A stretch of DNA of 64,000 nt. Origin: Salinigranum rubrum (GTDB taxonomy: Archaea > Halobacteriota > Halobacteria > Halobacteriales > Haloferacaceae). Below the pieces are notes generated by a model. That model was not told where the DNA came from. It searched no databases and saw only the letters and a list, made by a program, of their open reading frames with translations. The stretch spans positions 3,100,001 to 3,164,000 of the forward strand of contig NZ_CP026309.1 of the NCBI RefSeq assembly GCF_002906575.1, given 5' to 3'. Shown piece after piece: positions 1-64,000 of this stretch. How positions within the stretch are numbered: the stretch's first letter is position 1; each line of letters starts with the position of its first letter. Made by a program: the position numbers and the translations under genes.

Positions 1-1862
1 CGAACCCCTGCGGCGAGCAGCCGCTCGAAGAGTACGAGGCCTGCAACCTCGGCCACATCAACCTCTCGACCATCGCGGACCTCGACGCCCCCGACTGGCG
101 CGTCTGGTCCGAGGAGCACGCCGACGAGTACGACTCGCTCTCGGAGGCCGTCGACGCCTTCCTCGACGAGGCCATCGACACCGAGGAGTTCGACCACCGC
201 ATCGAACTCGGCACGCGCTTCCTCGAGAACGTGGTGACGATGTCGGACTTCCCGGTCGACAAGATCGAGAAGAAGGTCCGCGAGATGCGGAAGATCGGTC
301 TCGGCGTGATGGGGCTGGCGCAGCTGTACCTCCAGCTCGGGGTCCGGTACGGCTCCGACGAGGGCAACGAGGTCGCCCGCCAACTCATGACCCACATCAA
401 CCACGAGTCGAAGTGGGCCTCGCACGAACTCGCCGAGAGTCGAGGGAGCTTCGACGACTGGGCCGACTCGAAGTACGCTTCCCCGACCGAGTACCGCGAG
501 TGGTTCGAGCACCACACCGGTCTCTCCGCAGAGGAGTGGGCCGACGGCTTCCCCATCCGCAACCACAACACGACGACCATCGCGCCCACGGGGACGACGT
601 CGATGATCGGCAACACCTCCGGCGGGTGTGAGCCCATCTTCTCCGTCGCGTACTTCAAGAACGTCTCCGACGACGTCCAGGGCGACGAGATGCTCGTCGA
701 GTTCGACGACTACTTCCTTCGAGTCTTAGAGGCGAACGACATCGACGTGGAGACGGTCAAGTCCGAGGCCGTCGATCAGATGCAGAACAACGCGTTCGAC
801 GGCGTCGAGAGCCTCACGACGGTGCCCGACGCCATCGGCGAACTGTTCGTCGTCACCGCCGACCTGAGCGGGAAGGCACACGCCGCGGTGCAGTGCGCTT
901 GCCAGGAAGGGGTCGACTCGGCCATCTCGAAGACCTGCAACTTCCCGAACTCGGCCTCCAGAGAGGACATGGACGAGGTGTACCGGTACATCTACGACAA
1001 CGGCGGGAAGGGCGTCACCGTCTACCGCGACGGGACGCGCTCGAAGCAGGTCCTCACCACGAGGGCCAAAAACGCCGAGTTCGCCGACGACGAGGAGGCC
1101 GCGGAGGCCATCGTCGGTCAGATCGAGGAGGTCTTCGGCGGCATCGAGGGCTTCCTCGACAGCGAGGAGGTCCGCGCTCAACTCGAAGCCGACGTCGCGT
1201 CGCTGCTCGGCGGCAAACAGGAACTCGGCAAGAAGCGGCCGCGCCCCGATGTCTTGTACGGAGTGACCCAGCGCATCGACACCGGCTACGGGAAGCTCTA
1301 CGTCAACATCAACGAGGACGAACTCGGCAACCCCTTCGAACTGTTCGCCAACATCGGCAACTCGGGCGGGTTCACCGCCTCGTTCACGGAGGCGCTCGCG
1401 AAGACCATCTCCACGGCGCTCCGCTCGGGCGTCGATCCCGAGGAGATCGCGAGCGAACTCCAGGGGATTCGGTCGCCGAAGGTGGCCTGGGACAAGGGCG
1501 AGCAGATCAACTCCATCCCGGACGCCATCGGCACCGCGATGCGCCGCTACCTCGACGGCGAGATCGACAAGCAGTATCCCCAGCAGAAGAACCTCTCCGA
1601 ACTCGAAGCGGAGGCGCGCTCCCGCGAGGGCGAGGGTGAGCGTGAGGACACGAACGCGCGCGCCACCCCGGGCGAGACGGACGGGGGTGCAGCGGTCGCA
1701 CCGCCGGGTGAGGACCTAGCGGGTGCCGATGCGACGCAGGACGCCACCCAGGACCTCCTCGACGCGGGCGAGAGCCCCGAGTGTCCCGAGTGTGGCAACA
1801 TGACGCTGTACTTCTCCGAGGGCTGCAAGACCTGTGAGTCCTGTGGCTGGTCGGAGTGCTGA
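1..1862 (+). CDS. nrdJ: Adenosylcobalamin-dependent (class II) ribonucleotide reductase, 3' part
   Basis: Reduces ribonucleotides to deoxyribonucleotides using coenzyme B12. The frame is open to the left edge (first full codon at base 3), so the 5' end is missing and 619 residues are visible. The first of them read NPCGEQPL, the class II signature carrying the radical-site Cys and the catalytic Glu. Near visible residue 193 comes the conserved APTGTTSMIG segment, then SGGCEP. Residues about 413-520 (DVLYGVTQRIDTGYGK onward) look like a TSCPD domain. An acidic low-complexity linker leads to a Cys-rich tail (CPECG, then CKTCESCGWSEC) of the kind that re-reduces the active-site disulfide. No intein is seen in the visible part. 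A strong hairpin-T terminator follows the stop codon. Confidence 0.95.
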   Translation, partial: NPCGEQPLEEYEACNLGHINLSTIADLDAPDWRVWSEEHADEYDSLSEAVDAFLDEAIDTEEFDHRIELGTRFLENVVTMSDFPVDKIEKKVREMRKIGLGVMGLAQLYLQLGVRYGSDEGNEVARQLMTHINHESKWASHELAESRGSFDDWADSKYASPTEYREWFEHHTGLSAEEWADGFPIRNHNTTTIAPTGTTSMIGNTSGGCEPIFSVAYFKNVSDDVQGDEMLVEFDDYFLRVLEANDIDVETVKSEAVDQMQNNAFDGVESLTTVPDAIGELFVVTADLSGKAHAAVQCACQEGVDSAISKTCNFPNSASREDMDEVYRYIYDNGGKGVTVYRDGTRSKQVLTTRAKNAEFADDEEAAEAIVGQIEEVFGGIEGFLDSEEVRAQLEADVASLLGGKQELGKKRPRPDVLYGVTQRIDTGYGKLYVNINEDELGNPFELFANIGNSGGFTASFTEALAKTISTALRSGVDPEEIASELQGIRSPKVAWDKGEQINSIPDAIGTAMRRYLDGEIDKQYPQQKNLSELEAEARSREGEGEREDTNARATPGETDGGAAVAPPGEDLAGADATQDATQDLLDAGESPECPECGNMTLYFSEGCKTCESCGWSEC

Positions 1863-1866
1863 ACTG

Positions 1867-1918
1867 AACCGGTAAGAGGACGCGCGTTGCGCGTCTGGCG
1901 TCCGGTTTCGCGTTTTTT
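1867..1918 (+). terminator. Hairpin plus T-run terminator after nrdJ
   Basis: An outer stem AACCGG (1867-1872) pairs with CCGGTT (1902-1907). An inner stem GACGCGC (1879-1885) pairs with GCGCGTC (1889-1895) around a GTT loop. Six T follow at 1913-1918. It sits directly after the nrdJ stop and before the convergent spondin-domain gene. Confidence 0.7.
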
Positions 1919-1936
1919 ATGGCGTTCGTCGCGACG

Positions 1937-2710
1937 TCAGGCGATCCGTTCGACCACCAGCGACGCGGCGGGTTCGGGCCAGTCGAACGCCTCGGGAACG
2001 TCGCCGACGCCGGAGATACCGGGGTGGGGCGTGATGACGCCGTCTTCGGCGAGGTCCGGGTCGCTCATCCCGGTGCCGTCGACGCCCCTGTTCTCGCCGG
2101 TGAGCGCCTGCGCGGGCGGGACCAGGTCGGCGAACATCTCGGTGTTCATCTCCGTGCCGGCGTCGTACCCCTGCGGGTAGTACGTGACCGAGGAGTTCCG
2201 CTGAATGGGGAGCGGCACGGTGTCGAGGCCGACGAACCCGTCGTTCGTCGCGACGAGCATCGAGATGAACGACAGGTACCGGGCGCTGGGGTCCGCCTCG
2301 AGGTGGAGTTCGGCGTAGTGTGAGAAGCCGGTGTCGCCGGGGTCGCTCGCTGGGACGAGCGGGGCGTCGCCGACGGCCGCGCCGCGGATGTCGTCGGTCG
2401 ACGCGATGAGGTCCGAGAGCGGCCCGAGGTTGCCGTTCTCGGCGATTTCCTGGACCGCGACGTTCGCGGGATCACCGACGGAGAACACCTCGACGGTCGG
2501 GCGGTGGAGCGCGACGGCGGGCGGCGTAAAGGGCTGGTACGGGGTGAGGTTGGCGACGGTGACGCGGTAGCGCCACGGGTTACCCTGGGCCTGACCGCCC
2601 TCCTGCTGCTGTGCGAGCGCCGTGCCGCCGAGGGCGAGGCCGCCGACCGCGGCGCCGGTGGCCGCGAGGAACGCTCTGCGCGACGTCGGGAGTCGAGAGT
2701 CTGTTGGCAT
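1937..2710 (-). CDS. Tat-exported spondin-domain protein
   Basis: A 257-residue protein beginning MPTDSRLPTSRRAFLAATG. SRRAFL followed by an Ala/Gly-rich hydrophobic stretch is a twin-arginine signal, so export in folded form is likely. The ATG at 2710 is chosen because it places this signal at the N-terminus; a longer frame upstream adds an unrelated 27 residues. The mature part (YRVTVANLTPYQPFTPP near residue 48, then a segment ending SFISMLVATNDGFVGLD) matches the spondin_N fold found in many secreted haloarchaeal and bacterial proteins. Conserved Asp and Glu residues in that fold can bind metal. No membrane anchor is visible, so it is probably secreted or loosely cell-associated. Its role is unknown. 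It converges with nrdJ. Confidence 0.75.
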   Translation of the reverse strand: MPTDSRLPTSRRAFLAATGAAVGGLALGGTALAQQQEGGQAQGNPWRYRVTVANLTPYQPFTPPAVALHRPTVEVFSVGDPANVAVQEIAENGNLGPLSDLIASTDDIRGAAVGDAPLVPASDPGDTGFSHYAELHLEADPSARYLSFISMLVATNDGFVGLDTVPLPIQRNSSVTYYPQGYDAGTEMNTEMFADLVPPAQALTGENRGVDGTGMSDPDLAEDGVITPHPGISGVGDVPEAFDWPEPAASLVVERIA

Positions 2711-2841
2711 GGTGTGCGACCGGAGAGGAGCGGGAGAGAGACATATCGATTTTTCAAGATTTGGGTCGACTTCACCCCCACTCTCTTCCAAATTTCAGCC
2801 CACCGACGTGACTGTCCGGCCGGGGCGGAACAGCCACCTGA

Positions 2842-3066
2842 CCCGTCGGCGTCGTCGACAGCCCGACGGGGTTTTACGTCGAGGACGACGGCGTCGGTAT
2901 CCCGGCAGCGGACCACGAGGCGGTGTTCGAGCGGGGGTACTCCAGCACCGGCGGAACCGGTCTCGGACTCCCGATCGTCGCGAGTATCTCCGAGGCTCAC
3001 GGCTGGGAGCTGACGGTGACGGACAGCGAGGACGGCGGCGTCCGGTTCGAGTTCACCGAGCGCTGA
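2842..3066 (+). pseudogene. Remnant of a histidine kinase (HATPase C-terminus)
   Basis: An open stretch after an in-frame stop (2839-2841) encodes the end of a haloarchaeal sensor kinase ATPase domain. The G1 box VEDDGVGIP, the G2 box GTGLGLPIV and the tail AHGWELTVTDSEDGG are all recognisable, and it ends at a normal stop. There is no start codon and no H-box, PAS or N-box upstream, because the opposite-strand spondin gene begins only about 130 bases away. It is therefore a 5'-deleted relic of about 74 codons rather than a small gene. The same domain ending occurs in the kinase at 9022-10499. Confidence 0.75.
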
Positions 3067-3115
3067 CCGACGAGTGCCAGATACACTGATATTCCTCCGG
3101 CGATGAACGTATGGT

Positions 3116-4108
3116 ATGCAGCGAAGACAGGTCCTCGCTCTCCTGACCGCGCCGGCCACCGGCCTCGTGGCCGGGTGTAGTTCGGGCGATGGGTCCGAGA
3201 CGCCGACCGCAACCGCGACATCGACCGCGACCGGGACCGAAACTCCGACCGCGACGGAGACGTCGACCCCGACCGAGACCGAAACCCCGACCGCGACGGA
3301 GACGGCGACGCCGGGCGGGCCGGAGCGGGAGGGGAACGCCGCGATTGCGGAGGTGGAGAAGACGCTCAACGCCGTCGTCGCGACGTACGGCGGGGCCGAC
3401 AGCGACAGTCTCCTGGGGGCGGACGCGTCCTCGACGGACTTTCCGAGCCGGCGGATCGACGACGCGCTCGACGAGGCCGAGGGCGAACTGGAGGTCGCCC
3501 GCGAACGGGCGGTGACCCGAGAACAGGAGCGGACCGTCGAACGGCTCGCCGTCACCATCCGTTTCCTCGACCTGGCGACGCGGATCCAGATCGCGCTCAA
3601 CAACGCGTACTTCGCGCTGGACCGTGCCCGGGCCGAGCTAAGCCGCGAGGACGGGAGTGCGGCCCGTGACAACCTCCAGCGGATGGCGAACGAGCGGGCT
3701 GTCGCCGTGCCGATTCTCGAGCGACTGCGCACCGAGACCGACGCGGCGAGCGTCAGCGTCATCGACCGGATCGACACCGCGACCTACGAGGCGAAGGTGG
3801 CGCAGTTCGCCGCCGAAATCGCGGTGATGGGACGGATCCGCTCGCGAGCGGAGACGCTGAGTCGGGCCGTCGACCGCCTGCAGACGGCGCGGCAACAGGA
3901 GGCCAACAACTCCGACAGCGCGGCGGAGACGGCCAGCGACGCCGCCGACGAACTCGAGAGCGTCGAGACGGCGCTCCGGAGCCTCCTCGACGAATTCGGC
4001 GACGACGCGGCCTCTCTACGGCCCCTCACGACACAACTCGCCGAGATGGCCGCGACGAAAGCACGGGACGCACAGGAGATTGCCGGGGAAACCACGTCGA
4101 CCGAGTGA
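3116..4108 (+). CDS. Lipoprotein with Thr/Glu-rich linker and helical domain
   Basis: A 330-residue protein starting MQRRQVLALL and followed by the lipobox LVAGC at about residues 17-21, so it should be lipid-anchored on the outer face of the membrane. Residues about 28-66 are a TPTATET-type low-complexity linker, common in haloarchaeal surface lipoproteins and a likely glycosylation site. The remaining 260 residues are Ala/Arg/Glu-rich and look almost entirely alpha-helical with heptad-like spacing (for example AIAEVEKTLNAVVATY and RIQIALNNAYFALDRARAEL). No family is recognised. It stands alone, reading away from the kinase remnant. Confidence 0.75.
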   Translation: MQRRQVLALLTAPATGLVAGCSSGDGSETPTATATSTATGTETPTATETSTPTETETPTATETATPGGPEREGNAAIAEVEKTLNAVVATYGGADSDSLLGADASSTDFPSRRIDDALDEAEGELEVARERAVTREQERTVERLAVTIRFLDLATRIQIALNNAYFALDRARAELSREDGSAARDNLQRMANERAVAVPILERLRTETDAASVSVIDRIDTATYEAKVAQFAAEIAVMGRIRSRAETLSRAVDRLQTARQQEANNSDSAAETASDAADELESVETALRSLLDEFGDDAASLRPLTTQLAEMAATKARDAQEIAGETTSTE

Positions 4109-4212
4109 GGAGGATGAGAGGACACCGAGAAAACGAGGAACGAGACCGGTCGAAGCGTCGGGAGGCGCACGCGTACACACACCGGTCGGGTCGATCCGCC
4201 GATCCGCGACCC

Positions 4213-4557
4213 TCAGGCGTCGATGACGTCCGAGGGACGCTCGCGGCGTCGCACCACGTAGTAGACGAGCGCGGCGACTCCGACGAGCGCGAGGGTCAGA
4301 CCCTCGGGAGGCATGCCGGCGGCGACCGACTCCGCCGCCTGGCCGACGCCGATGGCGACGAGGACGAGTCCGGCGGCCAGCACCCAGGCGCGGCCGTCGC
4401 GTTTCGCGTCGGCGTACTGCCCGGACGCGATGAGCGCCATCGTCTGGCGGTGGTCGAGGTACAAGAGTGCGCCGACGAAGCCGGTGACGGCGAGGACGAC
4501 GAGCGTGAGGAAGCCGAACGCGGCGAGGTCGGTCAGCGGAGGGAGGGCGAACTGCAT
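4213..4557 (-). CDS. Small membrane protein
   Basis: A 114-residue protein with three hydrophobic spans (about residues 11-32, 59-79 and 86-102) separated by a charged loop, DHRQTMALIASGQYADAKR. The C-terminus is a positively charged VRRRERPSDVIDA. The loop is loosely reminiscent of small bacterial membrane proteins with a KMAMIEKG-type motif, but I do not assign a family. An A/T box about 30 bases upstream of the ATG supports this start with a very short leader. Confidence 0.6.
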   Translation of the reverse strand: MQFALPPLTDLAAFGFLTLVVLAVTGFVGALLYLDHRQTMALIASGQYADAKRDGRAWVLAAGLVLVAIGVGQAAESVAAGMPPEGLTLALVGVAALVYYVVRRRERPSDVIDA

Positions 4558-4582
4558 AGTCAGCTGTCACGTCGACGGTTCA

Positions 4583-4591
4583 GATAATAAA
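4583..4591 (-). promoter_or_regulatory. TATA-like box for the gene at 4213-4557
   Basis: On the minus strand the sequence reads TTTATTATC within an otherwise GC-rich spacer. It is centred about 30 bases upstream of the ATG at 4557, the spacing expected for an archaeal box A driving a nearly leaderless transcript. Confidence 0.5.
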
Positions 4592-4626
4592 GCCAGACTG
4601 AGGAGTGGTGACGCGGCACGGGGGCG

Positions 4627-5172
4627 TTAGTACCGGTAGCCGGCGTACGCGATGCCGACCGTCTGGCCGACGTTGACGAGCGTGAGGCCGGCGATGAAGG
4701 GGAGTCCGCTGCCCGACAGGAGCGGACCCAGAAAGTAGACGACCCAGCCGAGCACGCTGAGTGCGGCCGCCAGACGGTACACCGGAGGCCCCTCGTCCGG
4801 GGCGACGTTCCGGGCGGTGTAGACGTACGCCGCGGCGGGGACGAGCATCCACGCCGACAGCATCGCGGCGACGGGTTCGGTGTACGCCGGAGCGGCGACG
4901 AGCGCGGCCAGTCCGACGAGCGTGAAGCCGGTGCCGGTCACGAGGACGAGCTTCCACGCGTAGAGGACGCCCGAGCGCATCTCCGACCACGAGGCGGCGG
5001 TGAAGAGGACGAACACCGTCGTCATCACCACGTGGGCGACGAGGACCGTCTCGCGCGCGACGAGGTCGAGGTGGGCGGCGGTGACGAACGTCCACGCGAG
5101 CGGGACCAAGAAGACGGAGCCGTTCTTGCGGAGGCGACGGAACACGGTCGGTGAGAGGGAGAGGAAGGACAA
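4627..5172 (-). CDS. Multi-pass membrane protein, unknown function
   Basis: A 181-residue protein with about six hydrophobic segments (around residues 20-38, 45-62, 72-92, 100-118, 132-150 and 156-176) and short polar loops. The N-terminal tail is basic (FRRLRKNG). No catalytic or ligand motif stands out and I do not recognise the family. It precedes the 114-residue membrane protein on the same strand with about 70 bases between them, so co-transcription is possible, although the downstream gene has its own A/T box. Confidence 0.6.
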   Translation of the reverse strand: MSFLSLSPTVFRRLRKNGSVFLVPLAWTFVTAAHLDLVARETVLVAHVVMTTVFVLFTAASWSEMRSGVLYAWKLVLVTGTGFTLVGLAALVAAPAYTEPVAAMLSAWMLVPAAAYVYTARNVAPDEGPPVYRLAAALSVLGWVVYFLGPLLSGSGLPFIAGLTLVNVGQTVGIAYAGYRY

Positions 5173-5420
5173 GAGGGTGTCTCCGTCGTTTCGGATGCCT
5201 CTCGAACTACTGAGTCGTGGTCTCGGTGAAGTCTCGAAAGACGTGAGTGGAGCCGCGTGCGGGGTACGGTGGATGGGTTACCCGGTTGCGTCGAGGCGTC
5301 TGCGAACGCGATAACCGCGCGACACGATGACCGACGCACGGTCGACCGCCGAGACGGACATCCACTGTACTCCGCGCCCGCCCAAAAGCGGGGAAAGAAC
5401 GTCTTCCGAGAGCGCCCGGT

Positions 5421-5717
5421 TCACCGCATCGTGACGTACGTCAGGAAGCCGAGCGCGACCAGTTGGAGGCCCCTGAGCACCAGCACGGCCTCCTGGACGT
5501 GGGGGTCGCCCGAGTAGAAGCTCTGCATCGTGAAGAAGAAGTACAGCGCCAGGGCGTTCTCGACGAGCATCACGCCGCTGAACGCGACCAGCCCGAGCAC
5601 GAGCGGCGTCCGGAACGTCCGGTAGTTGCGGAGCCACACCACCGACAGGGCGGTGAGGAAGATGATGTTCACTGCCGCGAGAACGCTCGCCGCCTGTATC
5701 GTGGTTTCCATCGCCAT
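5421..5717 (-). CDS. Small membrane protein coupled to a winged-helix regulator
   Basis: A 98-residue protein with about three hydrophobic segments (residues 10-28, 38-62 and 76-96). It starts three bases after the stop of the winged-helix gene at 5721-5996, so the two form an operon. A second in-frame ATG lies two codons downstream (5711). Haloarchaea often pair an ArsR-like regulator with a small membrane protein of this kind. The partner function is unknown. Confidence 0.65.
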   Translation of the reverse strand: MAMETTIQAASVLAAVNIIFLTALSVVWLRNYRTFRTPLVLGLVAFSGVMLVENALALYFFFTMQSFYSGDPHVQEAVLVLRGLQLVALGFLTYVTMR

Positions 5718-5720
5718 TAG

Positions 5721-5996
5721 TTACTCCATGTGTTCGGTGATGCGCTCGAACGTCTCGCGGTTCTGTTCGAACCGGTCCGTGAGGAAGTAGAGCTTGCCGT
5801 ACTCGTTGCCGCCGCTCTCGACGATTGCGTGGTCTTCGAGCATGTCGAGGTGGTGGCGGACGGTCTTGTAGCTCACGTCGAGCTCCTCCGCGAGTTTGTT
5901 CGCGTTGCGTGGGCGCTCCGACAGCGCTCGGATGAGGCGGACGCGGTTCTCACCGCCCCGCGTCGCCGTGAGTAGATACCAGAGCGCCTTCTCCAT
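5721..5996 (-). CDS. Winged-helix (ArsR-like) transcriptional regulator
   Basis: A 91-residue DNA-binding protein. The helix-turn-helix is clear: NRVRLIRALSERPRNANKLA leads into EELDVSYKTVRHHLDMLED, and a wing with GGNEYGKLYFLT follows. It belongs to the haloarchaeal ArsR-like group with a single wHTH domain and no metal-binding Cys, so the inducer is unknown. It is the first gene of a two-gene operon with the membrane protein at 5421-5717 and is plausibly autoregulatory. Confidence 0.8.
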   Translation of the reverse strand: MEKALWYLLTATRGGENRVRLIRALSERPRNANKLAEELDVSYKTVRHHLDMLEDHAIVESGGNEYGKLYFLTDRFEQNRETFERITEHME

Positions 5997-6026
5997 CTGA
6001 GGCTGGTGGGTTTTCTCACAGTCGAC

Positions 6027-7597
6027 TTATAATCTCCCAGGGTCGACCCGCTGGGAGACCCAGCCCGTCGGGCCGCGCGGGAACGCCCGCTGCTCCGTCT
6101 CCTCCTGAAGCGTGCCGGTCCCGTCGACGGCGAGGACGACAACCTCGTGCGGTTCGGTCGCGTCGTAGGTGTACTCCCACATGCGCCAGGCGTCCTCGGC
6201 TTCCTCCCGGAGGGACTCGCCGGTCTGTGCGTCGACCGCACCCGGGAGCGGCTCCGAGAGGGTCGCCTCGGTCCACGAGTCGCCGCCGTCGGTCGACACC
6301 TCCACGCGCTCGATGCCGCGGGTTCCCGCGTAGGCGTGGCCGCCGACCCGCACGCGGTCGCCGTCTCGCGACACCGAGTGGAGCTTCGCCACGGTGTTGA
6401 CGGGACCGGTGCCGTGCCAGCCGCGCTTCTCCCAGTAGCCGTCCATCTCTTCCTCTAAGACCTCGATTTCGGTGAGCCACTTCACGTTGATCTCCCCCAG
6501 TGCCCGGGGATGAGCGCCCGGACCGGATGGCCGTGCGCCCGCGGGAGCGGCTGACCGTTCATCCGGTAGGCGATGAAGCCGTTTCGCAGCGCCGACATCG
6601 GGAACTCCTCGTAGTAGTCGTCGGCGGCCCGGAGCATCACGCAGCACTCGTCGGGCAGGTCCGGGAGGAGTTCGGCGATGGGCACGCCCGTCCACAACGC
6701 GGTGTCGATCTTCTTGCCGTTGAGTCCGTCGCCGACACACTGCAGCGTGACGAAGCGGTGCTGGGCGGGGAGGCTCGTGATCCGGTCGTAGCTGAACTCC
6801 CGTTCTTCGTCGACGGCGCCGGTGAGACGGAGCGACCACCCGTCGGCCGAGAGGTCGGGGTCGACGCTGTTGATGTCGACCCGGTAGAAGTCCCGCGAGA
6901 CCAGCGGGTCGAGGTCAGGAAGGTCCAGCGTTCGGGCGGCCGCCGCCGCCAAGAGGCCGTCGACGACGGCGTCGGCCCCTCCCGCGTCACCCTCACCGGT
7001 CGTGTCGGTGCCGGACGCGCCGGCAGCGGTCCCCCCCGACGAGTCGGCGAGCGACGGCCGGGTGCCGAGGAAAGCGCTGGCGCCCGTGACCGCGGCGGCC
7101 GCCGCGACGGCCCGGAGGAAACCGCGGCGGTCGGGGGCCGTGTCGGCCGGGGCCGTCCCGACGTGGTGGGTCGACAGCGAGACGACGCCGGCACCGAGCG
7201 CCGCGCCGACCGCCGAGAGCGGGCCGCCGGTGAGCGCGAGGGTCACCGCACCCACCGCCAGCGCGGCGAGCGCGTGCGTCACCAGCGGGTCGGCACCGGT
7301 CGAGCGGGCGAGCGCCCGACTCCCGGCGGCGACGGCGGCGACGCCGACGACGCTGAGGGCGAGCGCGAGGACGAACCCGAGCGACTGACCGAGGCTCCCG
7401 AGCGTCAGGATGGCCCACGTGACGACGGCGTCGGGCGTCAGTGCCGTCACCCACGCGGCGACCGGCGCGGCGAGGAACGACGGGCGCGCCCCGACCGAGG
7501 CGTACGAACCGGCGACGGCACCGATCCCCACCGCGAGCGCGACGGCGGCTTCGAGCGCCCGACTCCCGAGCTTCGAAGGCGTCGAGTTGATCTCCAT
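6027..7597 (-). pseudogene. Sulfite-oxidase-like molybdopterin oxidoreductase, frameshifted
   Basis: With one base restored this is a 523-residue enzyme. The N-terminal 140 residues hold several membrane segments. A twin-arginine-like DRRGFLRAVAAAAAVTGAS element follows, then the molybdopterin domain with the cofactor-binding Cys in VTLQCVGDGLNGKK, and finally the dimerisation domain (VEVSTDGGDSWTEATL). The frame breaks in the segment RALIPGHWG: five C at 6494-6498 (G on the coding strand) should be six to continue as GEINVKWLTEIEV. The rest of the gene is intact, so a base-calling error or very recent mutation is likely. The ATG at 7597 is chosen because residues upstream of it are low-complexity. 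The substrate is unknown. Confidence 0.85.
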
Positions 7598-7734
7598 ACC
7601 CGTTGGTGGGAGCACACGGGGATATTCGTTGGCCGAACTCACCTCACACTCTCTTCCAAATCGGTACCAACTTCGGGGGACGCGAGCGGCGGAGAGGGGA
7701 AAGCGTCTTGGGCGGTGGGGTCGCCTCTTCGCGT

Positions 7735-7857
7735 ATGGACGCACCGATCAGAGGCCGCCCCTGTCCGCTCTGCGGTGCCTCGATGGACCACCGCCACTGC
7801 AAGTACGTCTGTCCCGAACACGGAGTCGTCTACGACTGCAGCGACACTTTCTGGTGA
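7735..7857 (+). CDS. Small zinc-finger protein (HVO_2523-like)
   Basis: A 40-residue microprotein starting MDAPIRGRPCPLCG. It has two Cys pairs or Cys/His clusters: CPLCG, then HCKYVCPEHGVVYDC. The spacing resembles a zinc-ribbon, and the ending YDCSDTFW is shared with the haloarchaeal family I know as HVO_2523, which also sits beside phytoene synthase. It lies 155 bases upstream of crtB in the same direction. The role is unknown; such microproteins often act in regulation or as accessory subunits. Confidence 0.7.
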   Translation: MDAPIRGRPCPLCGASMDHRHCKYVCPEHGVVYDCSDTFW

Positions 7858-7922
7858 GGCTCGGAACCTCCCGAACGGCGCCGAAATCGCGTGACACTCC
7901 CGAGAGCGAACGGCCTCAAGCG

Positions 7923-7930
7923 TTATATTA
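7923..7930 (+). promoter_or_regulatory. TATA box of crtB
   Basis: TTATATTA in a GC-rich spacer. It lies about 23 bases before an in-frame ATG at 7949 and 85 bases before the conserved crtB start at 8012. Either the transcript has a leader of about 60 bases, or the protein has a 21-residue N-terminal extension read from a leaderless mRNA. Confidence 0.5.
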
Positions 7931-8011
7931 GGAGAGTCCCTAGGCGGGATGTATTACGATGCCCTGCCGCCCGCGGAGTCACCGACTAACTACCCCGTCT
8001 GCTCGCACACC

Positions 8012-9001
8012 ATGGTAAACACACGACAGGTCGAACAGAGCAAACGAATCCAACAGCGGACAGGGAAGACGTTTCACCTCGCGACGCGACTGCTCCCCGA
8101 ACGGGTCAGACACCCCACCTACGTGCTGTACGCGTTCTTCCGCGTCGCGGACGAAGTCGTCGACACGGCCGACCCCGCACCACCCGACCAACAACGAGCG
8201 GAACTCGAACGACTCCGAGCGGAGGCGCTCGGGGAACGGGAGCCGACCGACCCAGTGCTCGCCGCGTTCTGTGAGGTTCGAGAGCGAAACGGCATCGCCG
8301 ACGAGGACGTCGAGGTGTTCGTCGACGCGATGCTCGCGGACATCGACAAGAGCCGGTACGAGACGTACGAGGAACTCGAAGCGTACATGAACGGCTCCGC
8401 CGCCGCCGTCGGGCGGATGATGACCGCCGTCATGGACGCGCCCGAAGGTGACCGCGCGCTCCCGCACGCGACGGCGCTCGGCGAGGCGTTCCAGATGTCG
8501 AACTTCCTCCGCGACGTCCGCGAGGACGTCGTCGAGCGCGACCGGGTCTACCTCCCGCAGGAGACGCTCCGTCGTCGCGGCGTCTCGGAAGAAGAGGTGA
8601 AGAACTTCGAGTTCTCCGAACGGTTCCGCGCCGTCATGGAGGACGAACTCGCCCGGACCGAGGAACTCTACCGGGAGGGCGTCACCGGCATCAAGTACCT
8701 CCCCGAGGACTGCCAGTTCGCCGTGCTGCTGGCGGCGGTGCTGTACGCGGACCACCACCGCGCCATCCGTCGGGTGGACTACGACGTGCTCTCGGCGACT
8801 CCCTCGCTGTCGACGCCGCGCAAGCTCTGGCTCCTCGCGCGGACGCGCCTCGCGTGGGCTCGGAGCCGCGACCCCGAGACGGTGTTCCGTCGGGTCAGCG
8901 TCGTCCCCTATCCGGGCGCTCACGCCACCCACGACCCGGACAGACGCCCCGGGAGCGGACGCGGCCACCGGTTCGCGGCGTGGGTCCGAAACCTCATCTG
9001 A
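8012..9001 (+). CDS. crtB: Phytoene synthase
   Basis: Joins two geranylgeranyl diphosphates head to head to give phytoene, the first committed step to C40 lycopene and C50 bacterioruberin. The 329-residue protein has both Asp-rich diphosphate-binding motifs: DEVVD near residue 50 and NFLRDVREDVVERD near residue 165, plus YCxxV-like helices typical of the squalene/phytoene synthase fold. The start MVNTRQVEQSKRIQQRTGK fits family members; an upstream in-frame ATG at 7949 would add 21 residues. The rest of the pathway (crtD-lyeJ-cruF) lies 1.6 kb away on the opposite strand. Confidence 0.93.
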   Translation: MVNTRQVEQSKRIQQRTGKTFHLATRLLPERVRHPTYVLYAFFRVADEVVDTADPAPPDQQRAELERLRAEALGEREPTDPVLAAFCEVRERNGIADEDVEVFVDAMLADIDKSRYETYEELEAYMNGSAAAVGRMMTAVMDAPEGDRALPHATALGEAFQMSNFLRDVREDVVERDRVYLPQETLRRRGVSEEEVKNFEFSERFRAVMEDELARTEELYREGVTGIKYLPEDCQFAVLLAAVLYADHHRAIRRVDYDVLSATPSLSTPRKLWLLARTRLAWARSRDPETVFRRVSVVPYPGAHATHDPDRRPGSGRGHRFAAWVRNLI

Positions 9002-9021
9002 GCGGGGCTCGCATCACGGAG

Positions 9022-10499
9022 TCACCTCTGCCGCCCGCGCTCACTCACCTCCGCTCCGTTCTCTCCAGGCACGACGTCGACACCGCGGAACTCGAATCGG
9101 GCACCGCCGTGTCGTCCAGCCGTGACCGAAACCTCCCAGCCGTGCGCCGACGCGATGGTGTCGACGACGTGGAGTCCGATACCCGTCCCGTCGCTACCCG
9201 ACGTGTTTCCCAGTTCGAAGACGGAGTCGGCGTCCGCGGTGGCGATACCGGGACCGTTGTCCTCGACGACGAACCCCTCGCCCGCATCGTCGCCCCCGTC
9301 CTCACCGTCGCCGTCGTCCTCGCTGCCGCCGTCGTCGGAGAACGGTTCGACCCACACCCGTGCGTCGGGACCGGCGTGGTCGGCGACGTTGCGGAAGAGG
9401 TTCTCGAACAGCGACCGGACCCGGGCCTCGCTTCCGAGGACCGTCGGGAGGTCCGGGTCCACGGTGACGCGGTCGGCCGGAAACGGGCTCGTCTCCAGTG
9501 CGGCGGTGGCCACCGCGAACAGGTCGACGGGAACCGGGTCGTCCACGCGTCCCCCCTCACGGGCGAGCGTGAGCAGATCAGACGTCAGCTCCGACATCCG
9601 CAGGAGCGCCCGGTCGACGCGCTCTAGCGCCGTCTCGTCGCCCGTCTGCCGGTAGAGTTCGAGGCTCCCGCTGGCGACGCTGAGCGGGGTCTGAATGTCG
9701 TGTGAGACCATCGCGGCGAACCGCTCTAGCCGCTCGTTCTGGGCGGCGATCTGTCCCTCACGCCGGCGTCGCTCGGTGACGTCGCGCGTGACGACGACGA
9801 TGTTACCTTCCAGCGCGAGGTCGTCGGGCAGGCTTCGCCCGCGTGACTCCAGCCACCGCCACTCGCCCGACTTCGACCGAAACCGGTGTTCGACCGTGGC
9901 GGTGTAGCCGGGTTCGGCGAGTCCGCGGTGGAGTTCCTCGACGACGGTCTCGTGGTCGTCCGGGTGGACGTACTCGAGGACGTTCTCATCGACGAGTTCG
10001 CCGTGGTCGTAGCCGAGGACGCGCCCCGCCGCAGGCGTCGCGTACCGGAGGACGCCGTTCCCGTCGAGCACCACGAGCAGGTCCGACGCCGTCTCGACGA
10101 GGTGTCTGAACCGCTCGGTCACCCGTTTGAGTTCCGTGACGTCCCGGGCGGTGACGACCACTCCGTCGAGCGACGCCGGCGGGCGAGCGGCGCGGGCGAA
10201 CTCCAGCCAGCGCCACCCGCCGTCGGCGGTGCGGACTCGTGCCTCGGTTCTGAGACGGTCGTCGTCCCCTTCCGCCGTCGACAACAGCGACTCGACCGCG
10301 TCGGCGTCGGCGTCGTGAACGCGACCCGCGAGCGACTCGCCGAGCAGTCGCTCGGCGTCGACGCCGAGGACCCGTTCCGCGGCCGCGTTGACGTAGGTGA
10401 CCTCCCCGGACGAGTCGACGAGAACGACGAGGTCCGAAACCGCGTCGAGAACCGACCGATACGCTGCACATGACTCTAGCCCCCCTCTCCGTCAGTCAT
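9022..10499 (-). pseudogene. PAS-PAS sensor histidine kinase, 5' frameshift
   Basis: Cytoplasmic two-PAS sensor kinase of 492 residues if repaired. PAS 1 runs about 13-120 (YRSVLDAVSDLVVLVD), PAS 2 about 130-245 (FRHLVETASDLLVVLDGNG), then the H-box SHDIQTPL, N-box ENLFRNVADHA, G1 VEDNGPGI and G2 GTGIGLHVV. As given, the PAS 1 frame has no usable start until a TTG at 10284 inside the domain. An ATG at 10499 (MTDGEG) joins the frame if the six C at 10480-10485 were seven. It lacks membrane segments and a linked response regulator. It lies downstream of cruF and between the two halves of the carotenoid locus, so control of pigment genes is conceivable but unproven. Confidence 0.8.
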
Positions 10500-10582
10500 T
10501 CAACCGTTCGTTTTATTCGACACATCAAATACGTGGCGCTCTCGACGAAACAACGCTTCTCACCGGACTCGAACGACGGTCG

Positions 10583-11422
10583 TCACCAGAACCGGTCGAG
10601 TCGCGGCCGGGGAACCCGGAGGAGTCGGGAGTCGAAGCGATCGGTTTTGACGAGACCGACGCCGAAGGCGGCGGCGACGACGACGGCGACCCAGTTGCCG
10701 AACCAGGCGTTGATGGCCCCCCAGAGGAGGACGAAACTCACCAGATCGTCGAGCATGAACGCCGTGTTCGTGAGGCGGTCGAGGAGCGCCGTCCGGGAGA
10801 ACGCGATGTCGAGCGCGACGACCACGACGGTTGCCGAGAGGACCCACCCCGCGTAGTTCGACAGCGGGACGCCGTAGTAGACGCCGCCGTCGGGATAGAC
10901 CCAGAACCCGAGCGCCACGGCGCCGGGGTCGAGGACGAGGTCCATCGCCAGCACGGCGGCGACGACGCTGCCGAGTCGGAGCGGCCGGGACGCCGCCCGC
11001 TCGCCCAGGAGGAGCGAGACGAGGAGGTACGCGTTCATCACCAGCGGGATGAAGAACACGGGGAGGCCCAGCGGGACGCCGAACGCGGTCGGACCGAGGT
11101 CGACGCCGTAGTAGAACTCGCCGTACGGAACACCCGTGTGGACGCCGAGAAACTCGATGCCGTAGGAGTACGCGACGAGCGCGGACAGCGCGAGCGCCGC
11201 CTTCCGGTCGACGAGCGGGAGGACGCCGACGACGAGCGGCGACCGCATGACGAGCGTCCCGAGCAGGATGAGAAGCGGGTTGAAAGAGACGAAAGCGGGG
11301 AGGAGCCCCTCGGCGCTGGCGACGAGGAGGACCGCCCCGTTGAGCGGGAAGAACACGGAGATGGTGAAACGGTTCTCCCTGACGAGCCGTTCTAACCGGG
11401 ATTCGACCGCGCGCCTATCCAT
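10583..11422 (-). CDS. cruF: C50 carotenoid hydratase CruF
   Basis: A 279-residue integral membrane protein of the CruF/DUF422 family that hydrates bisanhydrobacterioruberin to bacterioruberin, the last step of C50 carotenoid synthesis. About seven hydrophobic spans and the family segments GVHTGVPYGEFYY, PLVMNAYL, AMDLVLDPGAVALGFWVY and GVPLSNYAGW are visible. The start overlaps the end of lyeJ by eight bases, indicating translational coupling. It is the third gene of crtD-lyeJ-cruF, an order known from other haloarchaea. Confidence 0.92.
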   Translation of the reverse strand: MDRRAVESRLERLVRENRFTISVFFPLNGAVLLVASAEGLLPAFVSFNPLLILLGTLVMRSPLVVGVLPLVDRKAALALSALVAYSYGIEFLGVHTGVPYGEFYYGVDLGPTAFGVPLGLPVFFIPLVMNAYLLVSLLLGERAASRPLRLGSVVAAVLAMDLVLDPGAVALGFWVYPDGGVYYGVPLSNYAGWVLSATVVVVALDIAFSRTALLDRLTNTAFMLDDLVSFVLLWGAINAWFGNWVAVVVAAAFGVGLVKTDRFDSRLLRVPRPRLDRFW

Positions 11423-12341
11423 AGACGAGCCTCCAGAGCAGGCCGAGGGTGAGGGCCATTCCGACGAGCGTGTTCAGCGCGGGGTACCACCAGTACGCGC
11501 GGTCGGTCGGCACGTCCGACCAGTAGAGCGCGAAGACGACGACCGGATACGCGAGGAGCAGGAGCGAGATGCGGGTGTCGACGAGGGCGAACGTGACGGC
11601 GGCGGCGAGCCACGCCGCCCCGCAGTACGCGTAGGTCCGCTCCTCGCCGAGGACGGTCGCCGTCGTTCTGATGCCCGCCTCGCGGTCGGGTTTGATGTCG
11701 GGGATAGCCGAGAAGGTGTGCATCCCCATGGTCCAGAGCCACGCGCCGACGAGCGCCGCAAGCGGCGGATGCGTCCCCGTGAGCGCGGCGAACGCGGCCG
11801 CGCCGGGGAGGATGTACAGCCCGTTCGACAGCGAGTCGAGAAACGGCGTCGTCTTGAAGCGCAGGGGCGGCGCGCTGTACTCGACGGCGAGGAAGAAGAA
11901 GCCGGCGAGGTAGGGCCAGGCGACGGCGGGCGTCGCCGCCGCGAGGAGCAGTCCCAGAAGGCCCGAGACGAGGACGGTGGAGACGACCACGCTCCCCCCC
12001 TGCCAGCGCGCTTCCTTCCCCTCCTTCTTGGGGTTCTCCGCGTCGACGTCGGCGTCGAAGACGTCGTTGACCCCGTAGAGGAAGAGGTTCGCCGGGAGGA
12101 GGAAGTACGCGAAGAACGCGACGGCGAGCGGGTCGAATAACTCTCCCGGGGTGCGGGCGGCGGCGGCGACGCCGACGATGACCGGTCCCGCGAGGTAGAG
12201 CCAGAAGCGCGGCCGCGAGAGCGTCAGGAGGTACCGGAGGCGTCCACTCCGAACCTCGCCGGGTTCGTTCTCGTGGCCGCCCCCGTTCACCGTGTGGTTC
12301 GCGCGGCCGTCCTCGGTGGTCGTGTCCATCCCGTCACTCAC
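11415..12341 (-). CDS. lyeJ: Lycopene elongase/hydratase (UbiA prenyltransferase)
   Basis: Adds C5 units from dimethylallyl diphosphate to lycopene and hydrates it, starting C50 carotenoid synthesis. The 308-residue membrane protein has the two UbiA Asp motifs, NDVFDADVDAENPKK near residue 92 and DIKPDREAGIRTTA near residue 215, with about eight transmembrane helices. The first 30 residues are hydrophilic and poorly conserved, so a start a few codons downstream (12329) is possible. It overlaps crtD upstream and cruF downstream by eight bases each, so the three proteins are probably made in fixed proportion. Confidence 0.93.
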   Translation of the reverse strand: MSDGMDTTTEDGRANHTVNGGGHENEPGEVRSGRLRYLLTLSRPRFWLYLAGPVIVGVAAAARTPGELFDPLAVAFFAYFLLPANLFLYGVNDVFDADVDAENPKKEGKEARWQGGSVVVSTVLVSGLLGLLLAAATPAVAWPYLAGFFFLAVEYSAPPLRFKTTPFLDSLSNGLYILPGAAAFAALTGTHPPLAALVGAWLWTMGMHTFSAIPDIKPDREAGIRTTATVLGEERTYAYCGAAWLAAAVTFALVDTRISLLLLAYPVVVFALYWSDVPTDRAYWWYPALNTLVGMALTLGLLWRLVYG

Positions 12342-13836
12342 CGACCGTGTTAGCCATTCGTTCCGCCGTCAACTGTCCGCTGATGAGGCACATCGGGACG
12401 CCGATGCCCGGTTGGGTGAACGACCCCGTGAAGAAGAGGCCGTCCATCGCCTGTGAGGCGTTCGGCGGACGGAAGATGGCGGTCTGTCTGAGCGTGTGCG
12501 CGAGGCCGAGCGCGGTCCCCTTCGTCGCGTTGTACCGGGCGGCGAAGTCCGACACGCAGAACGACTCCTCGACGACGATTCTGTCTCTGAGGTCCACCCC
12601 GGTGTGGGAGGCGATGTCGTCGAGGACGAGGTCGCGGTACGCCCGTCTAAGGCTAGGAGTGTCCTCCAGTCCGGCGGCGACCGGGACCAGCACGAAGAGG
12701 TTCGAGTGGCCCTCGGGCGCGACGGCGTCGTCGGTCTCGGAGGGGACACAGAGGTAGTACGCCGGGTCGTCGGGCCACGCGGGGTCGTCGAATATCTGTT
12801 CGAAGTGGCGGTCCCAGTCGGTCGGGAGGACGAGCGTGTGGTGTGCGAGCGGGTCGACGTCGCCCTCGACGCCGAGGTAGAGCAAGAACGCGGAGGGGGC
12901 GTAGGTCCGAGACTCCCAGTACCGCTCCGAGTACTGCCGCTTCTCGGAGGGGAGGAGTTCCTGCTCGGTGTGGGCGTAGTCGGCGTCGCTCACGACGTAG
13001 TCCGCGAGGAACTCCTCGTCTGGGGTTCGAACGACGAACGCCCCCGTCCGTCCGCGAATCTCCTCCACCGGCGTTCCGGTGTGGAAGTCGACGCCGAGTT
13101 CCTCGGCCATCGCGACGATGCCGTCGACGACGCCTCCCAACCCCCCGTCGGGGTAGTAGACGCCGAGGTTGAAGTCGACGTGGCTCATGAGGTTGTACAG
13201 CGCCGGCGTGTTCTTCGGAGAGCCACCCAGGAACACCAGCGTGTACTGCATGATCTGCTGGAGCTTCGGGTGCGAGAAGTACCGCTCGACGTGGTCCTGC
13301 ATCGACCCTATCAGGGAAAGGCCCCACGCGTTCTTCGCCACGTCGAGGTCGAGGAAGTCTCTGACACGAGAGCGGTCCTCGTAGACGAAGTGTTCCATCC
13401 CGATTTCGTAGTTGCGCTCCGACTTGCGGAGGTACTCGTCGAACTTCTCGCCGGCGCCGGGTTCGTACGCCTCGAACGTCTCCTTGTTCTCCTCTATGTC
13501 GGGAACCATGTCGACGCGGTCACCGTCTTTGAAGAAGATGCGGTAGTGGGGGTCGAGTCGGGTGAGCCCGTAGTAGTCGCTCGGCGTCCGGTCGAAGTGA
13601 GAGAAAAAGCGCTCGAACACGTCGGGCATGAGATACCAGGAGGGGCCCATGTCGAACCGAAACCCGTCGCGTTCCAGTCGGGAGGCGCGGCCGCCGAGTT
13701 GCTCGTTCTTCTCGAGGAGCGTCACCTCGGCGCCGGCGTCCGCGAGATAACAGGCAGTAGAGAGCCCGCCGAAGCCACCCCCGACGACGACCACCGAGGC
13801 GCCGTCGAGCACCGACAGGTCCGGGACCGAATGCAT
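12334..13836 (-). CDS. crtD: Carotenoid desaturase (CrtI/CrtD family)
   Basis: A 500-residue FAD-dependent desaturase. The N-terminal dinucleotide fold VVVGGGFGGLSTACYLADAG is followed by LEKNEQLGGRA. The C-terminal family signature FFTGSFTQPGIGVPM is also present. Its place directly upstream of lyeJ and cruF suggests the carotenoid 3,4-desaturase step (CrtD) rather than phytoene desaturation, but paralogues are so similar that sequence alone does not settle it. It leads the operon; its start is separated by 95 bases from the divergent SDR gene. Confidence 0.88.
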   Translation of the reverse strand: MHSVPDLSVLDGASVVVVGGGFGGLSTACYLADAGAEVTLLEKNEQLGGRASRLERDGFRFDMGPSWYLMPDVFERFFSHFDRTPSDYYGLTRLDPHYRIFFKDGDRVDMVPDIEENKETFEAYEPGAGEKFDEYLRKSERNYEIGMEHFVYEDRSRVRDFLDLDVAKNAWGLSLIGSMQDHVERYFSHPKLQQIMQYTLVFLGGSPKNTPALYNLMSHVDFNLGVYYPDGGLGGVVDGIVAMAEELGVDFHTGTPVEEIRGRTGAFVVRTPDEEFLADYVVSDADYAHTEQELLPSEKRQYSERYWESRTYAPSAFLLYLGVEGDVDPLAHHTLVLPTDWDRHFEQIFDDPAWPDDPAYYLCVPSETDDAVAPEGHSNLFVLVPVAAGLEDTPSLRRAYRDLVLDDIASHTGVDLRDRIVVEESFCVSDFAARYNATKGTALGLAHTLRQTAIFRPPNASQAMDGLFFTGSFTQPGIGVPMCLISGQLTAERMANTVGE

Positions 13837-13931
13837 ACCCCGGCTAGGGGCGTCGGGGGCATAAATCGACTGACCGAAACCGGAATCGGTGGAGGAGGAA
13901 CCCTCAAGTCACGTCCGTCCTACGCCCCGTC

Positions 13932-14612
13932 ATGGACGAGACGACAGTCGTCGTTACCGGCGGGAGTCAGGGCATCGGCGCGGCCTGCGTCCGTGCCTTC
14001 GCCAGCGAAGGCGCGACGGTGGTCGCATGCGCACGCGAGGTCGACCCCATCGAGACGATGGCGGCGCGCTTCGAGACGGTCGAAGCCGTCCGGGCCGACG
14101 TCCGCGACGAGTACGACGTCGAACGACTGATGGAAACCGCGGCGCGACTCGGCGAGGGAATCGACATCGTCGTCGCCAACGCGGGCGTCAACCACGGCAC
14201 TCCGGGGGAGATGAACCTCGCAGCGGAGCCGTACTCCCGGTTCGACGACACGCTCCGGACGAACGTCCGCGGCGTGTTTACGACAGTCAAGGAGGCCGTC
14301 CCACACCTCTCGGACGGGGCGCGGATCCTCGTTCCCTCCGGCTCTATCGCCCGGGAGGCGAAGCCGGGAATGGGCGCGTACGCCATCTCCAAGGCGGGAA
14401 CGGAGGCGCTCGTGCGAGGATTCGCGACCGACATCGACCAGACGGTCGGCGTCGTCGACCCCGGTCTCGTCGCGACCGAGGTGACGGGCGGGCAGGGTCG
14501 AGACCCCGAGGACGTCGCGCCGATGTTCCTCTGGGCGGCGACCGACTGCCCGACCGAGGACCTCGACGGGCAGGTCGTCGACCTGCGGGCGTGGAAGAAG
14601 GCGACGCGGTAG
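13932..14612 (+). CDS. Short-chain dehydrogenase/reductase
   Basis: A 226-residue NAD(P)-dependent oxidoreductase of the classical SDR type. It has the nucleotide-binding TGGSQGIG at residues 9-16, NAG at about 85, a catalytic Ser in LVPSGSIA and the active-site YAISK near 155. The substrate cannot be inferred. It is divergent from crtD, and an SDR at this place is part of the crtB-crtD neighbourhood I associate with Haloferax relatives. It is slightly short for the family but no motif is missing. Confidence 0.88.
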   Translation: MDETTVVVTGGSQGIGAACVRAFASEGATVVACAREVDPIETMAARFETVEAVRADVRDEYDVERLMETAARLGEGIDIVVANAGVNHGTPGEMNLAAEPYSRFDDTLRTNVRGVFTTVKEAVPHLSDGARILVPSGSIAREAKPGMGAYAISKAGTEALVRGFATDIDQTVGVVDPGLVATEVTGGQGRDPEDVAPMFLWAATDCPTEDLDGQVVDLRAWKKATR

Positions 14613-14668
14613 GCTCGACGTGGTTCAGGGGCCGAGACGCCCAGTCGAACGGCCGCCGACCAGTGTCC

Positions 14669-14711
14669 TTATTAACGATGGGGATGTGATTGTTAACTAT
14701 GGAATTAACAA
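14669..14711 (+). promoter_or_regulatory. Promoter and palindromic operator of the ZIP transporter gene
   Basis: A box TTATTAA (14669-14675) is centred 27 bases before the ATG at 14699, consistent with a leaderless transcript. A perfect seven-base inverted repeat, TTGTTAA (14690-14696) and TTAACAA (14705-14711) with an eight-base spacer, straddles the start codon. A repressor bound here would cover the transcription start. A metal-responsive regulator (DtxR/SirR type) is a reasonable inference from the gene it controls. Confidence 0.55.
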
Positions 14712-15556
14712 CCGAGGGAGGGAGGTTAATATTGGTGCCGCACGTCTCGCGGCTCGAACTCGGTGCCGTTGCGCTCTTCGTCGCCCTCTCGGCGTACGCC
14801 GTCTCCGCGGGGCTGTGGAAGCTCCTCGGCATCTCCTGGGTCGCGTTCGCGGCGATGGGGACCGCGGCCGTCGTGGGAGCGCGGACTCACGACGAGAACC
14901 CGACCGTGCTGGTGTGGGGATACGGCCTCGCCTCGGGCGCGATGATCACCTCCGCGGCGGTGTTCTTACTCCCCACCGCTATCGGCCACCACGCGCAGTT
15001 CGGCGGGTTCGGCGTCGCGCTCGGCGTGCTCGTGGGCTTCGCTTCTCACTCCATCGGCCACCGTCTCGCTCACCTCGACATGCCGCTCGACCGCACCGTC
15101 GCGGAACTGGCCGCACACGCCCTCGCGGCGGGCGTCATCATCGGCGTCGTCTACGGGAACATGCCCGACCTCGGCCTCCTGCTCGGTCTGGCCATCGTCT
15201 CGCACAAGGGCCCCGCGGGGTACGCGGCGGCGTCCCGACTCGTCCGGAACGGGAAGGACGCCACCGGTATCCTCCTCCCCGCCGTCGGCGTGGGGCTGAC
15301 GGCCATCACGGCTGCCTCGCTCCAGTTGCCGGCGGCGCCCGCCGTGCGCGGCATCGTCTTCGGCTTCGCCACCGGCATCTTCCTCCACGTCGCCATGGAC
15401 TTCCTCCCGCGCTGTGAACTGGGCAGCGAGATTCACGACGCCCTCGCCGTCGACGGCGACGCACACGCGCTCTTGGACCGACTTCGCCTCCACGCTGTCG
15501 CCAGTACGGTGCTGGGCGGACTCGTCGTCTTCCTCGCGTGGGTCGCGCTGGCCTAA
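14699..15556 (+). CDS. ZIP family metal transporter
   Basis: A 285-residue membrane protein with about eight hydrophobic helices that should import divalent cations such as zinc, iron or manganese. ZIP features include a His-rich loop SHSIGHRLAH near residue 115, the metal-binding helix VSHKGPAGYAA near 166 and FLHVAMDFLP near 230. The ATG at 14699 is preferred over a TTG at 14690 because of the box 27 bases upstream. A palindrome overlapping the start suggests control by metal status. Confidence 0.85.
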   Translation: MELTTEGGRLILVPHVSRLELGAVALFVALSAYAVSAGLWKLLGISWVAFAAMGTAAVVGARTHDENPTVLVWGYGLASGAMITSAAVFLLPTAIGHHAQFGGFGVALGVLVGFASHSIGHRLAHLDMPLDRTVAELAAHALAAGVIIGVVYGNMPDLGLLLGLAIVSHKGPAGYAAASRLVRNGKDATGILLPAVGVGLTAITAASLQLPAAPAVRGIVFGFATGIFLHVAMDFLPRCELGSEIHDALAVDGDAHALLDRLRLHAVASTVLGGLVVFLAWVALA

Positions 15557-15748
15557 GTCACGTTGCTCGGTCTTGTTGGAATCCTCAGACGACGATAGGT
15601 TGCCGCGGTTGTGCTGAATACAGAGCGCGAGTCGGTCACGGTCTCAACACCCACAGTGATGGAAACAACTCACTCGGTGCAGGAGGAAAAATGAGTTCGA
15701 GTCGGCTGCCAGCGAGAAGCCACCAGACGACTCTCTTAGAGTGGAGCG

Positions 15749-16213
15749 CTACTCCACAGTGATACTCCCCCTCATCGTCGATTCGTGGGGAATACAGTAG
15801 TATTCGTATCTTCCGGGGACGTCGAAGGTGTGTGAGTACTCTTGACCGCCCTCTATACCGCCTCGTTCTTCGGCCACATATCCCTCACGAGCAGCCTGTT
15901 CGCTCGTGAAGTCGCCGCTAGCGAAGTACGTGGCCCCCTCCGGAAGTCGGGTTTCGTCAGCCGTCACTGTGTGGGTAGACGTCAGTACGTCTTGGCCAGC
16001 AATGCCGACGTTTCGCCAAACGACTCGGTCGCCAGTGGATATCGTCACTGCCGCCGGTTCGAACACGTCATCGATTGTCATCTCGATGGACGTTCCCGTA
16101 GTGTTCGTCGATTGCTCGGTCGAAGCGACGCGACCGGTACAGCCTGCAAGTCCGGCCGCAACGATGAGTCCGTGTCCGCCTCCGATTGCTTGAAGCACTG
16201 ACCGACGCTTCAT
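15749..16213 (-). CDS. Halocyanin-like blue copper lipoprotein
   Basis: A 154-residue secreted electron carrier. It starts MKRRSVLQAIGGGHG, has the lipobox LAGC near residue 25, and is therefore probably anchored by lipid outside the cell. The cupredoxin domain carries all type 1 copper ligands: His in STHTVTAD, then Cys, His and Met in YYCIPHESTMRG. The ATG at 16213 is chosen since it puts the signal peptide at the N-terminus. It lies at the left end of a block with more A/T than its surroundings and is followed upstream by a Bat-type regulator in the same direction. Confidence 0.88.
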   Translation of the reverse strand: MKRRSVLQAIGGGHGLIVAAGLAGCTGRVASTEQSTNTTGTSIEMTIDDVFEPAAVTISTGDRVVWRNVGIAGQDVLTSTHTVTADETRLPEGATYFASGDFTSEQAAREGYVAEERGGIEGGQEYSHTFDVPGRYEYYCIPHESTMRGSITVE

Positions 16214-16385
16214 CAGGGGTTCTGGCGAATCCGAGCGTCGAACCTGAGGAGCGGCGTATTCGCTGCGGTGTTTCCCCGTTCCGTTTCTGGGAGTCGTGTT
16301 TCGGCCCATACACCCACTGGACGCGCACCAGATCCGTTGCTGACCTCGTTGACACGCTAGCAGCTTTATAACTGAACGGTCGAAC

Positions 16386-17033
16386 TCACGACCTAAAACG
16401 GATACTCTCGGTTCCTTGTACGAACTCCTTGATGATCCGCTCTTCGGTGCGGTGAGCCATCGTACTCGCCGCCGCGGGGGTCACCTCGAGTACGGAAGCC
16501 AACTCGGTCAGCGTGCATCGTCGGGGCGTATCGTAGTAGCCGTGCCTCAGTGCCGTGGTCACGAACCGCTGTTGGGCGGTAGTCAGCAAGCCCTCAATCC
16601 TACCCGTTCGCGAAAGCGACAGTAGTTCACACGAGCCGCCAATGGCTCTGATCGCCGCAATTACTCCCGAGAGACGGCCGTGTGGAATTTTGATTTCGAC
16701 GAGCATCACTCCGTTTTGGACTGTAACCGAAGCAGGCGGGAGCGTTCCCGAGCGAACCGTCGTAGAATAGACCACCGATTCGGTTACTCTGTATTCGACC
16801 ACAGCGAATCCATCGTCGGTGTGCAGGACTTCGAACTCTATGATGGCCTTGATCTCGTTCAGTGTGGTCAAGAGCGCAGAGAGATCGGCGGTTTCCACCT
16901 CGAAGATACCGAAAAAATGCGACCCTTCGTCGTAAATCGTTAGCAGAGTAAACGTGTCATCCGGGAGCTCTGTCGACAGTTGAACGTACCATTCGGTTTC
17001 CGGTGGCGTGATTTCTAATCGAGCGTTGACCAT
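16386..17033 (-). CDS. Bat-type HTH_10 transcriptional regulator
   Basis: A 215-residue regulator with a C-terminal HTH_10 domain: LTTAQQRFVTTALRHGYYD followed by RRCTLTELASVLEVTPAAAS near residues 150-200. The N-terminal 140 residues match the sensing half of this haloarchaeal family, without GAF or PAS motifs. An A/T-rich stretch about 40 bases upstream of the ATG could be its promoter. It sits 170 bases upstream of the halocyanin gene on the same strand and diverges from the MDR oxidoreductase, so both are candidate targets. Confidence 0.85.
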   Translation of the reverse strand: MVNARLEITPPETEWYVQLSTELPDDTFTLLTIYDEGSHFFGIFEVETADLSALLTTLNEIKAIIEFEVLHTDDGFAVVEYRVTESVVYSTTVRSGTLPPASVTVQNGVMLVEIKIPHGRLSGVIAAIRAIGGSCELLSLSRTGRIEGLLTTAQQRFVTTALRHGYYDTPRRCTLTELASVLEVTPAAASTMAHRTEERIIKEFVQGTESIRFRS

Positions 17034-17221
17034 AGGAGCAATCCGGTTCGACGATTCGCTTCACAAGTACATATACTCGTTAACATGCTAGGACAACGGT
17101 CGAGGTCCGAGGCTATCCTACGGGGATACTGATGCTTGCAGAATCGCTCAGCCTGACTCGTCTCACGTCAATCAAGCGTTCTCTCGGCCTCTCGAAGCCT
17201 GCCTCTAGGCCCACGCAAACG

Positions 17222-18250
17222 ATGGGATCCATCGAGGTAACTGAGGTCGTGATGTCACAGAAGGGCGCAGCGGACGGTCTCCGTCTGCGCCGCCGACGGC
17301 TACCCTCTCCAGCAGCAGATGAAGTGATAGTTCGAGTCAAAGCAGCCGGAGTCTCGTTTGCCGAAGTCCAGATGCTGCGTGGGCGCTACTTCAACCAGCC
17401 CGCGTTCCCGTTCGTTCCCGGGTACGATCTCGTCGGTGAGGTCGTTACGATCGGATCGGGCATCTCACACCTCTCGGTCGGCCAGCAAGTCGCCGCGCTC
17501 ACCGAAACTGGCAGTTGGGCTACGCACGTCGTATTACCCGCTGAGAAACTCGTTCCGGTTCCCGACGGATTGGACCCTGTGGAAGTGGTCTCGCTTGTTA
17601 CGAACGGTGTGACTGCATACCAGATGCTTCACCGCATCGCACAAATCCACGCAGGAGATACAGTTGTTGTTCACGGCGCTTCAGGTGGGGTAGGAACGGT
17701 GCTCACTCAACTCGCTCGGGAAGCAGACGTGAACGTGATCGGGACTGCGTCGGCGTCGAAGCATGATCTCGTGCGGGAGCTTGGTGCGGTTCCAATCGAC
17801 TATCGTATCGACAATCTGCCGGTCCGGGTCCGTGAAATCGCTCCAGATGGTGTGGATGCCGTATTCGACCACGTCGGTGGACCAGGGTTAGTCGACTCGT
17901 GGCGGATGCTCGGTCCGGGCGGCAGACTCGTCTCGTACGGAGTGGCGTCCGCGCTTGACGATGACGGACACCGGTTACGTCCGTTCGTTCCGATTCTCGC
18001 TCGGTTGATACTGTGGAACGCCAGCGAGCTACTGAAGGGTGGGAAACAACGAGCGACGTTCTATTACGTCCAACGTTGGCCAAGTCGGTTCAGTGAAGAT
18101 CTTACACAGGTCCTAACGCTCCTCGGTGAGGAGAGAATAGACGGACAGGTTGCGTGTCGGTTCCCATTAGAAAAGGCCGCTGATGCACTGGAGTTGTTGG
18201 ATTCAGGGCGGGTCCGAGGTAAGGTTGTATTAGTTCCGAGTGAATACTGA
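17222..18250 (+). CDS. Zinc-independent MDR oxidoreductase (quinone oxidoreductase-like)
   Basis: A 342-residue medium-chain dehydrogenase/reductase. The GroES-like half contains GVSFAEVQMLRGRY and FPFVPGYDLVGEV; the Rossmann half contains HGASGGVGTVLTQLA near residue 160. The structural and catalytic zinc Cys residues of alcohol dehydrogenases are absent, so it belongs with the NADPH:quinone or enoyl reductase types. An earlier in-frame ATG at 17132 would add 30 residues unlike the family, so 17222 is preferred. Codons ending in A or T are visibly more common than in neighbouring genes, which suggests a different origin. Confidence 0.82.
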   Translation: MGSIEVTEVVMSQKGAADGLRLRRRRLPSPAADEVIVRVKAAGVSFAEVQMLRGRYFNQPAFPFVPGYDLVGEVVTIGSGISHLSVGQQVAALTETGSWATHVVLPAEKLVPVPDGLDPVEVVSLVTNGVTAYQMLHRIAQIHAGDTVVVHGASGGVGTVLTQLAREADVNVIGTASASKHDLVRELGAVPIDYRIDNLPVRVREIAPDGVDAVFDHVGGPGLVDSWRMLGPGGRLVSYGVASALDDDGHRLRPFVPILARLILWNASELLKGGKQRATFYYVQRWPSRFSEDLTQVLTLLGEERIDGQVACRFPLEKAADALELLDSGRVRGKVVLVPSEY

Positions 18251-18420
18251 ATCCCTCAATTTTGGACCCCACAGACTTCAATTTCGGTGTGACCCGGGAA
18301 CGTGAATACACGCCCACATATCTACTGAACGGTTGTTTCACACCCAAAGGCCTGAACCGAACAGGAAGCGCGTGCTGCATACACTCTCTGTATTCGGCAC
18401 GCTGTCGTCTTTCGAGGAGT

Positions 18421-18650
18421 TCAACAGCGCCCGATGGCCTGACCGCTCCGCTCACACAGTCCCTTCAGGAGCGTCCCGACGACGAACGCCACCGTCGCGG
18501 CGGCCATCCCGACGACGAACATCCCGCCTCCGTTACGTACCATCGACGCACCGTGAGGAGGCTTCGGCTCGCCCCGACGATGAAGAACGCGACGCCGGTG
18601 AACACGATGGAGAGCGGAAAGTAGCGGTTCGAGCGCGAGCGCGCACGGGG
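18421..18650 (-). pseudogene. C-terminal fragment of a VIT1/CCC1-like metal transporter
   Basis: The minus strand encodes two adjoining pieces in different frames: YFPLSIVFTGVAFFIVGASR with RSLLTVRRWYVTEAG, then MFVVGMAAATVAFVVGTLL ending at a stop at 18421. Joined by one added G in a short G run near 18525 they read as the last two membrane helices of a VIT1/CCC1 family iron/manganese transporter. The 5' boundary is approximate. No start codon or upstream helices are present, so this is a relic at the edge of the A/T-richer block. Confidence 0.5.
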
Positions 18651-18811
18651 ACGAGGGAGTCGACTCCGTCGCCCCGGGCCGTCGCTCAGTCCCCCTCGTG
18701 AAGGCCTACCACGCCGTTCGCTCCCGTCGGTCGCTCACCAGTACGTCCACACACGCGCCGTCGCCGACGACAGTCGAAACAGACAGAAACGAAGCGACGG
18801 AAGCGAGGCGG

Positions 18812-19264
18812 TCAGCGCCGGTCGGAGTCGGAGTCGCCGTCGAACGCGTCTCGACCCGGCCGGCCGTCACTGTCACCGTCACCAGCCTCGCTCGCCGACC
18901 CGAGTCGCCCACCGGGGTCGGTCGAAGCGGCCCCACCGTCCGTCGTCGCGTCGGTCGTCGATTCCCCGCTCTCGGCGTCCTCACCGTCACTGCGACCGTC
19001 CGCACCACTGAGACGCCGTACCTGCCGCGAGAGGCCGATGCCGACGACGAGGAGGACGACGAGGTTGAACACCATCTTGAACGGCGGGCGGAACTCCCGC
19101 GTCACCCAGACGTTGATGGTCTGGTCCGCGGCGAGGTAGAACTGGATGGCGGCGATGAGGCCGAGGAGGGCCAGTCCACCCAAGAGCGCGTAGTCGAGGC
19201 CCCGCCGGACGCGAGCGGCGGTCTTCGTGTCGCCTCCGTTCTCGGACGACCCAGCGTCCGTCAT
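18812..19264 (-). CDS. Two-helix membrane protein coupled to a DUF7490-like gene
   Basis: A 150-residue protein with two hydrophobic helices (about residues 26-44 and 66-84) joined by a short external loop TINVWVTREFRPPFK. A long acidic Asp/Ser/Gly-rich tail follows that is probably disordered and cytoplasmic. The ATG at 19264 overlaps the stop of the upstream gene (ATGA), so translation is coupled. I recall haloarchaeal proteins with this helix pair beside the same partner but cannot give a function. Confidence 0.65.
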   Translation of the reverse strand: MTDAGSSENGGDTKTAARVRRGLDYALLGGLALLGLIAAIQFYLAADQTINVWVTREFRPPFKMVFNLVVLLVVGIGLSRQVRRLSGADGRSDGEDAESGESTTDATTDGGAASTDPGGRLGSASEAGDGDSDGRPGRDAFDGDSDSDRR

Positions 19265-20268
19265 CGGCCCCACCTCCGGGCGACGAGAGCGAGCGACAGC
19301 AGGGCGGCGACGGCGGCGCCGACGCCGAATCCGGGCGCGCTGGTCGAGACGGTCTGAGCCTCGGTCCCTTCGGCGCGGGGTCGTTCGTCGTCGCTGCCCG
19401 AGAAGTCCTCGACGCGGAGTTCCACCTCGCGTTCGGTCTCGTTGACGCTGATTCGCTCGGTCGGGTCGAGGTTCGCCGCCGAGCGGGCGGTGTCGACGAC
19501 GACGCCGTCCTTCCAGAGCACGGCGTCGATGTAGTAGTTGTACTCGCTCGGGACCGTGACCTGCGTCTCGACCGTCTCGGTCCGACCGGGGCGGATGGTC
19601 CCCACCTGCGCTTCCGAGCGCGCGGCGACGATGTTCGAGTCGGCCTGCCGGAGCACGACCGTCACGCGGAGGTTCTCGGACCCGCTGTCACCGCGGTTGG
19701 TCAGCGTCGCCGCGAGGTCGAGCGTCGTCCGGTTTTGACTCACAGAGGCGACCGAGAAGGACACGGCCGGAAGCGCCGCCGAGTCGGTGAAACCGACGCT
19801 CGTCCGGGCGTACTCGGGCGTGAGCGCTTCGAGCCCCGACACGGTCTTGCCGCCGGACCCGACGCGTTCGCCGTCGCGGAACACCGTCGCCTCGATGCGG
19901 TAGCCGCCCTCGCGTTCGACGGTGAGGTTCGTCTGGACGAGCGTCTCGCCGTCCTCGTCGAGGGTGCCGACGTCGACCGTCTCCGTCGCCGCAACGAAGC
20001 CCGACTCGGCGTCGGTCGCGCGGAAGCGCACGCTGACGTTCGGCGTCGGGTTACCGCGGTGGTCGAGTCGGGTCTGGACGTGGAGGACGGTCGTCTGACC
20101 CGAGACCGTCCCGGGTGCGATGCTCGTCTCTGCGATCCGAACAGGACCGGGGCGGGTCGGCCCGTCGTCCGTGGGGTCGGCGAGGACGCCGGGGACCGCC
20201 GCAGCGACGAGGAGGGCTACGGCGACGAGACCGACCGCCCCCGCCGCCAGTGTTCTGTCGCGGGGCAT
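19261..20268 (-). CDS. Exported surface protein with tandem Ig-like domains (DUF7490-like)
   Basis: A 335-residue protein: N-terminal signal helix (RTLAAGAVGLVAVALLVAA), two beta-rich domains of about 130 residues each, and a C-terminal helix (GVGAAVAALLSLALVARR) ended by basic residues. This is an exported protein anchored by its tail. The repeated sub-motif TVFRDGERVGSGGKTVSGLE against VLWKDGVVVDTARSAANLD shows the two domains are duplicates. It resembles haloarchaeal DUF7490 proteins. It is followed by the two-helix membrane protein through an ATGA overlap. The start at 20268 places the signal peptide correctly; the frame is open further upstream without a plausible leader. Confidence 0.7.
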   Translation of the reverse strand: MPRDRTLAAGAVGLVAVALLVAAAVPGVLADPTDDGPTRPGPVRIAETSIAPGTVSGQTTVLHVQTRLDHRGNPTPNVSVRFRATDAESGFVAATETVDVGTLDEDGETLVQTNLTVEREGGYRIEATVFRDGERVGSGGKTVSGLEALTPEYARTSVGFTDSAALPAVSFSVASVSQNRTTLDLAATLTNRGDSGSENLRVTVVLRQADSNIVAARSEAQVGTIRPGRTETVETQVTVPSEYNYYIDAVLWKDGVVVDTARSAANLDPTERISVNETEREVELRVEDFSGSDDERPRAEGTEAQTVSTSAPGFGVGAAVAALLSLALVARRWGR

Positions 20269-20457
20269 GGACAGGAGATGATAGGAGCGCGGTATATGTT
20301 TTCTGCCGTGGAGACCGCTCGCGGCTGTCGCGTTCGGCCTCGGAAGCAACCGGTCGGACTCCCGCCGTCGGAGTCCGGGAGTCGCTCGACGGACGCCGCG
20401 ACCGGCCCTGAGGAACCAGCGGGCAGTTTTTTGTGCGTCTACCACGCGCGGGACAGT

Positions 20458-20862
20458 ATGACGACCTACGTCGTCGGAACGCAATCGGTCCACACCGCCG
20501 CGACGCTCTGTGACTACCTGCAGACCCGCGTGGGGGAGGGCGACACCGTCGTCGCCGTCAACTCCCTCAAGGGGGGTGACGACACCTCCGCCGAGGACGT
20601 CCGCGACGGCGAGGACGCCCTCAACGCCGTCTCGTCCCGCCTCGGCGCGCAGTGTACCGTCGAGACACACCAGTACGTCCGGAACAACAAGCCCGAAGCG
20701 GACCTCCTCGAAGCGGCGGCGGAGTTCGACGCCGACGAACTCGTCATCGGCATCCGCAAGCGCAACCCCACCTCGAAGGTCGTCTTCGGGTCGACGGCGC
20801 AGCAGATTCTGTTGAACTCGCCGGTGCCGATGGCCGTGGTTCCGCTCGAACAGGTCGAGTAG
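20458..20862 (+). CDS. Universal stress protein (UspA family)
   Basis: A 134-residue cytoplasmic protein of the UspA alpha/beta fold. The ATP-binding signature is clear at the end: GIRKRNPTSKVVFGSTAQ followed by SPVPMAVVP, matching G-2X-G-9X-G(S/T). A T run (20427-20432) about 30 bases before the ATG may act as its box A. It diverges from the DUF7490-like gene. Targets of Usp proteins are usually unknown, and nothing here adds to that. Confidence 0.85.
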   Translation: MTTYVVGTQSVHTAATLCDYLQTRVGEGDTVVAVNSLKGGDDTSAEDVRDGEDALNAVSSRLGAQCTVETHQYVRNNKPEADLLEAAAEFDADELVIGIRKRNPTSKVVFGSTAQQILLNSPVPMAVVPLEQVE

Positions 20863-21024
20863 GTCGGAGTCTCACCGCGTCCGTGTGCCGCCCGACGCGC
20901 TGTCGATACCACTGTCCCTGTCGACGAATCCGCATCCACCCACCGCTGCAGCCATCCCCGTACTCCTCGGTGCGATTCCACCGACTCGCTCATCCCGAAC
21001 GACGAGCCTATCCGAGACCCGGTT

Positions 21025-22371
21025 TCAGTCGTCGTCCGCGTCGACTTCCTCGGCGTCCTCGACCGTCTCCGACTCCTCGTCGGCCTCGCCGAGAATCGTC
21101 CCCGCCAGCGTCGGGATGAACGTCCCGATGTCGGTCACCATCCCGATGGCCTGCGAACTCCCCCTGTCCAGTAGCTGCGTCACCGTCGCGGGGTTGATGT
21201 CGACGCAGACGACGCGAGTCGTCGACGAGAGGCAGTTGCCGACCGCGACCGAGTGCAGAAGCGTCGAGAGCATGAGCACCATGTCGGCCTCGTGGGCCTG
21301 CTCGCGGATGGCGTTCTGCGCCTCGACGGAGTCGGTGATGGTGTCCGGCAGGGGGCCGTCGTCGCGAATCGAGCCAGCCAGCACGTACGGGACGTCGTTC
21401 CGGACGCACTCGTACATCACGCCCTCCTCGATCAGGCCGTCGTCGACCGCCTCGGCGATACCGCCCGCGCGGATGACCTCGCTGATGGTGTAGATGTGGT
21501 GCTTGTGCCCTTTCCGGGGGTGTTCGAGCGTCTCCATATCCATCCCGAGCGACGTCCCGTAGAGGCCGCGCTCGATGTCGTGGACGGCGAAGCCGTTCCC
21601 CGCCGAGAGCATGTCGATGTACCCCTCTCTCACCAGACGGGCGAGTTCGTCGCCCGCGCCGGCGTGGATGAGCGCCGGCCCGGTGACGACGAGTATCTTC
21701 CCGCCCTCCTCTTTCGTCCGCTTCATCGCGTCGGCGACCTGTCGGATGAGCGACTCCGAGGGTCGCTCCGAGGAGACCCCACCCTGCATGAAGCCGAACG
21801 GACCCGAGGAGTCGCGGGGACGCTCGGGCGGGTCGACCCTGATGCCGGCCTCGTCGGTGACGACCAGGTCGCCCTCGCGGATGGCGTTGAGCACCTTCGT
21901 GTACGCGCGGGGGTCGCCTCGCGGGGACTCGTCGTCCCCGCTCGATCCGTCCGAGGCGCCCTGCGCCTCGTGCTCTCCGTCGCCGGACTCGATGACGATG
22001 GCACAGTCCATCTCGATGTTTTCGACGTCGAGCCACTCACCCCGGTAGCGGACCTGCGTCGGATGGTTCGTCGTCGAGTAGAAGCCGGTCGGAACGACGC
22101 GGTCGGCGGGTGCGGCTTCGAGGTGGGCGTCGACGGGGTCGGTGAGGTTCGCCCCGATCTGGTGGAGTTCGTGGAGTATCTCCTGGAGGTCCGAGTCGGA
22201 GTCGGCGAACACCGCCATCCGGCAGTACGACTCCGCCTCCTTGTGGGTCCCGACCTCGAACTCCTCGACGTCGAAGTTGCCGCCCATGTCCATGACGATG
22301 CCGAAGGCCTGCTGCATCATCCCCGAGTCGATGATGTGACCCTCGAGTTCGACCGTGCGGGAGGCTGTCAT
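21025..22371 (-). CDS. TIGR00300 family protein (archaeal ornithine cyclodeaminase candidate)
   Basis: A 448-residue protein with the N-terminal LOR/SDH-type domain (MTASRTVELEGHIIDSGMM onward, to about residue 110). A C-terminal NAD-binding region follows with ILVVTGPALIHAGAG, LSAGNGFAVHDIE and MVTDIGTFIPTLAGTIL. In methanogens and cyanobacteria relatives take part in ornithine or arginine breakdown, so conversion of ornithine to proline is a reasonable proposal. An Asp/Glu/Ser-rich insertion near residues 130-150 and an acidic tail are halophilic additions. It stands alone. Confidence 0.75.
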   Translation of the reverse strand: MTASRTVELEGHIIDSGMMQQAFGIVMDMGGNFDVEEFEVGTHKEAESYCRMAVFADSDSDLQEILHELHQIGANLTDPVDAHLEAAPADRVVPTGFYSTTNHPTQVRYRGEWLDVENIEMDCAIVIESGDGEHEAQGASDGSSGDDESPRGDPRAYTKVLNAIREGDLVVTDEAGIRVDPPERPRDSSGPFGFMQGGVSSERPSESLIRQVADAMKRTKEEGGKILVVTGPALIHAGAGDELARLVREGYIDMLSAGNGFAVHDIERGLYGTSLGMDMETLEHPRKGHKHHIYTISEVIRAGGIAEAVDDGLIEEGVMYECVRNDVPYVLAGSIRDDGPLPDTITDSVEAQNAIREQAHEADMVLMLSTLLHSVAVGNCLSSTTRVVCVDINPATVTQLLDRGSSQAIGMVTDIGTFIPTLAGTILGEADEESETVEDAEEVDADDD

Positions 22372-22427
22372 CGACGGAGGGACGTGCGTCGGGGGTATGA
22401 GAGTTGTGGGTCCGCGGGCGAGGAAAG

Positions 22428-23546
22428 TCAGTCGCCGCGGACCACCCGCGACCGCTGGACGTCGTGTGCGAGGCGGTCCGCGTACCGTAGCCGGATGTTA
22501 CGCGCCTCCGCAGTGGAGAGCCGACCGCGGTCGTCGAACTCGCCCGACAGCGGCTCGAACGCGTCGACGTCGAACCCCATCCGGTCGAGGTACGCACGGA
22601 GGGGGTCGGAGTCGAGCCCCTCGTCGATGGCGGCCTCGACGTAGTCGAGGACCGAATCGAACGTCGGGAGGACGACGCCCTCCTCGTCGATGCGTCCGGT
22701 GTCGCCCTCGATGCGGACCTCGGTCTCGGTCGTGCGGAGGTGGTCGACGGTCGACGCGAGCGTGTCGGCCAGCCGGACGACCTGGCTCGGGAGCGCGGTG
22801 TCGGGCGAGCGCCACTCGACCGTCCCGAACGCCTCGCGGAACTGGACGGGCGTCCAGACCGCGCTCTCGGGGTCGAAGCTGGACTCGACGGTCCGTCGGT
22901 CGACGCCCGCCTCGACCGCCCGGGCGACGAACTCGTCGTAGCGTCGTTCGAGACGACGGTCCCACTCGTCGGCGTCGTCGAGGTAGCGCCACAGCCACCC
23001 CTGGTGGGGGACGTCGTCGTAGCCCATTCGGCGGTAGAGCTTCGAGCGCGCGCCGGCACACAGTCGCTCGCCGCGGAAGTACGGCGAGGAGTTGACCAGC
23101 GCCAGCGCGGGATCGAGCGCGACGAACGTGTTGAACTGGTCGACGGCGCGCCCGGGCTGTTGCTCGACGTGGACGTGTGTCCCCGCGCAGTGACGCACGT
23201 ACTCGAAGTTCTCGCCGACGACCTCGTTCTGGATGCGGGTTCGCTCGCTCGGTCGCTCGTCGATCTCCTCGTGAGTCAGCGGCGTCGCCAGGGGAACGAG
23301 CCCCTTGTCGAGTTCGTCGGCCCGCTGCAGGACCCGCCTAAGGCGGTCGAACAGCTCCGCCTCGAGCTCCGCCGTCGTCTCACAGGGTGTGGTCTTGATC
23401 TCCAAGAGTGGCTCGACGAACTCCCGCTCGGTCCCCGCGGCGACTTCGACGAGGTCGCCCGGTTCGACGAGCCGTCCCTCGTCGTCGATGACCCAGTACT
23501 CCACCTCGATGCTCCGCCGTATCGGTCTCGAATCGTATGCTGACAC
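22428..23546 (-). CDS. Glutamate-cysteine ligase family protein
   Basis: A 372-residue protein of the GCS2/carboxylate-amine ligase fold. SIEVEYWVIDDEGRLVEPGD at residues 11-30 is the nucleotide/metal-binding strand. PLLEIKTTPCETTAELEAEL, GTHVHVEQ and VEWRSPDTALPSQ supply the remaining conserved residues. Haloarchaea use gamma-glutamylcysteine as a thiol, so such a role is possible, but several paralogous families exist. The start is taken at GTG 23546 because the family begins just before the SIEVEYW strand; a longer frame reaches an ATG at 23636. Confidence 0.72.
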   Translation of the reverse strand: MSAYDSRPIRRSIEVEYWVIDDEGRLVEPGDLVEVAAGTEREFVEPLLEIKTTPCETTAELEAELFDRLRRVLQRADELDKGLVPLATPLTHEEIDERPSERTRIQNEVVGENFEYVRHCAGTHVHVEQQPGRAVDQFNTFVALDPALALVNSSPYFRGERLCAGARSKLYRRMGYDDVPHQGWLWRYLDDADEWDRRLERRYDEFVARAVEAGVDRRTVESSFDPESAVWTPVQFREAFGTVEWRSPDTALPSQVVRLADTLASTVDHLRTTETEVRIEGDTGRIDEEGVVLPTFDSVLDYVEAAIDEGLDSDPLRAYLDRMGFDVDAFEPLSGEFDDRGRLSTAEARNIRLRYADRLAHDVQRSRVVRGD

Positions 23547-23768
23547 GGTTGTCCCTGTTCCGGTACGCGCCTCGTCGGGTCGGCCGGTACGCGCCGACGG
23601 CCGACCGTCGTGAATCACGATACAACGAAAGAACACAAGAATCTATCGACATCTGAGCCACATATCGAACTAGAATTGGACGTTCGAGTTTAAAATAATC
23701 GAATGTGTGTACGTCGAAAGAAAGAAGGTGGGCGACGGCCAGGCCGCGAGTCGAATCGGGAGCGGAAG

Positions 23769-24260
23769 TCAGAGCCCGAGGAAGCTCTTGACGCTGAGCG
23801 CGATGTTGAACACGGTGGTCGCGGTCCACTTCCCCGCGCTCTGGCCGGTGAACGTGATGTCGCCCGATTCGACGGCTGAGGCCATCGCGGCCGAGGGCGT
23901 CTCGGACGTCGCGACGCTTCGGATGGTCGCGGCGTCGGTCTTCGCGACGAGCGTCGGGTTCTCGTGTTCGCCGCGGCCCATGTCGGTGATCCGCTTCTCG
24001 CCGTCGGTTTCGAGCCAGAAGTGCGCCGTCTCGCCTCCTCTCGTCACCTCGAACGTGATTCGCTCGTTCGCGATCATCCCGTCCGCGACGCCGAGGTCGA
24101 GCGACGCCGCCTGTTCGTTGTACGGCTCGCGCATCTCGACCATTCGCTCGTAGAGTTCGTCGTCCCACGGTTGCTCCTGCGCCGCGACCGGAGTGGCGAG
24201 GCTCGCCACCATGAGCGCCGCGAGAAGAACCGCTATCGTTCTCGGTACAGTGAGAGTCAC
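23769..24260 (-). CDS. Secreted protein, possibly SCP2-like
   Basis: A 163-residue protein from a GTG at 24260. The signal peptide (RTIAVLLAALMVASLATPVAAQE) is of the general secretory type. The mature region has a C-terminal half (TLVAKTDAATIRSVA, then SGDITFTGQSAGKW) loosely like the SCP2 sterol-carrier fold, in which a hydrophobic cleft binds lipids. That resemblance is weak. No anchor is visible. It stands just downstream of the alpha/beta hydrolase gene on the same strand. Confidence 0.6.
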   Translation of the reverse strand: MTLTVPRTIAVLLAALMVASLATPVAAQEQPWDDELYERMVEMREPYNEQAASLDLGVADGMIANERITFEVTRGGETAHFWLETDGEKRITDMGRGEHENPTLVAKTDAATIRSVATSETPSAAMASAVESGDITFTGQSAGKWTATTVFNIALSVKSFLGL

Positions 24261-24343
24261 GCATCTGGTACAGCTGGCCGAGCGTATAAGCGTTCGCGCC
24301 CGGTTCTCAATGTCGAATGTGACCTCGACGACCGGGCGGCGCG

Positions 24344-25240
24344 TCAGCCGAAGAGGCCGTCGAGGAAGACGAGCGTGTGGTCGAGCGTTCCCTCGTCGTC
24401 GAGGAGGTCGAGGTGCGTCGCCGGCACCCGGAGCACCGTCGCGTCGGGGTGGTCCGCGGCCTCGTCGGCGAGGCCGTCCGCGGGCGCGAGGTCGTCGTAG
24501 CTGCCGGCGACCAGCAGGGTGGGACAGGCGACGTCGTCGAGCGAGACCTGGTATCCGGAGAGCACCAGGAACGACCGGGCGGGGACGTCCGGAATCGAGG
24601 TGAGCCGTCGGTACGCCCCCCTGAACGAGGTGTCCGGCACGAGCGCCCCGTCGGTGTCGTCGCCGGCGAGGGGGACCGTGTACGGTCCCAAGCGGGGAAG
24701 CTTGCTCTGGACGGTGTCGCGGACGCCCGCGGCGAGCGACTTCACCACGTCCGGGAGCGGCCGCGCGCGGACCAGCGACTTCCCCGAGAGGACGGGCGCG
24801 ACGGCGACGACGGCACGGATTCGGGGGTCGTCGGCCGCGACGGAGAGCGCGTGGGCGCCGCCGAGCGAGTGCCCCCAGAGGACGAGCGAGCGAGCGTCGA
24901 CGCCGTCGAGTTCGCGGACGCGCGCGACCGCTTCCTCCCAGTCGGCGACGGCGCGCGACGGCGAGAGCAGTCCGCGCGGTTCGCCCTCGCTGTCGCCGAC
25001 GCCGCGGTAGTCGAAGCAGAACGTCGCGTAGCCGGCCTCGGCGAACCGCTCGGCCAGCGGTCGGAGCACCTCGCGGGGGAGCGCGAGGCCGCCGGCCATC
25101 ACGACGACGGGTGCGTCCGTCGGACGGTCGGGTCGGTACAGCCACCCCGTACAGGCGTCGCCGCCGCTGTCGAACGTGACGGTGACGCGCGAGTAGTCGA
25201 ACTTCGAGGGACGGTCGACGAGTCGGGCGCGGGAGTTCAC
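24344..25240 (-). CDS. Alpha/beta hydrolase
   Basis: A 298-residue cytoplasmic serine hydrolase. The oxyanion segment VVVMAGGLALPRE, the DYRGVGDSEG strand, the nucleophile elbow GHSLGG near residue 124, the acid Asp in AGSYDDLAP and the His in PATHLDLL are all present. The substrate is unknown. The GTG start at 25240 overlaps the stop of the preceding gene (GTGA), so the two are translationally coupled. The frame continues upstream but only as the other frame of that gene. Confidence 0.85.
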   Translation of the reverse strand: MNSRARLVDRPSKFDYSRVTVTFDSGGDACTGWLYRPDRPTDAPVVVMAGGLALPREVLRPLAERFAEAGYATFCFDYRGVGDSEGEPRGLLSPSRAVADWEEAVARVRELDGVDARSLVLWGHSLGGAHALSVAADDPRIRAVVAVAPVLSGKSLVRARPLPDVVKSLAAGVRDTVQSKLPRLGPYTVPLAGDDTDGALVPDTSFRGAYRRLTSIPDVPARSFLVLSGYQVSLDDVACPTLLVAGSYDDLAPADGLADEAADHPDATVLRVPATHLDLLDDEGTLDHTLVFLDGLFG

Positions 25241-25596
25241 GACTGGACCTCCTCTCGCCGGTGGTTCAATGTGTCGAGAACGCGCTCGGAGAAGTCCTCG
25301 TCGCTGAACCGGTACTCGGTGTACGCCGTGATCCACTCGGGTTCGATGTGCCACGTCCCGAGGACGTCGTCCTCCGAACGGAGGACCGTCGCGTCGACCC
25401 GACGGGGCGACCACTCGCCCGCCTCCGCGCGGTCGAGGAACGTGTTGCACGCTCGGCCCATCTCCTGGTGGTTGATACGGCTTCCGGGGAACGCCGTGAG
25501 ATACGTGAGATCGACCCCCTCTTCGACGCTCAGTTCCTCGACGCTGATCCCGTTGCTTCGCAAGTCACCTTCGAGGCCGTCGACGACATCGGACAT
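25237..25596 (-). CDS. Conserved haloarchaeal hypothetical protein
   Basis: A 119-residue acidic protein with no signal peptide or membrane helix. It looks like a mixed alpha/beta domain with the stretch YLTAFPGSRINHQEMGRACN and a C-terminal WHIEPEWITAYTEYRFSDED. I do not recognise a function. It overlaps the hydrolase start by four bases, so it probably works with that enzyme or shares its regulation. Confidence 0.65.
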   Translation of the reverse strand: MSDVVDGLEGDLRSNGISVEELSVEEGVDLTYLTAFPGSRINHQEMGRACNTFLDRAEAGEWSPRRVDATVLRSEDDVLGTWHIEPEWITAYTEYRFSDEDFSERVLDTLNHRREEVQS

Positions 25597-25778
25597 ACCT
25601 CGTCCTATGTCAGGGGACGGCTAAATCCTTGCCGCGACCGAGGCGGAAAATCGAGCGCGGTCGCTCGCGCGTCGTGGGGTCGTATAAAAAGCCGGTGGCC
25701 GTGGTCCGACACGGCGTGGCCGAGTGACGGTCGCAGTCGTCGTCCGAACGAAGGACCGTCGCGCCGGAACCGTCGAGG

Positions 25779-25976
25779 TCAGCGGACCTCTTCGAGCGGC
25801 ACCGCGAAATCACGGTCGATGGTGATCCATCGCGTCGAGAGGCTCTCCGGGTCGTCCGCGAAGATGGTTACCTCTGTCGGGCAGTCGTCGTCGTCGAAGA
25901 GGTATTCGAGGTCGAACTGCGGGAGTTCCTCGAGGTGGGTGTGCTGGCTCTGGTTCGACGGTTCGATGGCGCTCAT
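25779..25976 (-). CDS. Small acidic protein (DUF7511-like)
   Basis: A 65-residue protein rich in Asp and Glu with the core PTEVTIFADDPESLSTRWIT and the ending DRDFAVPLEEVR. This pattern matches small haloarchaeal proteins I know as DUF7511; the function is unknown. A strong A/T box lies about 119 bases upstream, so the mRNA would have an unusually long leader of about 90 bases. Confidence 0.6.
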   Translation of the reverse strand: MSAIEPSNQSQHTHLEELPQFDLEYLFDDDDCPTEVTIFADDPESLSTRWITIDRDFAVPLEEVR

Positions 25977-26354
25977 GGTGGGGTGGTGGGTTTGTGGGTG
26001 TCCCGGACGGGGGCGGGAGGTTGCATGTGGTGGTGGTTTTCGGTGGTGGGTGCCCCCGTGCCGGGCACAAATTCATCTGCGGCCTTTCGATATATAAACA
26101 TGTGCCACCAGTTATCGTGGGTGAGAATACGGCAGTGACTCGGGGTACAGATACGTCTTTTTTCAAGAATGTCGCCATCAGAAGAGAGAATCACACGATA
26201 CGCGCGTGGTATCTGTTCGCACGCCCGTGCTGGCATCGAGTATCGTGGCCGAAGCGGCAGCGTTCACCGAGTGGGACGACCGACAGTATAAGCCGCTCGA
26301 CTCCCGAGAAACCACAACGACCGTCGGGGCACTCCCGTCCACGACCGTTTCCGC
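25977..26354. other. Intergenic region with C/A-rich leader and two promoters
   Basis: No gene is seen. Bases 25977-26065 are made of repeated GGTGG/GGGTG words on the plus strand, so the minus-strand leader is almost pure C and A. A TATATAAA box (26091-26098) serves the minus-strand gene. GTATAAG near 26285 is the likely box for the NAD synthase gene at 26355. A run of six T at 26156-26161 lies between them. Confidence 0.5.
26091..26098 (-). promoter_or_regulatory. Strong TATA box for the 65-residue protein gene
   Basis: The minus strand reads TTTATATA, close to the haloarchaeal box A optimum. Transcription would begin about 27 bases downstream, near 26067, leaving roughly 90 untranslated bases before the ATG at 25976. 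Confidence 0.5.
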
Positions 26355-28120
26355 ATGACGCTCACGCTCTCACTCGCCCAACTCGGCCCGACCACCGCCG
26401 ACATCGACCGCAACGTCGAACAGCTCAGAGAGACGTACGACCGCGCGACCCAAGAGGGTGCGGACGTCGTCGTCTTCCCCGAGATGGCCGTCACCGGCTA
26501 CTGCATCCTCGACCTCGTCGAGGACGACACGTTCGTCGACCGCAACCGCGAGGGCCTCGAACGGGTCGCCGCCCACACCGGTGAGACGGCCGCCGTCGTC
26601 GGCTTCGTCGACCGCGAGGGCGAGGCCAGATACAACGCCGCCGCCGTCTGCCAGCACGGCGAGGTCGTCGGCGTCGCTCGAAAAGTCCTCCTGCCGAACT
26701 ACCGGTACTTCGACGACGAGCGGTACTTCGAACCGGGCGAGGAAGTCTCGCCGGTTCCGGTCGACGTCGACGGAGAGGAGGTCGCGCTGGGCGTCTCGGT
26801 CTGCGAGGACATGTGGGACGACGCGTACGACCGCCGGCCCGTCCGGGAGTTAGTCGACGGCGGGGCGGACGTGGTGGTGAACCTCAACGCCTCGCCGTTC
26901 GAGGTCGGAAAACGCGCCGACCGCGCGGCGGTCATCCGCGAGCACGTCGCCGCGACCGGCGTCCCCCTCCTGTACGTCAACACCGCCAGCGTCGCCGACG
27001 TCGGCCGGAACGTCATCGTCTTCGACGGCGACTCGCTCGCTATCGACGCGACGGGCGCGCTCCTCGCCCGCGGCGCGCAGTTCGACACCGACCTCGTCAC
27101 GGTCGAACTCGGCGACGACGGCGTCGGCCACCACGTCGCGGGAGGCGTCTCCCGGGAGGACGGCCCGCTCGTCGCGCCGGGGGACGAGGTCGCTCCCGAG
27201 CGCCGCGAGCAGGAACTGTTCGAGGCGCTCGCGTTCGGCCTCCGCGGCTACGCGGAACGAACGGGGTTCGAGACGGTCATCGAGTCGGTATCGGGCGGCA
27301 TCGACTCGTCGCTCGGCCTCGCCATCTGCGTCGAGGCTCTCGGTCCAGAGCACGTCGTCGCCTACAACCTGCCCTCCGCCGTCAACACGGAGACGACGAA
27401 GGGAATCGCCGCTCGACTCGCCGAGAACCTCGGCGTCGACTACCGCGTCGTCCCGGTGCAGTCGTCGTTCGAAGAACTGCTCGACACCTACGAGTCCCAC
27501 GTCGGTTCTGTCAGTCGAGACGTCGCGAAGGAGAACCTCTACGCGCGCGTTCGGGGCCTCCTGATGATGCTCGCCTCGAACGATTCGGGGGACTGCTCGT
27601 GACGAACGGCAACGAGACGGAGATGGCGCTCGGCTACGTGACGCTGTACGGCGACGCCTGCGGTGGGCTCTCCATCCTCGGAGACCTCTCGAAGCGCGAC
27701 GTCTACGACGTGGCCGCGTACGTCAACGAGCGGGCGGGTCGGGAGGTCGTCCCCAGGGAGGTGTTCGAGATCCCCCCGAGCGCCGAACTCAGCGCGGACC
27801 AGGTCGACCCGTTCGACTACGACGTCGTCGCACCCGTCGTCAGCGATTTACTGGAGGGGCGGATGAGTCCCGCCGAAATCGTCGCGCGGTTCGAGCGTCG
27901 GGAGTTGGACGAAGACCGGTACCGTCCCGACGACGAGGGACACACTGTGTACGACAAACTCGACGCCGGGGGGTTCGCCGAAGTCGTCTACGACACCTAC
28001 CGCCGGATGAAGCGGAACACGTTCAAGCGCGTCCAGACGCCGCCCGTCGTCGCCGTTTCGGGCCGCGCGTTCGGTACCGACTTCCGCGAACCGATCATCA
28101 ACGGCTGGGACGGGGAGTGA
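26355..28120 (+). pseudogene. nadE: Glutamine-dependent NAD+ synthase, frameshifted
   Basis: Amidates nicotinic acid adenine dinucleotide to NAD+. With one base restored it is a 588-residue fusion. The N-terminal nitrilase-type glutaminase has a Glu-Lys-Cys triad (VVFPEMAVTGY, ARKVLLPNYR, SVCEDMWDD). The C-terminal synthetase has the pyrophosphate loop ESVSGGIDSSLG near residue 312 and ends FREPIINGWDGE. The frame breaks after LMMLASNDSG: five G at 27587-27591 should be six to continue GLLVTNGNETEMALGY. NAD synthesis is essential, so a true null is unlikely unless another nadE exists. Confidence 0.88.
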
Positions 28121-28261
28121 CCCGTACGGACACCGCCGGGAGACGGACAGTTCTCCGATGGCTCGCGTCCGTCGACGACACCGACCGAGATCGGAAGGGT
28201 CCTGTCCGTCTGTTGTCGTTCCGCTGAACGGTGGACCGATACGTTCCGGCCGTGTAATCAA

Positions 28262-28304
28262 AAACAATCACATTCAAAACTACTTTTGCAGTATAGGGTG
28301 AACG
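28262..28304 (+). promoter_or_regulatory. pfkB promoter module (shared with ptfC)
   Basis: AAACAATCACATTCAA (28262-28277) is followed, 35 bases from its start, by GGTGAACG (28297-28304). The same two elements with the same spacing occur upstream of ptfC. The first element is centred about 27 bases before the second, the distance between an archaeal promoter box and its start site. The second element may therefore be an operator over the transcription start. The factor is unknown; a fructose-responsive regulator such as GlpR is one candidate. Confidence 0.55.
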
Positions 28305-28406
28305 TTTGCGCGAGATGAGCCCACCAGCTTCACCGTACCAACCCACACAGCAGGGTGCGTCCGTTCTCGCATACCCCTCGCGCCACGCGCACGAGAGCAG
28401 CCACGC

Positions 28407-28413
28407 GAGGAGG
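28407..28413 (+). promoter_or_regulatory. Shine-Dalgarno sequence of pfkB
   Basis: GAGGAGG ends eight bases before the ATG at 28422 and only two bases before an earlier in-frame ATG at 28416. The spacing favours the second ATG. Clear Shine-Dalgarno sites are uncommon in this window. Confidence 0.5.
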
Positions 28414-28421
28414 CGATGACG

Positions 28422-29348
28422 ATGGCACGCGACACCGATACCCCGCCCGTGGTCACGGTGACGTTCAACCCGGCCATCGACTACACCGTCCGGACCGGAC
28501 CGCTGGCCGACGGGACGGTGGCCCGGACCGACGACGCCCGATTCGACGCCGGCGGCAAGGGCATCAACGTCGCCGGCTACCTGAACGCGCTCGACGTCCC
28601 GTCGGTGGCGACAGGTCTCCTCGGCGGTTTCACCGGGTCGTTCATCCGCACCCGCCTCGACGAGAGCGACATCGCCCACGACTTCGTCTCCGTTCCCGGC
28701 AACACTCGGCTGAACGTGACGCTGTCGACGCCCGACGCCGAGTACAAGATCAACCACTGCGGCCCGACGGTCGACGCCGACGCCGTCGCGCGCATCGTCG
28801 AGCGAATCGAGGCGCACGACCCCGGGACGGTCGTCGTCGGCGGGAGCCTCCCCCCGGGGCTCGACGTCGGGGCGGTCGACGCCATCGCCGACGCGGGCGG
28901 ATGGGAGACCGTCGTCGACGTGGACGGCGCCGCGCTCTCGCGCCTCGACGCCACCTACGCCGCGTGCAAGCCCAACCGCGAGGAACTCCACGAGGCCACC
29001 GGCCTCCCCGTCGACACGGTCGACGAGTGCGTCGCCGCGGCGGAAGCGCTCCGCGAGCGGGGCTACGACCGCGTCGTCGCCTCGCTGGGTCCCGACGGCG
29101 CGCTCCTCGTCTCCGAGACCGAAACCACGCACGTCCCCGCGGCGGACGTGGACGTCGTCGACACGGTCGGTGCGGGCGACGCGCTCCTCTCCGGCGTCCT
29201 CGCCGGGTGGGTCCGCGGCTACGACGACGAGGACGCGCTCGAACTCGGCGTCGACGTCGCCACGTGCGTCGTCGGCACCGCCGGCACCGCCGCGGACGCC
29301 GTCGCGGACCTCGTCGGGACCGACGACTACGGCGTGCAGGCACACTGA
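28422..29348 (+). CDS. pfkB: 1-phosphofructokinase
   Basis: Phosphorylates the fructose 1-phosphate delivered by the PTS to fructose 1,6-bisphosphate. The 308-residue PfkB/ribokinase-type enzyme shows TVTFNPAIDYTV at the start, GGKGINVAGYLNALDVP near residue 44, the segment ACKPNREELHEATG near 184 and the catalytic GAGDALLSGVLAGW with its base Asp near 250. The start is taken at 28422 from the Shine-Dalgarno spacing. It leads the fructose cluster pfkB-ptfC-ptfA-ptsH but is separated from ptfC by a second promoter of the same design. Confidence 0.92.
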   Translation: MARDTDTPPVVTVTFNPAIDYTVRTGPLADGTVARTDDARFDAGGKGINVAGYLNALDVPSVATGLLGGFTGSFIRTRLDESDIAHDFVSVPGNTRLNVTLSTPDAEYKINHCGPTVDADAVARIVERIEAHDPGTVVVGGSLPPGLDVGAVDAIADAGGWETVVDVDGAALSRLDATYAACKPNREELHEATGLPVDTVDECVAAAEALRERGYDRVVASLGPDGALLVSETETTHVPAADVDVVDTVGAGDALLSGVLAGWVRGYDDEDALELGVDVATCVVGTAGTAADAVADLVGTDDYGVQAH

Positions 29349-29506
29349 CGGTCGCTCGTTCCCTCCTCGAACGACTCGCTTCTCGTCTCGATATCCCATC
29401 CCCGTTCTCCGACTGTGCACGGACTGTCACCCGCCTCGACGTGGTATTCAGCCCGACAGATGGAAAAGTCTGCACACTTCTTTTTTATTTCTATGTTTTT
29501 GAATAG

Positions 29507-29549
29507 AAACAATCATATTCGATAGTATTTAGTCACTCACTGGTGAACG
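29507..29549 (+). promoter_or_regulatory. ptfC promoter module (shared with pfkB)
   Basis: AAACAATCATATTCGA (29507-29522) and GGTGAACG (29542-29549) repeat the pfkB upstream elements. The first matches at 14 of 16 positions, the second at all 8, and the start-to-start spacing is again 35 bases. The surrounding region from 29478 to 29534 is strongly A/T-rich against a GC-rich background. Confidence 0.55.
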
Positions 29550-29566
29550 ATGGTGACAGACACGCA

Positions 29567-30697
29567 ATGAGCACCACTGACAAAGCGGAGAGCGCGCTGC
29601 GTTCGCACGTCACCTCCGTCAAGGAGGACCTCATGACCGGCGTCTCGTTCATGATCCCGTTCGTCACTATCGGCGGGATCTTCCTCGCACTCGGCTTCGC
29701 CGCCGGCGACACCGTCGAAGTGTTCAACAACACCGGCAGCGTCGGCTGGTACCTCGCCCAGATCGGCGTCGCCGGCCTCACCCTCATGGTTCCCGTTCTC
29801 GGTGCGTACATCGCCTATGCCATTGCGGACCGACCCGGCCTCGCACCCGGGTTCGTCCTCACCTGGATCATCCAACAGGGCACCATCGTCACCGAGGCTG
29901 GCAAGGTGTTAGGATTCAACGCCGACGGCGCCACCGCGGGCTACCTCGGCGCTCTCGTCGTTGGCCTCGTCGCCGGCTACGTCGCCCGCTGGTTCAAAAA
30001 CCGCGACGTCCCCAGCGCCATCCAGCCCATGATGCCCGTCCTGTTGATTCCCGTCGCCACCGTCGCCGTCTTAGCGCCCATCGTCCTGTTCGTCATCGGC
30101 GCGCCCGTCGCGCTCGCCAACCAGGCGCTCACCGCCTTCTTAGAGGGCATGCGCGGCAGCCAGGCGCTCTTCGTCGGTGCGATTTTGGGCGCCATGATGG
30201 CCTTCGACATGGGCGGGCCCGTCAACAAAGTCGCGTACGTCTTCTCGGTCGGGTTAGTCAGCGAGGGCATCTACGAGCCCATGGCCGCGGTAATGATCGC
30301 GGGGATGATCCCCCCAATCGGCCTCGCGCTGTCGAACTTCATCGCCCCGCACAAGTACGCCGAGGAGATGTACCAGAACGCCAAAAACGGCATCATCCTC
30401 GGCTTCTCGTTCATCACCGAGGGCGCGATTCCGTACGCCGCCGCCGACCCCCTGCGCGTGATTCCCTCGATCGTCGCCGGGTCGGCAGTCGGCGGCGCGC
30501 TCTCGATGGCGCTGGGCGTCGGCATGCGCGCCCCCCACGGCGGCATCTTCGTCATCCCCCTCTCGAACCAACCGCTGATGTTCCTCGGCTGCATCGTCCT
30601 CGGTTCGCTCGTCACCGCCGCCATCGCCACCCTGCTGAAGGGCGACTTCGAGGAAGAGGCCGGCACCACCAGTCCCAGCGCACAGGCGGGTGACTGA
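29567..30697 (+). CDS. ptfC: Fructose-specific PTS membrane component IIC
   Basis: The sugar channel of the archaeal fructose phosphotransferase system, 376 residues with about nine to ten membrane helices. Family segments include MIPFVTIGGIFLALGFA near residue 28, AFDMGGPVNKVAYVF near 210, the sugar-binding FITEGAIPYAAADP near 282 and RAPHGGIFVIPLS near 320. Start MSTTDKAESALRSH at 29567; a GTG at 29543 in frame adds eight residues and coincides with the conserved promoter element. It is a stand-alone IIC, so IIB must be supplied by a separate gene, which is not in the window. Confidence 0.92.
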   Translation: MSTTDKAESALRSHVTSVKEDLMTGVSFMIPFVTIGGIFLALGFAAGDTVEVFNNTGSVGWYLAQIGVAGLTLMVPVLGAYIAYAIADRPGLAPGFVLTWIIQQGTIVTEAGKVLGFNADGATAGYLGALVVGLVAGYVARWFKNRDVPSAIQPMMPVLLIPVATVAVLAPIVLFVIGAPVALANQALTAFLEGMRGSQALFVGAILGAMMAFDMGGPVNKVAYVFSVGLVSEGIYEPMAAVMIAGMIPPIGLALSNFIAPHKYAEEMYQNAKNGIILGFSFITEGAIPYAAADPLRVIPSIVAGSAVGGALSMALGVGMRAPHGGIFVIPLSNQPLMFLGCIVLGSLVTAAIATLLKGDFEEEAGTTSPSAQAGD

Positions 30698-30799
30698 GTA
30701 CCGCAAGCGCCCCTGTCGAGGACCGACCGTTTGTCGTCTCACCAACGAGTACAGCACCGAGCGCTCGAACAGCCCACACCCACCCCACCACACCGCACC

Positions 30800-31273
30800 A
30801 TGACAATCGACCCCACCGACATCGACCGACTGACACCGCCCGAACTGGTAACGCTCGAACAGCCACCCGCGTCGAAAGAAGAGTGCATCGAGTTCCTGCT
30901 CGACGTGGCGGTCGAAGCGGGCCGCGTCGACGACCGCGAGCAGGCGCTCTCGGACCTGCTCCAGCGCGAGGAGGAGGCGACGACCGGCGTGGGCTTCGGC
31001 ATCGGCATCCCCCACGCGAAAACGTCGGCGGTGACCCGACCGTCGGTGGTGTTCGCCCGGTCCGAGGAGGGAATCGACTTCGACGCGATGGACGACAAGC
31101 CCGCGCACCTGCTGTTCATGCTCATCGTCCCCGAAGAAGGCGGCGAGGAGCACCTCGAAATCCTCAGTTCGCTCTCGCGCGCACTCATGCACGAAGAGGT
31201 CCGCGAGTCGCTCCGTGAGGCCGAAACCGTCGGGGCCGTCCGCGACACCCTCAAGGAGGCGGTCTCCGGATGA
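30800..31273 (+). CDS. ptfA: Fructose PTS component IIA
   Basis: Cytoplasmic phosphocarrier of 157 residues that receives phosphate from HPr and passes it to IIB. The phosphorylated His is in GIGIPHAKT near residue 73, and the family segments FLLDVAVEAG and HLLFMLIVPEEG are present. It starts about 100 bases after ptfC and overlaps ptsH by four bases (ATGA). The leader before the ATG is an A/C-rich run with few G. Confidence 0.9.
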   Translation: MTIDPTDIDRLTPPELVTLEQPPASKEECIEFLLDVAVEAGRVDDREQALSDLLQREEEATTGVGFGIGIPHAKTSAVTRPSVVFARSEEGIDFDAMDDKPAHLLFMLIVPEEGGEEHLEILSSLSRALMHEEVRESLREAETVGAVRDTLKEAVSG

Positions 31274-31539
31274 GCCTCGAACGGGTCGTCACCGTCGTCC
31301 CGGAGGCGGGTCTGCACGCCCGCCCCGCCTCGAAGTTCGTCGAGACCGTCAACGAGTACGACTCTGAGATCCAGATCGGAACGCCCGACGGCGACCTCGC
31401 GCCCGCGGGGAGCATGCTCGTCGTCACCGGTCTGGGCGTGAAGTCGGGCGAGGAGGTCCGACTCGTCGCCGACGGCGCGGACGCCGAAGAGGCGCTCGAC
31501 GCGCTCGAAGCCGTGCTCTCGACGCCCGAGAGCGAGTAG
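31270..31539 (+). CDS. ptsH: Phosphocarrier protein HPr
   Basis: An 89-residue HPr. The active-site His is in GLHARPASKFVE at about residue 16. There is no Ser-46-type regulatory site as in Firmicutes (the region reads PAGSMLVVTGLGV). It accepts phosphate from enzyme I and gives it to IIA. It ends the visible PTS cluster. In Haloferax the next genes are ptsI (enzyme I) and ptfB (IIB); here a non-coding stretch follows instead, so the system depends on genes elsewhere. Confidence 0.92.
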   Translation: MSLERVVTVVPEAGLHARPASKFVETVNEYDSEIQIGTPDGDLAPAGSMLVVTGLGVKSGEEVRLVADGADAEEALDALEAVLSTPESE

Positions 31540-32142
31540 CGAAAGCGAACCCCGGACTGACCACTGGCTACGCACACCGGAACGCCGGGAGAACGAGAGG
31601 AAGTCCGGCGGGGTTCTCTCGGACCTGAAGAAGCGCGTCTCCTGACGTCCCTGAGTTCTCGCACTTTCGTGTGAACGGCTACCCTCACGAGAGGAGTGTT
31701 GGGAGCACCGAGTACAGGTGCAGTACCGACTGGAGAGCGTGTCGCGGGGTATCTCCGAATCGACTGGTGCGGGCGGGGAGACCTCACGACGCACGGGCGC
31801 GGTGAGACCGCAGCCTCACCCACCGGAGCAACTCCGTTGCTCCGAGCCTGCACTCGTTTCACTCGTTCACGAAGACCTCCCCAGCCGGTGGCACCACGAG
31901 CGACCAGAGGGAGCAAGTGGATGGCTCGGCGGACTCGTCCGCCGGTGGCTCGCGCACAGAGGCGCGAGTCGACCCTCGCGCGTTCGTTCGTTCCTTAGTC
32001 GCTCACTCTCACGCGCCGACCCCCACGGCACGAGACGGGGCGGTGCGGTGGCGCGTGACGGTCACGGCCGTGTTCTCACTGCACTCGTCTCGTCCGTGTT
32101 CTCACCTCCACCATGGACCCTGATTCGTCCCCAGCCATCGGT
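31540..32142. other. Hairpin-rich non-coding region after ptsH
   Basis: About 600 bases without a credible gene. Several perfect short inverted repeats occur: GGAGCAA with TTGCTCC, GGCGGAC with GTCCGCC, CGCGAG with CTCGCG, and GTGAC with GTCAC. Near-repeated phrases such as CACTCGTTTCACTCGTTCAC also occur. The style resembles dispersed intergenic repeats of haloarchaea. It stands where ptsI and ptfB would be expected, but no piece of either is readable. Confidence 0.45.
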
Positions 32143-32850
32143 TCAGACAGCCAGCGCGTCGGCCAACTCGAACAGCGCCGCCACGTCCGAGCGAGCGTAG
32201 TCGCGGAGGAGTCGGTCGAGTTCGCGGTAGGTGAGGCGGTCGTCGAGGCCGGCGGCGACGCCCTCGACGTACGCCGCACCGAGTCCCTGCCCGACGTGTT
32301 TCCCCTCGACGGCCGCGTCGCGTTCGGGGACGCCCACACCCCGCAGGAAGTCGGGGTTGAGGTCGTAGTCGGCGTAACGCGTCTCCTCGACGTCGATCCC
32401 TTCCCACCGGCAGACCCGTTCGAGCTTGTGGAACGACGCGCGCCCGGGGAGGCGGTCGCGGTACCGTTCCGTCGCGGGGCGTTTGAGATCCAGATGCCGA
32501 GCGGTGAGTCGGTCGAACCGCTCACCGAGGTCGGAGTGTCCGGTCTCCGCGGCCTCGTCGACCCAGTTCCGGAGGTGGACGAGGTCGAACCCCTCGCCGT
32601 TGTACGTCAGCAGACGGTCGGACTCCCGGTCGTCGCACCACTCCATCGCTCGCACGAGCAGGTCGGCCGTGTGTTCGACCGCCCAGCCGCCGCGGCGGAG
32701 GAAGACGGCGAGTTCGGGGTCGGCGTTCGGGGCGGGGCGATAGCCGAGCGCGACCGCCACGAGTTCGAAGTAGCGCGTGTCGTCGAAGTCGCTCGGGTCG
32801 GGAGACTCGAAGGGGCTGGCCGTCTCGATGTCGAGTGCGAGCGTACCCAT
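32143..32850 (-). CDS. DEDD-type 3'-5' exonuclease-like protein
   Basis: A 235-residue protein of the ribonuclease H/DnaQ exonuclease fold. The acidic residues appear in order: LALDIETAS at residues 4-12 (Exo I), TYNGEGFDLVHL near 80 (Exo II) and RDYARSDVAAL near 220 (Exo III with the Tyr of the DEDDy type). It is not fused to a polymerase and could act in RNA processing or DNA repair. The start at 32850 is just before the Exo I strand as usual for the family. Confidence 0.78.
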   Translation of the reverse strand: MGTLALDIETASPFESPDPSDFDDTRYFELVAVALGYRPAPNADPELAVFLRRGGWAVEHTADLLVRAMEWCDDRESDRLLTYNGEGFDLVHLRNWVDEAAETGHSDLGERFDRLTARHLDLKRPATERYRDRLPGRASFHKLERVCRWEGIDVEETRYADYDLNPDFLRGVGVPERDAAVEGKHVGQGLGAAYVEGVAAGLDDRLTYRELDRLLRDYARSDVAALFELADALAV

Positions 32851-33006
32851 CGACTCAGAGAGCGTCGGCGGGGGTAAAAAACGCGGGCGTGTCGGCTCGT
32901 GCCGCGTTACAGCACGACCCACGACGCCGACTCCGGTGCGAGAGACGCGACGGAGACCGAGCCCGTCACGCCGGTCGAGACGACGGCACGGGGCGCGCGG
33001 CTCGAT

Positions 33007-33582
33007 TCAGTCGGGGCGCCACGACTCGATCTCGGCCTCGATGATTGTCTGACCGCGTTCGATGCCGTCCCAGTCGCACATCGGGACGTAGTGACAGAGA
33101 ACACCGGACAGCAGCAGTTGCAGCCGTTCGGCGGCGTCCGAAGCGTCGACATCGACGAAGATTCCGTCGTCGAGGCCGCGCTGGATGGTCGTCTCGAGTT
33201 CGGACCGGAGCCTGGCGTCGAACGCCGCGAACTGGTCCTGGTAGCGGTCGTGGTACGGCGTCTGCATCCGTATCTCCCCGAGCGCCTGGTGGAAGGAGAG
33301 GAGGTCGGGAGTCTCGCGCTGGGGGACGACCAGGTCGACGAGCGCGAGCAGTCGTTCGAGAGGGTCGTCGGTGTCGGCCGTCTCGAGTTCCTGCTCGAAC
33401 CCGTCGAGCAGGTAGGTGAGAAAGCCCGCGAGGAGGTCCTCTTTGTCGTCGTAGTGGTAGTAGATGAGTGACTGGCTCCCGTCGAACTCGTCGGCGATGC
33501 GTCGGATAGACAGCTCCGAATAGCTGTCGTCGACGAGAACGCGATACGTCGCCTCCATGATGCGCTCTTCAGTCGAAACCAT
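33007..33582 (-). CDS. TetR family transcriptional regulator
   Basis: A 191-residue repressor. The N-terminal helix-turn-helix is standard: MEATYRVLVDDSYSELSIRR leads into IADEFDGSQSLIYYHYDDKEDLL. The ligand-binding half is helical and unassigned. It lies downstream of the RND transporter and COG1361 genes on the same strand, with 302 bases between. Regulation of that exporter by this repressor is the usual arrangement for TetR/RND pairs in haloarchaea. Confidence 0.88.
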   Translation of the reverse strand: MVSTEERIMEATYRVLVDDSYSELSIRRIADEFDGSQSLIYYHYDDKEDLLAGFLTYLLDGFEQELETADTDDPLERLLALVDLVVPQRETPDLLSFHQALGEIRMQTPYHDRYQDQFAAFDARLRSELETTIQRGLDDGIFVDVDASDAAERLQLLLSGVLCHYVPMCDWDGIERGQTIIEAEIESWRPD

Positions 33583-33884
33583 CGGTGTCGGTCCTCCTGT
33601 GGAGCGGGTTCCTGCGTCGTGTCTCAGTGTGGCTCAAGTGGGTCATAGTTCGAGAGAGTCCGGTTGGAGGGACGTGAGGGCCGGGAACGGAGGCACACGG
33701 GATAGCGTTCGTTCGCGTTCAGGGTGCATGAACCGAACCGTGTGTGATGTGGCGAGTGGAGGGAGGGCGCGAGCGTCAGCGGGACCAGAGGGGAGGACCG
33801 GATGCGACAGCGGGGTACGTCGGAGGGATCGAGTCGGGGACGGTCCGAACAGCGCCGAAGCCGTGGGAGGTGTCGAGGGTCGGG
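33583..33884. other. Intergenic region between TetR and RND genes
   Basis: 302 bases in which I see no gene. It has a G-rich plus strand with repeated GGAGGG and GGTGGAG words. The minus-strand TetR gene probably has its own promoter here, but no clear A/T box is visible. Confidence 0.4.
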
Positions 33885-36410
33885 TCATGCGTTGGAGGGA
33901 GTTCCGTCGGTGGAGGGAGTCGCGTCAGCGGGGGACGATGCGTCGGAGGGGGTTCCGCCGCGGCCGGTGAGTCGCGCCCACACGACGAGCGTCGAGGGGA
34001 GGACGATGATGGAGGCCAGGAACGAGTAGAGGATGCTCAGTCCCGTGAGGAGACCGAACTGCCCCAGGATGGGCGTGATTGCCAGGACGAGCACGCCGAT
34101 TCCAGTCACGGTCGTCAGCATGCTGCCGGTGAGCGCGCCGCCGGTGCCACGGACGGTCGCTTCGAGCGCCTCGTAGACGTCGCCGTCGTCGTCGAACTCC
34201 TCGGAGAAGCGGTGGACGACGTGGGCGGAGTAGTCGATGCCGAGACCGATGGCGATCGAGAGAATCGTCCCCGTGAGGGCGTTGAGCGGGATGTCCCCGT
34301 AGCGCATCGAAGCGGCGATAGCCGCGACAGTGACGGCGATGGGGACGGTGTTGGCGACGCCGAGCAGCGGTCGCCCCTCGATGAGCCAGTAGATCCCGAC
34401 GAGGAACACCAGCGTCGCAGCAAGCGCGATAGCGAGGCTCGTGAGCGCCGACTCGGTGATGACGTCCGAGACGGCCTTGAACACGATGATGGTGCCCGTC
34501 GCCGTCGCCTCGAACCGGATCCCGGAGGCGACCTCGCGGGCGTCGCGCGTGACGTCCGCCTGTTCGGCGTCGGCCTGCACCGCGTACTGGACCCGCGCAC
34601 TCCGGTAGTCCTCGGTGATGTAGTTGAGCGCCCGGTCGCGGGCGGGCGACGAGAGGAGCGCGTCGTACACCGTCTCGAGGTTGTCGTCGGGGATGCCGTT
34701 GCGGTTCGCGTCGTTCCGACGGACGAGGGCGGCGAACTCCTCGTCGCGCGCCGCTTGCTCGCGGATGACCGTGACGATGCTCGTCGAATCCGCTCTCCCG
34801 TCGCGGCTGACGAAGCTCTCCGGCGGGTCGTCACCCATCCGATAGAGCTGTTCGAGGGCGTCGTCCTGGCGCAACGGTCCCTCGACGTACACCGTCACCT
34901 GGTCGTCCTCGCCGCTCTCGAACGTGTCTTCGAGGTAGTTGATCGTCTCCGGTGTGTCGTACTCGCTCGGCGCGAACGGTTCGGGGAGGGATTCGAGCCA
35001 GTCGGGGTTGTCCTCGGGCGGGAGGAACGACTCCTGGGTGAACCGCGAGTCGACGCCGGTTCCGTAGTACGCGAGGCCGCTCGTGCTCACGACGAGGACG
35101 AGGAGGAACAGCCGCGGGGCGACCCGGCTGATGGAGACGCCGACGGGAAGGATTCGCCCGAGGACCGAATCCTCGCTGCCGAGCGGCTGGCTGCCGAACT
35201 GGGGGAACCGGGTGCGAGCGCGCCACTGGTCGGCGTACACCTTCGCCGCGGGGAGGAAGATGCCGAAGATGAGGAACGTGAAGATGATGCCGATGCCGGC
35301 GACGAGCCCGAAGTCCTGAATCGGCGGGAGCGCGCTCGTCAGGTTCGCGCTGAAGCCGATGACGGTGGTGCCGGTGACGATGAAGAAAGCCACGAGGAGC
35401 TGGTCGGTTGCGGTCCGCATCGATGGGACGATGCCGATGCCCTGGACGCGCTCCTCGCGGTAGCGGTTGACCGCGTGGATGCCGAAGTCGATGCCGACCG
35501 CCAGAAGGAGCGGCGGCACGGCGATGAGCATCTGGGTGAACGCGATACCCGCGAGGCCCATGAACCCGAACGTCCAGAGGATGGCCATCGCGAGCGAGAC
35601 GACTCCCACGAGGAGGTCCAGCGGGTCGCGGTACGCGTAGACGAGGAAGACGAAGATGAGCGTCACGGCCGCCGGAACGACGATGAGCAGCGAGTCGCCG
35701 ATGACGTTACCGAACTCCGCGGAGATGAGGCCGCTCCCGAAGACGCGGATGTCGCCGCCGACCGTCCCGACGATGTCCTCGGCCTGTAGCTGGATGTCCG
35801 TCGCGGGGCTGTCACCGCCTCCGCCGCCCCCGCTACTGTCGCTGGCACCCGGCAGCGAGTGCGTCACGGTGGCGATGGTCGCCGAGGCGGTCACCGACTC
35901 GCGGTTGTAGTCCTCGCTGAGCAGGCCGACCAGGCCGGGCCGCTCGCGGAGGACCGACCGCGTGTGTTCGCGGACCGTCGACGCCGGCGTGCGTTCGAGC
36001 GCGTCGATCTGTTCGTCGAGCGTGGTCGCCTCGGGGTCGATGTCCTGTGCGACGACGCGCGCGACGCTCGCGGTGGCGACGACGCGCTGGTCGGGCGTCT
36101 CCTCCAAGCGGTGCTGGGCCTCCAGCATCCGCAACATCGACGACTTCGAGAGGACGTTGCTGTTCGACTGGATGAGCTGTGTCGACGCGGTTTCGGCGGT
36201 GAAACTCTCCGTCTCGAACTGCTCGTTGATCTCGTCGGCGGCTTCCTGCGCCGGGATGTCCTCCGTGAACTGGTCGGTTCCCGACTCGGTCGCCGTCATC
36301 GCGAGCCCCGACGACATGACGAGCGTGACGACGAGGAACGTCAGGATGACCGCCTTCGGGCGGTTGACGATCCAGTCGTCGACGCGGTCGATGATCTGTT
36401 GGTGCCTCAT
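33885..36410 (-). CDS. RND superfamily (MMPL-type) transporter
   Basis: An 841-residue proton-driven exporter or lipid transporter with two sets of six membrane helices: helix 1 near residue 20, five helices around 225-385, helix 7 near 435, and five more around 655-820. Conserved TM4-type segments are VGIDFGIHAVNRYREER and GLGIDYSAHVVHRFSEE, each with the Asp used for proton relay. A poly-Gly stretch near residue 195 lies in the first external domain. It begins nine bases after the COG1361 protein ends, so the two form an operon. The substrate is unknown. Confidence 0.88.
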   Translation of the reverse strand: MRHQQIIDRVDDWIVNRPKAVILTFLVVTLVMSSGLAMTATESGTDQFTEDIPAQEAADEINEQFETESFTAETASTQLIQSNSNVLSKSSMLRMLEAQHRLEETPDQRVVATASVARVVAQDIDPEATTLDEQIDALERTPASTVREHTRSVLRERPGLVGLLSEDYNRESVTASATIATVTHSLPGASDSSGGGGGGDSPATDIQLQAEDIVGTVGGDIRVFGSGLISAEFGNVIGDSLLIVVPAAVTLIFVFLVYAYRDPLDLLVGVVSLAMAILWTFGFMGLAGIAFTQMLIAVPPLLLAVGIDFGIHAVNRYREERVQGIGIVPSMRTATDQLLVAFFIVTGTTVIGFSANLTSALPPIQDFGLVAGIGIIFTFLIFGIFLPAAKVYADQWRARTRFPQFGSQPLGSEDSVLGRILPVGVSISRVAPRLFLLVLVVSTSGLAYYGTGVDSRFTQESFLPPEDNPDWLESLPEPFAPSEYDTPETINYLEDTFESGEDDQVTVYVEGPLRQDDALEQLYRMGDDPPESFVSRDGRADSTSIVTVIREQAARDEEFAALVRRNDANRNGIPDDNLETVYDALLSSPARDRALNYITEDYRSARVQYAVQADAEQADVTRDAREVASGIRFEATATGTIIVFKAVSDVITESALTSLAIALAATLVFLVGIYWLIEGRPLLGVANTVPIAVTVAAIAASMRYGDIPLNALTGTILSIAIGLGIDYSAHVVHRFSEEFDDDGDVYEALEATVRGTGGALTGSMLTTVTGIGVLVLAITPILGQFGLLTGLSILYSFLASIIVLPSTLVVWARLTGRGGTPSDASSPADATPSTDGTPSNA

Positions 36411-36419
36411 CGAGAGCGC

Positions 36420-38036
36420 TTACCCCCGGCGACGCCAGACGACGATGCCCACGGCGGCCACGGCGACGATGCCGACGATGCCGAGGAGGGACAGCGGGAG
36501 ACCGCCGCCACCGCGCTCGGGCGTGACGACGTCGACGGCGACCGTGTGGGTCTGTGAGAGCTGCGTGTCACCGTCGGGCGTCGTGTACTGGAGGTCGGCC
36601 GACACCGGGTACTGCTTCGTGAGCGCGTCGCCGCCGGCGCTGGCGGCCACCTGGACTTCGGCGGACTCGCCGGGGTCGAGCGTGGGGACGAACGCCTCGT
36701 CGTCACTGCTCGAAAGCGGGTCGCTGAAGTACGTCTTCACGCTGACGTCGGTCAGTGGCTCGTCCCCGTTGTTGGTGACGCGGAGCGTGACCGTCCCCGA
36801 GCCGCCCCGTTCGAGCGACGCCTGGACCGGTTCGACGGTGAAGCGGTCCCGCTGTTCGGCCACGTCGACGGCCCGGCGGAGCGTGTCGCTGGTCCGCTCG
36901 TCACCGACGCCGTTCTCGTATCTGACCTCGAAACTGAACTGCTGACGCCCGGCCGTCGCCGCCTCGCTCACGTCCGCCTCGAACGAGAACGACTCGCTGT
37001 CGCCGGCTTCGAGGTCCGAAAGCGCGTACTCCGTCTCGGTGAAGTCGAGGTTCCGCGACCCGCCGGAGACGACGAGCACCGGTTCGTTCACCGTCGAGGG
37101 GCCCTCGTTCGTGATGGTCCCCGAGACGGTGCCCTCCTGGCCGACGCGGAGCGTCGAGTCGAGTTCAGACACCGAGAAGGACTGCTCGGCGTTCGGGGTG
37201 ACCCCCGTCACGAGTTCCGAGGAGTTTTGACGGATGCCGTCGACGTCGGTGTAGTCGACGGTCGTCGTCAGCGAGTACTCGCGCTGGATGGCGTCGTCGG
37301 CCGCGTTGAGCGCGTACGTCACCTGCTTCGTCTCGCCGGGACGCCACGCCCCGACGAACGAGTCGGCGCTGTTCGAGTCGGTCCCGAAGGAGAGTTCGTC
37401 GCTCGACGAGGCGACCGAGACGCGCGCGTCGCGTGCGGGTTCGCTGCCGACGTTCTCCAGCGTCACTGTCACTTCGCCGCGGTCACCGATCTGTGTCGTC
37501 GACTGCGTGTCGACGATTTCGAAGCGCGGGGCGTCGACGACGCGGATCGTGATCGTCTGGGTACCGCGGAACGTCGACTCGGAGAACTCGGGTTCCCCGT
37601 CGCCGTACGTGACGATGCGCGTGTAGCTGTAGCGGACCTCGACCGGGACCTCGTAGGTCCCCGGCGGCGTCCCCTCGGGGACCGTCAGCGACACGTCGAG
37701 GGGGCCGGCGGTTCCGGTCGGGACGCTCCCGACGGGAATCGCACCCGTGTCGAACTCCACCGGGCTGTCCTGTGCGTTGAGTTCGACGACCGTCCCGCGT
37801 GCGGTGGTGACGCGGTTGACGTACTCCGTGGCGCCGTCCTGAACGAGTTGGCCGTCGTTCGAGAGGTAGACCTGGAGGGTCGTCTCCTCTCCCGGCGTGA
37901 CCTGGTTGTTCGGTACGTACACGTCCACGTTCGGACGGCCGATCACCTGTTCCTGTGCGCTGACCAGCGGTGCTCCCGCGGAGGCGACGATGACCGCGAG
38001 AACGAGACCGAGAAGGGCGGTTGTATTCGATTTCAT
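36420..38036 (-). CDS. COG1361-type exported protein with CARDB/Ig-like domains
   Basis: A 538-residue protein with a signal peptide (TTALLGLVLAVIVASAGAPLVSAQ), at least three beta-sandwich domains of the CARDB/S-layer-associated kind, and a C-terminal helix (LSLLGIVGIVAVAAVGIVVW) followed by RRRG. Repeated phrases such as LRVTNNGDEPLTDVSVKTYF and VTLENVGSEPARDARVSVAS mark the domains. It should sit outside the cell, anchored by its tail. Directly upstream of the RND gene it probably acts as an external partner, a pairing common in haloarchaea. Confidence 0.82.
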   Translation of the reverse strand: MKSNTTALLGLVLAVIVASAGAPLVSAQEQVIGRPNVDVYVPNNQVTPGEETTLQVYLSNDGQLVQDGATEYVNRVTTARGTVVELNAQDSPVEFDTGAIPVGSVPTGTAGPLDVSLTVPEGTPPGTYEVPVEVRYSYTRIVTYGDGEPEFSESTFRGTQTITIRVVDAPRFEIVDTQSTTQIGDRGEVTVTLENVGSEPARDARVSVASSSDELSFGTDSNSADSFVGAWRPGETKQVTYALNAADDAIQREYSLTTTVDYTDVDGIRQNSSELVTGVTPNAEQSFSVSELDSTLRVGQEGTVSGTITNEGPSTVNEPVLVVSGGSRNLDFTETEYALSDLEAGDSESFSFEADVSEAATAGRQQFSFEVRYENGVGDERTSDTLRRAVDVAEQRDRFTVEPVQASLERGGSGTVTLRVTNNGDEPLTDVSVKTYFSDPLSSSDDEAFVPTLDPGESAEVQVAASAGGDALTKQYPVSADLQYTTPDGDTQLSQTHTVAVDVVTPERGGGGLPLSLLGIVGIVAVAAVGIVVWRRRG

Positions 38037-38240
38037 ATAGGTGTGTTGAGTTGAACGAGCGTTCGATTAGTCAATCGTCGTGGAAGACTTAAGCAGCGTG
38101 GAACAGGAGTAAACCTAGAAACAGTTTCTTCTGGATCCTCAGATTCCGCCCGTATTCGGCGCGAGACGTCGGATCGGTGCGATTGGCGCGGAAGAAACGA
38201 AAACGAGGTTCCCATAGCCGACCGCGAGTGACCCGCAGCG

Positions 38241-41200
38241 TCAGCCGACGTACGTTTGCTGGAGGTACGCTTCGACCTGCTGGCGCTCGGTGTCGGTGAG
38301 CGCGCGGTCGTAGATGACTACGGCGGCGACGTCCATGTCGAGATACGGCGCGGGCGTCATCTCCGCACCCACGACGAGCCTGTCGTTATCCGTCGCGAAC
38401 GTGTGCGTCGCCGAGTCGATGGCCGTTCCGTCCTTATAGTGGGTGAACGCCCCGTTCGAGTGGACGGCCGACTGGGTGAACCACCCAGTTCCGGTGCCCG
38501 CGGTCGTCGAGACGTAGTCGTTCGGCCCGCCCCAGCCCTGCACCATCAGGTCGCCGTTCGGGTCGACCGACAGCCCGAACACCTGGTTCTCCTTCGGGAG
38601 GCCGTATGCGACACCGCCGTAGCCGACCTCGCGGTACTCCGCGACCACGAACACGGTACGGTCCGCATTACCGGTGGGGACGCCGGTGAGCCCACCGGTT
38701 CGAGACGCCACGTCGTCGACGCCGTCGAACCGGACGACCTGTGCGCCGGTCGGACTCGTCGCCAGCGTCGGTCCACCGCTGGCCGTCAGGTCGTTCCCGT
38801 TGCCCGACTGGTCCGCCCACGTCGTCACAGAACCTCCAGAAGTCGTGACGCCCGTCGTCGAGTCGAGATGCAGCGCCAGTCCGCTCGTCACCGGGAGGTC
38901 GCTCGAACTGGTCGATATCGAGACGGAGACGACGGCCTCGTTCGAGACGTTCCCGGTCGAATCCGCGACCGTGTAGGCGAACGAGTCGCTCGTCGTCACC
39001 GACCCGTCGTGGGTGTACTCGATAGCACCCGTGGCGGCGTCCACGACGAGCGTTCCGGACGCGGGGTACGACGTCACCTGTACCGTGGTCGGGTCGATGT
39101 CGCCGTCCGCGTCGGCGTCGTTCGCGAGGACGTCGACCGTGACACTCCCGCCCTGCGCGACCGACGCACTGTCGTCGGTCGCCACCGGGGCCGTGTCGGT
39201 CGACGCCGCTTCGAGCGTCACCGTCACCGAGTCGGTCGCCTCCGAATTCGTGTACGCGGCGTGGCCCGAATCGGCGACCGTCGCCGTCACCGTGTGGCTT
39301 CCCGCCGCGACGCCGGTGAAGGTGTACGTCCCCGAGAGCGGGCGGTCGTCGACGACCGCCCCGCCGTCGAGCGAGAGGTGGACGTGGTCGCCGCTCTGTG
39401 CGGCGGTCGCGTCCCACGACACCGACAGGTCCGAACCGGTGACGGTCGCTCCCTCCGTCGGGTCGGTGATCGAGACGGAGGCCGTCGACGTCGAGCCTCC
39501 ACTGCCGACGTACGTCTGCTGGAGGTAGTCTTCGACCTGCTGGCGCTCGGTGTCGGTGAGCGCGCGGTCGTAGATGACTACGGCGGCGACGTCCATGTCG
39601 AGGTACGGCGCGGGCGTCATCTCCGCGCCCACGACGATCCGATTCGCCGTCGTGGTGAAGCTGTGTGTGGCCGAGTCGATGGACGTCCCGTCCCTGTAGT
39701 GGGTGAACGCCCCGTTCGAGTGGACGACCGACTGGGTGAGCCAGCCGGCACCCGTGCCCGCGGTCGTAGAGATGTAGTCGTTCGACCCGCCCCAGCCCTG
39801 CACCATCAGGTTCCCGTCCGGGCCCACCGAGAGGCCGAAGGCGTCGTTCGTCGAGGGAGAGCCGTACGCGACACCACCGTAGCCGACCTCGCGGTACTCC
39901 GCGACGACGAACATCGTGCGGTCGGCGTCACCTGTCGGCACGGCTGCCAGACCACCGGTCCGCGATGCCACGTCGTCGACGCCGTCGAACCGGACGACCT
40001 GTGCGCCGGTCGGACTCGTGGCGAGGGATGGACCGCCGCTCGCCGTCAGGTCGTTGCCGTTGCCCGACTGGTCCGCCCACGTCGTCACAGAACCTCCAGA
40101 AGTCGTGACGCCCGTCGTCGAATCGAGGTGGAGCGCTAATCCACTGGTGACTGGGAGGTCGCTCGGCGGCGGCGAACTGGAGACCGACACCGACACCGTC
40201 GCCTCGTTCGAGGTCGCACCCGCGTCGTCGTCGACGGTGTAGGCGAACGAGTCGCTCGTCGTCGCCGACCCGTCGTGGGTGTACTCGATGGCACCCGTGG
40301 CCGCGTCCACGACGAGCGTTCCGGATGCCGGGTACGACGTCACCTGCACCGTCGTCGGGTCGAGGCTCCCGTCGGGGTCGTCGTCGTTGGCGAGAACGTC
40401 CACAGTGGTGCTCCCGCCCTGAGAGACGCTTGCGCTGTCGTCGGTCGCCACCGGCGGACTGTTAGTGGTCGCGGCTTCGAGCGTGACCGTCACCGAGTCG
40501 GTCGCTCCCGGGTTCGTGTACGCGGCGTGGCCCGAATCGGCGACAGTCGCCGTCACCGTGTGGCTTCCCGCCGCGACGCCCGTGAACGTGTACGTCCCCG
40601 AGAGCGGACGGTCGTCGACGACCGGACCTCCGTCGAGCGAGAGGTGGACGTGGTCGCCGCTCTGTGCGGCGGTCGCGTCCCACGACACCGACAGGTCCGA
40701 ACCGGTGACGGTCGCTCCCTCCGTCGGGTCGGTGATCGAGACGGAGGCCGTCGACGTGCCGGTACCGACGTACTGCTGCTGGAGGTAGTCTTCGACCTGC
40801 TGGCGTTCGGTGTCGCTGAGCGCGCGGTCGTAGATGATCACGGCAGCGACGTCCATGTCGAGGTACGGCGCGGGCGTCATCTCCGCGCCGACCACGAGCC
40901 TGTCGTTATCCGTCGCGAACGTGTGCGTCGCACTGTCGATGGCCGTTCCGTCCTTGTAGTGGGTGAACGCCCCGTTCGAGTGAACGACCGACTGCGTGAA
41001 CCACCCAGTTCCGGTACCTGCCGTGGTCGAGACGTAGTCGTTCGGCCCGCCCCAGCCCTGCACCATCAGGTCGCCGTTCGGGTCGACTGCGAGCCCGAAC
41101 ACCTGGTTTCTTTTCGGAAGCCCGTACGCGACACCGCCGTAGCCGACCTCGCGGTACTCCGCGACCACGAACATCGTGCGGTCCCCATCACCCGTCGGCA

Positions 41201-44200
41201 CGGCTGCCAGTCCACCAGTTCGAGAGGCAACGTCGTCGACGCCGTCGAACCGGACGACCTGTGCGCCGGTCGGACTCGTGGCGAGGGTCGGCCCGCCGCT
41301 CGCCGTCAGGTCGTTCCCGTTGCCCGACTGGTCCGCCCACGTCGTCACCGCTCCGCCACTGGTGGCCACACCGGTCGTCGAGTCGAGGTGGAGCGCCAGT
41401 CCGCTCGTCACCGGGAGGTCGCTCGGCGGTGGTGAGCCCGATATCGAGACGGAGACGACGGCCTCGTTCGAGACGTTGGCCGTCGAGTCCGCGACCGTGT
41501 ACCGGAACGAGTCGCTCGTCGACGACGAGCCGTCGTGGTCGTACGTGACCGCTCCGGTCGCGGAGTCGACGCTGACGTCCCCCGACACGGGGTACTCCGT
41601 GATGCGGACCGAAGACGGGTCGATGTCGCCGTCCGCGTCCGCGTCGTTCGCGAGAACGTCGACCGTGACGCTCCCGCCCTGCGCGACGCTCGCGCTGTCG
41701 TCGGCCGCGACCGGGGCGGTGTCACTCGTCGTCGGTGTCGTCACGTACTGCTGCTGGAGGTACTCCTCGACCTGCTGGCGTTCGGTGTCGCTGAGCGCGC
41801 GGTCGTAAACGAACACGGCGGCGACGTCCATGTCGACGTAGGGGTCCTCGTCGATTTCCGCACCCATCACGATTCGATCAGTCGTCGTCGCGAACGCGTG
41901 GGACGCGCTGTCGATGACGGTCCCGTCCTTGTAGTGGGTGAGCGCCCCGTTCGAGTGGACCGCGGCCTGGGTCAGCCAGCCCGCACCCGTGCCCACTGTC
42001 GTGGTGTGGAAGTCGTTGCGGCGGCCCCATCCCTGAACCATCATCTCGCCGTCGGGGTTGACCGAGAGGCCGAACAACTGGTTCAGCGCGGGCGACCCGT
42101 AGCCGACGCCGCCGTATCCGGGCGAGTCATAGCGGACGAGCGCGACCACCGTGCGGTCGGCGTCGCCGGACGGGAACCCGGTCAGACCGGTCCGGACGAG
42201 CGCGTCGCCGGTGCCGTCGAACGCGACGACCTGCTCGCCGTTGGGGGCGTCCGAGGCGACCTGGGGGTCACCGACGGCGGTGAGGTCGTTCCCGTTGCCG
42301 GAGACGTCCGACCAGCCGGTCACCGTGCCGCCGGAGGTCGAGAGTCCCTGCGTCGACTCGTACTGGGCGACCAGTCCGTCGGTCGGAACGCCCGAGGAGG
42401 TGCACGGGCCGCTGGCGACGTACGTCGCGGTGTAGGTCGTGTCCGTCGTCGGAACGCGGACCACGTGGCTCCGCGCGCCGCCGTCGGACCACGAGTCGAA
42501 CTCGTAGGTCGTCCCGGCGACGCACTGGGCGGCGGGTGCGGTGAGCGTGTGGTCGAACCCGATGAGCGTGTCGTACACGTACGGGGTCGTGTCGGGGATG
42601 CCGTCGATGGAGACGTCGATACCGTCCGGCGACGTGTCGATGGTCAGATCCACCTTCTCCGGGTCGATGTCGACGCTCTGCGTGCTGCTCACGCCCGTCG
42701 ACGTGTCGGTCGCCGTCAACGAGATGCGGTAGCCTGTGTCGCCGTGGTAGTCGTGTCCCGTCCGTGCGATGTCGAACGAGCCGCTACTCCCCGAAACGGG
42801 TCCCAGTACCGGGTGGGTGTGGTCGTTGTGCGTGAACAGCACCGTCCAGGAGAGGTCCTCCGGCGGGACGGGGTCGCCGGCGGCGGTCGTCGCACTTCCG
42901 GAGAAGGTGATGGTGTCGCCGGCGACGAACGTCGAGCCGTCGGTCGGCGAGCCGATTTGGACGACGGGCCCCGACCCGACGGTGATCTCGATGGGGTCCG
43001 AGATGTCCTCGTTCCCCGACGCGTCCGTCACCCGCAGTCGCGCCTGGTACACTCCCGTCGAGGAGTACGTGTGCGTCACCGTCGATCCGGTCGCCGTCGT
43101 TCCGTCTCCGAACTCCCACGTGTACGTCAGCGCCTCGTCGTTCGGGTCCTCCGCGAAGCCGGTGAACTCCACCGTCAGCGGCGCGTCGCCCTGGGTGACG
43201 TCCGCGCCCGCGCCGGTGATGTAGGGAGAGTCGGTCGCGAACTTGTACTCGACGCGCTTGACGTTCCCGTAGGCGATAAGCGGGGAGTACAGCGCGCCGT
43301 CGGGTCCCTCGACGAGGTCGACGGGCCGACCCGCGAAGGTCCGGAAGAGGTAGTCGCCGGTCACGGCACCCGTGTCGTCGAACGTCAGGTAGCGGAGCTC
43401 GTTGTACGCGTAGTCCGCGAAGAAGTACGCGCCCGTGTACGCGGACGGATACTGGTTCCCACGGTAGACCGGGCCGCTGATGATCGACCCGCCGACGTCG
43501 CGGTGAGGGTAGCTGTACAGGGGGTCGGTGTACTCGGAGCCGGCGCAGTCGCCCTCACAGATCGGCCACGCGTAGTTGGCTCCCGCCTCGCCGAGGTTGA
43601 CCTCTTCACGGGAGTCGACGACGTTGCCGCCGACGTCACCGACGAAGAACCGGTGCGTCGAGAGGTCCCACTTCGCGCGATAGGGGTTTCGGAGCCCGTA
43701 CGCCCAGACACTGTCGATGGCACTCGCGTTGTCGAGGAACGGGTTGTCCGCGGGAACGGTCCCGTTCGGGGAGAACCGGTGTATCTTCCCGCCGGCGTTC
43801 GAGAGGTCCTGAGAGAGGGCGGGGTCGAACTCCTCGCCGGTGGTGAGGTACAACAGCCCGTCCGGACCGAACTCGAGCCCACCGCCGAAGTGATACTCGC
43901 CGACGTAGGTGTCGGGGTTCTCCCAGATAACCGTCTCGGAGGAGCGGTCGCCCCGCGAGGAGAGCCCGCCGCTGTTCTCGACGTGCTGGAAACGGGCGAC
44001 GCGAGACTGTGCAGGGGTGGCGGGCTGGTAGTAGAGGTAGAAGTACCCGTTCTGCAGGAACTGCGGGTCGACGACGATGCTGATGAGTCCGCGCTCGCCG
44101 GTGGTGTCGATGTTCGTGAGCGTCATGTACGTCTGCGAGTCGAGCGACGTATCGCTGGGGTCGGTGATGACGATCCGACCGCCCTTCTCGAGGACGAGCA

Positions 44201-44456
44201 TCCGACCGTCGGGGAGGAACGTGAGCGAGATGGGCTGGACGAGGCCGTCGACGACGGTTTCGGTCGTGAAATCCGACGGGTCTGTCGACCCCAGGCTACC
44301 AGTGCCGAGCGGGGTGTCGTGGGCGCCGTCGTGTGCGGCGACCGGTTCGGATGCGACGTGAACGAAAGAGACGAGCGACCCAGTCACGACGAAGAACACG
44401 AACAGCACGGTGACGAACGATCGAGCGTGGGTGGTGTGACGGGGATGTAGGAGCAT
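38241..44456 (-). CDS. Giant secreted sugar-dehydrogenase/LamG-repeat protein
   Basis: A 2071-residue secreted protein. Signal peptide to about residue 40. A glucose/sorbosone dehydrogenase beta-propeller runs about 58-405, with GERGLISIVVDPQF, HFGGGLEFGPDGLLYLTTG and YGLRNPYRAKWD. A PKD domain is at 418-498 (YTWEFGDGTTATG), an Ig-like domain at 500-598 and a PEGA-like domain at 600-682. The rest is made of LamG-like domains (684-902, 1010-1228, 1430-1648, 1850-2070), cadherin-like domains (905-1008, 1330-1428, 1752-1848) and Ig-like domains (1230-1328, 1652-1750). There is no C-terminal anchor. It neighbours the polysaccharide locus, so binding or oxidation of surface glycans is an inference. 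Confidence 0.85.
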   Translation of the reverse strand: MLLHPRHTTHARSFVTVLFVFFVVTGSLVSFVHVASEPVAAHDGAHDTPLGTGSLGSTDPSDFTTETVVDGLVQPISLTFLPDGRMLVLEKGGRIVITDPSDTSLDSQTYMTLTNIDTTGERGLISIVVDPQFLQNGYFYLYYQPATPAQSRVARFQHVENSGGLSSRGDRSSETVIWENPDTYVGEYHFGGGLEFGPDGLLYLTTGEEFDPALSQDLSNAGGKIHRFSPNGTVPADNPFLDNASAIDSVWAYGLRNPYRAKWDLSTHRFFVGDVGGNVVDSREEVNLGEAGANYAWPICEGDCAGSEYTDPLYSYPHRDVGGSIISGPVYRGNQYPSAYTGAYFFADYAYNELRYLTFDDTGAVTGDYLFRTFAGRPVDLVEGPDGALYSPLIAYGNVKRVEYKFATDSPYITGAGADVTQGDAPLTVEFTGFAEDPNDEALTYTWEFGDGTTATGSTVTHTYSSTGVYQARLRVTDASGNEDISDPIEITVGSGPVVQIGSPTDGSTFVAGDTITFSGSATTAAGDPVPPEDLSWTVLFTHNDHTHPVLGPVSGSSGSFDIARTGHDYHGDTGYRISLTATDTSTGVSSTQSVDIDPEKVDLTIDTSPDGIDVSIDGIPDTTPYVYDTLIGFDHTLTAPAAQCVAGTTYEFDSWSDGGARSHVVRVPTTDTTYTATYVASGPCTSSGVPTDGLVAQYESTQGLSTSGGTVTGWSDVSGNGNDLTAVGDPQVASDAPNGEQVVAFDGTGDALVRTGLTGFPSGDADRTVVALVRYDSPGYGGVGYGSPALNQLFGLSVNPDGEMMVQGWGRRNDFHTTTVGTGAGWLTQAAVHSNGALTHYKDGTVIDSASHAFATTTDRIVMGAEIDEDPYVDMDVAAVFVYDRALSDTERQQVEEYLQQQYVTTPTTSDTAPVAADDSASVAQGGSVTVDVLANDADADGDIDPSSVRITEYPVSGDVSVDSATGAVTYDHDGSSSTSDSFRYTVADSTANVSNEAVVSVSISGSPPPSDLPVTSGLALHLDSTTGVATSGGAVTTWADQSGNGNDLTASGGPTLATSPTGAQVVRFDGVDDVASRTGGLAAVPTGDGDRTMFVVAEYREVGYGGVAYGLPKRNQVFGLAVDPNGDLMVQGWGGPNDYVSTTAGTGTGWFTQSVVHSNGAFTHYKDGTAIDSATHTFATDNDRLVVGAEMTPAPYLDMDVAAVIIYDRALSDTERQQVEDYLQQQYVGTGTSTASVSITDPTEGATVTGSDLSVSWDATAAQSGDHVHLSLDGGPVVDDRPLSGTYTFTGVAAGSHTVTATVADSGHAAYTNPGATDSVTVTLEAATTNSPPVATDDSASVSQGGSTTVDVLANDDDPDGSLDPTTVQVTSYPASGTLVVDAATGAIEYTHDGSATTSDSFAYTVDDDAGATSNEATVSVSVSSSPPPSDLPVTSGLALHLDSTTGVTTSGGSVTTWADQSGNGNDLTASGGPSLATSPTGAQVVRFDGVDDVASRTGGLAAVPTGDADRTMFVVAEYREVGYGGVAYGSPSTNDAFGLSVGPDGNLMVQGWGGSNDYISTTAGTGAGWLTQSVVHSNGAFTHYRDGTSIDSATHSFTTTANRIVVGAEMTPAPYLDMDVAAVVIYDRALTDTERQQVEDYLQQTYVGSGGSTSTASVSITDPTEGATVTGSDLSVSWDATAAQSGDHVHLSLDGGAVVDDRPLSGTYTFTGVAAGSHTVTATVADSGHAAYTNSEATDSVTVTLEAASTDTAPVATDDSASVAQGGSVTVDVLANDADADGDIDPTTVQVTSYPASGTLVVDAATGAIEYTHDGSVTTSDSFAYTVADSTGNVSNEAVVSVSISTSSSDLPVTSGLALHLDSTTGVTTSGGSVTTWADQSGNGNDLTASGGPTLATSPTGAQVVRFDGVDDVASRTGGLTGVPTGNADRTVFVVAEYREVGYGGVAYGLPKENQVFGLSVDPNGDLMVQGWGGPNDYVSTTAGTGTGWFTQSAVHSNGAFTHYKDGTAIDSATHTFATDNDRLVVGAEMTPAPYLDMDVAAVVIYDRALTDTERQQVEAYLQQTYVG
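38244..39503 (-). repeat. 1260-bp coding repeat, unit 1 (Ig + cadherin-like + LamG)
   Basis: This unit and the next are offset by exactly 1260 bases (for example the start of the phrase at 38251 and at 39511) and are nearly identical over long runs. The unit encodes the C-terminal Ig-like, cadherin-like and LamG domains of the 2071-residue protein. Confidence 0.8.
39504..40763 (-). repeat. 1260-bp coding repeat, unit 2 (Ig + cadherin-like + LamG)
   Basis: Second copy of the 1260-base unit, in phase with unit 1 and with the following partial unit (phrase positions 39511 and 40771). Long stretches such as the Ig-like region around 40550-40740 match 39290-39480 almost base for base. Confidence 0.8.
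40764..41748 (-). repeat. 985-bp coding repeat, unit 3 (cadherin-like + LamG, no Ig)
   Basis: The same order as units 1 and 2 but without the Ig-like domain, so the offset to the next copy is 985 bases (40771 to 41756). A fourth, more diverged LamG copy lies at about 41749-42405. Confidence 0.75.
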
Positions 44457-45020
44457 GATGGAAGCGAGAGAGACGGATTTTACCAGTCATACACACTCTG
44501 GTGAATAAGTTAGACACTGCAATCTGCACGGGGCGGCGTGATGGGAATAACGTACCGCGGATTAATTATCACGGAATCAGATACATGCCGCCGCAGACAG
44601 GGGAAATCCCCACCGACAGGGACGGCGGCGGCAGAGGGGTGCAGTCCGGTGAAACGGCCGGTTAGGATCGCGTTATCGAGACGGACACACCATAACATCC
44701 GTGTTTCTGATACGATCGGCGACCTCTCATCGAGGCGTGAATTCCCGACGCGCACAGCGAGAGAGGCGTCACCGTCCCCGAGACGGTCACGAGAGAGACG
44801 ACATCGACCGGTCGAGGACCACGACGAACGACACGGCGACGTCTCGGTGGGACCTGTCGTCCGGAGGAGTGAAACCGGGGCGGGGACGGCTGCGGTTCGG
44901 GGCCGGAACGCGGATTAGTGTCGGACCCGCGTGGTTGGTCGGTCTATACTCATACCCTCTCACCGGCAAAGAGGAGCCAGACAAGTGTCACGAAGAGGAG
45001 TGCGAGGACTCGTCGCCCGG
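44457..45020. other. Divergent spacer between the giant gene and the flippase gene
   Basis: About 560 bases without a recognisable gene; promoters for both divergent genes should lie here. A perfect palindrome GGGGAAATCCCC is at 44600-44611, and an A/T-rich patch is at 44561-44585. Short frames on the minus strand are not convincing. In-frame GTG at 44985 is a possible alternative flippase start. Confidence 0.4.
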
Positions 45021-46487
45021 ATGGTTCCGGACGGTGATCTCACGGAACGAGCTGTCAAGAGCGGGCTGTGGGCGTCGGCGATCACCGCCGGGAACCGCGG
45101 TCTCCAGATCGTCACCCTCGTCGTCATCGCCGGGCTGCTCGGTCCGACGGCGCTCGGACTCCTCGGCATCGCGCTGCTCACCCTCGCCGTGCTCGAAGTG
45201 TTCTCGAACCTCGGGATGGACGCGGCACTCATCCAGCGTCGGGAGGCGAACGTCGACGCGTATCTCGACACCGCGTGGGTGATGCAGGTCGTCCGTGGGG
45301 TCGTGCTGGCCGTCGTCGCGTGGACGATTGCCCCGCACGCGGCCGTGTTCTTCGGCGAGCCACGGAGCGTCGACCTGATACGCGCGATCGGGTTCTCGCC
45401 GCTCCTCTTGGGACTGCGGAATCCGGCCGTGATGTACTTCCAGAAGAACCTGGAGTTCCACCGCCAGTTCGGCTACCAGCTGTCGGGAACGGTCGTCGAC
45501 GTGAGCGTCGCGCTCGTGCTGGCGATTACGACGGGGAGCGTCTGGGCACTCGTCCTCGGGAAGCTCGCGGGCGACGTGACCCGGACGCTCGTGTCGTATC
45601 TCATCCACGACTACCGGCCGTCGGTCCGTGCGGACCTGAGTAAGGGGCGCGAGCTGTTCGGCTACGGCAAGTGGATCATGGGCGCGTCCATCACGGCGTT
45701 CCTGCTCGGCCAGGGTGACGACGTCTTCGTCGGTTGGTTCCTCGGTGCGACGGCGCTCGGGCTCTACCAGCTCGCGTACCGCCTGGCGAACGCCCCCGCG
45801 ACCGAAATCACGAAAGTAATCTCCTCGACGATGTTCCCGACGTACTCGAAGCTACAGGACGACCGGTCCGCGGTTCGGGCGGCGTACTTCCGCGTCCTGC
45901 AGTTCACGAGCTTCCTCACCTTCCCGATGAGCGTCGGAATCCTGGTGACCGCACCGCTGTTCGTCACCGGTTTCCTCGGCGAGGAGTGGTTGCCCATGGT
46001 GCCGGTGCTGCAGGTACTCACGCTGTGGGGGCTGCTGCTCTCGGTCGGCGCGAACGTCGGCCCGCTGTTCCGTGCGCTCGGGCGTCCGGACCTCGAGACG
46101 AAGGTGAAGGTCTGGAAGCTCCTCGTGGTCGCGCTCTTGATCTACCCTGCGACGGACGCGTACGGCGTCGTCGGAACCGCAGGTGCGGTCATCGTCGCCT
46201 CGCTCCTCACCTCCGAGCCGCTGGCCAACTACTGGGGGCTGAAGCTCATCGACGGGACGGTCAGACAGTTCGCGCGGACGCTGGCGTACCCGACGGCGAC
46301 GAGCCTCGCGATGGGCGGCGTCGTCTACGCGGTTCGCGAGAGCGTCACGCTGGCACCCGCCGTCGAGTTCGTCGTCCTCGTCGTCGTCGGAATGGCCGCG
46401 TACGCCGGGGCGGTCCTGGTCGTGGAGTCGACGACAGACTACGACGTCGGCTCGATGCTCTCGCTCATCCGGCGGAACCTCGCGTGA
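45021..46487 (+). CDS. Polysaccharide flippase (Wzx/COG2244 type)
   Basis: A 488-residue membrane protein with about 12-14 helices that should move lipid-linked oligosaccharides across the membrane. Family features: start MVPDGDLTERAVKSGLWAS, RREANVDAYLDTAWVMQVVR near residue 73, YFQKNLEFHRQFGYQL near 140 and YQLAYRLANAPATEITKVIS near 250. The ATG at 45021 is chosen because homologues begin about ten residues before TERAVKSG; upstream in-frame codons reach 44931. It leads the surface-glycan locus. Confidence 0.85.
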   Translation: MVPDGDLTERAVKSGLWASAITAGNRGLQIVTLVVIAGLLGPTALGLLGIALLTLAVLEVFSNLGMDAALIQRREANVDAYLDTAWVMQVVRGVVLAVVAWTIAPHAAVFFGEPRSVDLIRAIGFSPLLLGLRNPAVMYFQKNLEFHRQFGYQLSGTVVDVSVALVLAITTGSVWALVLGKLAGDVTRTLVSYLIHDYRPSVRADLSKGRELFGYGKWIMGASITAFLLGQGDDVFVGWFLGATALGLYQLAYRLANAPATEITKVISSTMFPTYSKLQDDRSAVRAAYFRVLQFTSFLTFPMSVGILVTAPLFVTGFLGEEWLPMVPVLQVLTLWGLLLSVGANVGPLFRALGRPDLETKVKVWKLLVVALLIYPATDAYGVVGTAGAVIVASLLTSEPLANYWGLKLIDGTVRQFARTLAYPTATSLAMGGVVYAVRESVTLAPAVEFVVLVVVGMAAYAGAVLVVESTTDYDVGSMLSLIRRNLA

Positions 46488-46585
46488 ACGACGTTCGAAC
46501 CGGACAGATAGCAGATACATAACACCCGGCGAGGCGGCGTTAGCCGGAGTATGTCTATGCCCTCCACACACATCATCCAGCACAC

Positions 46586-48004
46586 ATGAAACGGAACGTC
46601 GTCCTGATCTGTCTCGACACGGTCAGGAAGGACTACTTCGACCGGTTCGCCCCACGGCTCTCGGCGGCGGCGAACGTCTCCTACGAGCAGTGTCGGACCG
46701 CATCCGCGTGGAGTACACCCAGCCACGCATCGATGCTGACCGGGACGCTCCCGCACGAGCACGGCGTCCACACCCACAACAGGGACTTCTCGACGCTCGC
46801 ACGCGAGGACACCGTCATCGGCGACCTGACGCGCGAGGGGTACGCTGCGCTCGGGGTGAGCGCGAACCTCTTCGTCGGCCCCCGATACGGCTTCGACACG
46901 CTGTTCGACCGGTTCACGCCTGTCACACCCGACGTCGTCTTCCAGGACGCGTGGGAACCGCTCGACGTGGAAGGAACGGGCGTCAGGCGCGGGCTCAACT
47001 ACGTTCGTGCGGCTCGCGACCGGAACCAACTCGGCAAGTACACCGCGAACGTGGCGGCACACCGGGTCAACCAGATCCTGAAGCGCCTCCCGGTCTCCTT
47101 CCAGGACAAAGGAGGCGCCGCGGTCTCCCGTGAGGCGCTCGGACAGATTCGCGAGACCGAGGGCCCCTTCGTCCAGTTCGTCAACTTCATGGACGCCCAC
47201 CAGCCGCACCACCCGTTCCGGGGCATCGACGACTCGCTTCACGCCGTTCCCCGCGGGTGGACCTCCGCCGACGACTTCTACCGCGTCAAGTGGGATATCA
47301 ACCGCGAGGGACGGGTCGAAGAGAACCGCGAGTTCCTCGACCGGTTCGAGCAACTGTACGGTGCCTCCGTCGAGTACCTCGACCGGCTCGTCGTCGACTT
47401 CATCGACCAAGTCCGTGCGGAGACGGACGGCAACACGACGTTCGTCGTCACTGCGGACCACGGTGAAAACCTGGGAGGGGCGGCCGACGGCTACCTGTTC
47501 GAGCACACGTCGAGCCTCTCGGAGGGGCTGTTGCACGTCCCCTGCGTCGTCGTCGACGCGCCGACCGATGACGAGCGCGTCGTCACCGAGACTGTCTCAC
47601 ACCTCCAGTTGCGGGAGTTGCTCGTCGGCCTCGCGCGCGGAGAACTCCCGGACATCTCTCGGGACCGCATCGCCGCCGAGGTGGTCGGCCTCTCGCCCGG
47701 CACGGTCGACCTCACCGCCGACGAGGAGGCGTACTTCGACCGTATGCTCCGGGCAGTCTACGAGGGGGACCGGAAGTACGTCTGGGATTCACAGGGGAAC
47801 GCGCTCGCGTACCGACTCGACTGCGAGCGGCCGTCCTGGCAGGAACTGACCGAGGAGGACGTCCGGCCACCCGAGTGGGCTTCGGCGTTCTTCCCCGGAG
47901 ACATCACGACGGCGAAGGAACGGGCCCGGGACGGCGCTTCCGAGGGACGAGAGACGGTCGACTCGTTCGCCGAGGCCCGACTCCGCGATCTGGGGTATCT
48001 CTGA
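46586..48004 (+). CDS. Sulfatase-superfamily enzyme
   Basis: A 472-residue protein of the alkaline phosphatase/sulfatase fold. The first metal Asp is in LICLDTVRKDY (residue 11). The nucleophile region reads WSTPSHASMLTG around residue 42, where classical sulfatases have Cys/Ser-X-Pro-X-Arg. The second metal site TADHGEN is near residue 291. There is no Cys for formylglycine, so either a Ser/Thr is used or the enzyme transfers phospho-groups rather than hydrolysing sulfate. No signal peptide or membrane helix is seen, suggesting a cytoplasmic task on glycan precursors. It is in line with the flippase. Confidence 0.8.
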   Translation: MKRNVVLICLDTVRKDYFDRFAPRLSAAANVSYEQCRTASAWSTPSHASMLTGTLPHEHGVHTHNRDFSTLAREDTVIGDLTREGYAALGVSANLFVGPRYGFDTLFDRFTPVTPDVVFQDAWEPLDVEGTGVRRGLNYVRAARDRNQLGKYTANVAAHRVNQILKRLPVSFQDKGGAAVSREALGQIRETEGPFVQFVNFMDAHQPHHPFRGIDDSLHAVPRGWTSADDFYRVKWDINREGRVEENREFLDRFEQLYGASVEYLDRLVVDFIDQVRAETDGNTTFVVTADHGENLGGAADGYLFEHTSSLSEGLLHVPCVVVDAPTDDERVVTETVSHLQLRELLVGLARGELPDISRDRIAAEVVGLSPGTVDLTADEEAYFDRMLRAVYEGDRKYVWDSQGNALAYRLDCERPSWQELTEEDVRPPEWASAFFPGDITTAKERARDGASEGRETVDSFAEARLRDLGYL

Positions 48005-48264
48005 GATGCTCGGGAGACGGACCAAGTCGACTGGTGCACGACACGAGCCTTCCGGCTGGGATCGAGGGCGTCGGGACCGGCGTTCTCGTGAACTACGTGT
48101 TCGAGACGCTCGTTCACGTGACGTGCGCACAGCGCGGTGTCGGCCACCCACGACTGAGTCGCGACGCCCGATTCAGACCCACCGAACGGCTCTCTGGCTC
48201 GTCTAAGGCCGCGGAAGGACGGCATTATCTCTCGCAGAGACGCTCGGTGCGGGTGGAAGAGGGT

Positions 48265-48277
48265 TCATAAATAAACC
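48265..48277 (+). promoter_or_regulatory. A/T box before the second sulfatase-family gene
   Basis: TCATAAATAAACC in an otherwise GC-rich 300-base spacer, centred about 33 bases before the ATG at 48304. It indicates an independent promoter rather than read-through from the first sulfatase gene. The rest of the spacer (48005-48260) shows no gene. Confidence 0.45.
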
Positions 48278-48303
48278 GCTCAGTGGGGTTTTGAGGCCCA
48301 GAG

Positions 48304-49818
48304 ATGAACTCAGCTCCACACGTTGTTCTCCTCACTATCGACTGCTGGCGGTACGACAGATGTGGGTTCAACGGATATTCGAGACCGACGACGCCGGCGC
48401 TCGACGAACTGGCGGGCGAGTCGTTCGTGTTCGACCGCGCGTTCGCGACGGGGAGTGTCACCGCGGGGTCGTTCCCCGGTATCCTCGCCGGGCACCACTC
48501 GTACGACGGATCGGTCAACAGCCGACATCCCCGGTCCGAGGTTCAGGGGATACCGCCCGGTAGCGAAACCCTCGCGAGCCACTTTCGGACGAACGGCTAC
48601 CGGACCGTCGCGACGGTCACCAATGCACATCTCCTGCCGAGTCTGAATTTCGACGCCGGGTTCGACGAGTTCGACAACGTCGAGGTGGGCGACCGAGACG
48701 ACGAGGGCGGTGACGAGTCGTCGGTCGGCGACGACCGCGAGCGCGAAGGAGAGACGGACAGCGGGTCGCGCGGGCCGACCATGGGCGACGTCTTCCAGGA
48801 ACTCCGCCGCCGCCTCCGCTGGGAGCAGGGGTCCGCGTCGCTCCTCCGGAACCCGTACGCCCTGCCCTTCGTCGCCTACCGGTTCAACCAACTCCAGAAC
48901 TGGCCGAGCCCGCCGGCCGCGTCGGTGATCGACGCCTTCACCCAACAGCTGGACGACGCCTTCGAGTCGGGCACACCCGTGTTCGGCTGGACGCACCTGA
49001 TGGACCTCCACGCGCCGATCCACCCCGCGCAGGTCAACGAGGGAGGGCTGGTCTCGACCGCTCGCTTCGAGGCGTTCCGCTGTGACGTCGAACGGCTCTG
49101 TAACGTGTACAGCCCGGGATACAACGCGATGTACGACAGCGTCGTCCGGTACATCGACGGCCAGATCGCCGCGCTGGTCGCCCACCTGAAAGAGCGGGGC
49201 GTGTGGGAGAACACCGTCCTCGTGGTGACGGGCGACCACGGCGAGGCGCTCGGTGACCGCGGGTTCTACGGCCACCCGGCCCACTACATGTACGACGAAC
49301 TCCTCCACGTGCCCCTGCTGGTCCGGGCGCCGATGGGTATCGGGAGGCGCCTCGACGGGCCGTTCTCGCTCGGCTGGCTCCACGAACTCGTCTCCGACGT
49401 CGCGGGCGTTCCCCGTGGGCAGTTCCCCGCCGAGAGCGGTCGGACCTCCCACGTCACCGACGAAGGTGACGAGGACGCCGTCGTGGTGTCGGACGCGCTC
49501 GACGACCTCGGCCACAGCATCGTGACGCGGAACGGTGCGTGGAAGTACTGGCGGGTCTGCGACGCGAGAAAGGAGTGGGTGTACATCGACCTCGACGAGG
49601 AGAACCCGACGACGTGGGACTGGACCGAGGAGGGGACGGCGTTCAGAGTCGACTCCGACCGGACCGAACGGCACCCGCTCCCGGGAGGGGTGGCGCCGGA
49701 GGCCCTCTCGCGGCTCGCGGACGACCTCGAAACGACGAACGCTGACCGTCCCAAACTCCGCGTCGAGTACGACTCGGACGTCGAGGACCGGCTCAAACAA
49801 CTCGGCTACCAGATGTAG
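48304..49818 (+). CDS. Sulfatase-superfamily enzyme
   Basis: A 504-residue paralogue of the previous enzyme. The metal Asp is in LLTIDCWRYDRCGFNGY (residue 13), the nucleophile region is ATGSVTAGSFPGILAG around residue 55, and the second metal site is TGDHGEALGDRGFYGH near residue 311. An acidic insertion (residues about 135-160) is peculiar to this copy. Both sulfatase-family proteins end in a similar RLxxLGY tail, which suggests a common ancestor. The likely substrate is a cell-surface glycan or its carrier. Confidence 0.8.
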   Translation: MNSAPHVVLLTIDCWRYDRCGFNGYSRPTTPALDELAGESFVFDRAFATGSVTAGSFPGILAGHHSYDGSVNSRHPRSEVQGIPPGSETLASHFRTNGYRTVATVTNAHLLPSLNFDAGFDEFDNVEVGDRDDEGGDESSVGDDREREGETDSGSRGPTMGDVFQELRRRLRWEQGSASLLRNPYALPFVAYRFNQLQNWPSPPAASVIDAFTQQLDDAFESGTPVFGWTHLMDLHAPIHPAQVNEGGLVSTARFEAFRCDVERLCNVYSPGYNAMYDSVVRYIDGQIAALVAHLKERGVWENTVLVVTGDHGEALGDRGFYGHPAHYMYDELLHVPLLVRAPMGIGRRLDGPFSLGWLHELVSDVAGVPRGQFPAESGRTSHVTDEGDEDAVVVSDALDDLGHSIVTRNGAWKYWRVCDARKEWVYIDLDEENPTTWDWTEEGTAFRVDSDRTERHPLPGGVAPEALSRLADDLETTNADRPKLRVEYDSDVEDRLKQLGYQM

Positions 49819-49890
49819 CGGTGAGACGGGGCTGTCGATTCGATCTCCGTCTCGCGAACCACATCGATGACGCGGGAGCGTCCGTTCGGT

Positions 49891-50853
49891 CTACTTCAGC
49901 GGTGCGACGGCGTGTTCGCGCGGAGCGGTCGGGTCCCCGGTGAGCGTGACGGGGTTCGGCTCCATCTGCACCCACGAGAGCAGGTGGTCGTGGAAGTCCC
50001 GCATGTTCGTCCGGCCGTCGAGGTCCATCGGTCGGGAGAGCGAGTAGAACGGCCGGTTGTAGTGGGTTCTCCCTCGTAAACTGTTGGCCGCGCCGTTCTC
50101 CGAGCAGAACACGACGAGGTCGTACTTCCCCTCGGCGAGTTCGCAAATCTCGCCCGCGAACGCGTCGATTCGGCGGTAGATCTCTTCGACCTTCTCCAGG
50201 TTCGGCTCGTCGGCGTAGACGAGATAGAGGTGCTGGTAGGAGTCGAGGATCTGGAACTGCGTCATGAAGAACTGCCGCGGGTCGCCCGCGAGCGCCTCGC
50301 GGAACCGACGGCTGCGCCACGCGAAGTTCTTCTCCGCGAGGTCGACGGCGCCGGCCTCACCGAACTCCGGTAGCCGTCGTGGGTCGAGGATGTTTCGCCC
50401 CAGTGCCCACGAGGGCTCGGGGTTGTACGCGGGGACGTACAGCGCCTCGCTGTCGGGAATCTTCTCGAACAGCGTCGGAACCAGCAGGTCGTCGCGGAGG
50501 TAGTTGCGTTTCTCCAGCCTGGGACGGAGCGTCTGGTAGAACCCCTCTCTCAGGGGACGCGTCCGGGCTTCGAGCCCGTGGAAGAACGGCTTCTGGTAGG
50601 TCCGCGGTCGGATGACGCGCTTTTCGAGCCACTCGATTTCCGGGTCAGTGTAGTGTTTTCGCCCGGTGACACCGCTCGTGCGCCAGTCGTGGCCGGTAAT
50701 GAGCTGCGAGGTGATCTGCGTGGAGACGTCGCGCGTCTGCCAGAGATTGTCGACCTCGACACCGCCGTACTGCGCTTGTTTGAGATGTCGACAGTCGAAC
50801 CGTTCGAGGTAGTGCAAATCGACCCCGCCGAACATGACGGTGAGAACCTTCAT
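49891..50853 (-). CDS. Alkaline-phosphatase-fold protein with degenerate metal site
   Basis: A 320-residue protein starting MKVLTVMFGGVDLHYLERF. The layout (N-terminal Asp after a hydrophobic strand, C-terminal VFCSENGAANSL near residue 252) follows the sulfatase/phosphoglycerate-mutase superfamily. The usual Asp-His-Gly is here Glu-Asn-Gly, and no Ser/Thr nucleophile motif is obvious. It may therefore be a non-catalytic or altered relative. It converges with the second sulfatase gene, on the opposite strand. The ATG at 50853 is chosen from the start of the first strand. Confidence 0.6.
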   Translation of the reverse strand: MKVLTVMFGGVDLHYLERFDCRHLKQAQYGGVEVDNLWQTRDVSTQITSQLITGHDWRTSGVTGRKHYTDPEIEWLEKRVIRPRTYQKPFFHGLEARTRPLREGFYQTLRPRLEKRNYLRDDLLVPTLFEKIPDSEALYVPAYNPEPSWALGRNILDPRRLPEFGEAGAVDLAEKNFAWRSRRFREALAGDPRQFFMTQFQILDSYQHLYLVYADEPNLEKVEEIYRRIDAFAGEICELAEGKYDLVVFCSENGAANSLRGRTHYNRPFYSLSRPMDLDGRTNMRDFHDHLLSWVQMEPNPVTLTGDPTAPREHAVAPLK

Positions 50854-51105
50854 CGAAGCTCTCACGCGTGCGAGGGTCGTTAACATACGTTGGCTAATCG
50901 AACAGGGCTGCCGGTTTGGCGCCCGTTAACCGACCGTCTCCCTGTCGACGAACCGTGGCGGTGGTGTCCGAATCGGGCGCTGACGAACCTCCGTCGACCG
51001 TTCGAGCGGTCGGCTGTCGGCCGCCCGAACGGTGGTAGTCGTCTCGCGTCGAGCCGCCGGTAACGAGGGTCGTAACTAAGCGCTCAGGACACCGTTAACA
51101 GGTGT

Positions 51106-51999
51106 ATGAGCGTCCACGCCGTGTCGGTCCTCGCGGCCCTCCTCGTCGTTCTCTCGGGGACAGCCGTCGGAGGTGTTCCGCTGGAACTGCAGACTACTGG
51201 GGCGTACGCCGTCGTCACCGAGAACAGCGTCCACACGCCGGTCGAGACCGTCCGACTCGGCGAGACCAGTGTCGACGTCTCCGCGACGTCCCCCCACGAC
51301 GGGTACGAACCCCTCAACGTCACCGTCGTCGCCCCCGCGGACGAGGCGGTCCGCGTCGAACTGTTCGACGCGAACGGGGACCGGCGGACGGCCCTCACGC
51401 CCAGCGCGGACGGAACCGTCTCGATTCCGACCGACGCCCTGTCGTCGGGAACGTACTACATCGCCGTTCGAGCCGAGGGCCAGATTCGGGCCGCCGAACG
51501 GGCGGTCGTCTCGCGGCACGACGTGACGTTCTCCGCTATCGAGTCCGCGTCGACCGCCGACGAACTCCGGTTCCGCATCGGCATCATCCCCGGTGGCGAC
51601 ATCCCCTACCGCGACGTCGAGGTCGTCGCAACGGACGGCACCGACGAGGTGGTCGTGAGCGCGACCGAGGTTCGGCTCGGGCTCTACGAGGCGACGGTCG
51701 ACCGAACGTCCCTCCCGCCGGGTGAACACGCCGTCTACGCGCGCCTCGTCGGGCGACCGGGTCCGTACGTCGGGATGAGCGACGCTGTCGCGGTCACCGT
51801 CGAGGGCGAGGCGAGCCAGGAGGGACAGTCCGTGACGACCGGGACGGTGACCGACGTTGCGACCGAAGACGCGGAGTCGCTCTCCACGACCGACGGGGTC
51901 GGAGTGACGACGACGCGGTTCCCCGAGACGGGAGTCGTACTCCTCCTCGCGCTCCTGCTAGCGGGGGGCGTGATGTACCGGGTGCGTCGGCGTCGCTGA
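51106..51999 (+). CDS. Surface protein with C-terminal membrane anchor
   Basis: A 297-residue exported protein: signal peptide (VSVLAALLVVLSGTAVGG), two beta-sandwich domains of roughly 90 residues, a Thr/Ser/Glu linker and a C-terminal helix (ETGVVLLLALLLAGGVMY) followed by RVRRRR. The orientation would be outside with a short basic tail inside. No enzymatic motif is seen. Its place inside the glycosylation locus makes it a candidate target or scaffold. Confidence 0.65.
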   Translation: MSVHAVSVLAALLVVLSGTAVGGVPLELQTTGAYAVVTENSVHTPVETVRLGETSVDVSATSPHDGYEPLNVTVVAPADEAVRVELFDANGDRRTALTPSADGTVSIPTDALSSGTYYIAVRAEGQIRAAERAVVSRHDVTFSAIESASTADELRFRIGIIPGGDIPYRDVEVVATDGTDEVVVSATEVRLGLYEATVDRTSLPPGEHAVYARLVGRPGPYVGMSDAVAVTVEGEASQEGQSVTTGTVTDVATEDAESLSTTDGVGVTTTRFPETGVVLLLALLLAGGVMYRVRRRR

Positions 52000-52112
52000 C
52001 AAATCCGTTTGGCCGCTCGTTTTCGTGAACGTCCCCGTCGACAGTGAGCAGGAGGCGTATCGAGCGAGCGGGAGGGGTGGCTCATCGTTCGAGTTCGGGG
52101 AGAGACGGTCGA

Positions 52113-53210
52113 TTACGCCGACTCCCCGCGACGGTCGCGGACGACGTCGCGGTAGACGGCTGTGGTGCGGTCAGCGATGTCCGCCCAGTCGAACTCGGCG
52201 GCGCGCTCGCGGTTCCACGCCCCCATCGCTTCGAGGTCGAGCGAGTCGAGCGAGCGAAGCGCCGTCCCCAGGCCGTTCGGGTCGTCGGGGTCGTACAGGA
52301 CCGCGCCACACTCCTCGCTGTCGTCGCCGAACAGTTCGGGTAGACAGCCGATGCGTGGCGAGACGAACGCCCTCCCGAAGCTCATCGCGAGGACCGCGCT
52401 CCCGGAGGTGAGCGTGTCGCGGAAGGGCAGGACGACGGCGTCGGCGGCCAGCATGTACGTCGGCACGTCCTCCGCGGGGATGTACTCGAGGCGCGTGCGG
52501 ACGCGCTCGTCCCCGCGGGCAGCACGAGAGACCGCCCCGCGCACGTCGTCCGTGTGGGGGTTCCCCGCGACGAGGAGGTAGTCGTCGTCGCCGGCCACCC
52601 GGGAGAACGTCTCGATCAGCGTCGGGACGTTCTTGTACGGGCGGATGATGCCGAAGTACAGCAGCACGGTCGCATCGAGGGGGAGGTCGAGTTCCGCGCG
52701 CGCGTCGGCCCGAGCGCCCTCGGTGTCGTACCGGTCGAGATAGTGTCCGTGCGGAACGACGTGCATCTTCGCTCGCTCCGTGGGGTCGAGACCGTACTCC
52801 TCGATCGCCTGGTCGATAGCGGCGTTGCAGTGGGCGATCACCGCGTCGCAGAAGTGCGTGACGAACAGTCGCTTGAGCCGCTTCTCGGTCTCGGGATAGG
52901 GGAAGTCGTGCGAGGTGAGGTTGTGGAGCGTCCAGACGACGCGGACGCCGAGCAGTCGCAGGACGAAGAGTTCGACGAAGAGCATGGTCGCGCGCACGTA
53001 GAACAGCGGACGCCACGGGGCGTGGAAGTACGCGTGGAGCCAGTGGACGTGGAGGACGTCCACGTCCGAGTTCCGGAGGTACGACCGAAAGAGCGTGAAA
53101 AAGAGTCCACCGACGGTGGGTTCGACGGTCGCTCCACGCTCATCGAGGGACTCTCGGAGGGCTTCCTGGTACGGATTGGACGCGTAGTACGGAGCGAAGA
53201 GGACCTTCAC
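52113..53210 (-). CDS. GT4 family glycosyltransferase
   Basis: A 365-residue cytoplasmic transferase of the GT-B fold. Acceptor-side motif VLHVHWLHAYF, then TLHNLTSHDFP. On the donor side VVPHGHYLDRY, LLYFGIIRPYKNVPTLIETF, VVLPFRDTLTSGSAVLAMS and PRIGCLPELF. It starts at a GTG (53210, reading VKVLFAPYYASNPYQ), since the long upstream extension is low-complexity. It uses a nucleotide sugar to extend a lipid-linked glycan; the sugar is unknown. Confidence 0.85.
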   Translation of the reverse strand: MKVLFAPYYASNPYQEALRESLDERGATVEPTVGGLFFTLFRSYLRNSDVDVLHVHWLHAYFHAPWRPLFYVRATMLFVELFVLRLLGVRVVWTLHNLTSHDFPYPETEKRLKRLFVTHFCDAVIAHCNAAIDQAIEEYGLDPTERAKMHVVPHGHYLDRYDTEGARADARAELDLPLDATVLLYFGIIRPYKNVPTLIETFSRVAGDDDYLLVAGNPHTDDVRGAVSRAARGDERVRTRLEYIPAEDVPTYMLAADAVVLPFRDTLTSGSAVLAMSFGRAFVSPRIGCLPELFGDDSEECGAVLYDPDDPNGLGTALRSLDSLDLEAMGAWNRERAAEFDWADIADRTTAVYRDVVRDRRGESA

Positions 53211-53329
53211 GTCATCCGGCAGCGACGAAGAGGGAACGAAAGTATGTGTCGACTCGGTCGGGTCGCCACCGGCAGCCCCGGTGAAACGCGGCCGGACTAC
53301 GTCGTCGTGTGGCTGTCTGGGTCCCACTC

Positions 53330-54424
53330 TCAGTCCTCGGGGAGGGTGTGTGGAGACCCCGAACCGGATGGCGACACCGACCCACCAGCCCGACTCGGCC
53401 GAGTCGAGCGGTGGCGGTGAAACCCGAGTCCACACAGCCCGACCCCGCTCAGCGTGACGAGCGAGAGGGCGGCGACGAGTCCGAGCGACGCGGCCGGTGC
53501 CAAGAGGAAGAAAGAGACGAACAGTCCGAGGAGTGCCACGGCGACGCCGGGGAAGCCGAGCGCCAGAAGCGGCCGGTCGCGGACCGTCGTCGTGGCGATC
53601 GCCGACAGCAGATCGAACCCCTGCGTGATGGGGTTCTGGCTGCTGGCGTGATCGACGTCGTAGGTGATGGTCGTCCCGACCTCGGCGGTCGTGTAGCCGT
53701 TCCGGTGGACGTGATAGAGGATGTCCAGGCTCGCCGCCATGCAGTCGCCGATGGTCTCGTCCGCGGCGAGCGACCTGGTGACCAGAGCGTCGTACGCGCG
53801 GAAGCCGCTCTGTGCGTCGGAGAGGCGCTGGCTCGAACGGTACGTGCCGAGGCTGAGGTTCGTCAGCGTGTTGATCACCCAGAGTCCGAACCGGCGATAC
53901 AGCGGCGCGTCGGTCGCCGCCCCCTCGACGAACCGACTCCCGATGACGACGTTCGCACCCGTCTCGACCTGCGTGGCGACGAGGCGGGGGATGTCCGAGA
54001 CGGTGTGCTGTCCGTCGGCGTCGATGACGACGAGGTGGTTCGCTTCGCGGGCGGCGGCCTCGACGAAGATGGTCTTCAGGGCGCCGCCGTAGCCGCGGTT
54101 CGTCGGGTGTCGGATGACGAGCGCGCCGGTACGCGCCGCCTCTGCTGCGGTGTCGTCGTCGCTGCCGTCGTCGACGACGAGGACGAGGTCGGCGTGCGGT
54201 CGGACCGCGTCGACGACTGCCCCGACCGTTCCCTCCTCGTTGTACGCCGGCATCGCGACGACGACGCCGACGTCGTCCGGGGTGTCGTCGGACGCGCCCC
54301 CGTAGCGGGGTCGACTGGTCGAGGCGGTTCGGTTCGGAGGGGTTCGATTCGGAGAGGAACCGGAGAGAGTGGATGGTTCGGCCGTCGAGATGGACGCGGC
54401 CGACTCGGTGACATCTGGTGACAC
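53330..54424 (-). CDS. GT2 family glycosyltransferase (dolichyl-phosphate sugar synthase-like)
   Basis: A 364-residue protein. After a Ser/Pro/Thr-rich N-terminal stretch of about 50 residues comes a GT-A domain with AMPAYNEEGTVGAVVDAVR, VVDDGSDDDT and the metal-binding VIDADGQHTV, then SQRLSDAQSGFRAY. Two membrane helices (about 285-335) close the protein. The arrangement resembles dolichyl-phosphate glucose or mannose synthases, which charge a lipid carrier. A box CTATAAC about 35 bases upstream on the minus strand is the probable promoter. Confidence 0.86.
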   Translation of the reverse strand: MSPDVTESAASISTAEPSTLSGSSPNRTPPNRTASTSRPRYGGASDDTPDDVGVVVAMPAYNEEGTVGAVVDAVRPHADLVLVVDDGSDDDTAAEAARTGALVIRHPTNRGYGGALKTIFVEAAAREANHLVVIDADGQHTVSDIPRLVATQVETGANVVIGSRFVEGAATDAPLYRRFGLWVINTLTNLSLGTYRSSQRLSDAQSGFRAYDALVTRSLAADETIGDCMAASLDILYHVHRNGYTTAEVGTTITYDVDHASSQNPITQGFDLLSAIATTTVRDRPLLALGFPGVAVALLGLFVSFFLLAPAASLGLVAALSLVTLSGVGLCGLGFHRHRSTRPSRAGGSVSPSGSGSPHTLPED

Positions 54425-54730
54425 GTCTGAAGACCAGAAACCCTCGGTGGCGCTTTGTTATAGGTTTGGTACGCGGGAGGGGGCCGGAAGTTAGAGATGG
54501 ACCACAAATGCAAGCGATCCTGACACTCAGAGATTAGAGACACGTCACCAACGGTTAGGCGGGCGTCACGGCGGTCGAATCGGGACGGTCTCGATTCCGT
54601 CGTCCGTCCGAACGACAGCGCGGGACTCGCCCGAACCGATGCGGGACGACGCCGGACGGCGAGAGCGGCAGGAGCACACGACAGAAGGGGAACCGTTGCG
54701 AGCGAGGACAGCGACGCCGCGATTACGGTG
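54425..54730. other. Intergenic region between GT2 and MoxR genes
   Basis: About 300 bases with no gene. The minus-strand box near 54457-54464 belongs to the GT2 gene. The remainder is GC-rich without repeats or hairpins that stand out. Confidence 0.4.
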
Positions 54731-55720
54731 CTACGACTCGGAGGGACTCGTCAACGAGTCGTGAGGGACGTCTTCGGCGTCGCCGGGGACGGGGACAGTG
54801 CTGACGATCTCGTCGATGATCTCCTCCGGCGTGACGCCGTCGAGTTCTGCCTCCGACGAGAGCGTGAGGCGGTGTCGGAGGATGGAGGGCGCCAGTCGAA
54901 TCACGTCGTCGGGGACGACGTAATCGCGCCCGTCGATGGCGGCGTACGCCTTGCTGGTGCTGAGGAACGCGAGCGTCGTACGGGAGGAGGTGCCGTACTC
55001 GATGTCGGGGTGTTCGCGCGTCGCGTCGACGAGCGCGAGGATGTACTCCTTGAGGCGGTCGCTGACGTGGATGGCTTCGACCTCCCGCTGGGCCCGACGG
55101 ACGTCGGCCATCGTCACCACGGCCGAGACGGCCTCGGGCCCCAGCTGTGGCGTGTCGTCGAACCGGTTGATGAGGTCCAGTTCGTCCTGGCCTTTGAGCA
55201 CCTCGACGATGAGCTTCTGCTGGAACCGGTCGTTCTGTGCCTTCGGCAGTCGGAACGTCCCCTCCATCTCGATCGGGTTCTGCGTCGCGATGAGCATGAA
55301 CGGGTCCGGGAGGCGTCTGGTCTCGCCGCCGATGGTGACCTGCCGCTCCTGCATCGCCTCCAGGAGCGCCGACTGTGTCTTCGGCGTCGCCCGGTTGATC
55401 TCGTCCGCGAGGACGATGTTCGCAAAGACCGGTCCCGGTCGGATGGTGAACTCGCTCGTCCGCTGGTCGTACACCTCCGACCCGGTGACGTCCGCGGGGA
55501 GCATGTCCGGTGTCATCTGAATGCGATGGTATTCGAGCCCCATCGCGATTGCGAAGAGGTTGGCGATGGTGGTTTTCGCCACCCCGGGAATCCCCTCGAC
55601 GAGGACGTGTCCACGGGTGAGGAGCGCGACAGTCAGCCCCTCGACGACCGGTTCGTTGCCGATGAGGACCTTGCTCATCTCCGCACAGAGCGCCTCGTAC
55701 AGTGTCTCCGCATGCGTCAT
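54731..55720 (-). CDS. MoxR-type AAA+ ATPase
   Basis: A 329-residue cytoplasmic chaperone-like ATPase. Walker A GIPGVAKTT near residue 45, Walker B NIVLADEINRA near 105, sensor 1 LIATQNPIEMEGT near 150 and the lid YGTSSRTTLAFL near 250. The ATG at 55720 (MTHAETLYEALC) fits the family. MoxR is normally followed by a DUF58 protein and von Willebrand or transglutaminase-type genes; none is here, and it is next to a DUF1616 membrane protein instead. Confidence 0.9.
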   Translation of the reverse strand: MTHAETLYEALCAEMSKVLIGNEPVVEGLTVALLTRGHVLVEGIPGVAKTTIANLFAIAMGLEYHRIQMTPDMLPADVTGSEVYDQRTSEFTIRPGPVFANIVLADEINRATPKTQSALLEAMQERQVTIGGETRRLPDPFMLIATQNPIEMEGTFRLPKAQNDRFQQKLIVEVLKGQDELDLINRFDDTPQLGPEAVSAVVTMADVRRAQREVEAIHVSDRLKEYILALVDATREHPDIEYGTSSRTTLAFLSTSKAYAAIDGRDYVVPDDVIRLAPSILRHRLTLSSEAELDGVTPEEIIDEIVSTVPVPGDAEDVPHDSLTSPSES

Positions 55721-55837
55721 TGCCCCTGTGAGGCGGAGAAATCGCATAGTTATCGTCTACCTACCTGAACCCCCACAACGGTTCCAGCAGTCGAGTCCGA
55801 GCGACGCGACGACAGGGCCGAGGGCTCGGCGAAGCGC

Positions 55838-56824
55838 TCAGGAATCGACGGTCACGAACAGGTGCCGGTACGCGGTGTCCGCCGTCGGGAAGGCGGGCGG
55901 GACGCGCTTGTAGAGGAGGTACGCGACGCGCTGGTTCGCACCGAGATTCGTCTCCGCCGGTATCGTGTGACTGATCTCACGGGTTTCGCCCGGCGCGGCC
56001 CGGAGGGTGAGCCGTTCGAGTTCCGTCTGGGCGACCACACGCTCGCGTCCGTCGACGACAGTCACCTGCTGGGCGACGGCGACGACGGTGTAGTCGACGG
56101 GCGCCCCTTCGTGGTTGACGACGCCGACGCGGAACGTCGCACTGCTACCGGGGACGAGGGCGTACCCCTGCGTCGTCGGCTCCGTACTGCCCGTCTCCGA
56201 GAGGAGGTAGAACTCGCTGAACGGCTCGGTCGGGTTCGGAGCGGCGGCGGCGTACGCGATGCTCCCCGCGGCGACGACGACACCACAGACGAGGAGGACG
56301 TTCAGGAACCGAGTTCGTCGCGGGGCGTTCACGAACGCGGCCTGGGTGACGTCTGAGACGCTCGACAGCGAGGGAGAGAAGCGGTCGGCCGGCGGGAGGC
56401 GAGCGCGTCGGACCCCTCCGACGAGGCAACACACCAGCGTGAGAACGCCGAGCGTGAGCGCCGTCGGCACCACGGTGAACCCCCACGGCGTGACGGAGAG
56501 GGACAGACCGGCGAGGGCGGTGAGCGCGATGCTCAGTGCGATGGCGAGGAGTACCCGGTCCACGCCGTCGAGCCGGTCCGGTTTCGGCGTCTCGGACGTC
56601 GCGAGCGGACTCTTGGCCCGGGGGAAGAGCGCGGCGAGGAGGGCGTAGCCGGGCAGGAACAACACGAGGAGGGCGCCGAACGGGACCCGAAGCGGCGTCT
56701 CACGGACGACCGGGAGGAACGCCGTCGACCAGGCGAGGACGACCAGCCCAGCCGTCGCCGCCAGGTCGACCGGAACCACGTACCCCCGACGGTGAAGCGG
56801 AGCGAGGAGCGACATCGCGTTCAT
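55838..56824 (-). CDS. DUF1616 membrane protein
   Basis: A 328-residue protein. The N-terminal half has four to five membrane helices (about 20-35, 48-70, 92-112, 118-138 and 175-195). The C-terminal half (about 200-328) is an extracellular beta domain with FSEFYLLSETG and HTIPAETNLGANQRVAYLLY. This layout defines DUF1616, frequent in archaeal glycosylation loci. The function is unknown; it may help to display or trim surface glycans. It lies just upstream of moxR on the same strand with a gap of about 120 bases. Confidence 0.8.
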   Translation of the reverse strand: MNAMSLLAPLHRRGYVVPVDLAATAGLVVLAWSTAFLPVVRETPLRVPFGALLVLFLPGYALLAALFPRAKSPLATSETPKPDRLDGVDRVLLAIALSIALTALAGLSLSVTPWGFTVVPTALTLGVLTLVCCLVGGVRRARLPPADRFSPSLSSVSDVTQAAFVNAPRRTRFLNVLLVCGVVVAAGSIAYAAAAPNPTEPFSEFYLLSETGSTEPTTQGYALVPGSSATFRVGVVNHEGAPVDYTVVAVAQQVTVVDGRERVVAQTELERLTLRAAPGETREISHTIPAETNLGANQRVAYLLYKRVPPAFPTADTAYRHLFVTVDS

Positions 56825-57153
56825 TCGCCAGTCATCTCGCCTTCAGACACCAAAAGTCCATACCGCATAACACCGGTTCGGGCCGTCGTCTCGGTGAGTC
56901 ACCGAACCGTGAACGTCGCCGTGGCCGACCGGACGAGTGAGCGACGAACCACGCCGCCTGCGGTCGGTTTCGGCGCTTCGAGCCGTCTGCCCCGGGCGGT
57001 TAGTCGACGTGTACCTATTAGCGCCGCCCGAGACGGGTAGACGAGTTCACGTATCGGCCGTCCGCGGCCCGGACGACCGCCGGTGGCGGGAACGGGCCGT
57101 ATCCGTCTCGCCGGGCTGTGCAGGGTCGCCGGAGAGCGTGGCCGTTCCAAGCA
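56825..57153. other. Divergent spacer between DUF1616 and GT4 genes
   Basis: About 330 bases, no gene recognised. Weak A/T patches at 56857-56872 and around 57012-57020 may be promoters for the divergent genes. No repeats were noticed. Confidence 0.35.
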
Positions 57154-58398
57154 ATGACACAGATCACACACCCGACACAGGAACAACCCGTCTCCGAGAC
57201 GGCCGACGACGCGACGCCACGACCGCTGAATCTGCTCCAGGTGAGCACGTTCTTCAAACCGTCCTGGGAGGCGGGCGGAATCGCCCGCGTGTGCTACGAG
57301 GTAGCGAAGCGACTCGCCGTCCACCACGACGTCACGACGTACACGACAGACGGCTGCCAGAGACGGCTCGACGTTCCCACCGACCGCCCGGTCGAGGACG
57401 AAGGGATGACGATTCACTACTTCAGGAACCTCTCGACGAGGCTGGCCAGTCACAACGCCTCGTTGCCGTACACGCTGCCGTTCCGTGCGCGGAGGGACGT
57501 CGAGAACTACGACGTCATCCACGTCCACACGCTGCGAACGGCCCTCGCCGTCGCTGTCTGTCACTACGCCCGCAAGCACGACGTGCCGTACGTCATCGAG
57601 GCCCACGGGACGCTCGTCCCGAAGTACAGCAAGCTCAGGTCGAAGCGGCTGTTCGACCGACTGTTCGGGCGGCGCATCCTCGCGGGTGCGGAGAAGGTGA
57701 TCGCGCTGAACCGGACCGAGGCGCAACACTACGAGTCGTACGGGGTCGAGCCCGACCGGATCGAAATCGTCCCGAACGGGCTCGACCTCTCCGAGTACTC
57801 GGTCCCGCCGGCGACGGACACGGGCTTCCGCGAGCGACACGGAATCCCGCTCGACCATCGGGTGGTCCTCTACGTCGGCCGACTGCACGACAGCAAGGGG
57901 CTGGACCTGCTCGTCGAGGCGTTCGAGCGCGTGCGGGCGACGCGCCCCGACACGACGCTCGTCATCGTCGGGCCGGACGACGGCGCGGAGGCTAGTCTGC
58001 GACGGGCCGTCGCGGGCGCCGGACTCGACGAGGCGGTCGTCTTCGCGGGATACGTCCCCTGGGAGGAGAAACTCGCCGCGCTGGCGACCGCCGACGTGTT
58101 CGTCACGCCACGGTTCACCGGCTTCCCGATGACGTTTCTCGAAGCCGGGGCGGCCGGCCTCCCCGTCGTGACGACGTTCGTCGAGGAGGAACTCGACTGG
58201 CTCCACGAGCAGGTCGGCCTCGTGACGGCGTACGACGAGGCGGCGTTCGCCGACGCGGTCGGGCGACTCCTCGACGACGAGCCGATGCGAACCGCGTACG
58301 GCGAGGCGGGACGACGCCTCGTCGACGACCGATTCACCTGGGACGCCGTCGTCGCTCGACTCGACGCGCTCTACCGCGACTGTCTCCTCGACTCGTAG
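57154..58398 (+). CDS. GT4 family glycosyltransferase
   Basis: A 414-residue GT-B enzyme. N-terminal domain: LNLLQVSTFFKPSWEAGGIA, DVIHVHTLRTALAV and IEAHGTLVPKYSKLR. C-terminal domain: IVPNGLDLSEYSVP, VLYVGRLHDSKGLDLLVEAF and PMTFLEAGAAGLPVVTTFV with the retaining-enzyme Glu pair. About 35 residues before the first strand are polar and variable. No membrane helix. The start MTQITHPTQEQ at 57154 is the first ATG downstream of the spacer. Confidence 0.87.
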   Translation: MTQITHPTQEQPVSETADDATPRPLNLLQVSTFFKPSWEAGGIARVCYEVAKRLAVHHDVTTYTTDGCQRRLDVPTDRPVEDEGMTIHYFRNLSTRLASHNASLPYTLPFRARRDVENYDVIHVHTLRTALAVAVCHYARKHDVPYVIEAHGTLVPKYSKLRSKRLFDRLFGRRILAGAEKVIALNRTEAQHYESYGVEPDRIEIVPNGLDLSEYSVPPATDTGFRERHGIPLDHRVVLYVGRLHDSKGLDLLVEAFERVRATRPDTTLVIVGPDDGAEASLRRAVAGAGLDEAVVFAGYVPWEEKLAALATADVFVTPRFTGFPMTFLEAGAAGLPVVTTFVEEELDWLHEQVGLVTAYDEAAFADAVGRLLDDEPMRTAYGEAGRRLVDDRFTWDAVVARLDALYRDCLLDS

Positions 58399-58659
58399 CG
58401 TCTCCTCGGCGTTCATCGCGGCGTAGCGTCCCCACCTAGCGTCGAAGCCGTTCTCTCACTGGTGCGATAGTCGTCTCCCGAGGGGTGGCGTCGTTGGCCT
58501 CTCCGTTCGTGTGTACGCTCGAAGCGCAGCGCCTGAGGTGCGTCGTCTCGCGGGGTCTCTCTCCGAGCGCGTCTGGCGATGACCGCGGTATGAGACCACT
58601 AACGCCCGGTATTCTGTGACGAACTTTATCCGAAACCGCAGTTGGTAGTGGCAACGACG

Positions 58660-59634
58660 ATGGAAGACAGCATCACGATCGTACAGCACGGTGGCGGATG
58701 GATCTCGAACATCGGCAACGCCTTCATCGACTACGGCTCGATGTACTCGCTCGGTCAGGCCGCGCCCGAGGCCGACGTCCACCTGACGAGCAGCTTCGGT
58801 CGCTGGATCTCGACGCAGATGAACCGCGGGCTCCGCGGCGTGGTGTTCGGAAGCCTCGGACACATCGACAACGCGTTCAATCAGGTCGGTTCGGCCGACG
58901 CGGACTACATCGTCCAGTCGGGTACCTGCCTCTCGGACCACTGGATGCAGCTCCACGGCGACGTCCTGCTCGAGGCGAAAGACCGTGGTGCGGAGCTCCT
59001 CCTGTACGGGGTCGGGATGACCGACGACACGTACAACGAAGCAGAAATCGAGAAGACCCGCGAGTGGCTCGAACGCCTCGAACCCTACGCGTTCGTCTCG
59101 CGCGACGAGCGGACGTACGAGGCGTTCGACGACGTCGCCGACCACAGCTACAACGGCATCGACTGCGGGTTCTTCTCGAATCACAGCCACGACCCCATGC
59201 CGTTCGACCTCGACGAGTACGTCGTCGTCAACTTCGACAAGCGCCCCGAACCCGACCTGGCCGAACTCGGAATCCACCCAGACGAGACGGTGATCCGGAC
59301 GCACCACTCGTTCTGGTTCGACTTCCCGTTCACGCAGTACCGCGAGATGCACAACGAGTACTACAACCGCGACAACGTCCTCATCTCGGACGTTCCGACG
59401 GAGTACCTCGACGTGTACGCGGGGAGCGCCGCGACGTACTCCGACCGCGTCCACGCCTGCGTGGCGACGCTCGCGTACGGCCACCCGGCGCACCTCTCTC
59501 ACTCCACCCCGCGGGCACTGCTGTTCGAGCGGGTCGGCATGGGCGACATCACCCAGGGGCTCATCGAACCCGACCTGGAGGACCTGATGGAGGAGAAGCA
59601 GGCACAGATCGACTTCATGAGCGAGATCCTCTGA
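58660..59634 (+). CDS. Polysaccharide pyruvyl transferase-like protein
   Basis: A 324-residue cytoplasmic protein. ITIVQHGGGWISNIGNAFID at the start, DYIVQSGTCLSDHWMQ near residue 85, ELLLYGVGMTDDTYN near 110, PYAFVSRDERTYEAF near 140 and VDxG-like turns follow the pyruvyl transferase (CsaB/WcaK) layout. The conserved C-terminal element YSDRVHACVATLAYGHPAHL near 265 is typical. It would put ketal-linked pyruvate from phosphoenolpyruvate on a sugar, adding negative charge. The start at 58660 follows a TTTATC box at 58625-58630, so the leader is very short. Confidence 0.78.
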   Translation: MEDSITIVQHGGGWISNIGNAFIDYGSMYSLGQAAPEADVHLTSSFGRWISTQMNRGLRGVVFGSLGHIDNAFNQVGSADADYIVQSGTCLSDHWMQLHGDVLLEAKDRGAELLLYGVGMTDDTYNEAEIEKTREWLERLEPYAFVSRDERTYEAFDDVADHSYNGIDCGFFSNHSHDPMPFDLDEYVVVNFDKRPEPDLAELGIHPDETVIRTHHSFWFDFPFTQYREMHNEYYNRDNVLISDVPTEYLDVYAGSAATYSDRVHACVATLAYGHPAHLSHSTPRALLFERVGMGDITQGLIEPDLEDLMEEKQAQIDFMSEIL

Positions 59635-59695
59635 GCGTCCCGTACCGAACACCACGAGCGAACCGACCGGCGGCGTTCGACCCTCTAGCCCACTC

Positions 59696-60943
59696 ATGAA
59701 GATCGTTCACGTCTTGCATCCGTTCGTCCCCGGACTGGGGTACCAGGAGAACTATCTCCCCGCCAAGCAGCGAGCGCTCGGCCACGACGTGACCGTGTTG
59801 ACGAGCGACCGCTTCCCGGCGAAGTTCCGTGACCACGTCGGCAGTGACCGGTTCCCGGTCGGGACGACGACCCACGACGGGGTTCCCGTGCGCCGACTCG
59901 GGACGCGACTGGAGCTCTCACCCATCGGCGACGTCCTGCTCGCCGGCCTCTGGCCGGCGCTCGACGAACTCGACCCCGACGTCGTCCACCTCCACAACCT
60001 CGTCTCGCCGCGGACGCTCCAGACGCTGGCGTACGCCGCGAGGGTCCCGGTGAAGCTCTACGTCGACGTCCACATCGACAACGACAACTTCCACCTCGAC
60101 ACGCCGGTGAAGCGAATCGCGTTCGAGGCGTTCAAGCGGACCGTCCTCCCGCTACTCGTCCGCCGGGCCGACGGGTTCCTCCCGGTGAACCCCCAGAGCG
60201 AGACGTTCCTCCGGGAGGGGCTCGGAGTCCCCGAAGAGCGGATTTCGCACCTCTCTCTCGGCGTCGACACCACACGCTTCACATCCGACCCGGCGGCAGG
60301 GGCTGCCGTTCGCGCGGAACTCGGTATCGACCCCGACCGTCCGCTCCTCGTCTTCGCCGGCAACGTCGAACCGACGAAGGACGTCGAGACGCTCCTGGGG
60401 GCGTTCGCTCAGGTAGCACAGACACCCGACAGCGACACCGGTGCTCCCGTCCTGCTCGTGCTAGGTGGTGGCGACGAGGCGTATCTCGCGTCCCTCCGGG
60501 CGCTAGCGGAGCGACTCGGCGTCGGCGAACAGGTTCGGTTCCACGGATCGGTGCCCCACGAGGAGCTGTCAGCGTACTACAACGCGGCGGACGTGGGCGT
60601 CTGGCCGGGAAAGCTCGGCATCGCCATCATCGAGGCCATCGGAACCGGGCTCCCGATCGTCGTCTGCGACAGCGAGGCGACGACGTTCCTGACGGCGTAC
60701 GACAACGGGCTCGTCTTCGCACGCGGCGACGTCGCGGAATTGGCCACCGAACTGCGACGATATCTCGACGACGAGACGCTCCGGGCGACGCACGCCGCGC
60801 GAGCGATCGAGTACGCCCGCGAGCGGCTCTCGTGGGAACGGATCGCCGAACGGAGCATCGAGCTCTACGAGGGTGACGACCCGGCAGCGGAGAACCGAGT
60901 CGATTCGAGCGAGCGGACCGTCCGACGTGAGGTGCGGTCGTGA
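59696..60943 (+). CDS. GT4 family glycosyltransferase
   Basis: A 415-residue GT-B enzyme: MKIVHVLHPFVPGLGYQENY at the start, DVVHLHNLVSPRTLQ near residue 100, HLSLGVDTTRFTSDP, LLVFAGNVEPTKDVETLLGA, and the C-terminal GIAIIEAIGTGLPIVVCDSE. It is one of three GT4 enzymes in the locus; each has its own acceptor-side sequence, so they probably add different sugars. It begins 61 bases after the pyruvyl-transferase-like gene and overlaps the next gene by four bases (GTGA), showing an operon. Confidence 0.87.
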   Translation: MKIVHVLHPFVPGLGYQENYLPAKQRALGHDVTVLTSDRFPAKFRDHVGSDRFPVGTTTHDGVPVRRLGTRLELSPIGDVLLAGLWPALDELDPDVVHLHNLVSPRTLQTLAYAARVPVKLYVDVHIDNDNFHLDTPVKRIAFEAFKRTVLPLLVRRADGFLPVNPQSETFLREGLGVPEERISHLSLGVDTTRFTSDPAAGAAVRAELGIDPDRPLLVFAGNVEPTKDVETLLGAFAQVAQTPDSDTGAPVLLVLGGGDEAYLASLRALAERLGVGEQVRFHGSVPHEELSAYYNAADVGVWPGKLGIAIIEAIGTGLPIVVCDSEATTFLTAYDNGLVFARGDVAELATELRRYLDDETLRATHAARAIEYARERLSWERIAERSIELYEGDDPAAENRVDSSERTVRREVRS

Positions 60944-62780
60944 CCGAGACCCCCGGGTCGCAGGCGAGGGGCGACGAACACACACGGAGACACCGGCTCG
61001 AACATCAACACGGCCACGAGTCCGCGTTGGCGGTCACCTACGGAGGGGTCACCGACCTCCAGCGGGCGCTCCTCCTCGTCAGCTTCCTGGGGGTCGCCGC
61101 GTTCTCGCTCCGCATCGCCGGAGTCGTCTCCGTCCCCGTACTGTATCTCGTCCCGACGCTCGTCGCGTATCCGTTGAGCCGCCTCCTCCGGCGGACCTGC
61201 CCCCCACGAGCCTCGACGGACTCTATCTGGCGGTGCTGTTCCTCGGACTCGGGGGAATCCTCGCGTTCAGCTCGACGTATCCGGTGGGGTACGCCGACGT
61301 TCAGGTGCACATCGCCGCGACCCTCGAGACGGTCGTGGACGGGCGGCTCGACTTCCGCCCGGAGAGTTCGATAAACTTCGTCGCGCTGTACGTGGTGACG
61401 ACCGCACTGGCCGACCTGACAGGGACGTCGGTACCGGCAGCGGCCCGGTTGTTCCCCGTGGCGGCGTTCGTCGTGTCCGTGCTGGTGTTCTACCACGGCA
61501 TCGCTCGTCGGTTCCTCGACGCCCGAGCCGCACTGTTCGCGGCGTTCGTGTTCGGGACCAACTGGGGCGTGTTCCGCTTCGGCGTCGAGTTCCGAACGCT
61601 GAACGTCGCGCTGTTGTTCCTCCTCGTGGTGATTTCGCTCCTGATCAGAGAGTGGTTCACCACCCACCTCGCGAAGGAGAACATGGTGGTGTACACGCTC
61701 TTGATCGCCGCACTGGCGACGAGCCACCTGACGACGTACGCGTTTTACCTGGCCATGCTCACCGTCGTCGTCGTGGCGTTCGCCCTCCAGCAACCGCGAC
61801 GAAACCTCCTCAACTACCTCCTCGTCTCCGTGGCGGCGCTGTTCGGATACATGACGTACGTCGGCGGCTCGCTCCGTGCCACGACGGTCGTCGTCGGGGC
61901 CGAGGCGTTGAGCATCGTCGCACGGTTCACCGGAACCGCCCCGGCCGCCAGCTACGGCACCAGCACGCAGGGGCTGATCGGTCTCACGTACGGCTACAAC
62001 ATGTTCCTCGCCCAGTGGACCCTCCGCGGGCTGTTCGTCCTCTCGTTCGGGCTGTTCGTCTTCGGGTGGGTACGTCGACGCGAGCGGTTCGGCACGCTCG
62101 TGATACTCGCCAGCGGTGTACTCGGATTCGGCGTGCTCGCGACGAGCTTCGTGGCGACGTTCGTCAACCCGAGCCGGGTGCTGACGTTCTTCGCCCTCCC
62201 GTACGCACTCACCTACGCGGGAGGGCTCTGTTACGCGTTCCACGAACGTCGGTGCGAGGAGGACGTCACCACGACCACGACACCACGCCGGTTCGAGGCA
62301 GTTCACCGCTTGCTCGACCGGACCGACCGGCTCCTCAGCGGACCGACCGCCAGAACGGTGGTTCGCGTCATCGTCGTCGCCGTCGTCCTGATCGCGGTCA
62401 CGTCGACGTTGATGAAGTTCCCCGCGTTCATCGTCGGCGAGACCGAGCCGATCCGCACCCACCAACCGATCGACGACCTCCCCTACCTGCAGTTCGACGG
62501 CTACGAGACGTCGGCACGGACGTTCGTCCTCTCCCACCACGCAGGACCAGTTCAGTACGCGTACGGCGACTGGACGAGAGCGACAGCGCCGTTCTACTCG
62601 TCCGTCATCGAACAGCCCGACGAGGACATCGCCGACGAACTCGACCGGCTCACGCTCGTCGGCGTGGAGTATCACGCGTGGGCCGATTCGGAGGTCGAAC
62701 TCGCGCCGGACGCCGACCGCGTCTACGACAACGGAGAAGTCGTCCTGCATCACGAGACGGCAGTGGTGAACCGCCCGTAG
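60940..62780 (+). pseudogene. GT-C-like membrane glycosyltransferase, frameshifted
   Basis: With one base restored this is a 613-residue polytopic protein with about 12 helices, from the GTG at 60940 (inside the GTGA overlap). After a hydrophilic start come LLLVSFLGVAAFSLRIAGVV and VLYLVPTLVAYPLSRLL. Following the break come YLAVLFLGLGGILAFSSTYP, an extracytoplasmic YADVQVHIAATLETV loop, the remaining helices and a soluble C-terminal domain. The six C at 61200-61205 should be seven to join RRTCPP to TSLDGLYLAV. The layout fits membrane transferases using a lipid-linked sugar (ArnT/PMT-like). No WWDYG motif is present, so it is not AglB. Confidence 0.75.
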
Positions 62781-63217
62781 CGAACCGGCGGACCGAAGCG
62801 AGTTTCGAGAGACGGGGAGTCTGCGTTCGGTGCCTCGGCCGGTGTAAATTCCACCACATTGATTATAGAAACATATAAAATCAACAATTATTGGCTAATT
62901 TCCGAACAATAAGTTTATGTAAAATATCACCGTTTAGTCGAATGCGATGGCACGCGAACGCAGCGAACGAGTCGAGAGAAGTCGCAGACAGGTCTCAGAC
63001 TCCTGGTCTACGGCTGTCGGCTCTCACCGACCCGAGCGACTGCCGGTTCGAACGGCTTCGTTCGGCCTCGCTGCGGTGGGCACGACACATCAGTATGTCG
63101 ACAGCCCGAGCTGTCCATCCAAACTGGACAGAGTCCGGCACGACTCACGGCGACGCGGCAGTTCCGCGCCGGAACAGTGAGCCGAGCCGAAGCCACCACC
63201 AACCAGGAACTACGACC
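62781..63217. other. AT-rich intergenic region before the beta-helix gene
   Basis: No gene is seen in about 440 bases. 62855-62935 is a marked A/T-rich stretch with several box-like words (ATATAAAA, TTTATGTAAAA), the strongest such patch in the window. A hairpin CTGTCC/GGACAG spans 63109-63127. The patch separates the glycan locus from the next gene. Confidence 0.5.
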
Positions 63218-64000
63218 ATGACCCCAAACCACGGCTACAACACGCCGACTGAAGGAACGCTCGACTGGCACCTCCCGCTGAACGACAACTTCGACCGACT
63301 GGAACGAGACGTTCCCGTCGTCGACGTCGAATCGAATCTGGACACGTACGTCCCCCACACCGGCACCCTGTTCTTCGCCACCGACACCGGCCGCCGGTTC
63401 GTCGGTGACGGTGAGAACTGGAGCGAACTCCCGTACCCCGACGGGACGACCAGCAACGACAGCGGCTCGTCGTCGGACGACGGCAGTTCGACCGACAGCA
63501 CCGCGAACGTCGTCGTCTCGATCAGCAGCGGAACGGCCTCTGCGGCCCGGGACGGCTCGGAGTTCGCCTCCGGCGACGCCGACTCGGTCTTCGACTCGGT
63601 GATGAACGGGCTCCGAAGCGGTGATCACGTTCTCATCGAATCCGGGACCTACGAGATCAACACGCTCAAACAGACCAACGGCCTCACCGACATCACCTGG
63701 GAGAGCAAGGGCGAGGTGTACCTCGACGACAAGGGCACACCGCAGAACCGCATGTTTGGGTTCTGGAACTGCGATGGCGTCCTCATCACGGGCGGAACGT
63801 ACGACTACGATCAACCGAACAACGTCGACGACGGGAAACCCGGTACACAGAGCATCCTCAACGTCAAATACTCGACCAACATCGAAATCGAGGACACGAC
63901 CCTCCTGAACGCCGAGGACATGTTCGTCGGCGGGAACAACGCCACCTACGTCAACATCCACCACAACGAGATGCGCAAGAGCGGCGAGCGAGGGGTCTAC
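63218..64000 (+). CDS. Right-handed parallel beta-helix protein, 5' part
   Basis: A 261-codon open frame that runs off the right edge. It starts MTPNHGYNTPTEGTLDWHLP and has no signal peptide. Residues about 15-70 (LNDNFDRLERDVPVVDVESN, then THT-like TGTLFFATDTGRRFVGDGEN) form an N-terminal domain seen on phage-tail-like and haloarchaeal beta-helix proteins. A Ser/Asp-rich linker (about 72-92) leads into a helix region with SGTYEINTLKQTNGLTDITW, FWNCDGVLITGGTYDY and ATYVNIHHNEMRKSGERG, the pattern of pectate-lyase-like coils. A role in polysaccharide binding or cleavage is inferred from the fold and the neighbouring glycan genes. Confidence 0.72.
   Translation, partial: MTPNHGYNTPTEGTLDWHLPLNDNFDRLERDVPVVDVESNLDTYVPHTGTLFFATDTGRRFVGDGENWSELPYPDGTTSNDSGSSSDDGSSTDSTANVVVSISSGTASAARDGSEFASGDADSVFDSVMNGLRSGDHVLIESGTYEINTLKQTNGLTDITWESKGEVYLDDKGTPQNRMFGFWNCDGVLITGGTYDYDQPNNVDDGKPGTQSILNVKYSTNIEIEDTTLLNAEDMFVGGNNATYVNIHHNEMRKSGERGVY

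Follow-up and report, generated by a model that had tools for sequence, protein, structure and literature searches.

Among the closest described systems are some from haloarchaeal N-glycosylation. In Halobacterium salinarum, the sulfatase-like proteins Agl30 (VNG1056C) and Agl31 (VNG1057C) were reported, in the available text of an mBio 2025 paper, to be sulfotransferases of the DolP-linked N-glycan (PMC11980604). Deletion of VNG1056C or VNG1057C lowered the disulfated glycopeptide 250-fold or >50-fold, respectively, Hfx. volcanii expressing either gene produced sulfated glycopeptides, and basal sulfation persisted without both proteins (PMC11980604, available text). According to the same text, VNG1057C (Agl31) is soluble, with 6HHM as its closest PDB entry, Agl30 is membrane bound, and VNG1063H, the third superfamily protein of the cluster, was without a sulfation phenotype (PMC11980604). 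Literature searches turned up no published statement about which residue is the nucleophile in Agl30/Agl31, and the terms nucleophile, active site, and PAPS were absent from the available text of PMC11980604. For Hfx. volcanii lacking Agl7, the available part of PMC3871713 describes a DolP-linked glycan that was unsulfated and no such glycan on protein.

The window analyzed here is a 64,000-nt stretch of Salinigranum rubrum (GCF_002906575.1, contig NZ_CP026309.1), and all coordinates are positions within it. Two neighboring genes encode the sulfatase-like proteins P1 and P2. Rather than working as sulfatases, these more likely do the reverse and attach an acidic group to sugar chains that have yet to cross the membrane.

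Fold, location, and active sites of P1 and P2

46586..48004, forward strand: P1, Ser/Thr-type sulfatase-like protein of 472 aa, predicted cytosolic (PF00884, E 2.5e-23; 42-sequence family; AlphaFold2 model)
48304..49818, forward strand: P2, Ser/Thr-type sulfatase-like protein of 504 aa, predicted cytosolic (PF00884, E 4e-35; 11-sequence family; model)

P1 and P2 are intact alkaline-phosphatase-superfamily proteins. Both have a sulfatase fold, as judged from PF00884 (83.3 bits for P1 and 122 bits for P2; cut-off 25) and from the structural matches of their models. PF01663 (Phosphodiest; cut-off 23) was also matched, by P1 at 41.8 bits and by P2 at 26 bits, in both cases below PF00884. The AlphaFold2 model of P1 (pLDDT 89.5, pTM 0.89) adopts the sulfatase fold, and its best structural matches were sulfatases (4upl, Z 32.0, rmsd 3.6, 375 aligned; choline sulfatase 7ptj, Z 31.4, rmsd 3.1, 359 aligned). 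The matches of the P2 model (pLDDT 75.8, pTM 0.80) included LtaP 4uop (Z 29.2, rmsd 3.5, 339 aligned), and 6HHM was among the best structural matches listed for both proteins (Z 31.0 each). No 19-residue window hydrophobic enough for a membrane span was found in P1, P2, or the rows of their families (0/44 and 0/12). With the first catalytic Asp already at residue 11 or 13, a signal peptide or transmembrane segment is therefore unlikely in either protein, in line with the initial annotation, which had seen no signal peptide.

The nucleophile register was set by HMMER alignments to solved sulfatases together with a P1-P2 profile alignment, giving the following sites:

46616..46621, forward strand: P1 D11-T12, metal Asp retained and second sulfatase Asp replaced by Thr (D11 in 42/42 non-gap rows; position 12: T 29, S 11, A 2)
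46712..46726, forward strand: P1 nucleophile segment S43-T-P-S-H47 (S 39, T 3 in 42 non-gap rows; position 47: H 35, Y 7, R 0)
47456..47461, forward strand: P1 D291-H292, DHG (44/44 rows)
47504..47506, forward strand: P1 H307, at or adjoining the Lys position of sulfatases (44/44 rows; alignment to choline sulfatase)
48460..48474, forward strand: P2 nucleophile segment T53-A-G-S-F57 (T53 in 11/11 non-gap rows; aligns with P1 S43)
49234..49239, forward strand: P2 D311-H312, DHG (12/12 rows)
49273..49275, forward strand: P2 H324 (GH), counterpart of P1 H307 (12/12 rows; P1-P2 profile alignment)

For the P1 family, 42 rows cover the N-terminal columns; the two gap rows there (L004 and L086) are incomplete copies of P1 itself. 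D11, S/T43, N94, H205, D291-H292, and H307 are conserved throughout this family and have counterparts in P2, where the first metal Asp is D13, followed by C14. The metal Asp and DHG sites were thus correctly described at the outset for both proteins (D11 and D291-H292 in P1; D13 and D311-H312 in P2). So was the missing Cys-X-Pro-X-Arg motif, with STPSH in one protein: at this site P1 reads W-S43-T-P-S-H47 and P2 reads V-T53-A-G-S-F57. Ser or Thr at the nucleophile position in 42/42 P1-family rows, and Thr in 11/11 P2-family rows, is not a matter of chance.

Formylglycine sulfatases carry the nucleophile signature [CS]-x-P-x-R, and Thr is not expected to yield formylglycine, according to the available part of PMC5066984. 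Neither P1 nor P2 has this signature, with Arg at position 47 in 0/42 P1-family rows, and the Asp-Asp (or Asp-Gln) metal pair is likewise absent from both, given D11-T12 and D13-C14. In the S. rubrum genome (98% complete), there was no PF03781 match for the formylglycine-generating enzyme (FGE), and no anSME match exceeded the cut-off, two TIGR03942 matches reaching 23.3 and 20.9 against 349.45 bits. Since replacements affect the nucleophile, the Arg, and the second metal Asp alike and the maturation enzymes gave no such matches, the original view that these are not sulfatases is well supported as far as formylglycine sulfatases are concerned. For P1 and P2 to be true sulfatases, a Ser-type P1 would have to undergo anaerobic radical-SAM maturation, or an unmodified Ser/Thr would have to suffice for sulfate ester hydrolysis. 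The fold, the sulfatases that make up the top structural matches, and the S-x-P retained in P1 agree with this, but the replaced residues (the Arg in 42/42 P1-family rows), the maturation enzyme searches, the Thr of P2, and the lack of a secretion signal make it highly improbable.

Many members of the superfamily are hydrolases, and P1 and P2 could be Ser/Thr-type phosphodiesterases or phosphatases that act on glycan intermediates or lipid carriers, trimming or recycling them. The match of P1 to PF01663 fits such a role, as does the P-S-H that follows the P1 nucleophile and resembles the nucleotide pyrophosphatase P-N-H. However, the PF00884 score of P1 is twice that for PF01663, and the relatives described in print attach groups and do not take them off (PMC11980604, available text), so that hydrolysis was considered unlikely.

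Haloarchaeal relatives and sulfate activation

Of 179 proteins collected, 33 without the N-terminal columns were left out of the class count, and a CxPxR check was added. The 146 classifiable relatives in haloarchaeal DNA comprised 115 of the Ser/Thr type and 31 of the Cys type, counts to be read as contrasts and not as frequencies, because the sample is non-random, most loci having been chosen for their top-ranking hits to PF00884, P1, or P2. The active sites of the two types separated cleanly. Asp or Gln at position 12 was present in 31/31 Cys-type proteins and Arg at position 47 in 30/31, versus 0/115 for both in the Ser/Thr type. A C-terminal L-x-x-[LM]-G-Y tail ended 92/115 Ser/Thr-type open reading frames and 0/31 of the Cys type; P1 (LRDLGYL) and P2 (LKQLGYQM) both carry the L-x-x-L-G-Y form. 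The LGY tail is a marker of the Ser/Thr class proposed here and is not taken from any published definition. For seven of the 31 Cys-type proteins, the genome of origin yielded no FGE match. The presence of P1 was not linked to FGE (9/62 genomes with P1 versus 22/230 without; p 0.25). Annotated plasmid relatives of P1 already bear the name "sulfatase-like hydrolase/transferase."

It is tentatively proposed that a large and separate Ser/Thr-nucleophile class of sulfatase-fold proteins in haloarchaea (D-[S/T/A/C/G]..[S/T]..N..H..DH..H, often with the LGY tail) is synthetic and not degradative, consisting of metal-dependent, PAPS-independent sulfo- or phosphotransferases that act on lipid-linked glycans at the cytosolic face. 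The P1 clade would then form one unit with a dedicated flippase, and the decoration could serve as a ticket for flipping. A sulfuryl donor other than PAPS would fit the rarity of clear APS kinases (19/292 genomes, E < 1e-30). If the class is synthetic, the label "sulfatase" misleads, and these genes would serve the decoration of the cell's own surface glycans and not sulfate scavenging; sulfatase-family genes (PF00884) occur in 288/292 haloarchaeal genomes sampled, whereas FGE occurs in 31/292. Reannotation would then have a simple rule in the residue split combined with the LGY tail.

The S. rubrum genome contains two adjacent PF01507 genes (CysH/CysD-like), no PF01747 match for ATP sulfurylase was found in it, and its best APS-kinase match reached only 1.5e-4. 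PF01583 was matched in all 292 genomes, of which 273 gave only weak matches (2e-9 to ~1e-3) that were treated as not real. The presence of P1 did not track clear APS kinases (4/62 versus 15/230), in a count where a divergent APS kinase could be missed because the scoring in each genome covered a subset of the initial candidates. A PAPS donor is therefore without genomic support.

EptA/LtaS-type enzymes have the residue set D..S/T..H..DH..H with a Ser/Thr nucleophile and are membrane anchored, with an N-terminal membrane domain and the catalytic domain facing outward. The P1 and P2 families have the corresponding Ser/Thr, Asp-His, and further His, and this set looks at least as similar to that of phosphotransferases as to that of sulfotransferases. 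P1 and P2 might use EptA/LtaS Ser/Thr chemistry on the cytosolic side to decorate lipid-linked glycans with phosphoglycerol, phosphoethanolamine, or phosphate. Besides the residue set and the lack of a clear sulfate activation route to PAPS, this possibility draws on weak matches of P2 to phosphoethanolamine-transferase profiles (NF028537, E 9.7e-12, 44 bits against a cut-off of 500), on its matches to PDB entries 4kav and 5fgn, and on LtaP 4uop. It was nonetheless judged doubtful: P1 and P2 lack the membrane anchor, the structural matches of P1 are led by sulfatases, and the only studied haloarchaeal relatives found are reported to sulfate (PMC11980604, available text).

Genomic neighborhood of P1 and P2

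44931..46487, forward strand: polysaccharide flippase of the MOP superfamily, Wzx/AglR-like, 98 bp upstream of P1 (PF13440, E 1e-80; PF01943, 4.5e-31)
52113..53435, reverse strand: GT4-type glycosyltransferase, part of this glycan region (PF13692, 2.9e-12)
53330..54424, reverse strand: GT2-type glycosyltransferase, AglJ/PpgS-like (PF00535, 3.4e-20; NF058614, 3.6e-32, and TIGR04182, 4.8e-25, both NCBIfam and under their cut-offs)
57118..60943, forward strand: two GT4 glycosyltransferases (57118-58398 and 59696-60943; PF00534, 8.8e-32 and 7.1e-26) around a polysaccharide pyruvyl transferase-like gene (58642-59634; PF04230, 1.4e-9)

With a flippase upstream and glycosyltransferases further along, the region is a glycan locus, as the initial annotation had recognized. 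Its description of the two genes as paired holds for their position only. They lie 299 bp apart and their products share 25% identity over 213 residues, but strong P2 matches (E < 1e-50) occurred in 14/292 genomes, S. rubrum included, and among the 62 genomes with a strong P1 match only G164 and G244, besides S. rubrum itself, had one, both on another contig. The neighborhood maps alone would not have sufficed to reject a conserved P1-P2 pair, because the gene caller missed some genes. P3 (49891-50886, reverse strand) was rejected as a third partner; its PF01663 match (E 0.0033) was under the cut-off, and comparing it with the P1-family profile gave no match.

The conserved partner of P1 is the flippase, not P2. 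A flippase directly adjoined 21/37 P1 genes, compared with 7/46 other superfamily members (Fisher p 1.3e-4) and 14/80 GT4 genes (p 3e-5). Because 11/46 loci had been fetched around P2 relatives and fed the control, an additional count was limited to genes with a flippase in their stretch, giving 21/32 for P1 versus 7/30 for other members and 14/61 for GT4 (p 1.0e-3 and 9.6e-5). These counts include one duplicate locus (L021, a copy of L020), without which P1 stands at 20/36. Sixteen of the 37 P1 genes were not directly beside a flippase, while the second P1-type gene of the S. rubrum genome also adjoined one.

Proposed function and comparison with known systems

The preferred reading, given about an even chance of being correct, is that P1, and probably P2, are cytosolic sulfatase-fold transferases that dispense with the formylglycine apparatus and use an unmodified Ser (S43) or Thr (T53) nucleophile to put a sulfuryl, or less likely a phosphate-type, group on a lipid-linked glycan before flipping. 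A divalent metal would be held by D11, D291, and H292. S43 or T53 would attack the donor to form a covalent sulfo-enzyme (less likely a phospho-enzyme), and H205 and H307 may serve donor and acceptor. The group would pass to a sugar hydroxyl of the lipid-linked oligosaccharide at the cytosolic face, and the neighboring MOP flippase would then move the decorated glycan outward. We infer the transferase activity, the acceptor, and this order of events; the group moved would, by analogy with Agl30/Agl31, most likely be sulfuryl.

Phospho- or sulfotransferases acting on precursors had been suggested from the start. The transferase-like residues, the adjacency of P1 and the flippase, and the published sulfotransferases Agl30/Agl31 (PMC11980604, available text) make that part of the suggestion likely, but sulfuryl and phosphoryl transfer are not told apart by the present computations. 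The transferase idea is plausible and not new; what is new here is the Ser/Thr class and the pairing with the flippase. The P1-flippase pair would offer a compact module for studying the coupling between acidic decoration and flipping. A Ser/Thr nucleophile would also give Agl30/Agl31 a mechanism that can be tested, their chemistry being left open in the available text of PMC11980604.

The published cloning primers for VNG1056C and VNG1057C (PMC11980604, available part), translated here, encode the tails ..HLEDLGYL and ..LEELGYT, the latter from VNG1057C. The VNG1057C primers also encode NGAEIK and NYIQAA; P1 has NYVRAA at a site that varies across its family. The primer peptides are no more than suggestive of Agl31 being a member of the P1 family, and the inner peptides gave no clear assignment. 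A P1-like gene in genome G018 (L158:4976-6355), whose bacteriorhodopsin is identical to that of Halobacterium salinarum over residues 3-262, cannot be called VNG1057C, because the start primer was not found in G018 with ≤2 mismatches allowed. For VNG1063H, the primer-encoded peptide VHYFQPH is reminiscent of a shorter family with 16 members in 14/46 loci ([LI]VHYxQPH in L013, L127, and L130); the one member scanned had no Pfam match.

Compared with formylglycine (type I, S1) sulfatases, P1 and P2 share the fold, the first metal Asp, the Asp-His/Asn, and the catalytic His but lack [CS]-x-P-x-R and the second Asp, in a genome without an FGE match or an over-cut-off anSME match. With EptA/MCR and LtaS/LtaP they share the Ser/Thr nucleophile, the DHG, the GH-type histidine, and a transferase logic; unlike those membrane-anchored, extracytoplasmic enzymes, they have no N-terminal membrane domain. 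Agl7 of Haloferax volcanii is needed to sulfate a DolP-linked glycan, which is absent from protein without it (PMC3871713, available part). Agl30/Agl31 resemble P1 and P2 in being haloarchaeal alkaline-phosphatase-superfamily proteins from a glycosylation cluster, in the primer-encoded LGY tail, and, for VNG1057C, in the structural match to 6HHM. P1 and P2, with no predicted transmembrane segment or signal, resemble the soluble Agl31 and differ from the membrane-bound Agl30.

Gene layout and active site of P1 and P2

The sulfatase-superfamily genes P1 and P2 are located in the 4.97-Mb genome of Salinigranum rubrum (contig C1, bases 3100001 to 3164000), downstream of a flippase gene:

44931-46487, MOP-type flippase, ending 98 bp upstream of P1
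46586-48004 (+), P1, intact ORF above the PF00884 cut-off
48304-49818 (+), P2, intact ORF above the PF00884 cut-off

P1 and P2 are 299 bp apart; at higher coordinates come glycosyltransferases, along with a gene resembling polysaccharide pyruvyl transferase. No hydrophobic stretch was found in either protein sequence, and the first catalytic Asp is residue 11 in P1 and 13 in P2, leaving no room for a signal peptide, whose absence had been noted initially. Adjoining the glycan region, 38241-44456 (-) encodes a 2071-aa protein with glucose/sorbosone dehydrogenase and PKD domains, Big and cadherin-like repeats, and four Laminin_G_3 stretches. A 331-aa ORF at 49891-50886 (-), whose sole profile match was subthreshold (Phosphodiest PF01663, E 0.0033), has GGVD and SENG at the places of the superfamily's metal Asp and DHG and is possibly a degenerate or very divergent member.

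In HMMER alignments with choline sulfatase and exo-galactose-6-sulfatase, and in an alignment of the P1- and P2-family profiles (434 columns, E 2.2e-30), the formylglycine position was occupied by S43 in P1 and T53 in P2. Of the 42 P1-family sequences (the others sharing 35 to 51% identity with P1), 39 carried Ser at position 43 and 3 carried Thr; position 12 was Thr, Ser, or Ala, and position 47 was His or Tyr (P1 numbering), with D11, S92, N94, H205, D291, H292, and H307 unchanged. D13, T53, H236, D311, H312, and H324 were unchanged in the 11 aligned P2-family sequences. Therefore, the Cys, second metal Asp, and Arg of formylglycine sulfatases are absent from both families, bearing out the earlier observation that P1 and P2 lack the Cys and keep the metal Asp and Asp-His (D11 and D291-H292; D13 and D311-H312).

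The best structural matches of the P1 AlphaFold2 model (pLDDT 89.5, pTM 0.89) were sulfatases (4upl, Z 32.0, rmsd 3.6, 375 aligned; choline sulfatase, Z 31.4); YejM and phosphonate monoester hydrolases scored lower (Z 28 to 29). The P2 model (pLDDT 75.8, pTM 0.80) matched a sulfatase module (Z 34.2), YejM (∼32), and LtaP (29.2). The predicted fold is no guide as to whether the proteins are sulfatases or transferases.

Ser/Thr-type and Cys-type proteins

Using a profile made from both families, 179 superfamily ORFs from the fetched haloarchaeal loci were aligned, and the 146 with the relevant columns were split by the residue at the nucleophile position into 31 Cys-type and 115 Ser/Thr-type, counts to be read as contrasts rather than frequencies because the loci were skewed toward the best matches. 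Position 12 was D or Q in 31/31 Cys-type proteins and position 47 was R in 30/31, versus 0/115 for each in the Ser/Thr-type, which retained Asp-His (114/114) and His at 307 (112/112) in rows with those columns. A C-terminal L-x-x-[LM]-G-Y tail, present in P1, P2, and relatives, was found in 92 Ser/Thr-type ORFs and no Cys-type ORF. Judged from these alignments, the haloarchaeal superfamily proteins with Ser or Thr at the nucleophile position are a class rather than an oddity.

The maturation enzyme FGE was detected in 31 of 292 haloarchaeal genomes and PF00884 in 288; 24 of the 31 Cys-type proteins came from FGE genomes and 7 from genomes with no FGE match. In the S. rubrum genome, profile searches gave no match to FGE (control search positive in 4/14 genomes) and none over the cut-off to anSME. 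Its 13 PF00884 matches represent about 11 genes, and all nine superfamily genes alignable at the site were Ser/Thr. The reading of P1 and P2 as true sulfatases is very improbable, and hydrolysis is unlikely.

Two of the S. rubrum genes are apparently broken, each being matched in two pieces (C1:2991949-2992826 and C2:89479-90467). Elsewhere, the sulfatase-like genes of L050, L052, L053, and L054 encode C-G-P-F-R, yet searches of the genomes concerned (G273, G258, G243, and G069) gave no FGE. At G082:C3:39087-41684 (L027), the match of a Cys-type sulfatase with CSPTR starts ∼450 bp from an FGE match, an arrangement as expected of a true sulfatase.

Flippase neighborhood and spread

P1-type genes (E < 1e-53) were present in 86 of 391 haloarchaeal genomes. 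In 46 longer loci containing 37 such genes, 21 were directly beside a MOP flippase (gap < 500 bp), 27 had one within 2.5 kb, and 5 had none in the stretch. The corresponding adjacency in the same loci was 7/46 for other superfamily genes (p 1.3e-4 versus P1) and 14/80 for GT4 genes (p 3e-5); restricted to genes whose stretch included a flippase, it was 21/32 for P1, 7/30 for other superfamily genes (p 1.0e-3), and 14/61 for GT4 (p 9.6e-5). Seven gene families (flippases, glycosyltransferases, and superfamily members) were searched for in the loci, and in the Haladaptatus loci L019, L020, and L021 and in L133 a flippase was the sole one of these to accompany P1 in the entire 19 to 21 kb; this arrangement is a flippase-P1 cassette. 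The second P1-type gene of S. rubrum (L017:12982-14295) also adjoins a flippase. Five stretches (L116, L127, L130, L147, and L150) contain a large membrane protein taken by inspection, without a profile, as the oligosaccharyltransferase AglB.

Strong P2 matches occurred in 14 of 292 genomes, and strong P1 and P2 matches together only in S. rubrum, G164, and G244, on separate contigs in the latter two. The initial view of P1 and P2 as a pair is therefore not upheld, P2 having no part in the flippase association.

Proposed activity and reported sulfotransferases

P1 and P2 would most likely be cytosolic transferases with a sulfatase fold and Ser/Thr nucleophile, decorating a lipid-linked glycan before its export by the flippase. 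Sulfuryl is the favored group because of the Halobacterium salinarum proteins Agl30 (VNG1056C) and Agl31 (VNG1057C), reported as sulfotransferases (PMC11980604), and we give this sulfuryl-led proposal an even chance. Phospho-type transfer, for which P1 and P2 were compared with what we take to be the EptA and LtaS residues, is possible but distinctly less probable.

A simple PAPS-dependent picture has evidence against it. Profile searching found no PF01747 ATP sulfurylase in the S. rubrum genome and at most a weak APS kinase match, and P1 presence showed no link with clear APS kinases (4/62 versus 15/230 genomes). Hence, PAPS may come from an unrecognized enzyme, the donor may be another, or the group may not be sulfuryl. 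Clear APS kinases (E < 1e-30) were rare, with matches in 19 of the 292 haloarchaeal genomes, even though haloarchaea are known to have sulfated glycans.

A short sulfatase-like family (about 300 aa) occurred in 14 of the 46 loci (among them L154:14266-15204, L130:5503-6405, L127:14261-15163, L158:6413-7396, and L013 of S. rubrum); the single member scanned had no Pfam match. Several members have [LI]VHYxQPH, also encoded by a published primer for VNG1063H, a third protein, which Zaretsky et al. report not to affect sulfation (PMC11980604).

The SulfAtlas authors hold that Thr-type PF00884 proteins need evidence before being called sulfatases (PMC5066984). In Haloferax volcanii without Agl7, the DolP-linked glycan was described as unsulfated, with none on protein (PMC3871713). 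As stated in PMC11980604, either Agl30 or Agl31 alone gives sulfated H. volcanii glycopeptides, and some basal sulfation is left in H. salinarum when both are absent; the terms nucleophil-, formylglycine, catalytic, active site, phosphoadenosine, and PAPS were absent from the paper in a term search. Translation of the published cloning primers implied an LGY tail for both, and since this tail was seen in the Ser/Thr class and never in the Cys class of our set, it is an indirect sign that Agl30 and Agl31 may belong to the same class as P1 and P2.
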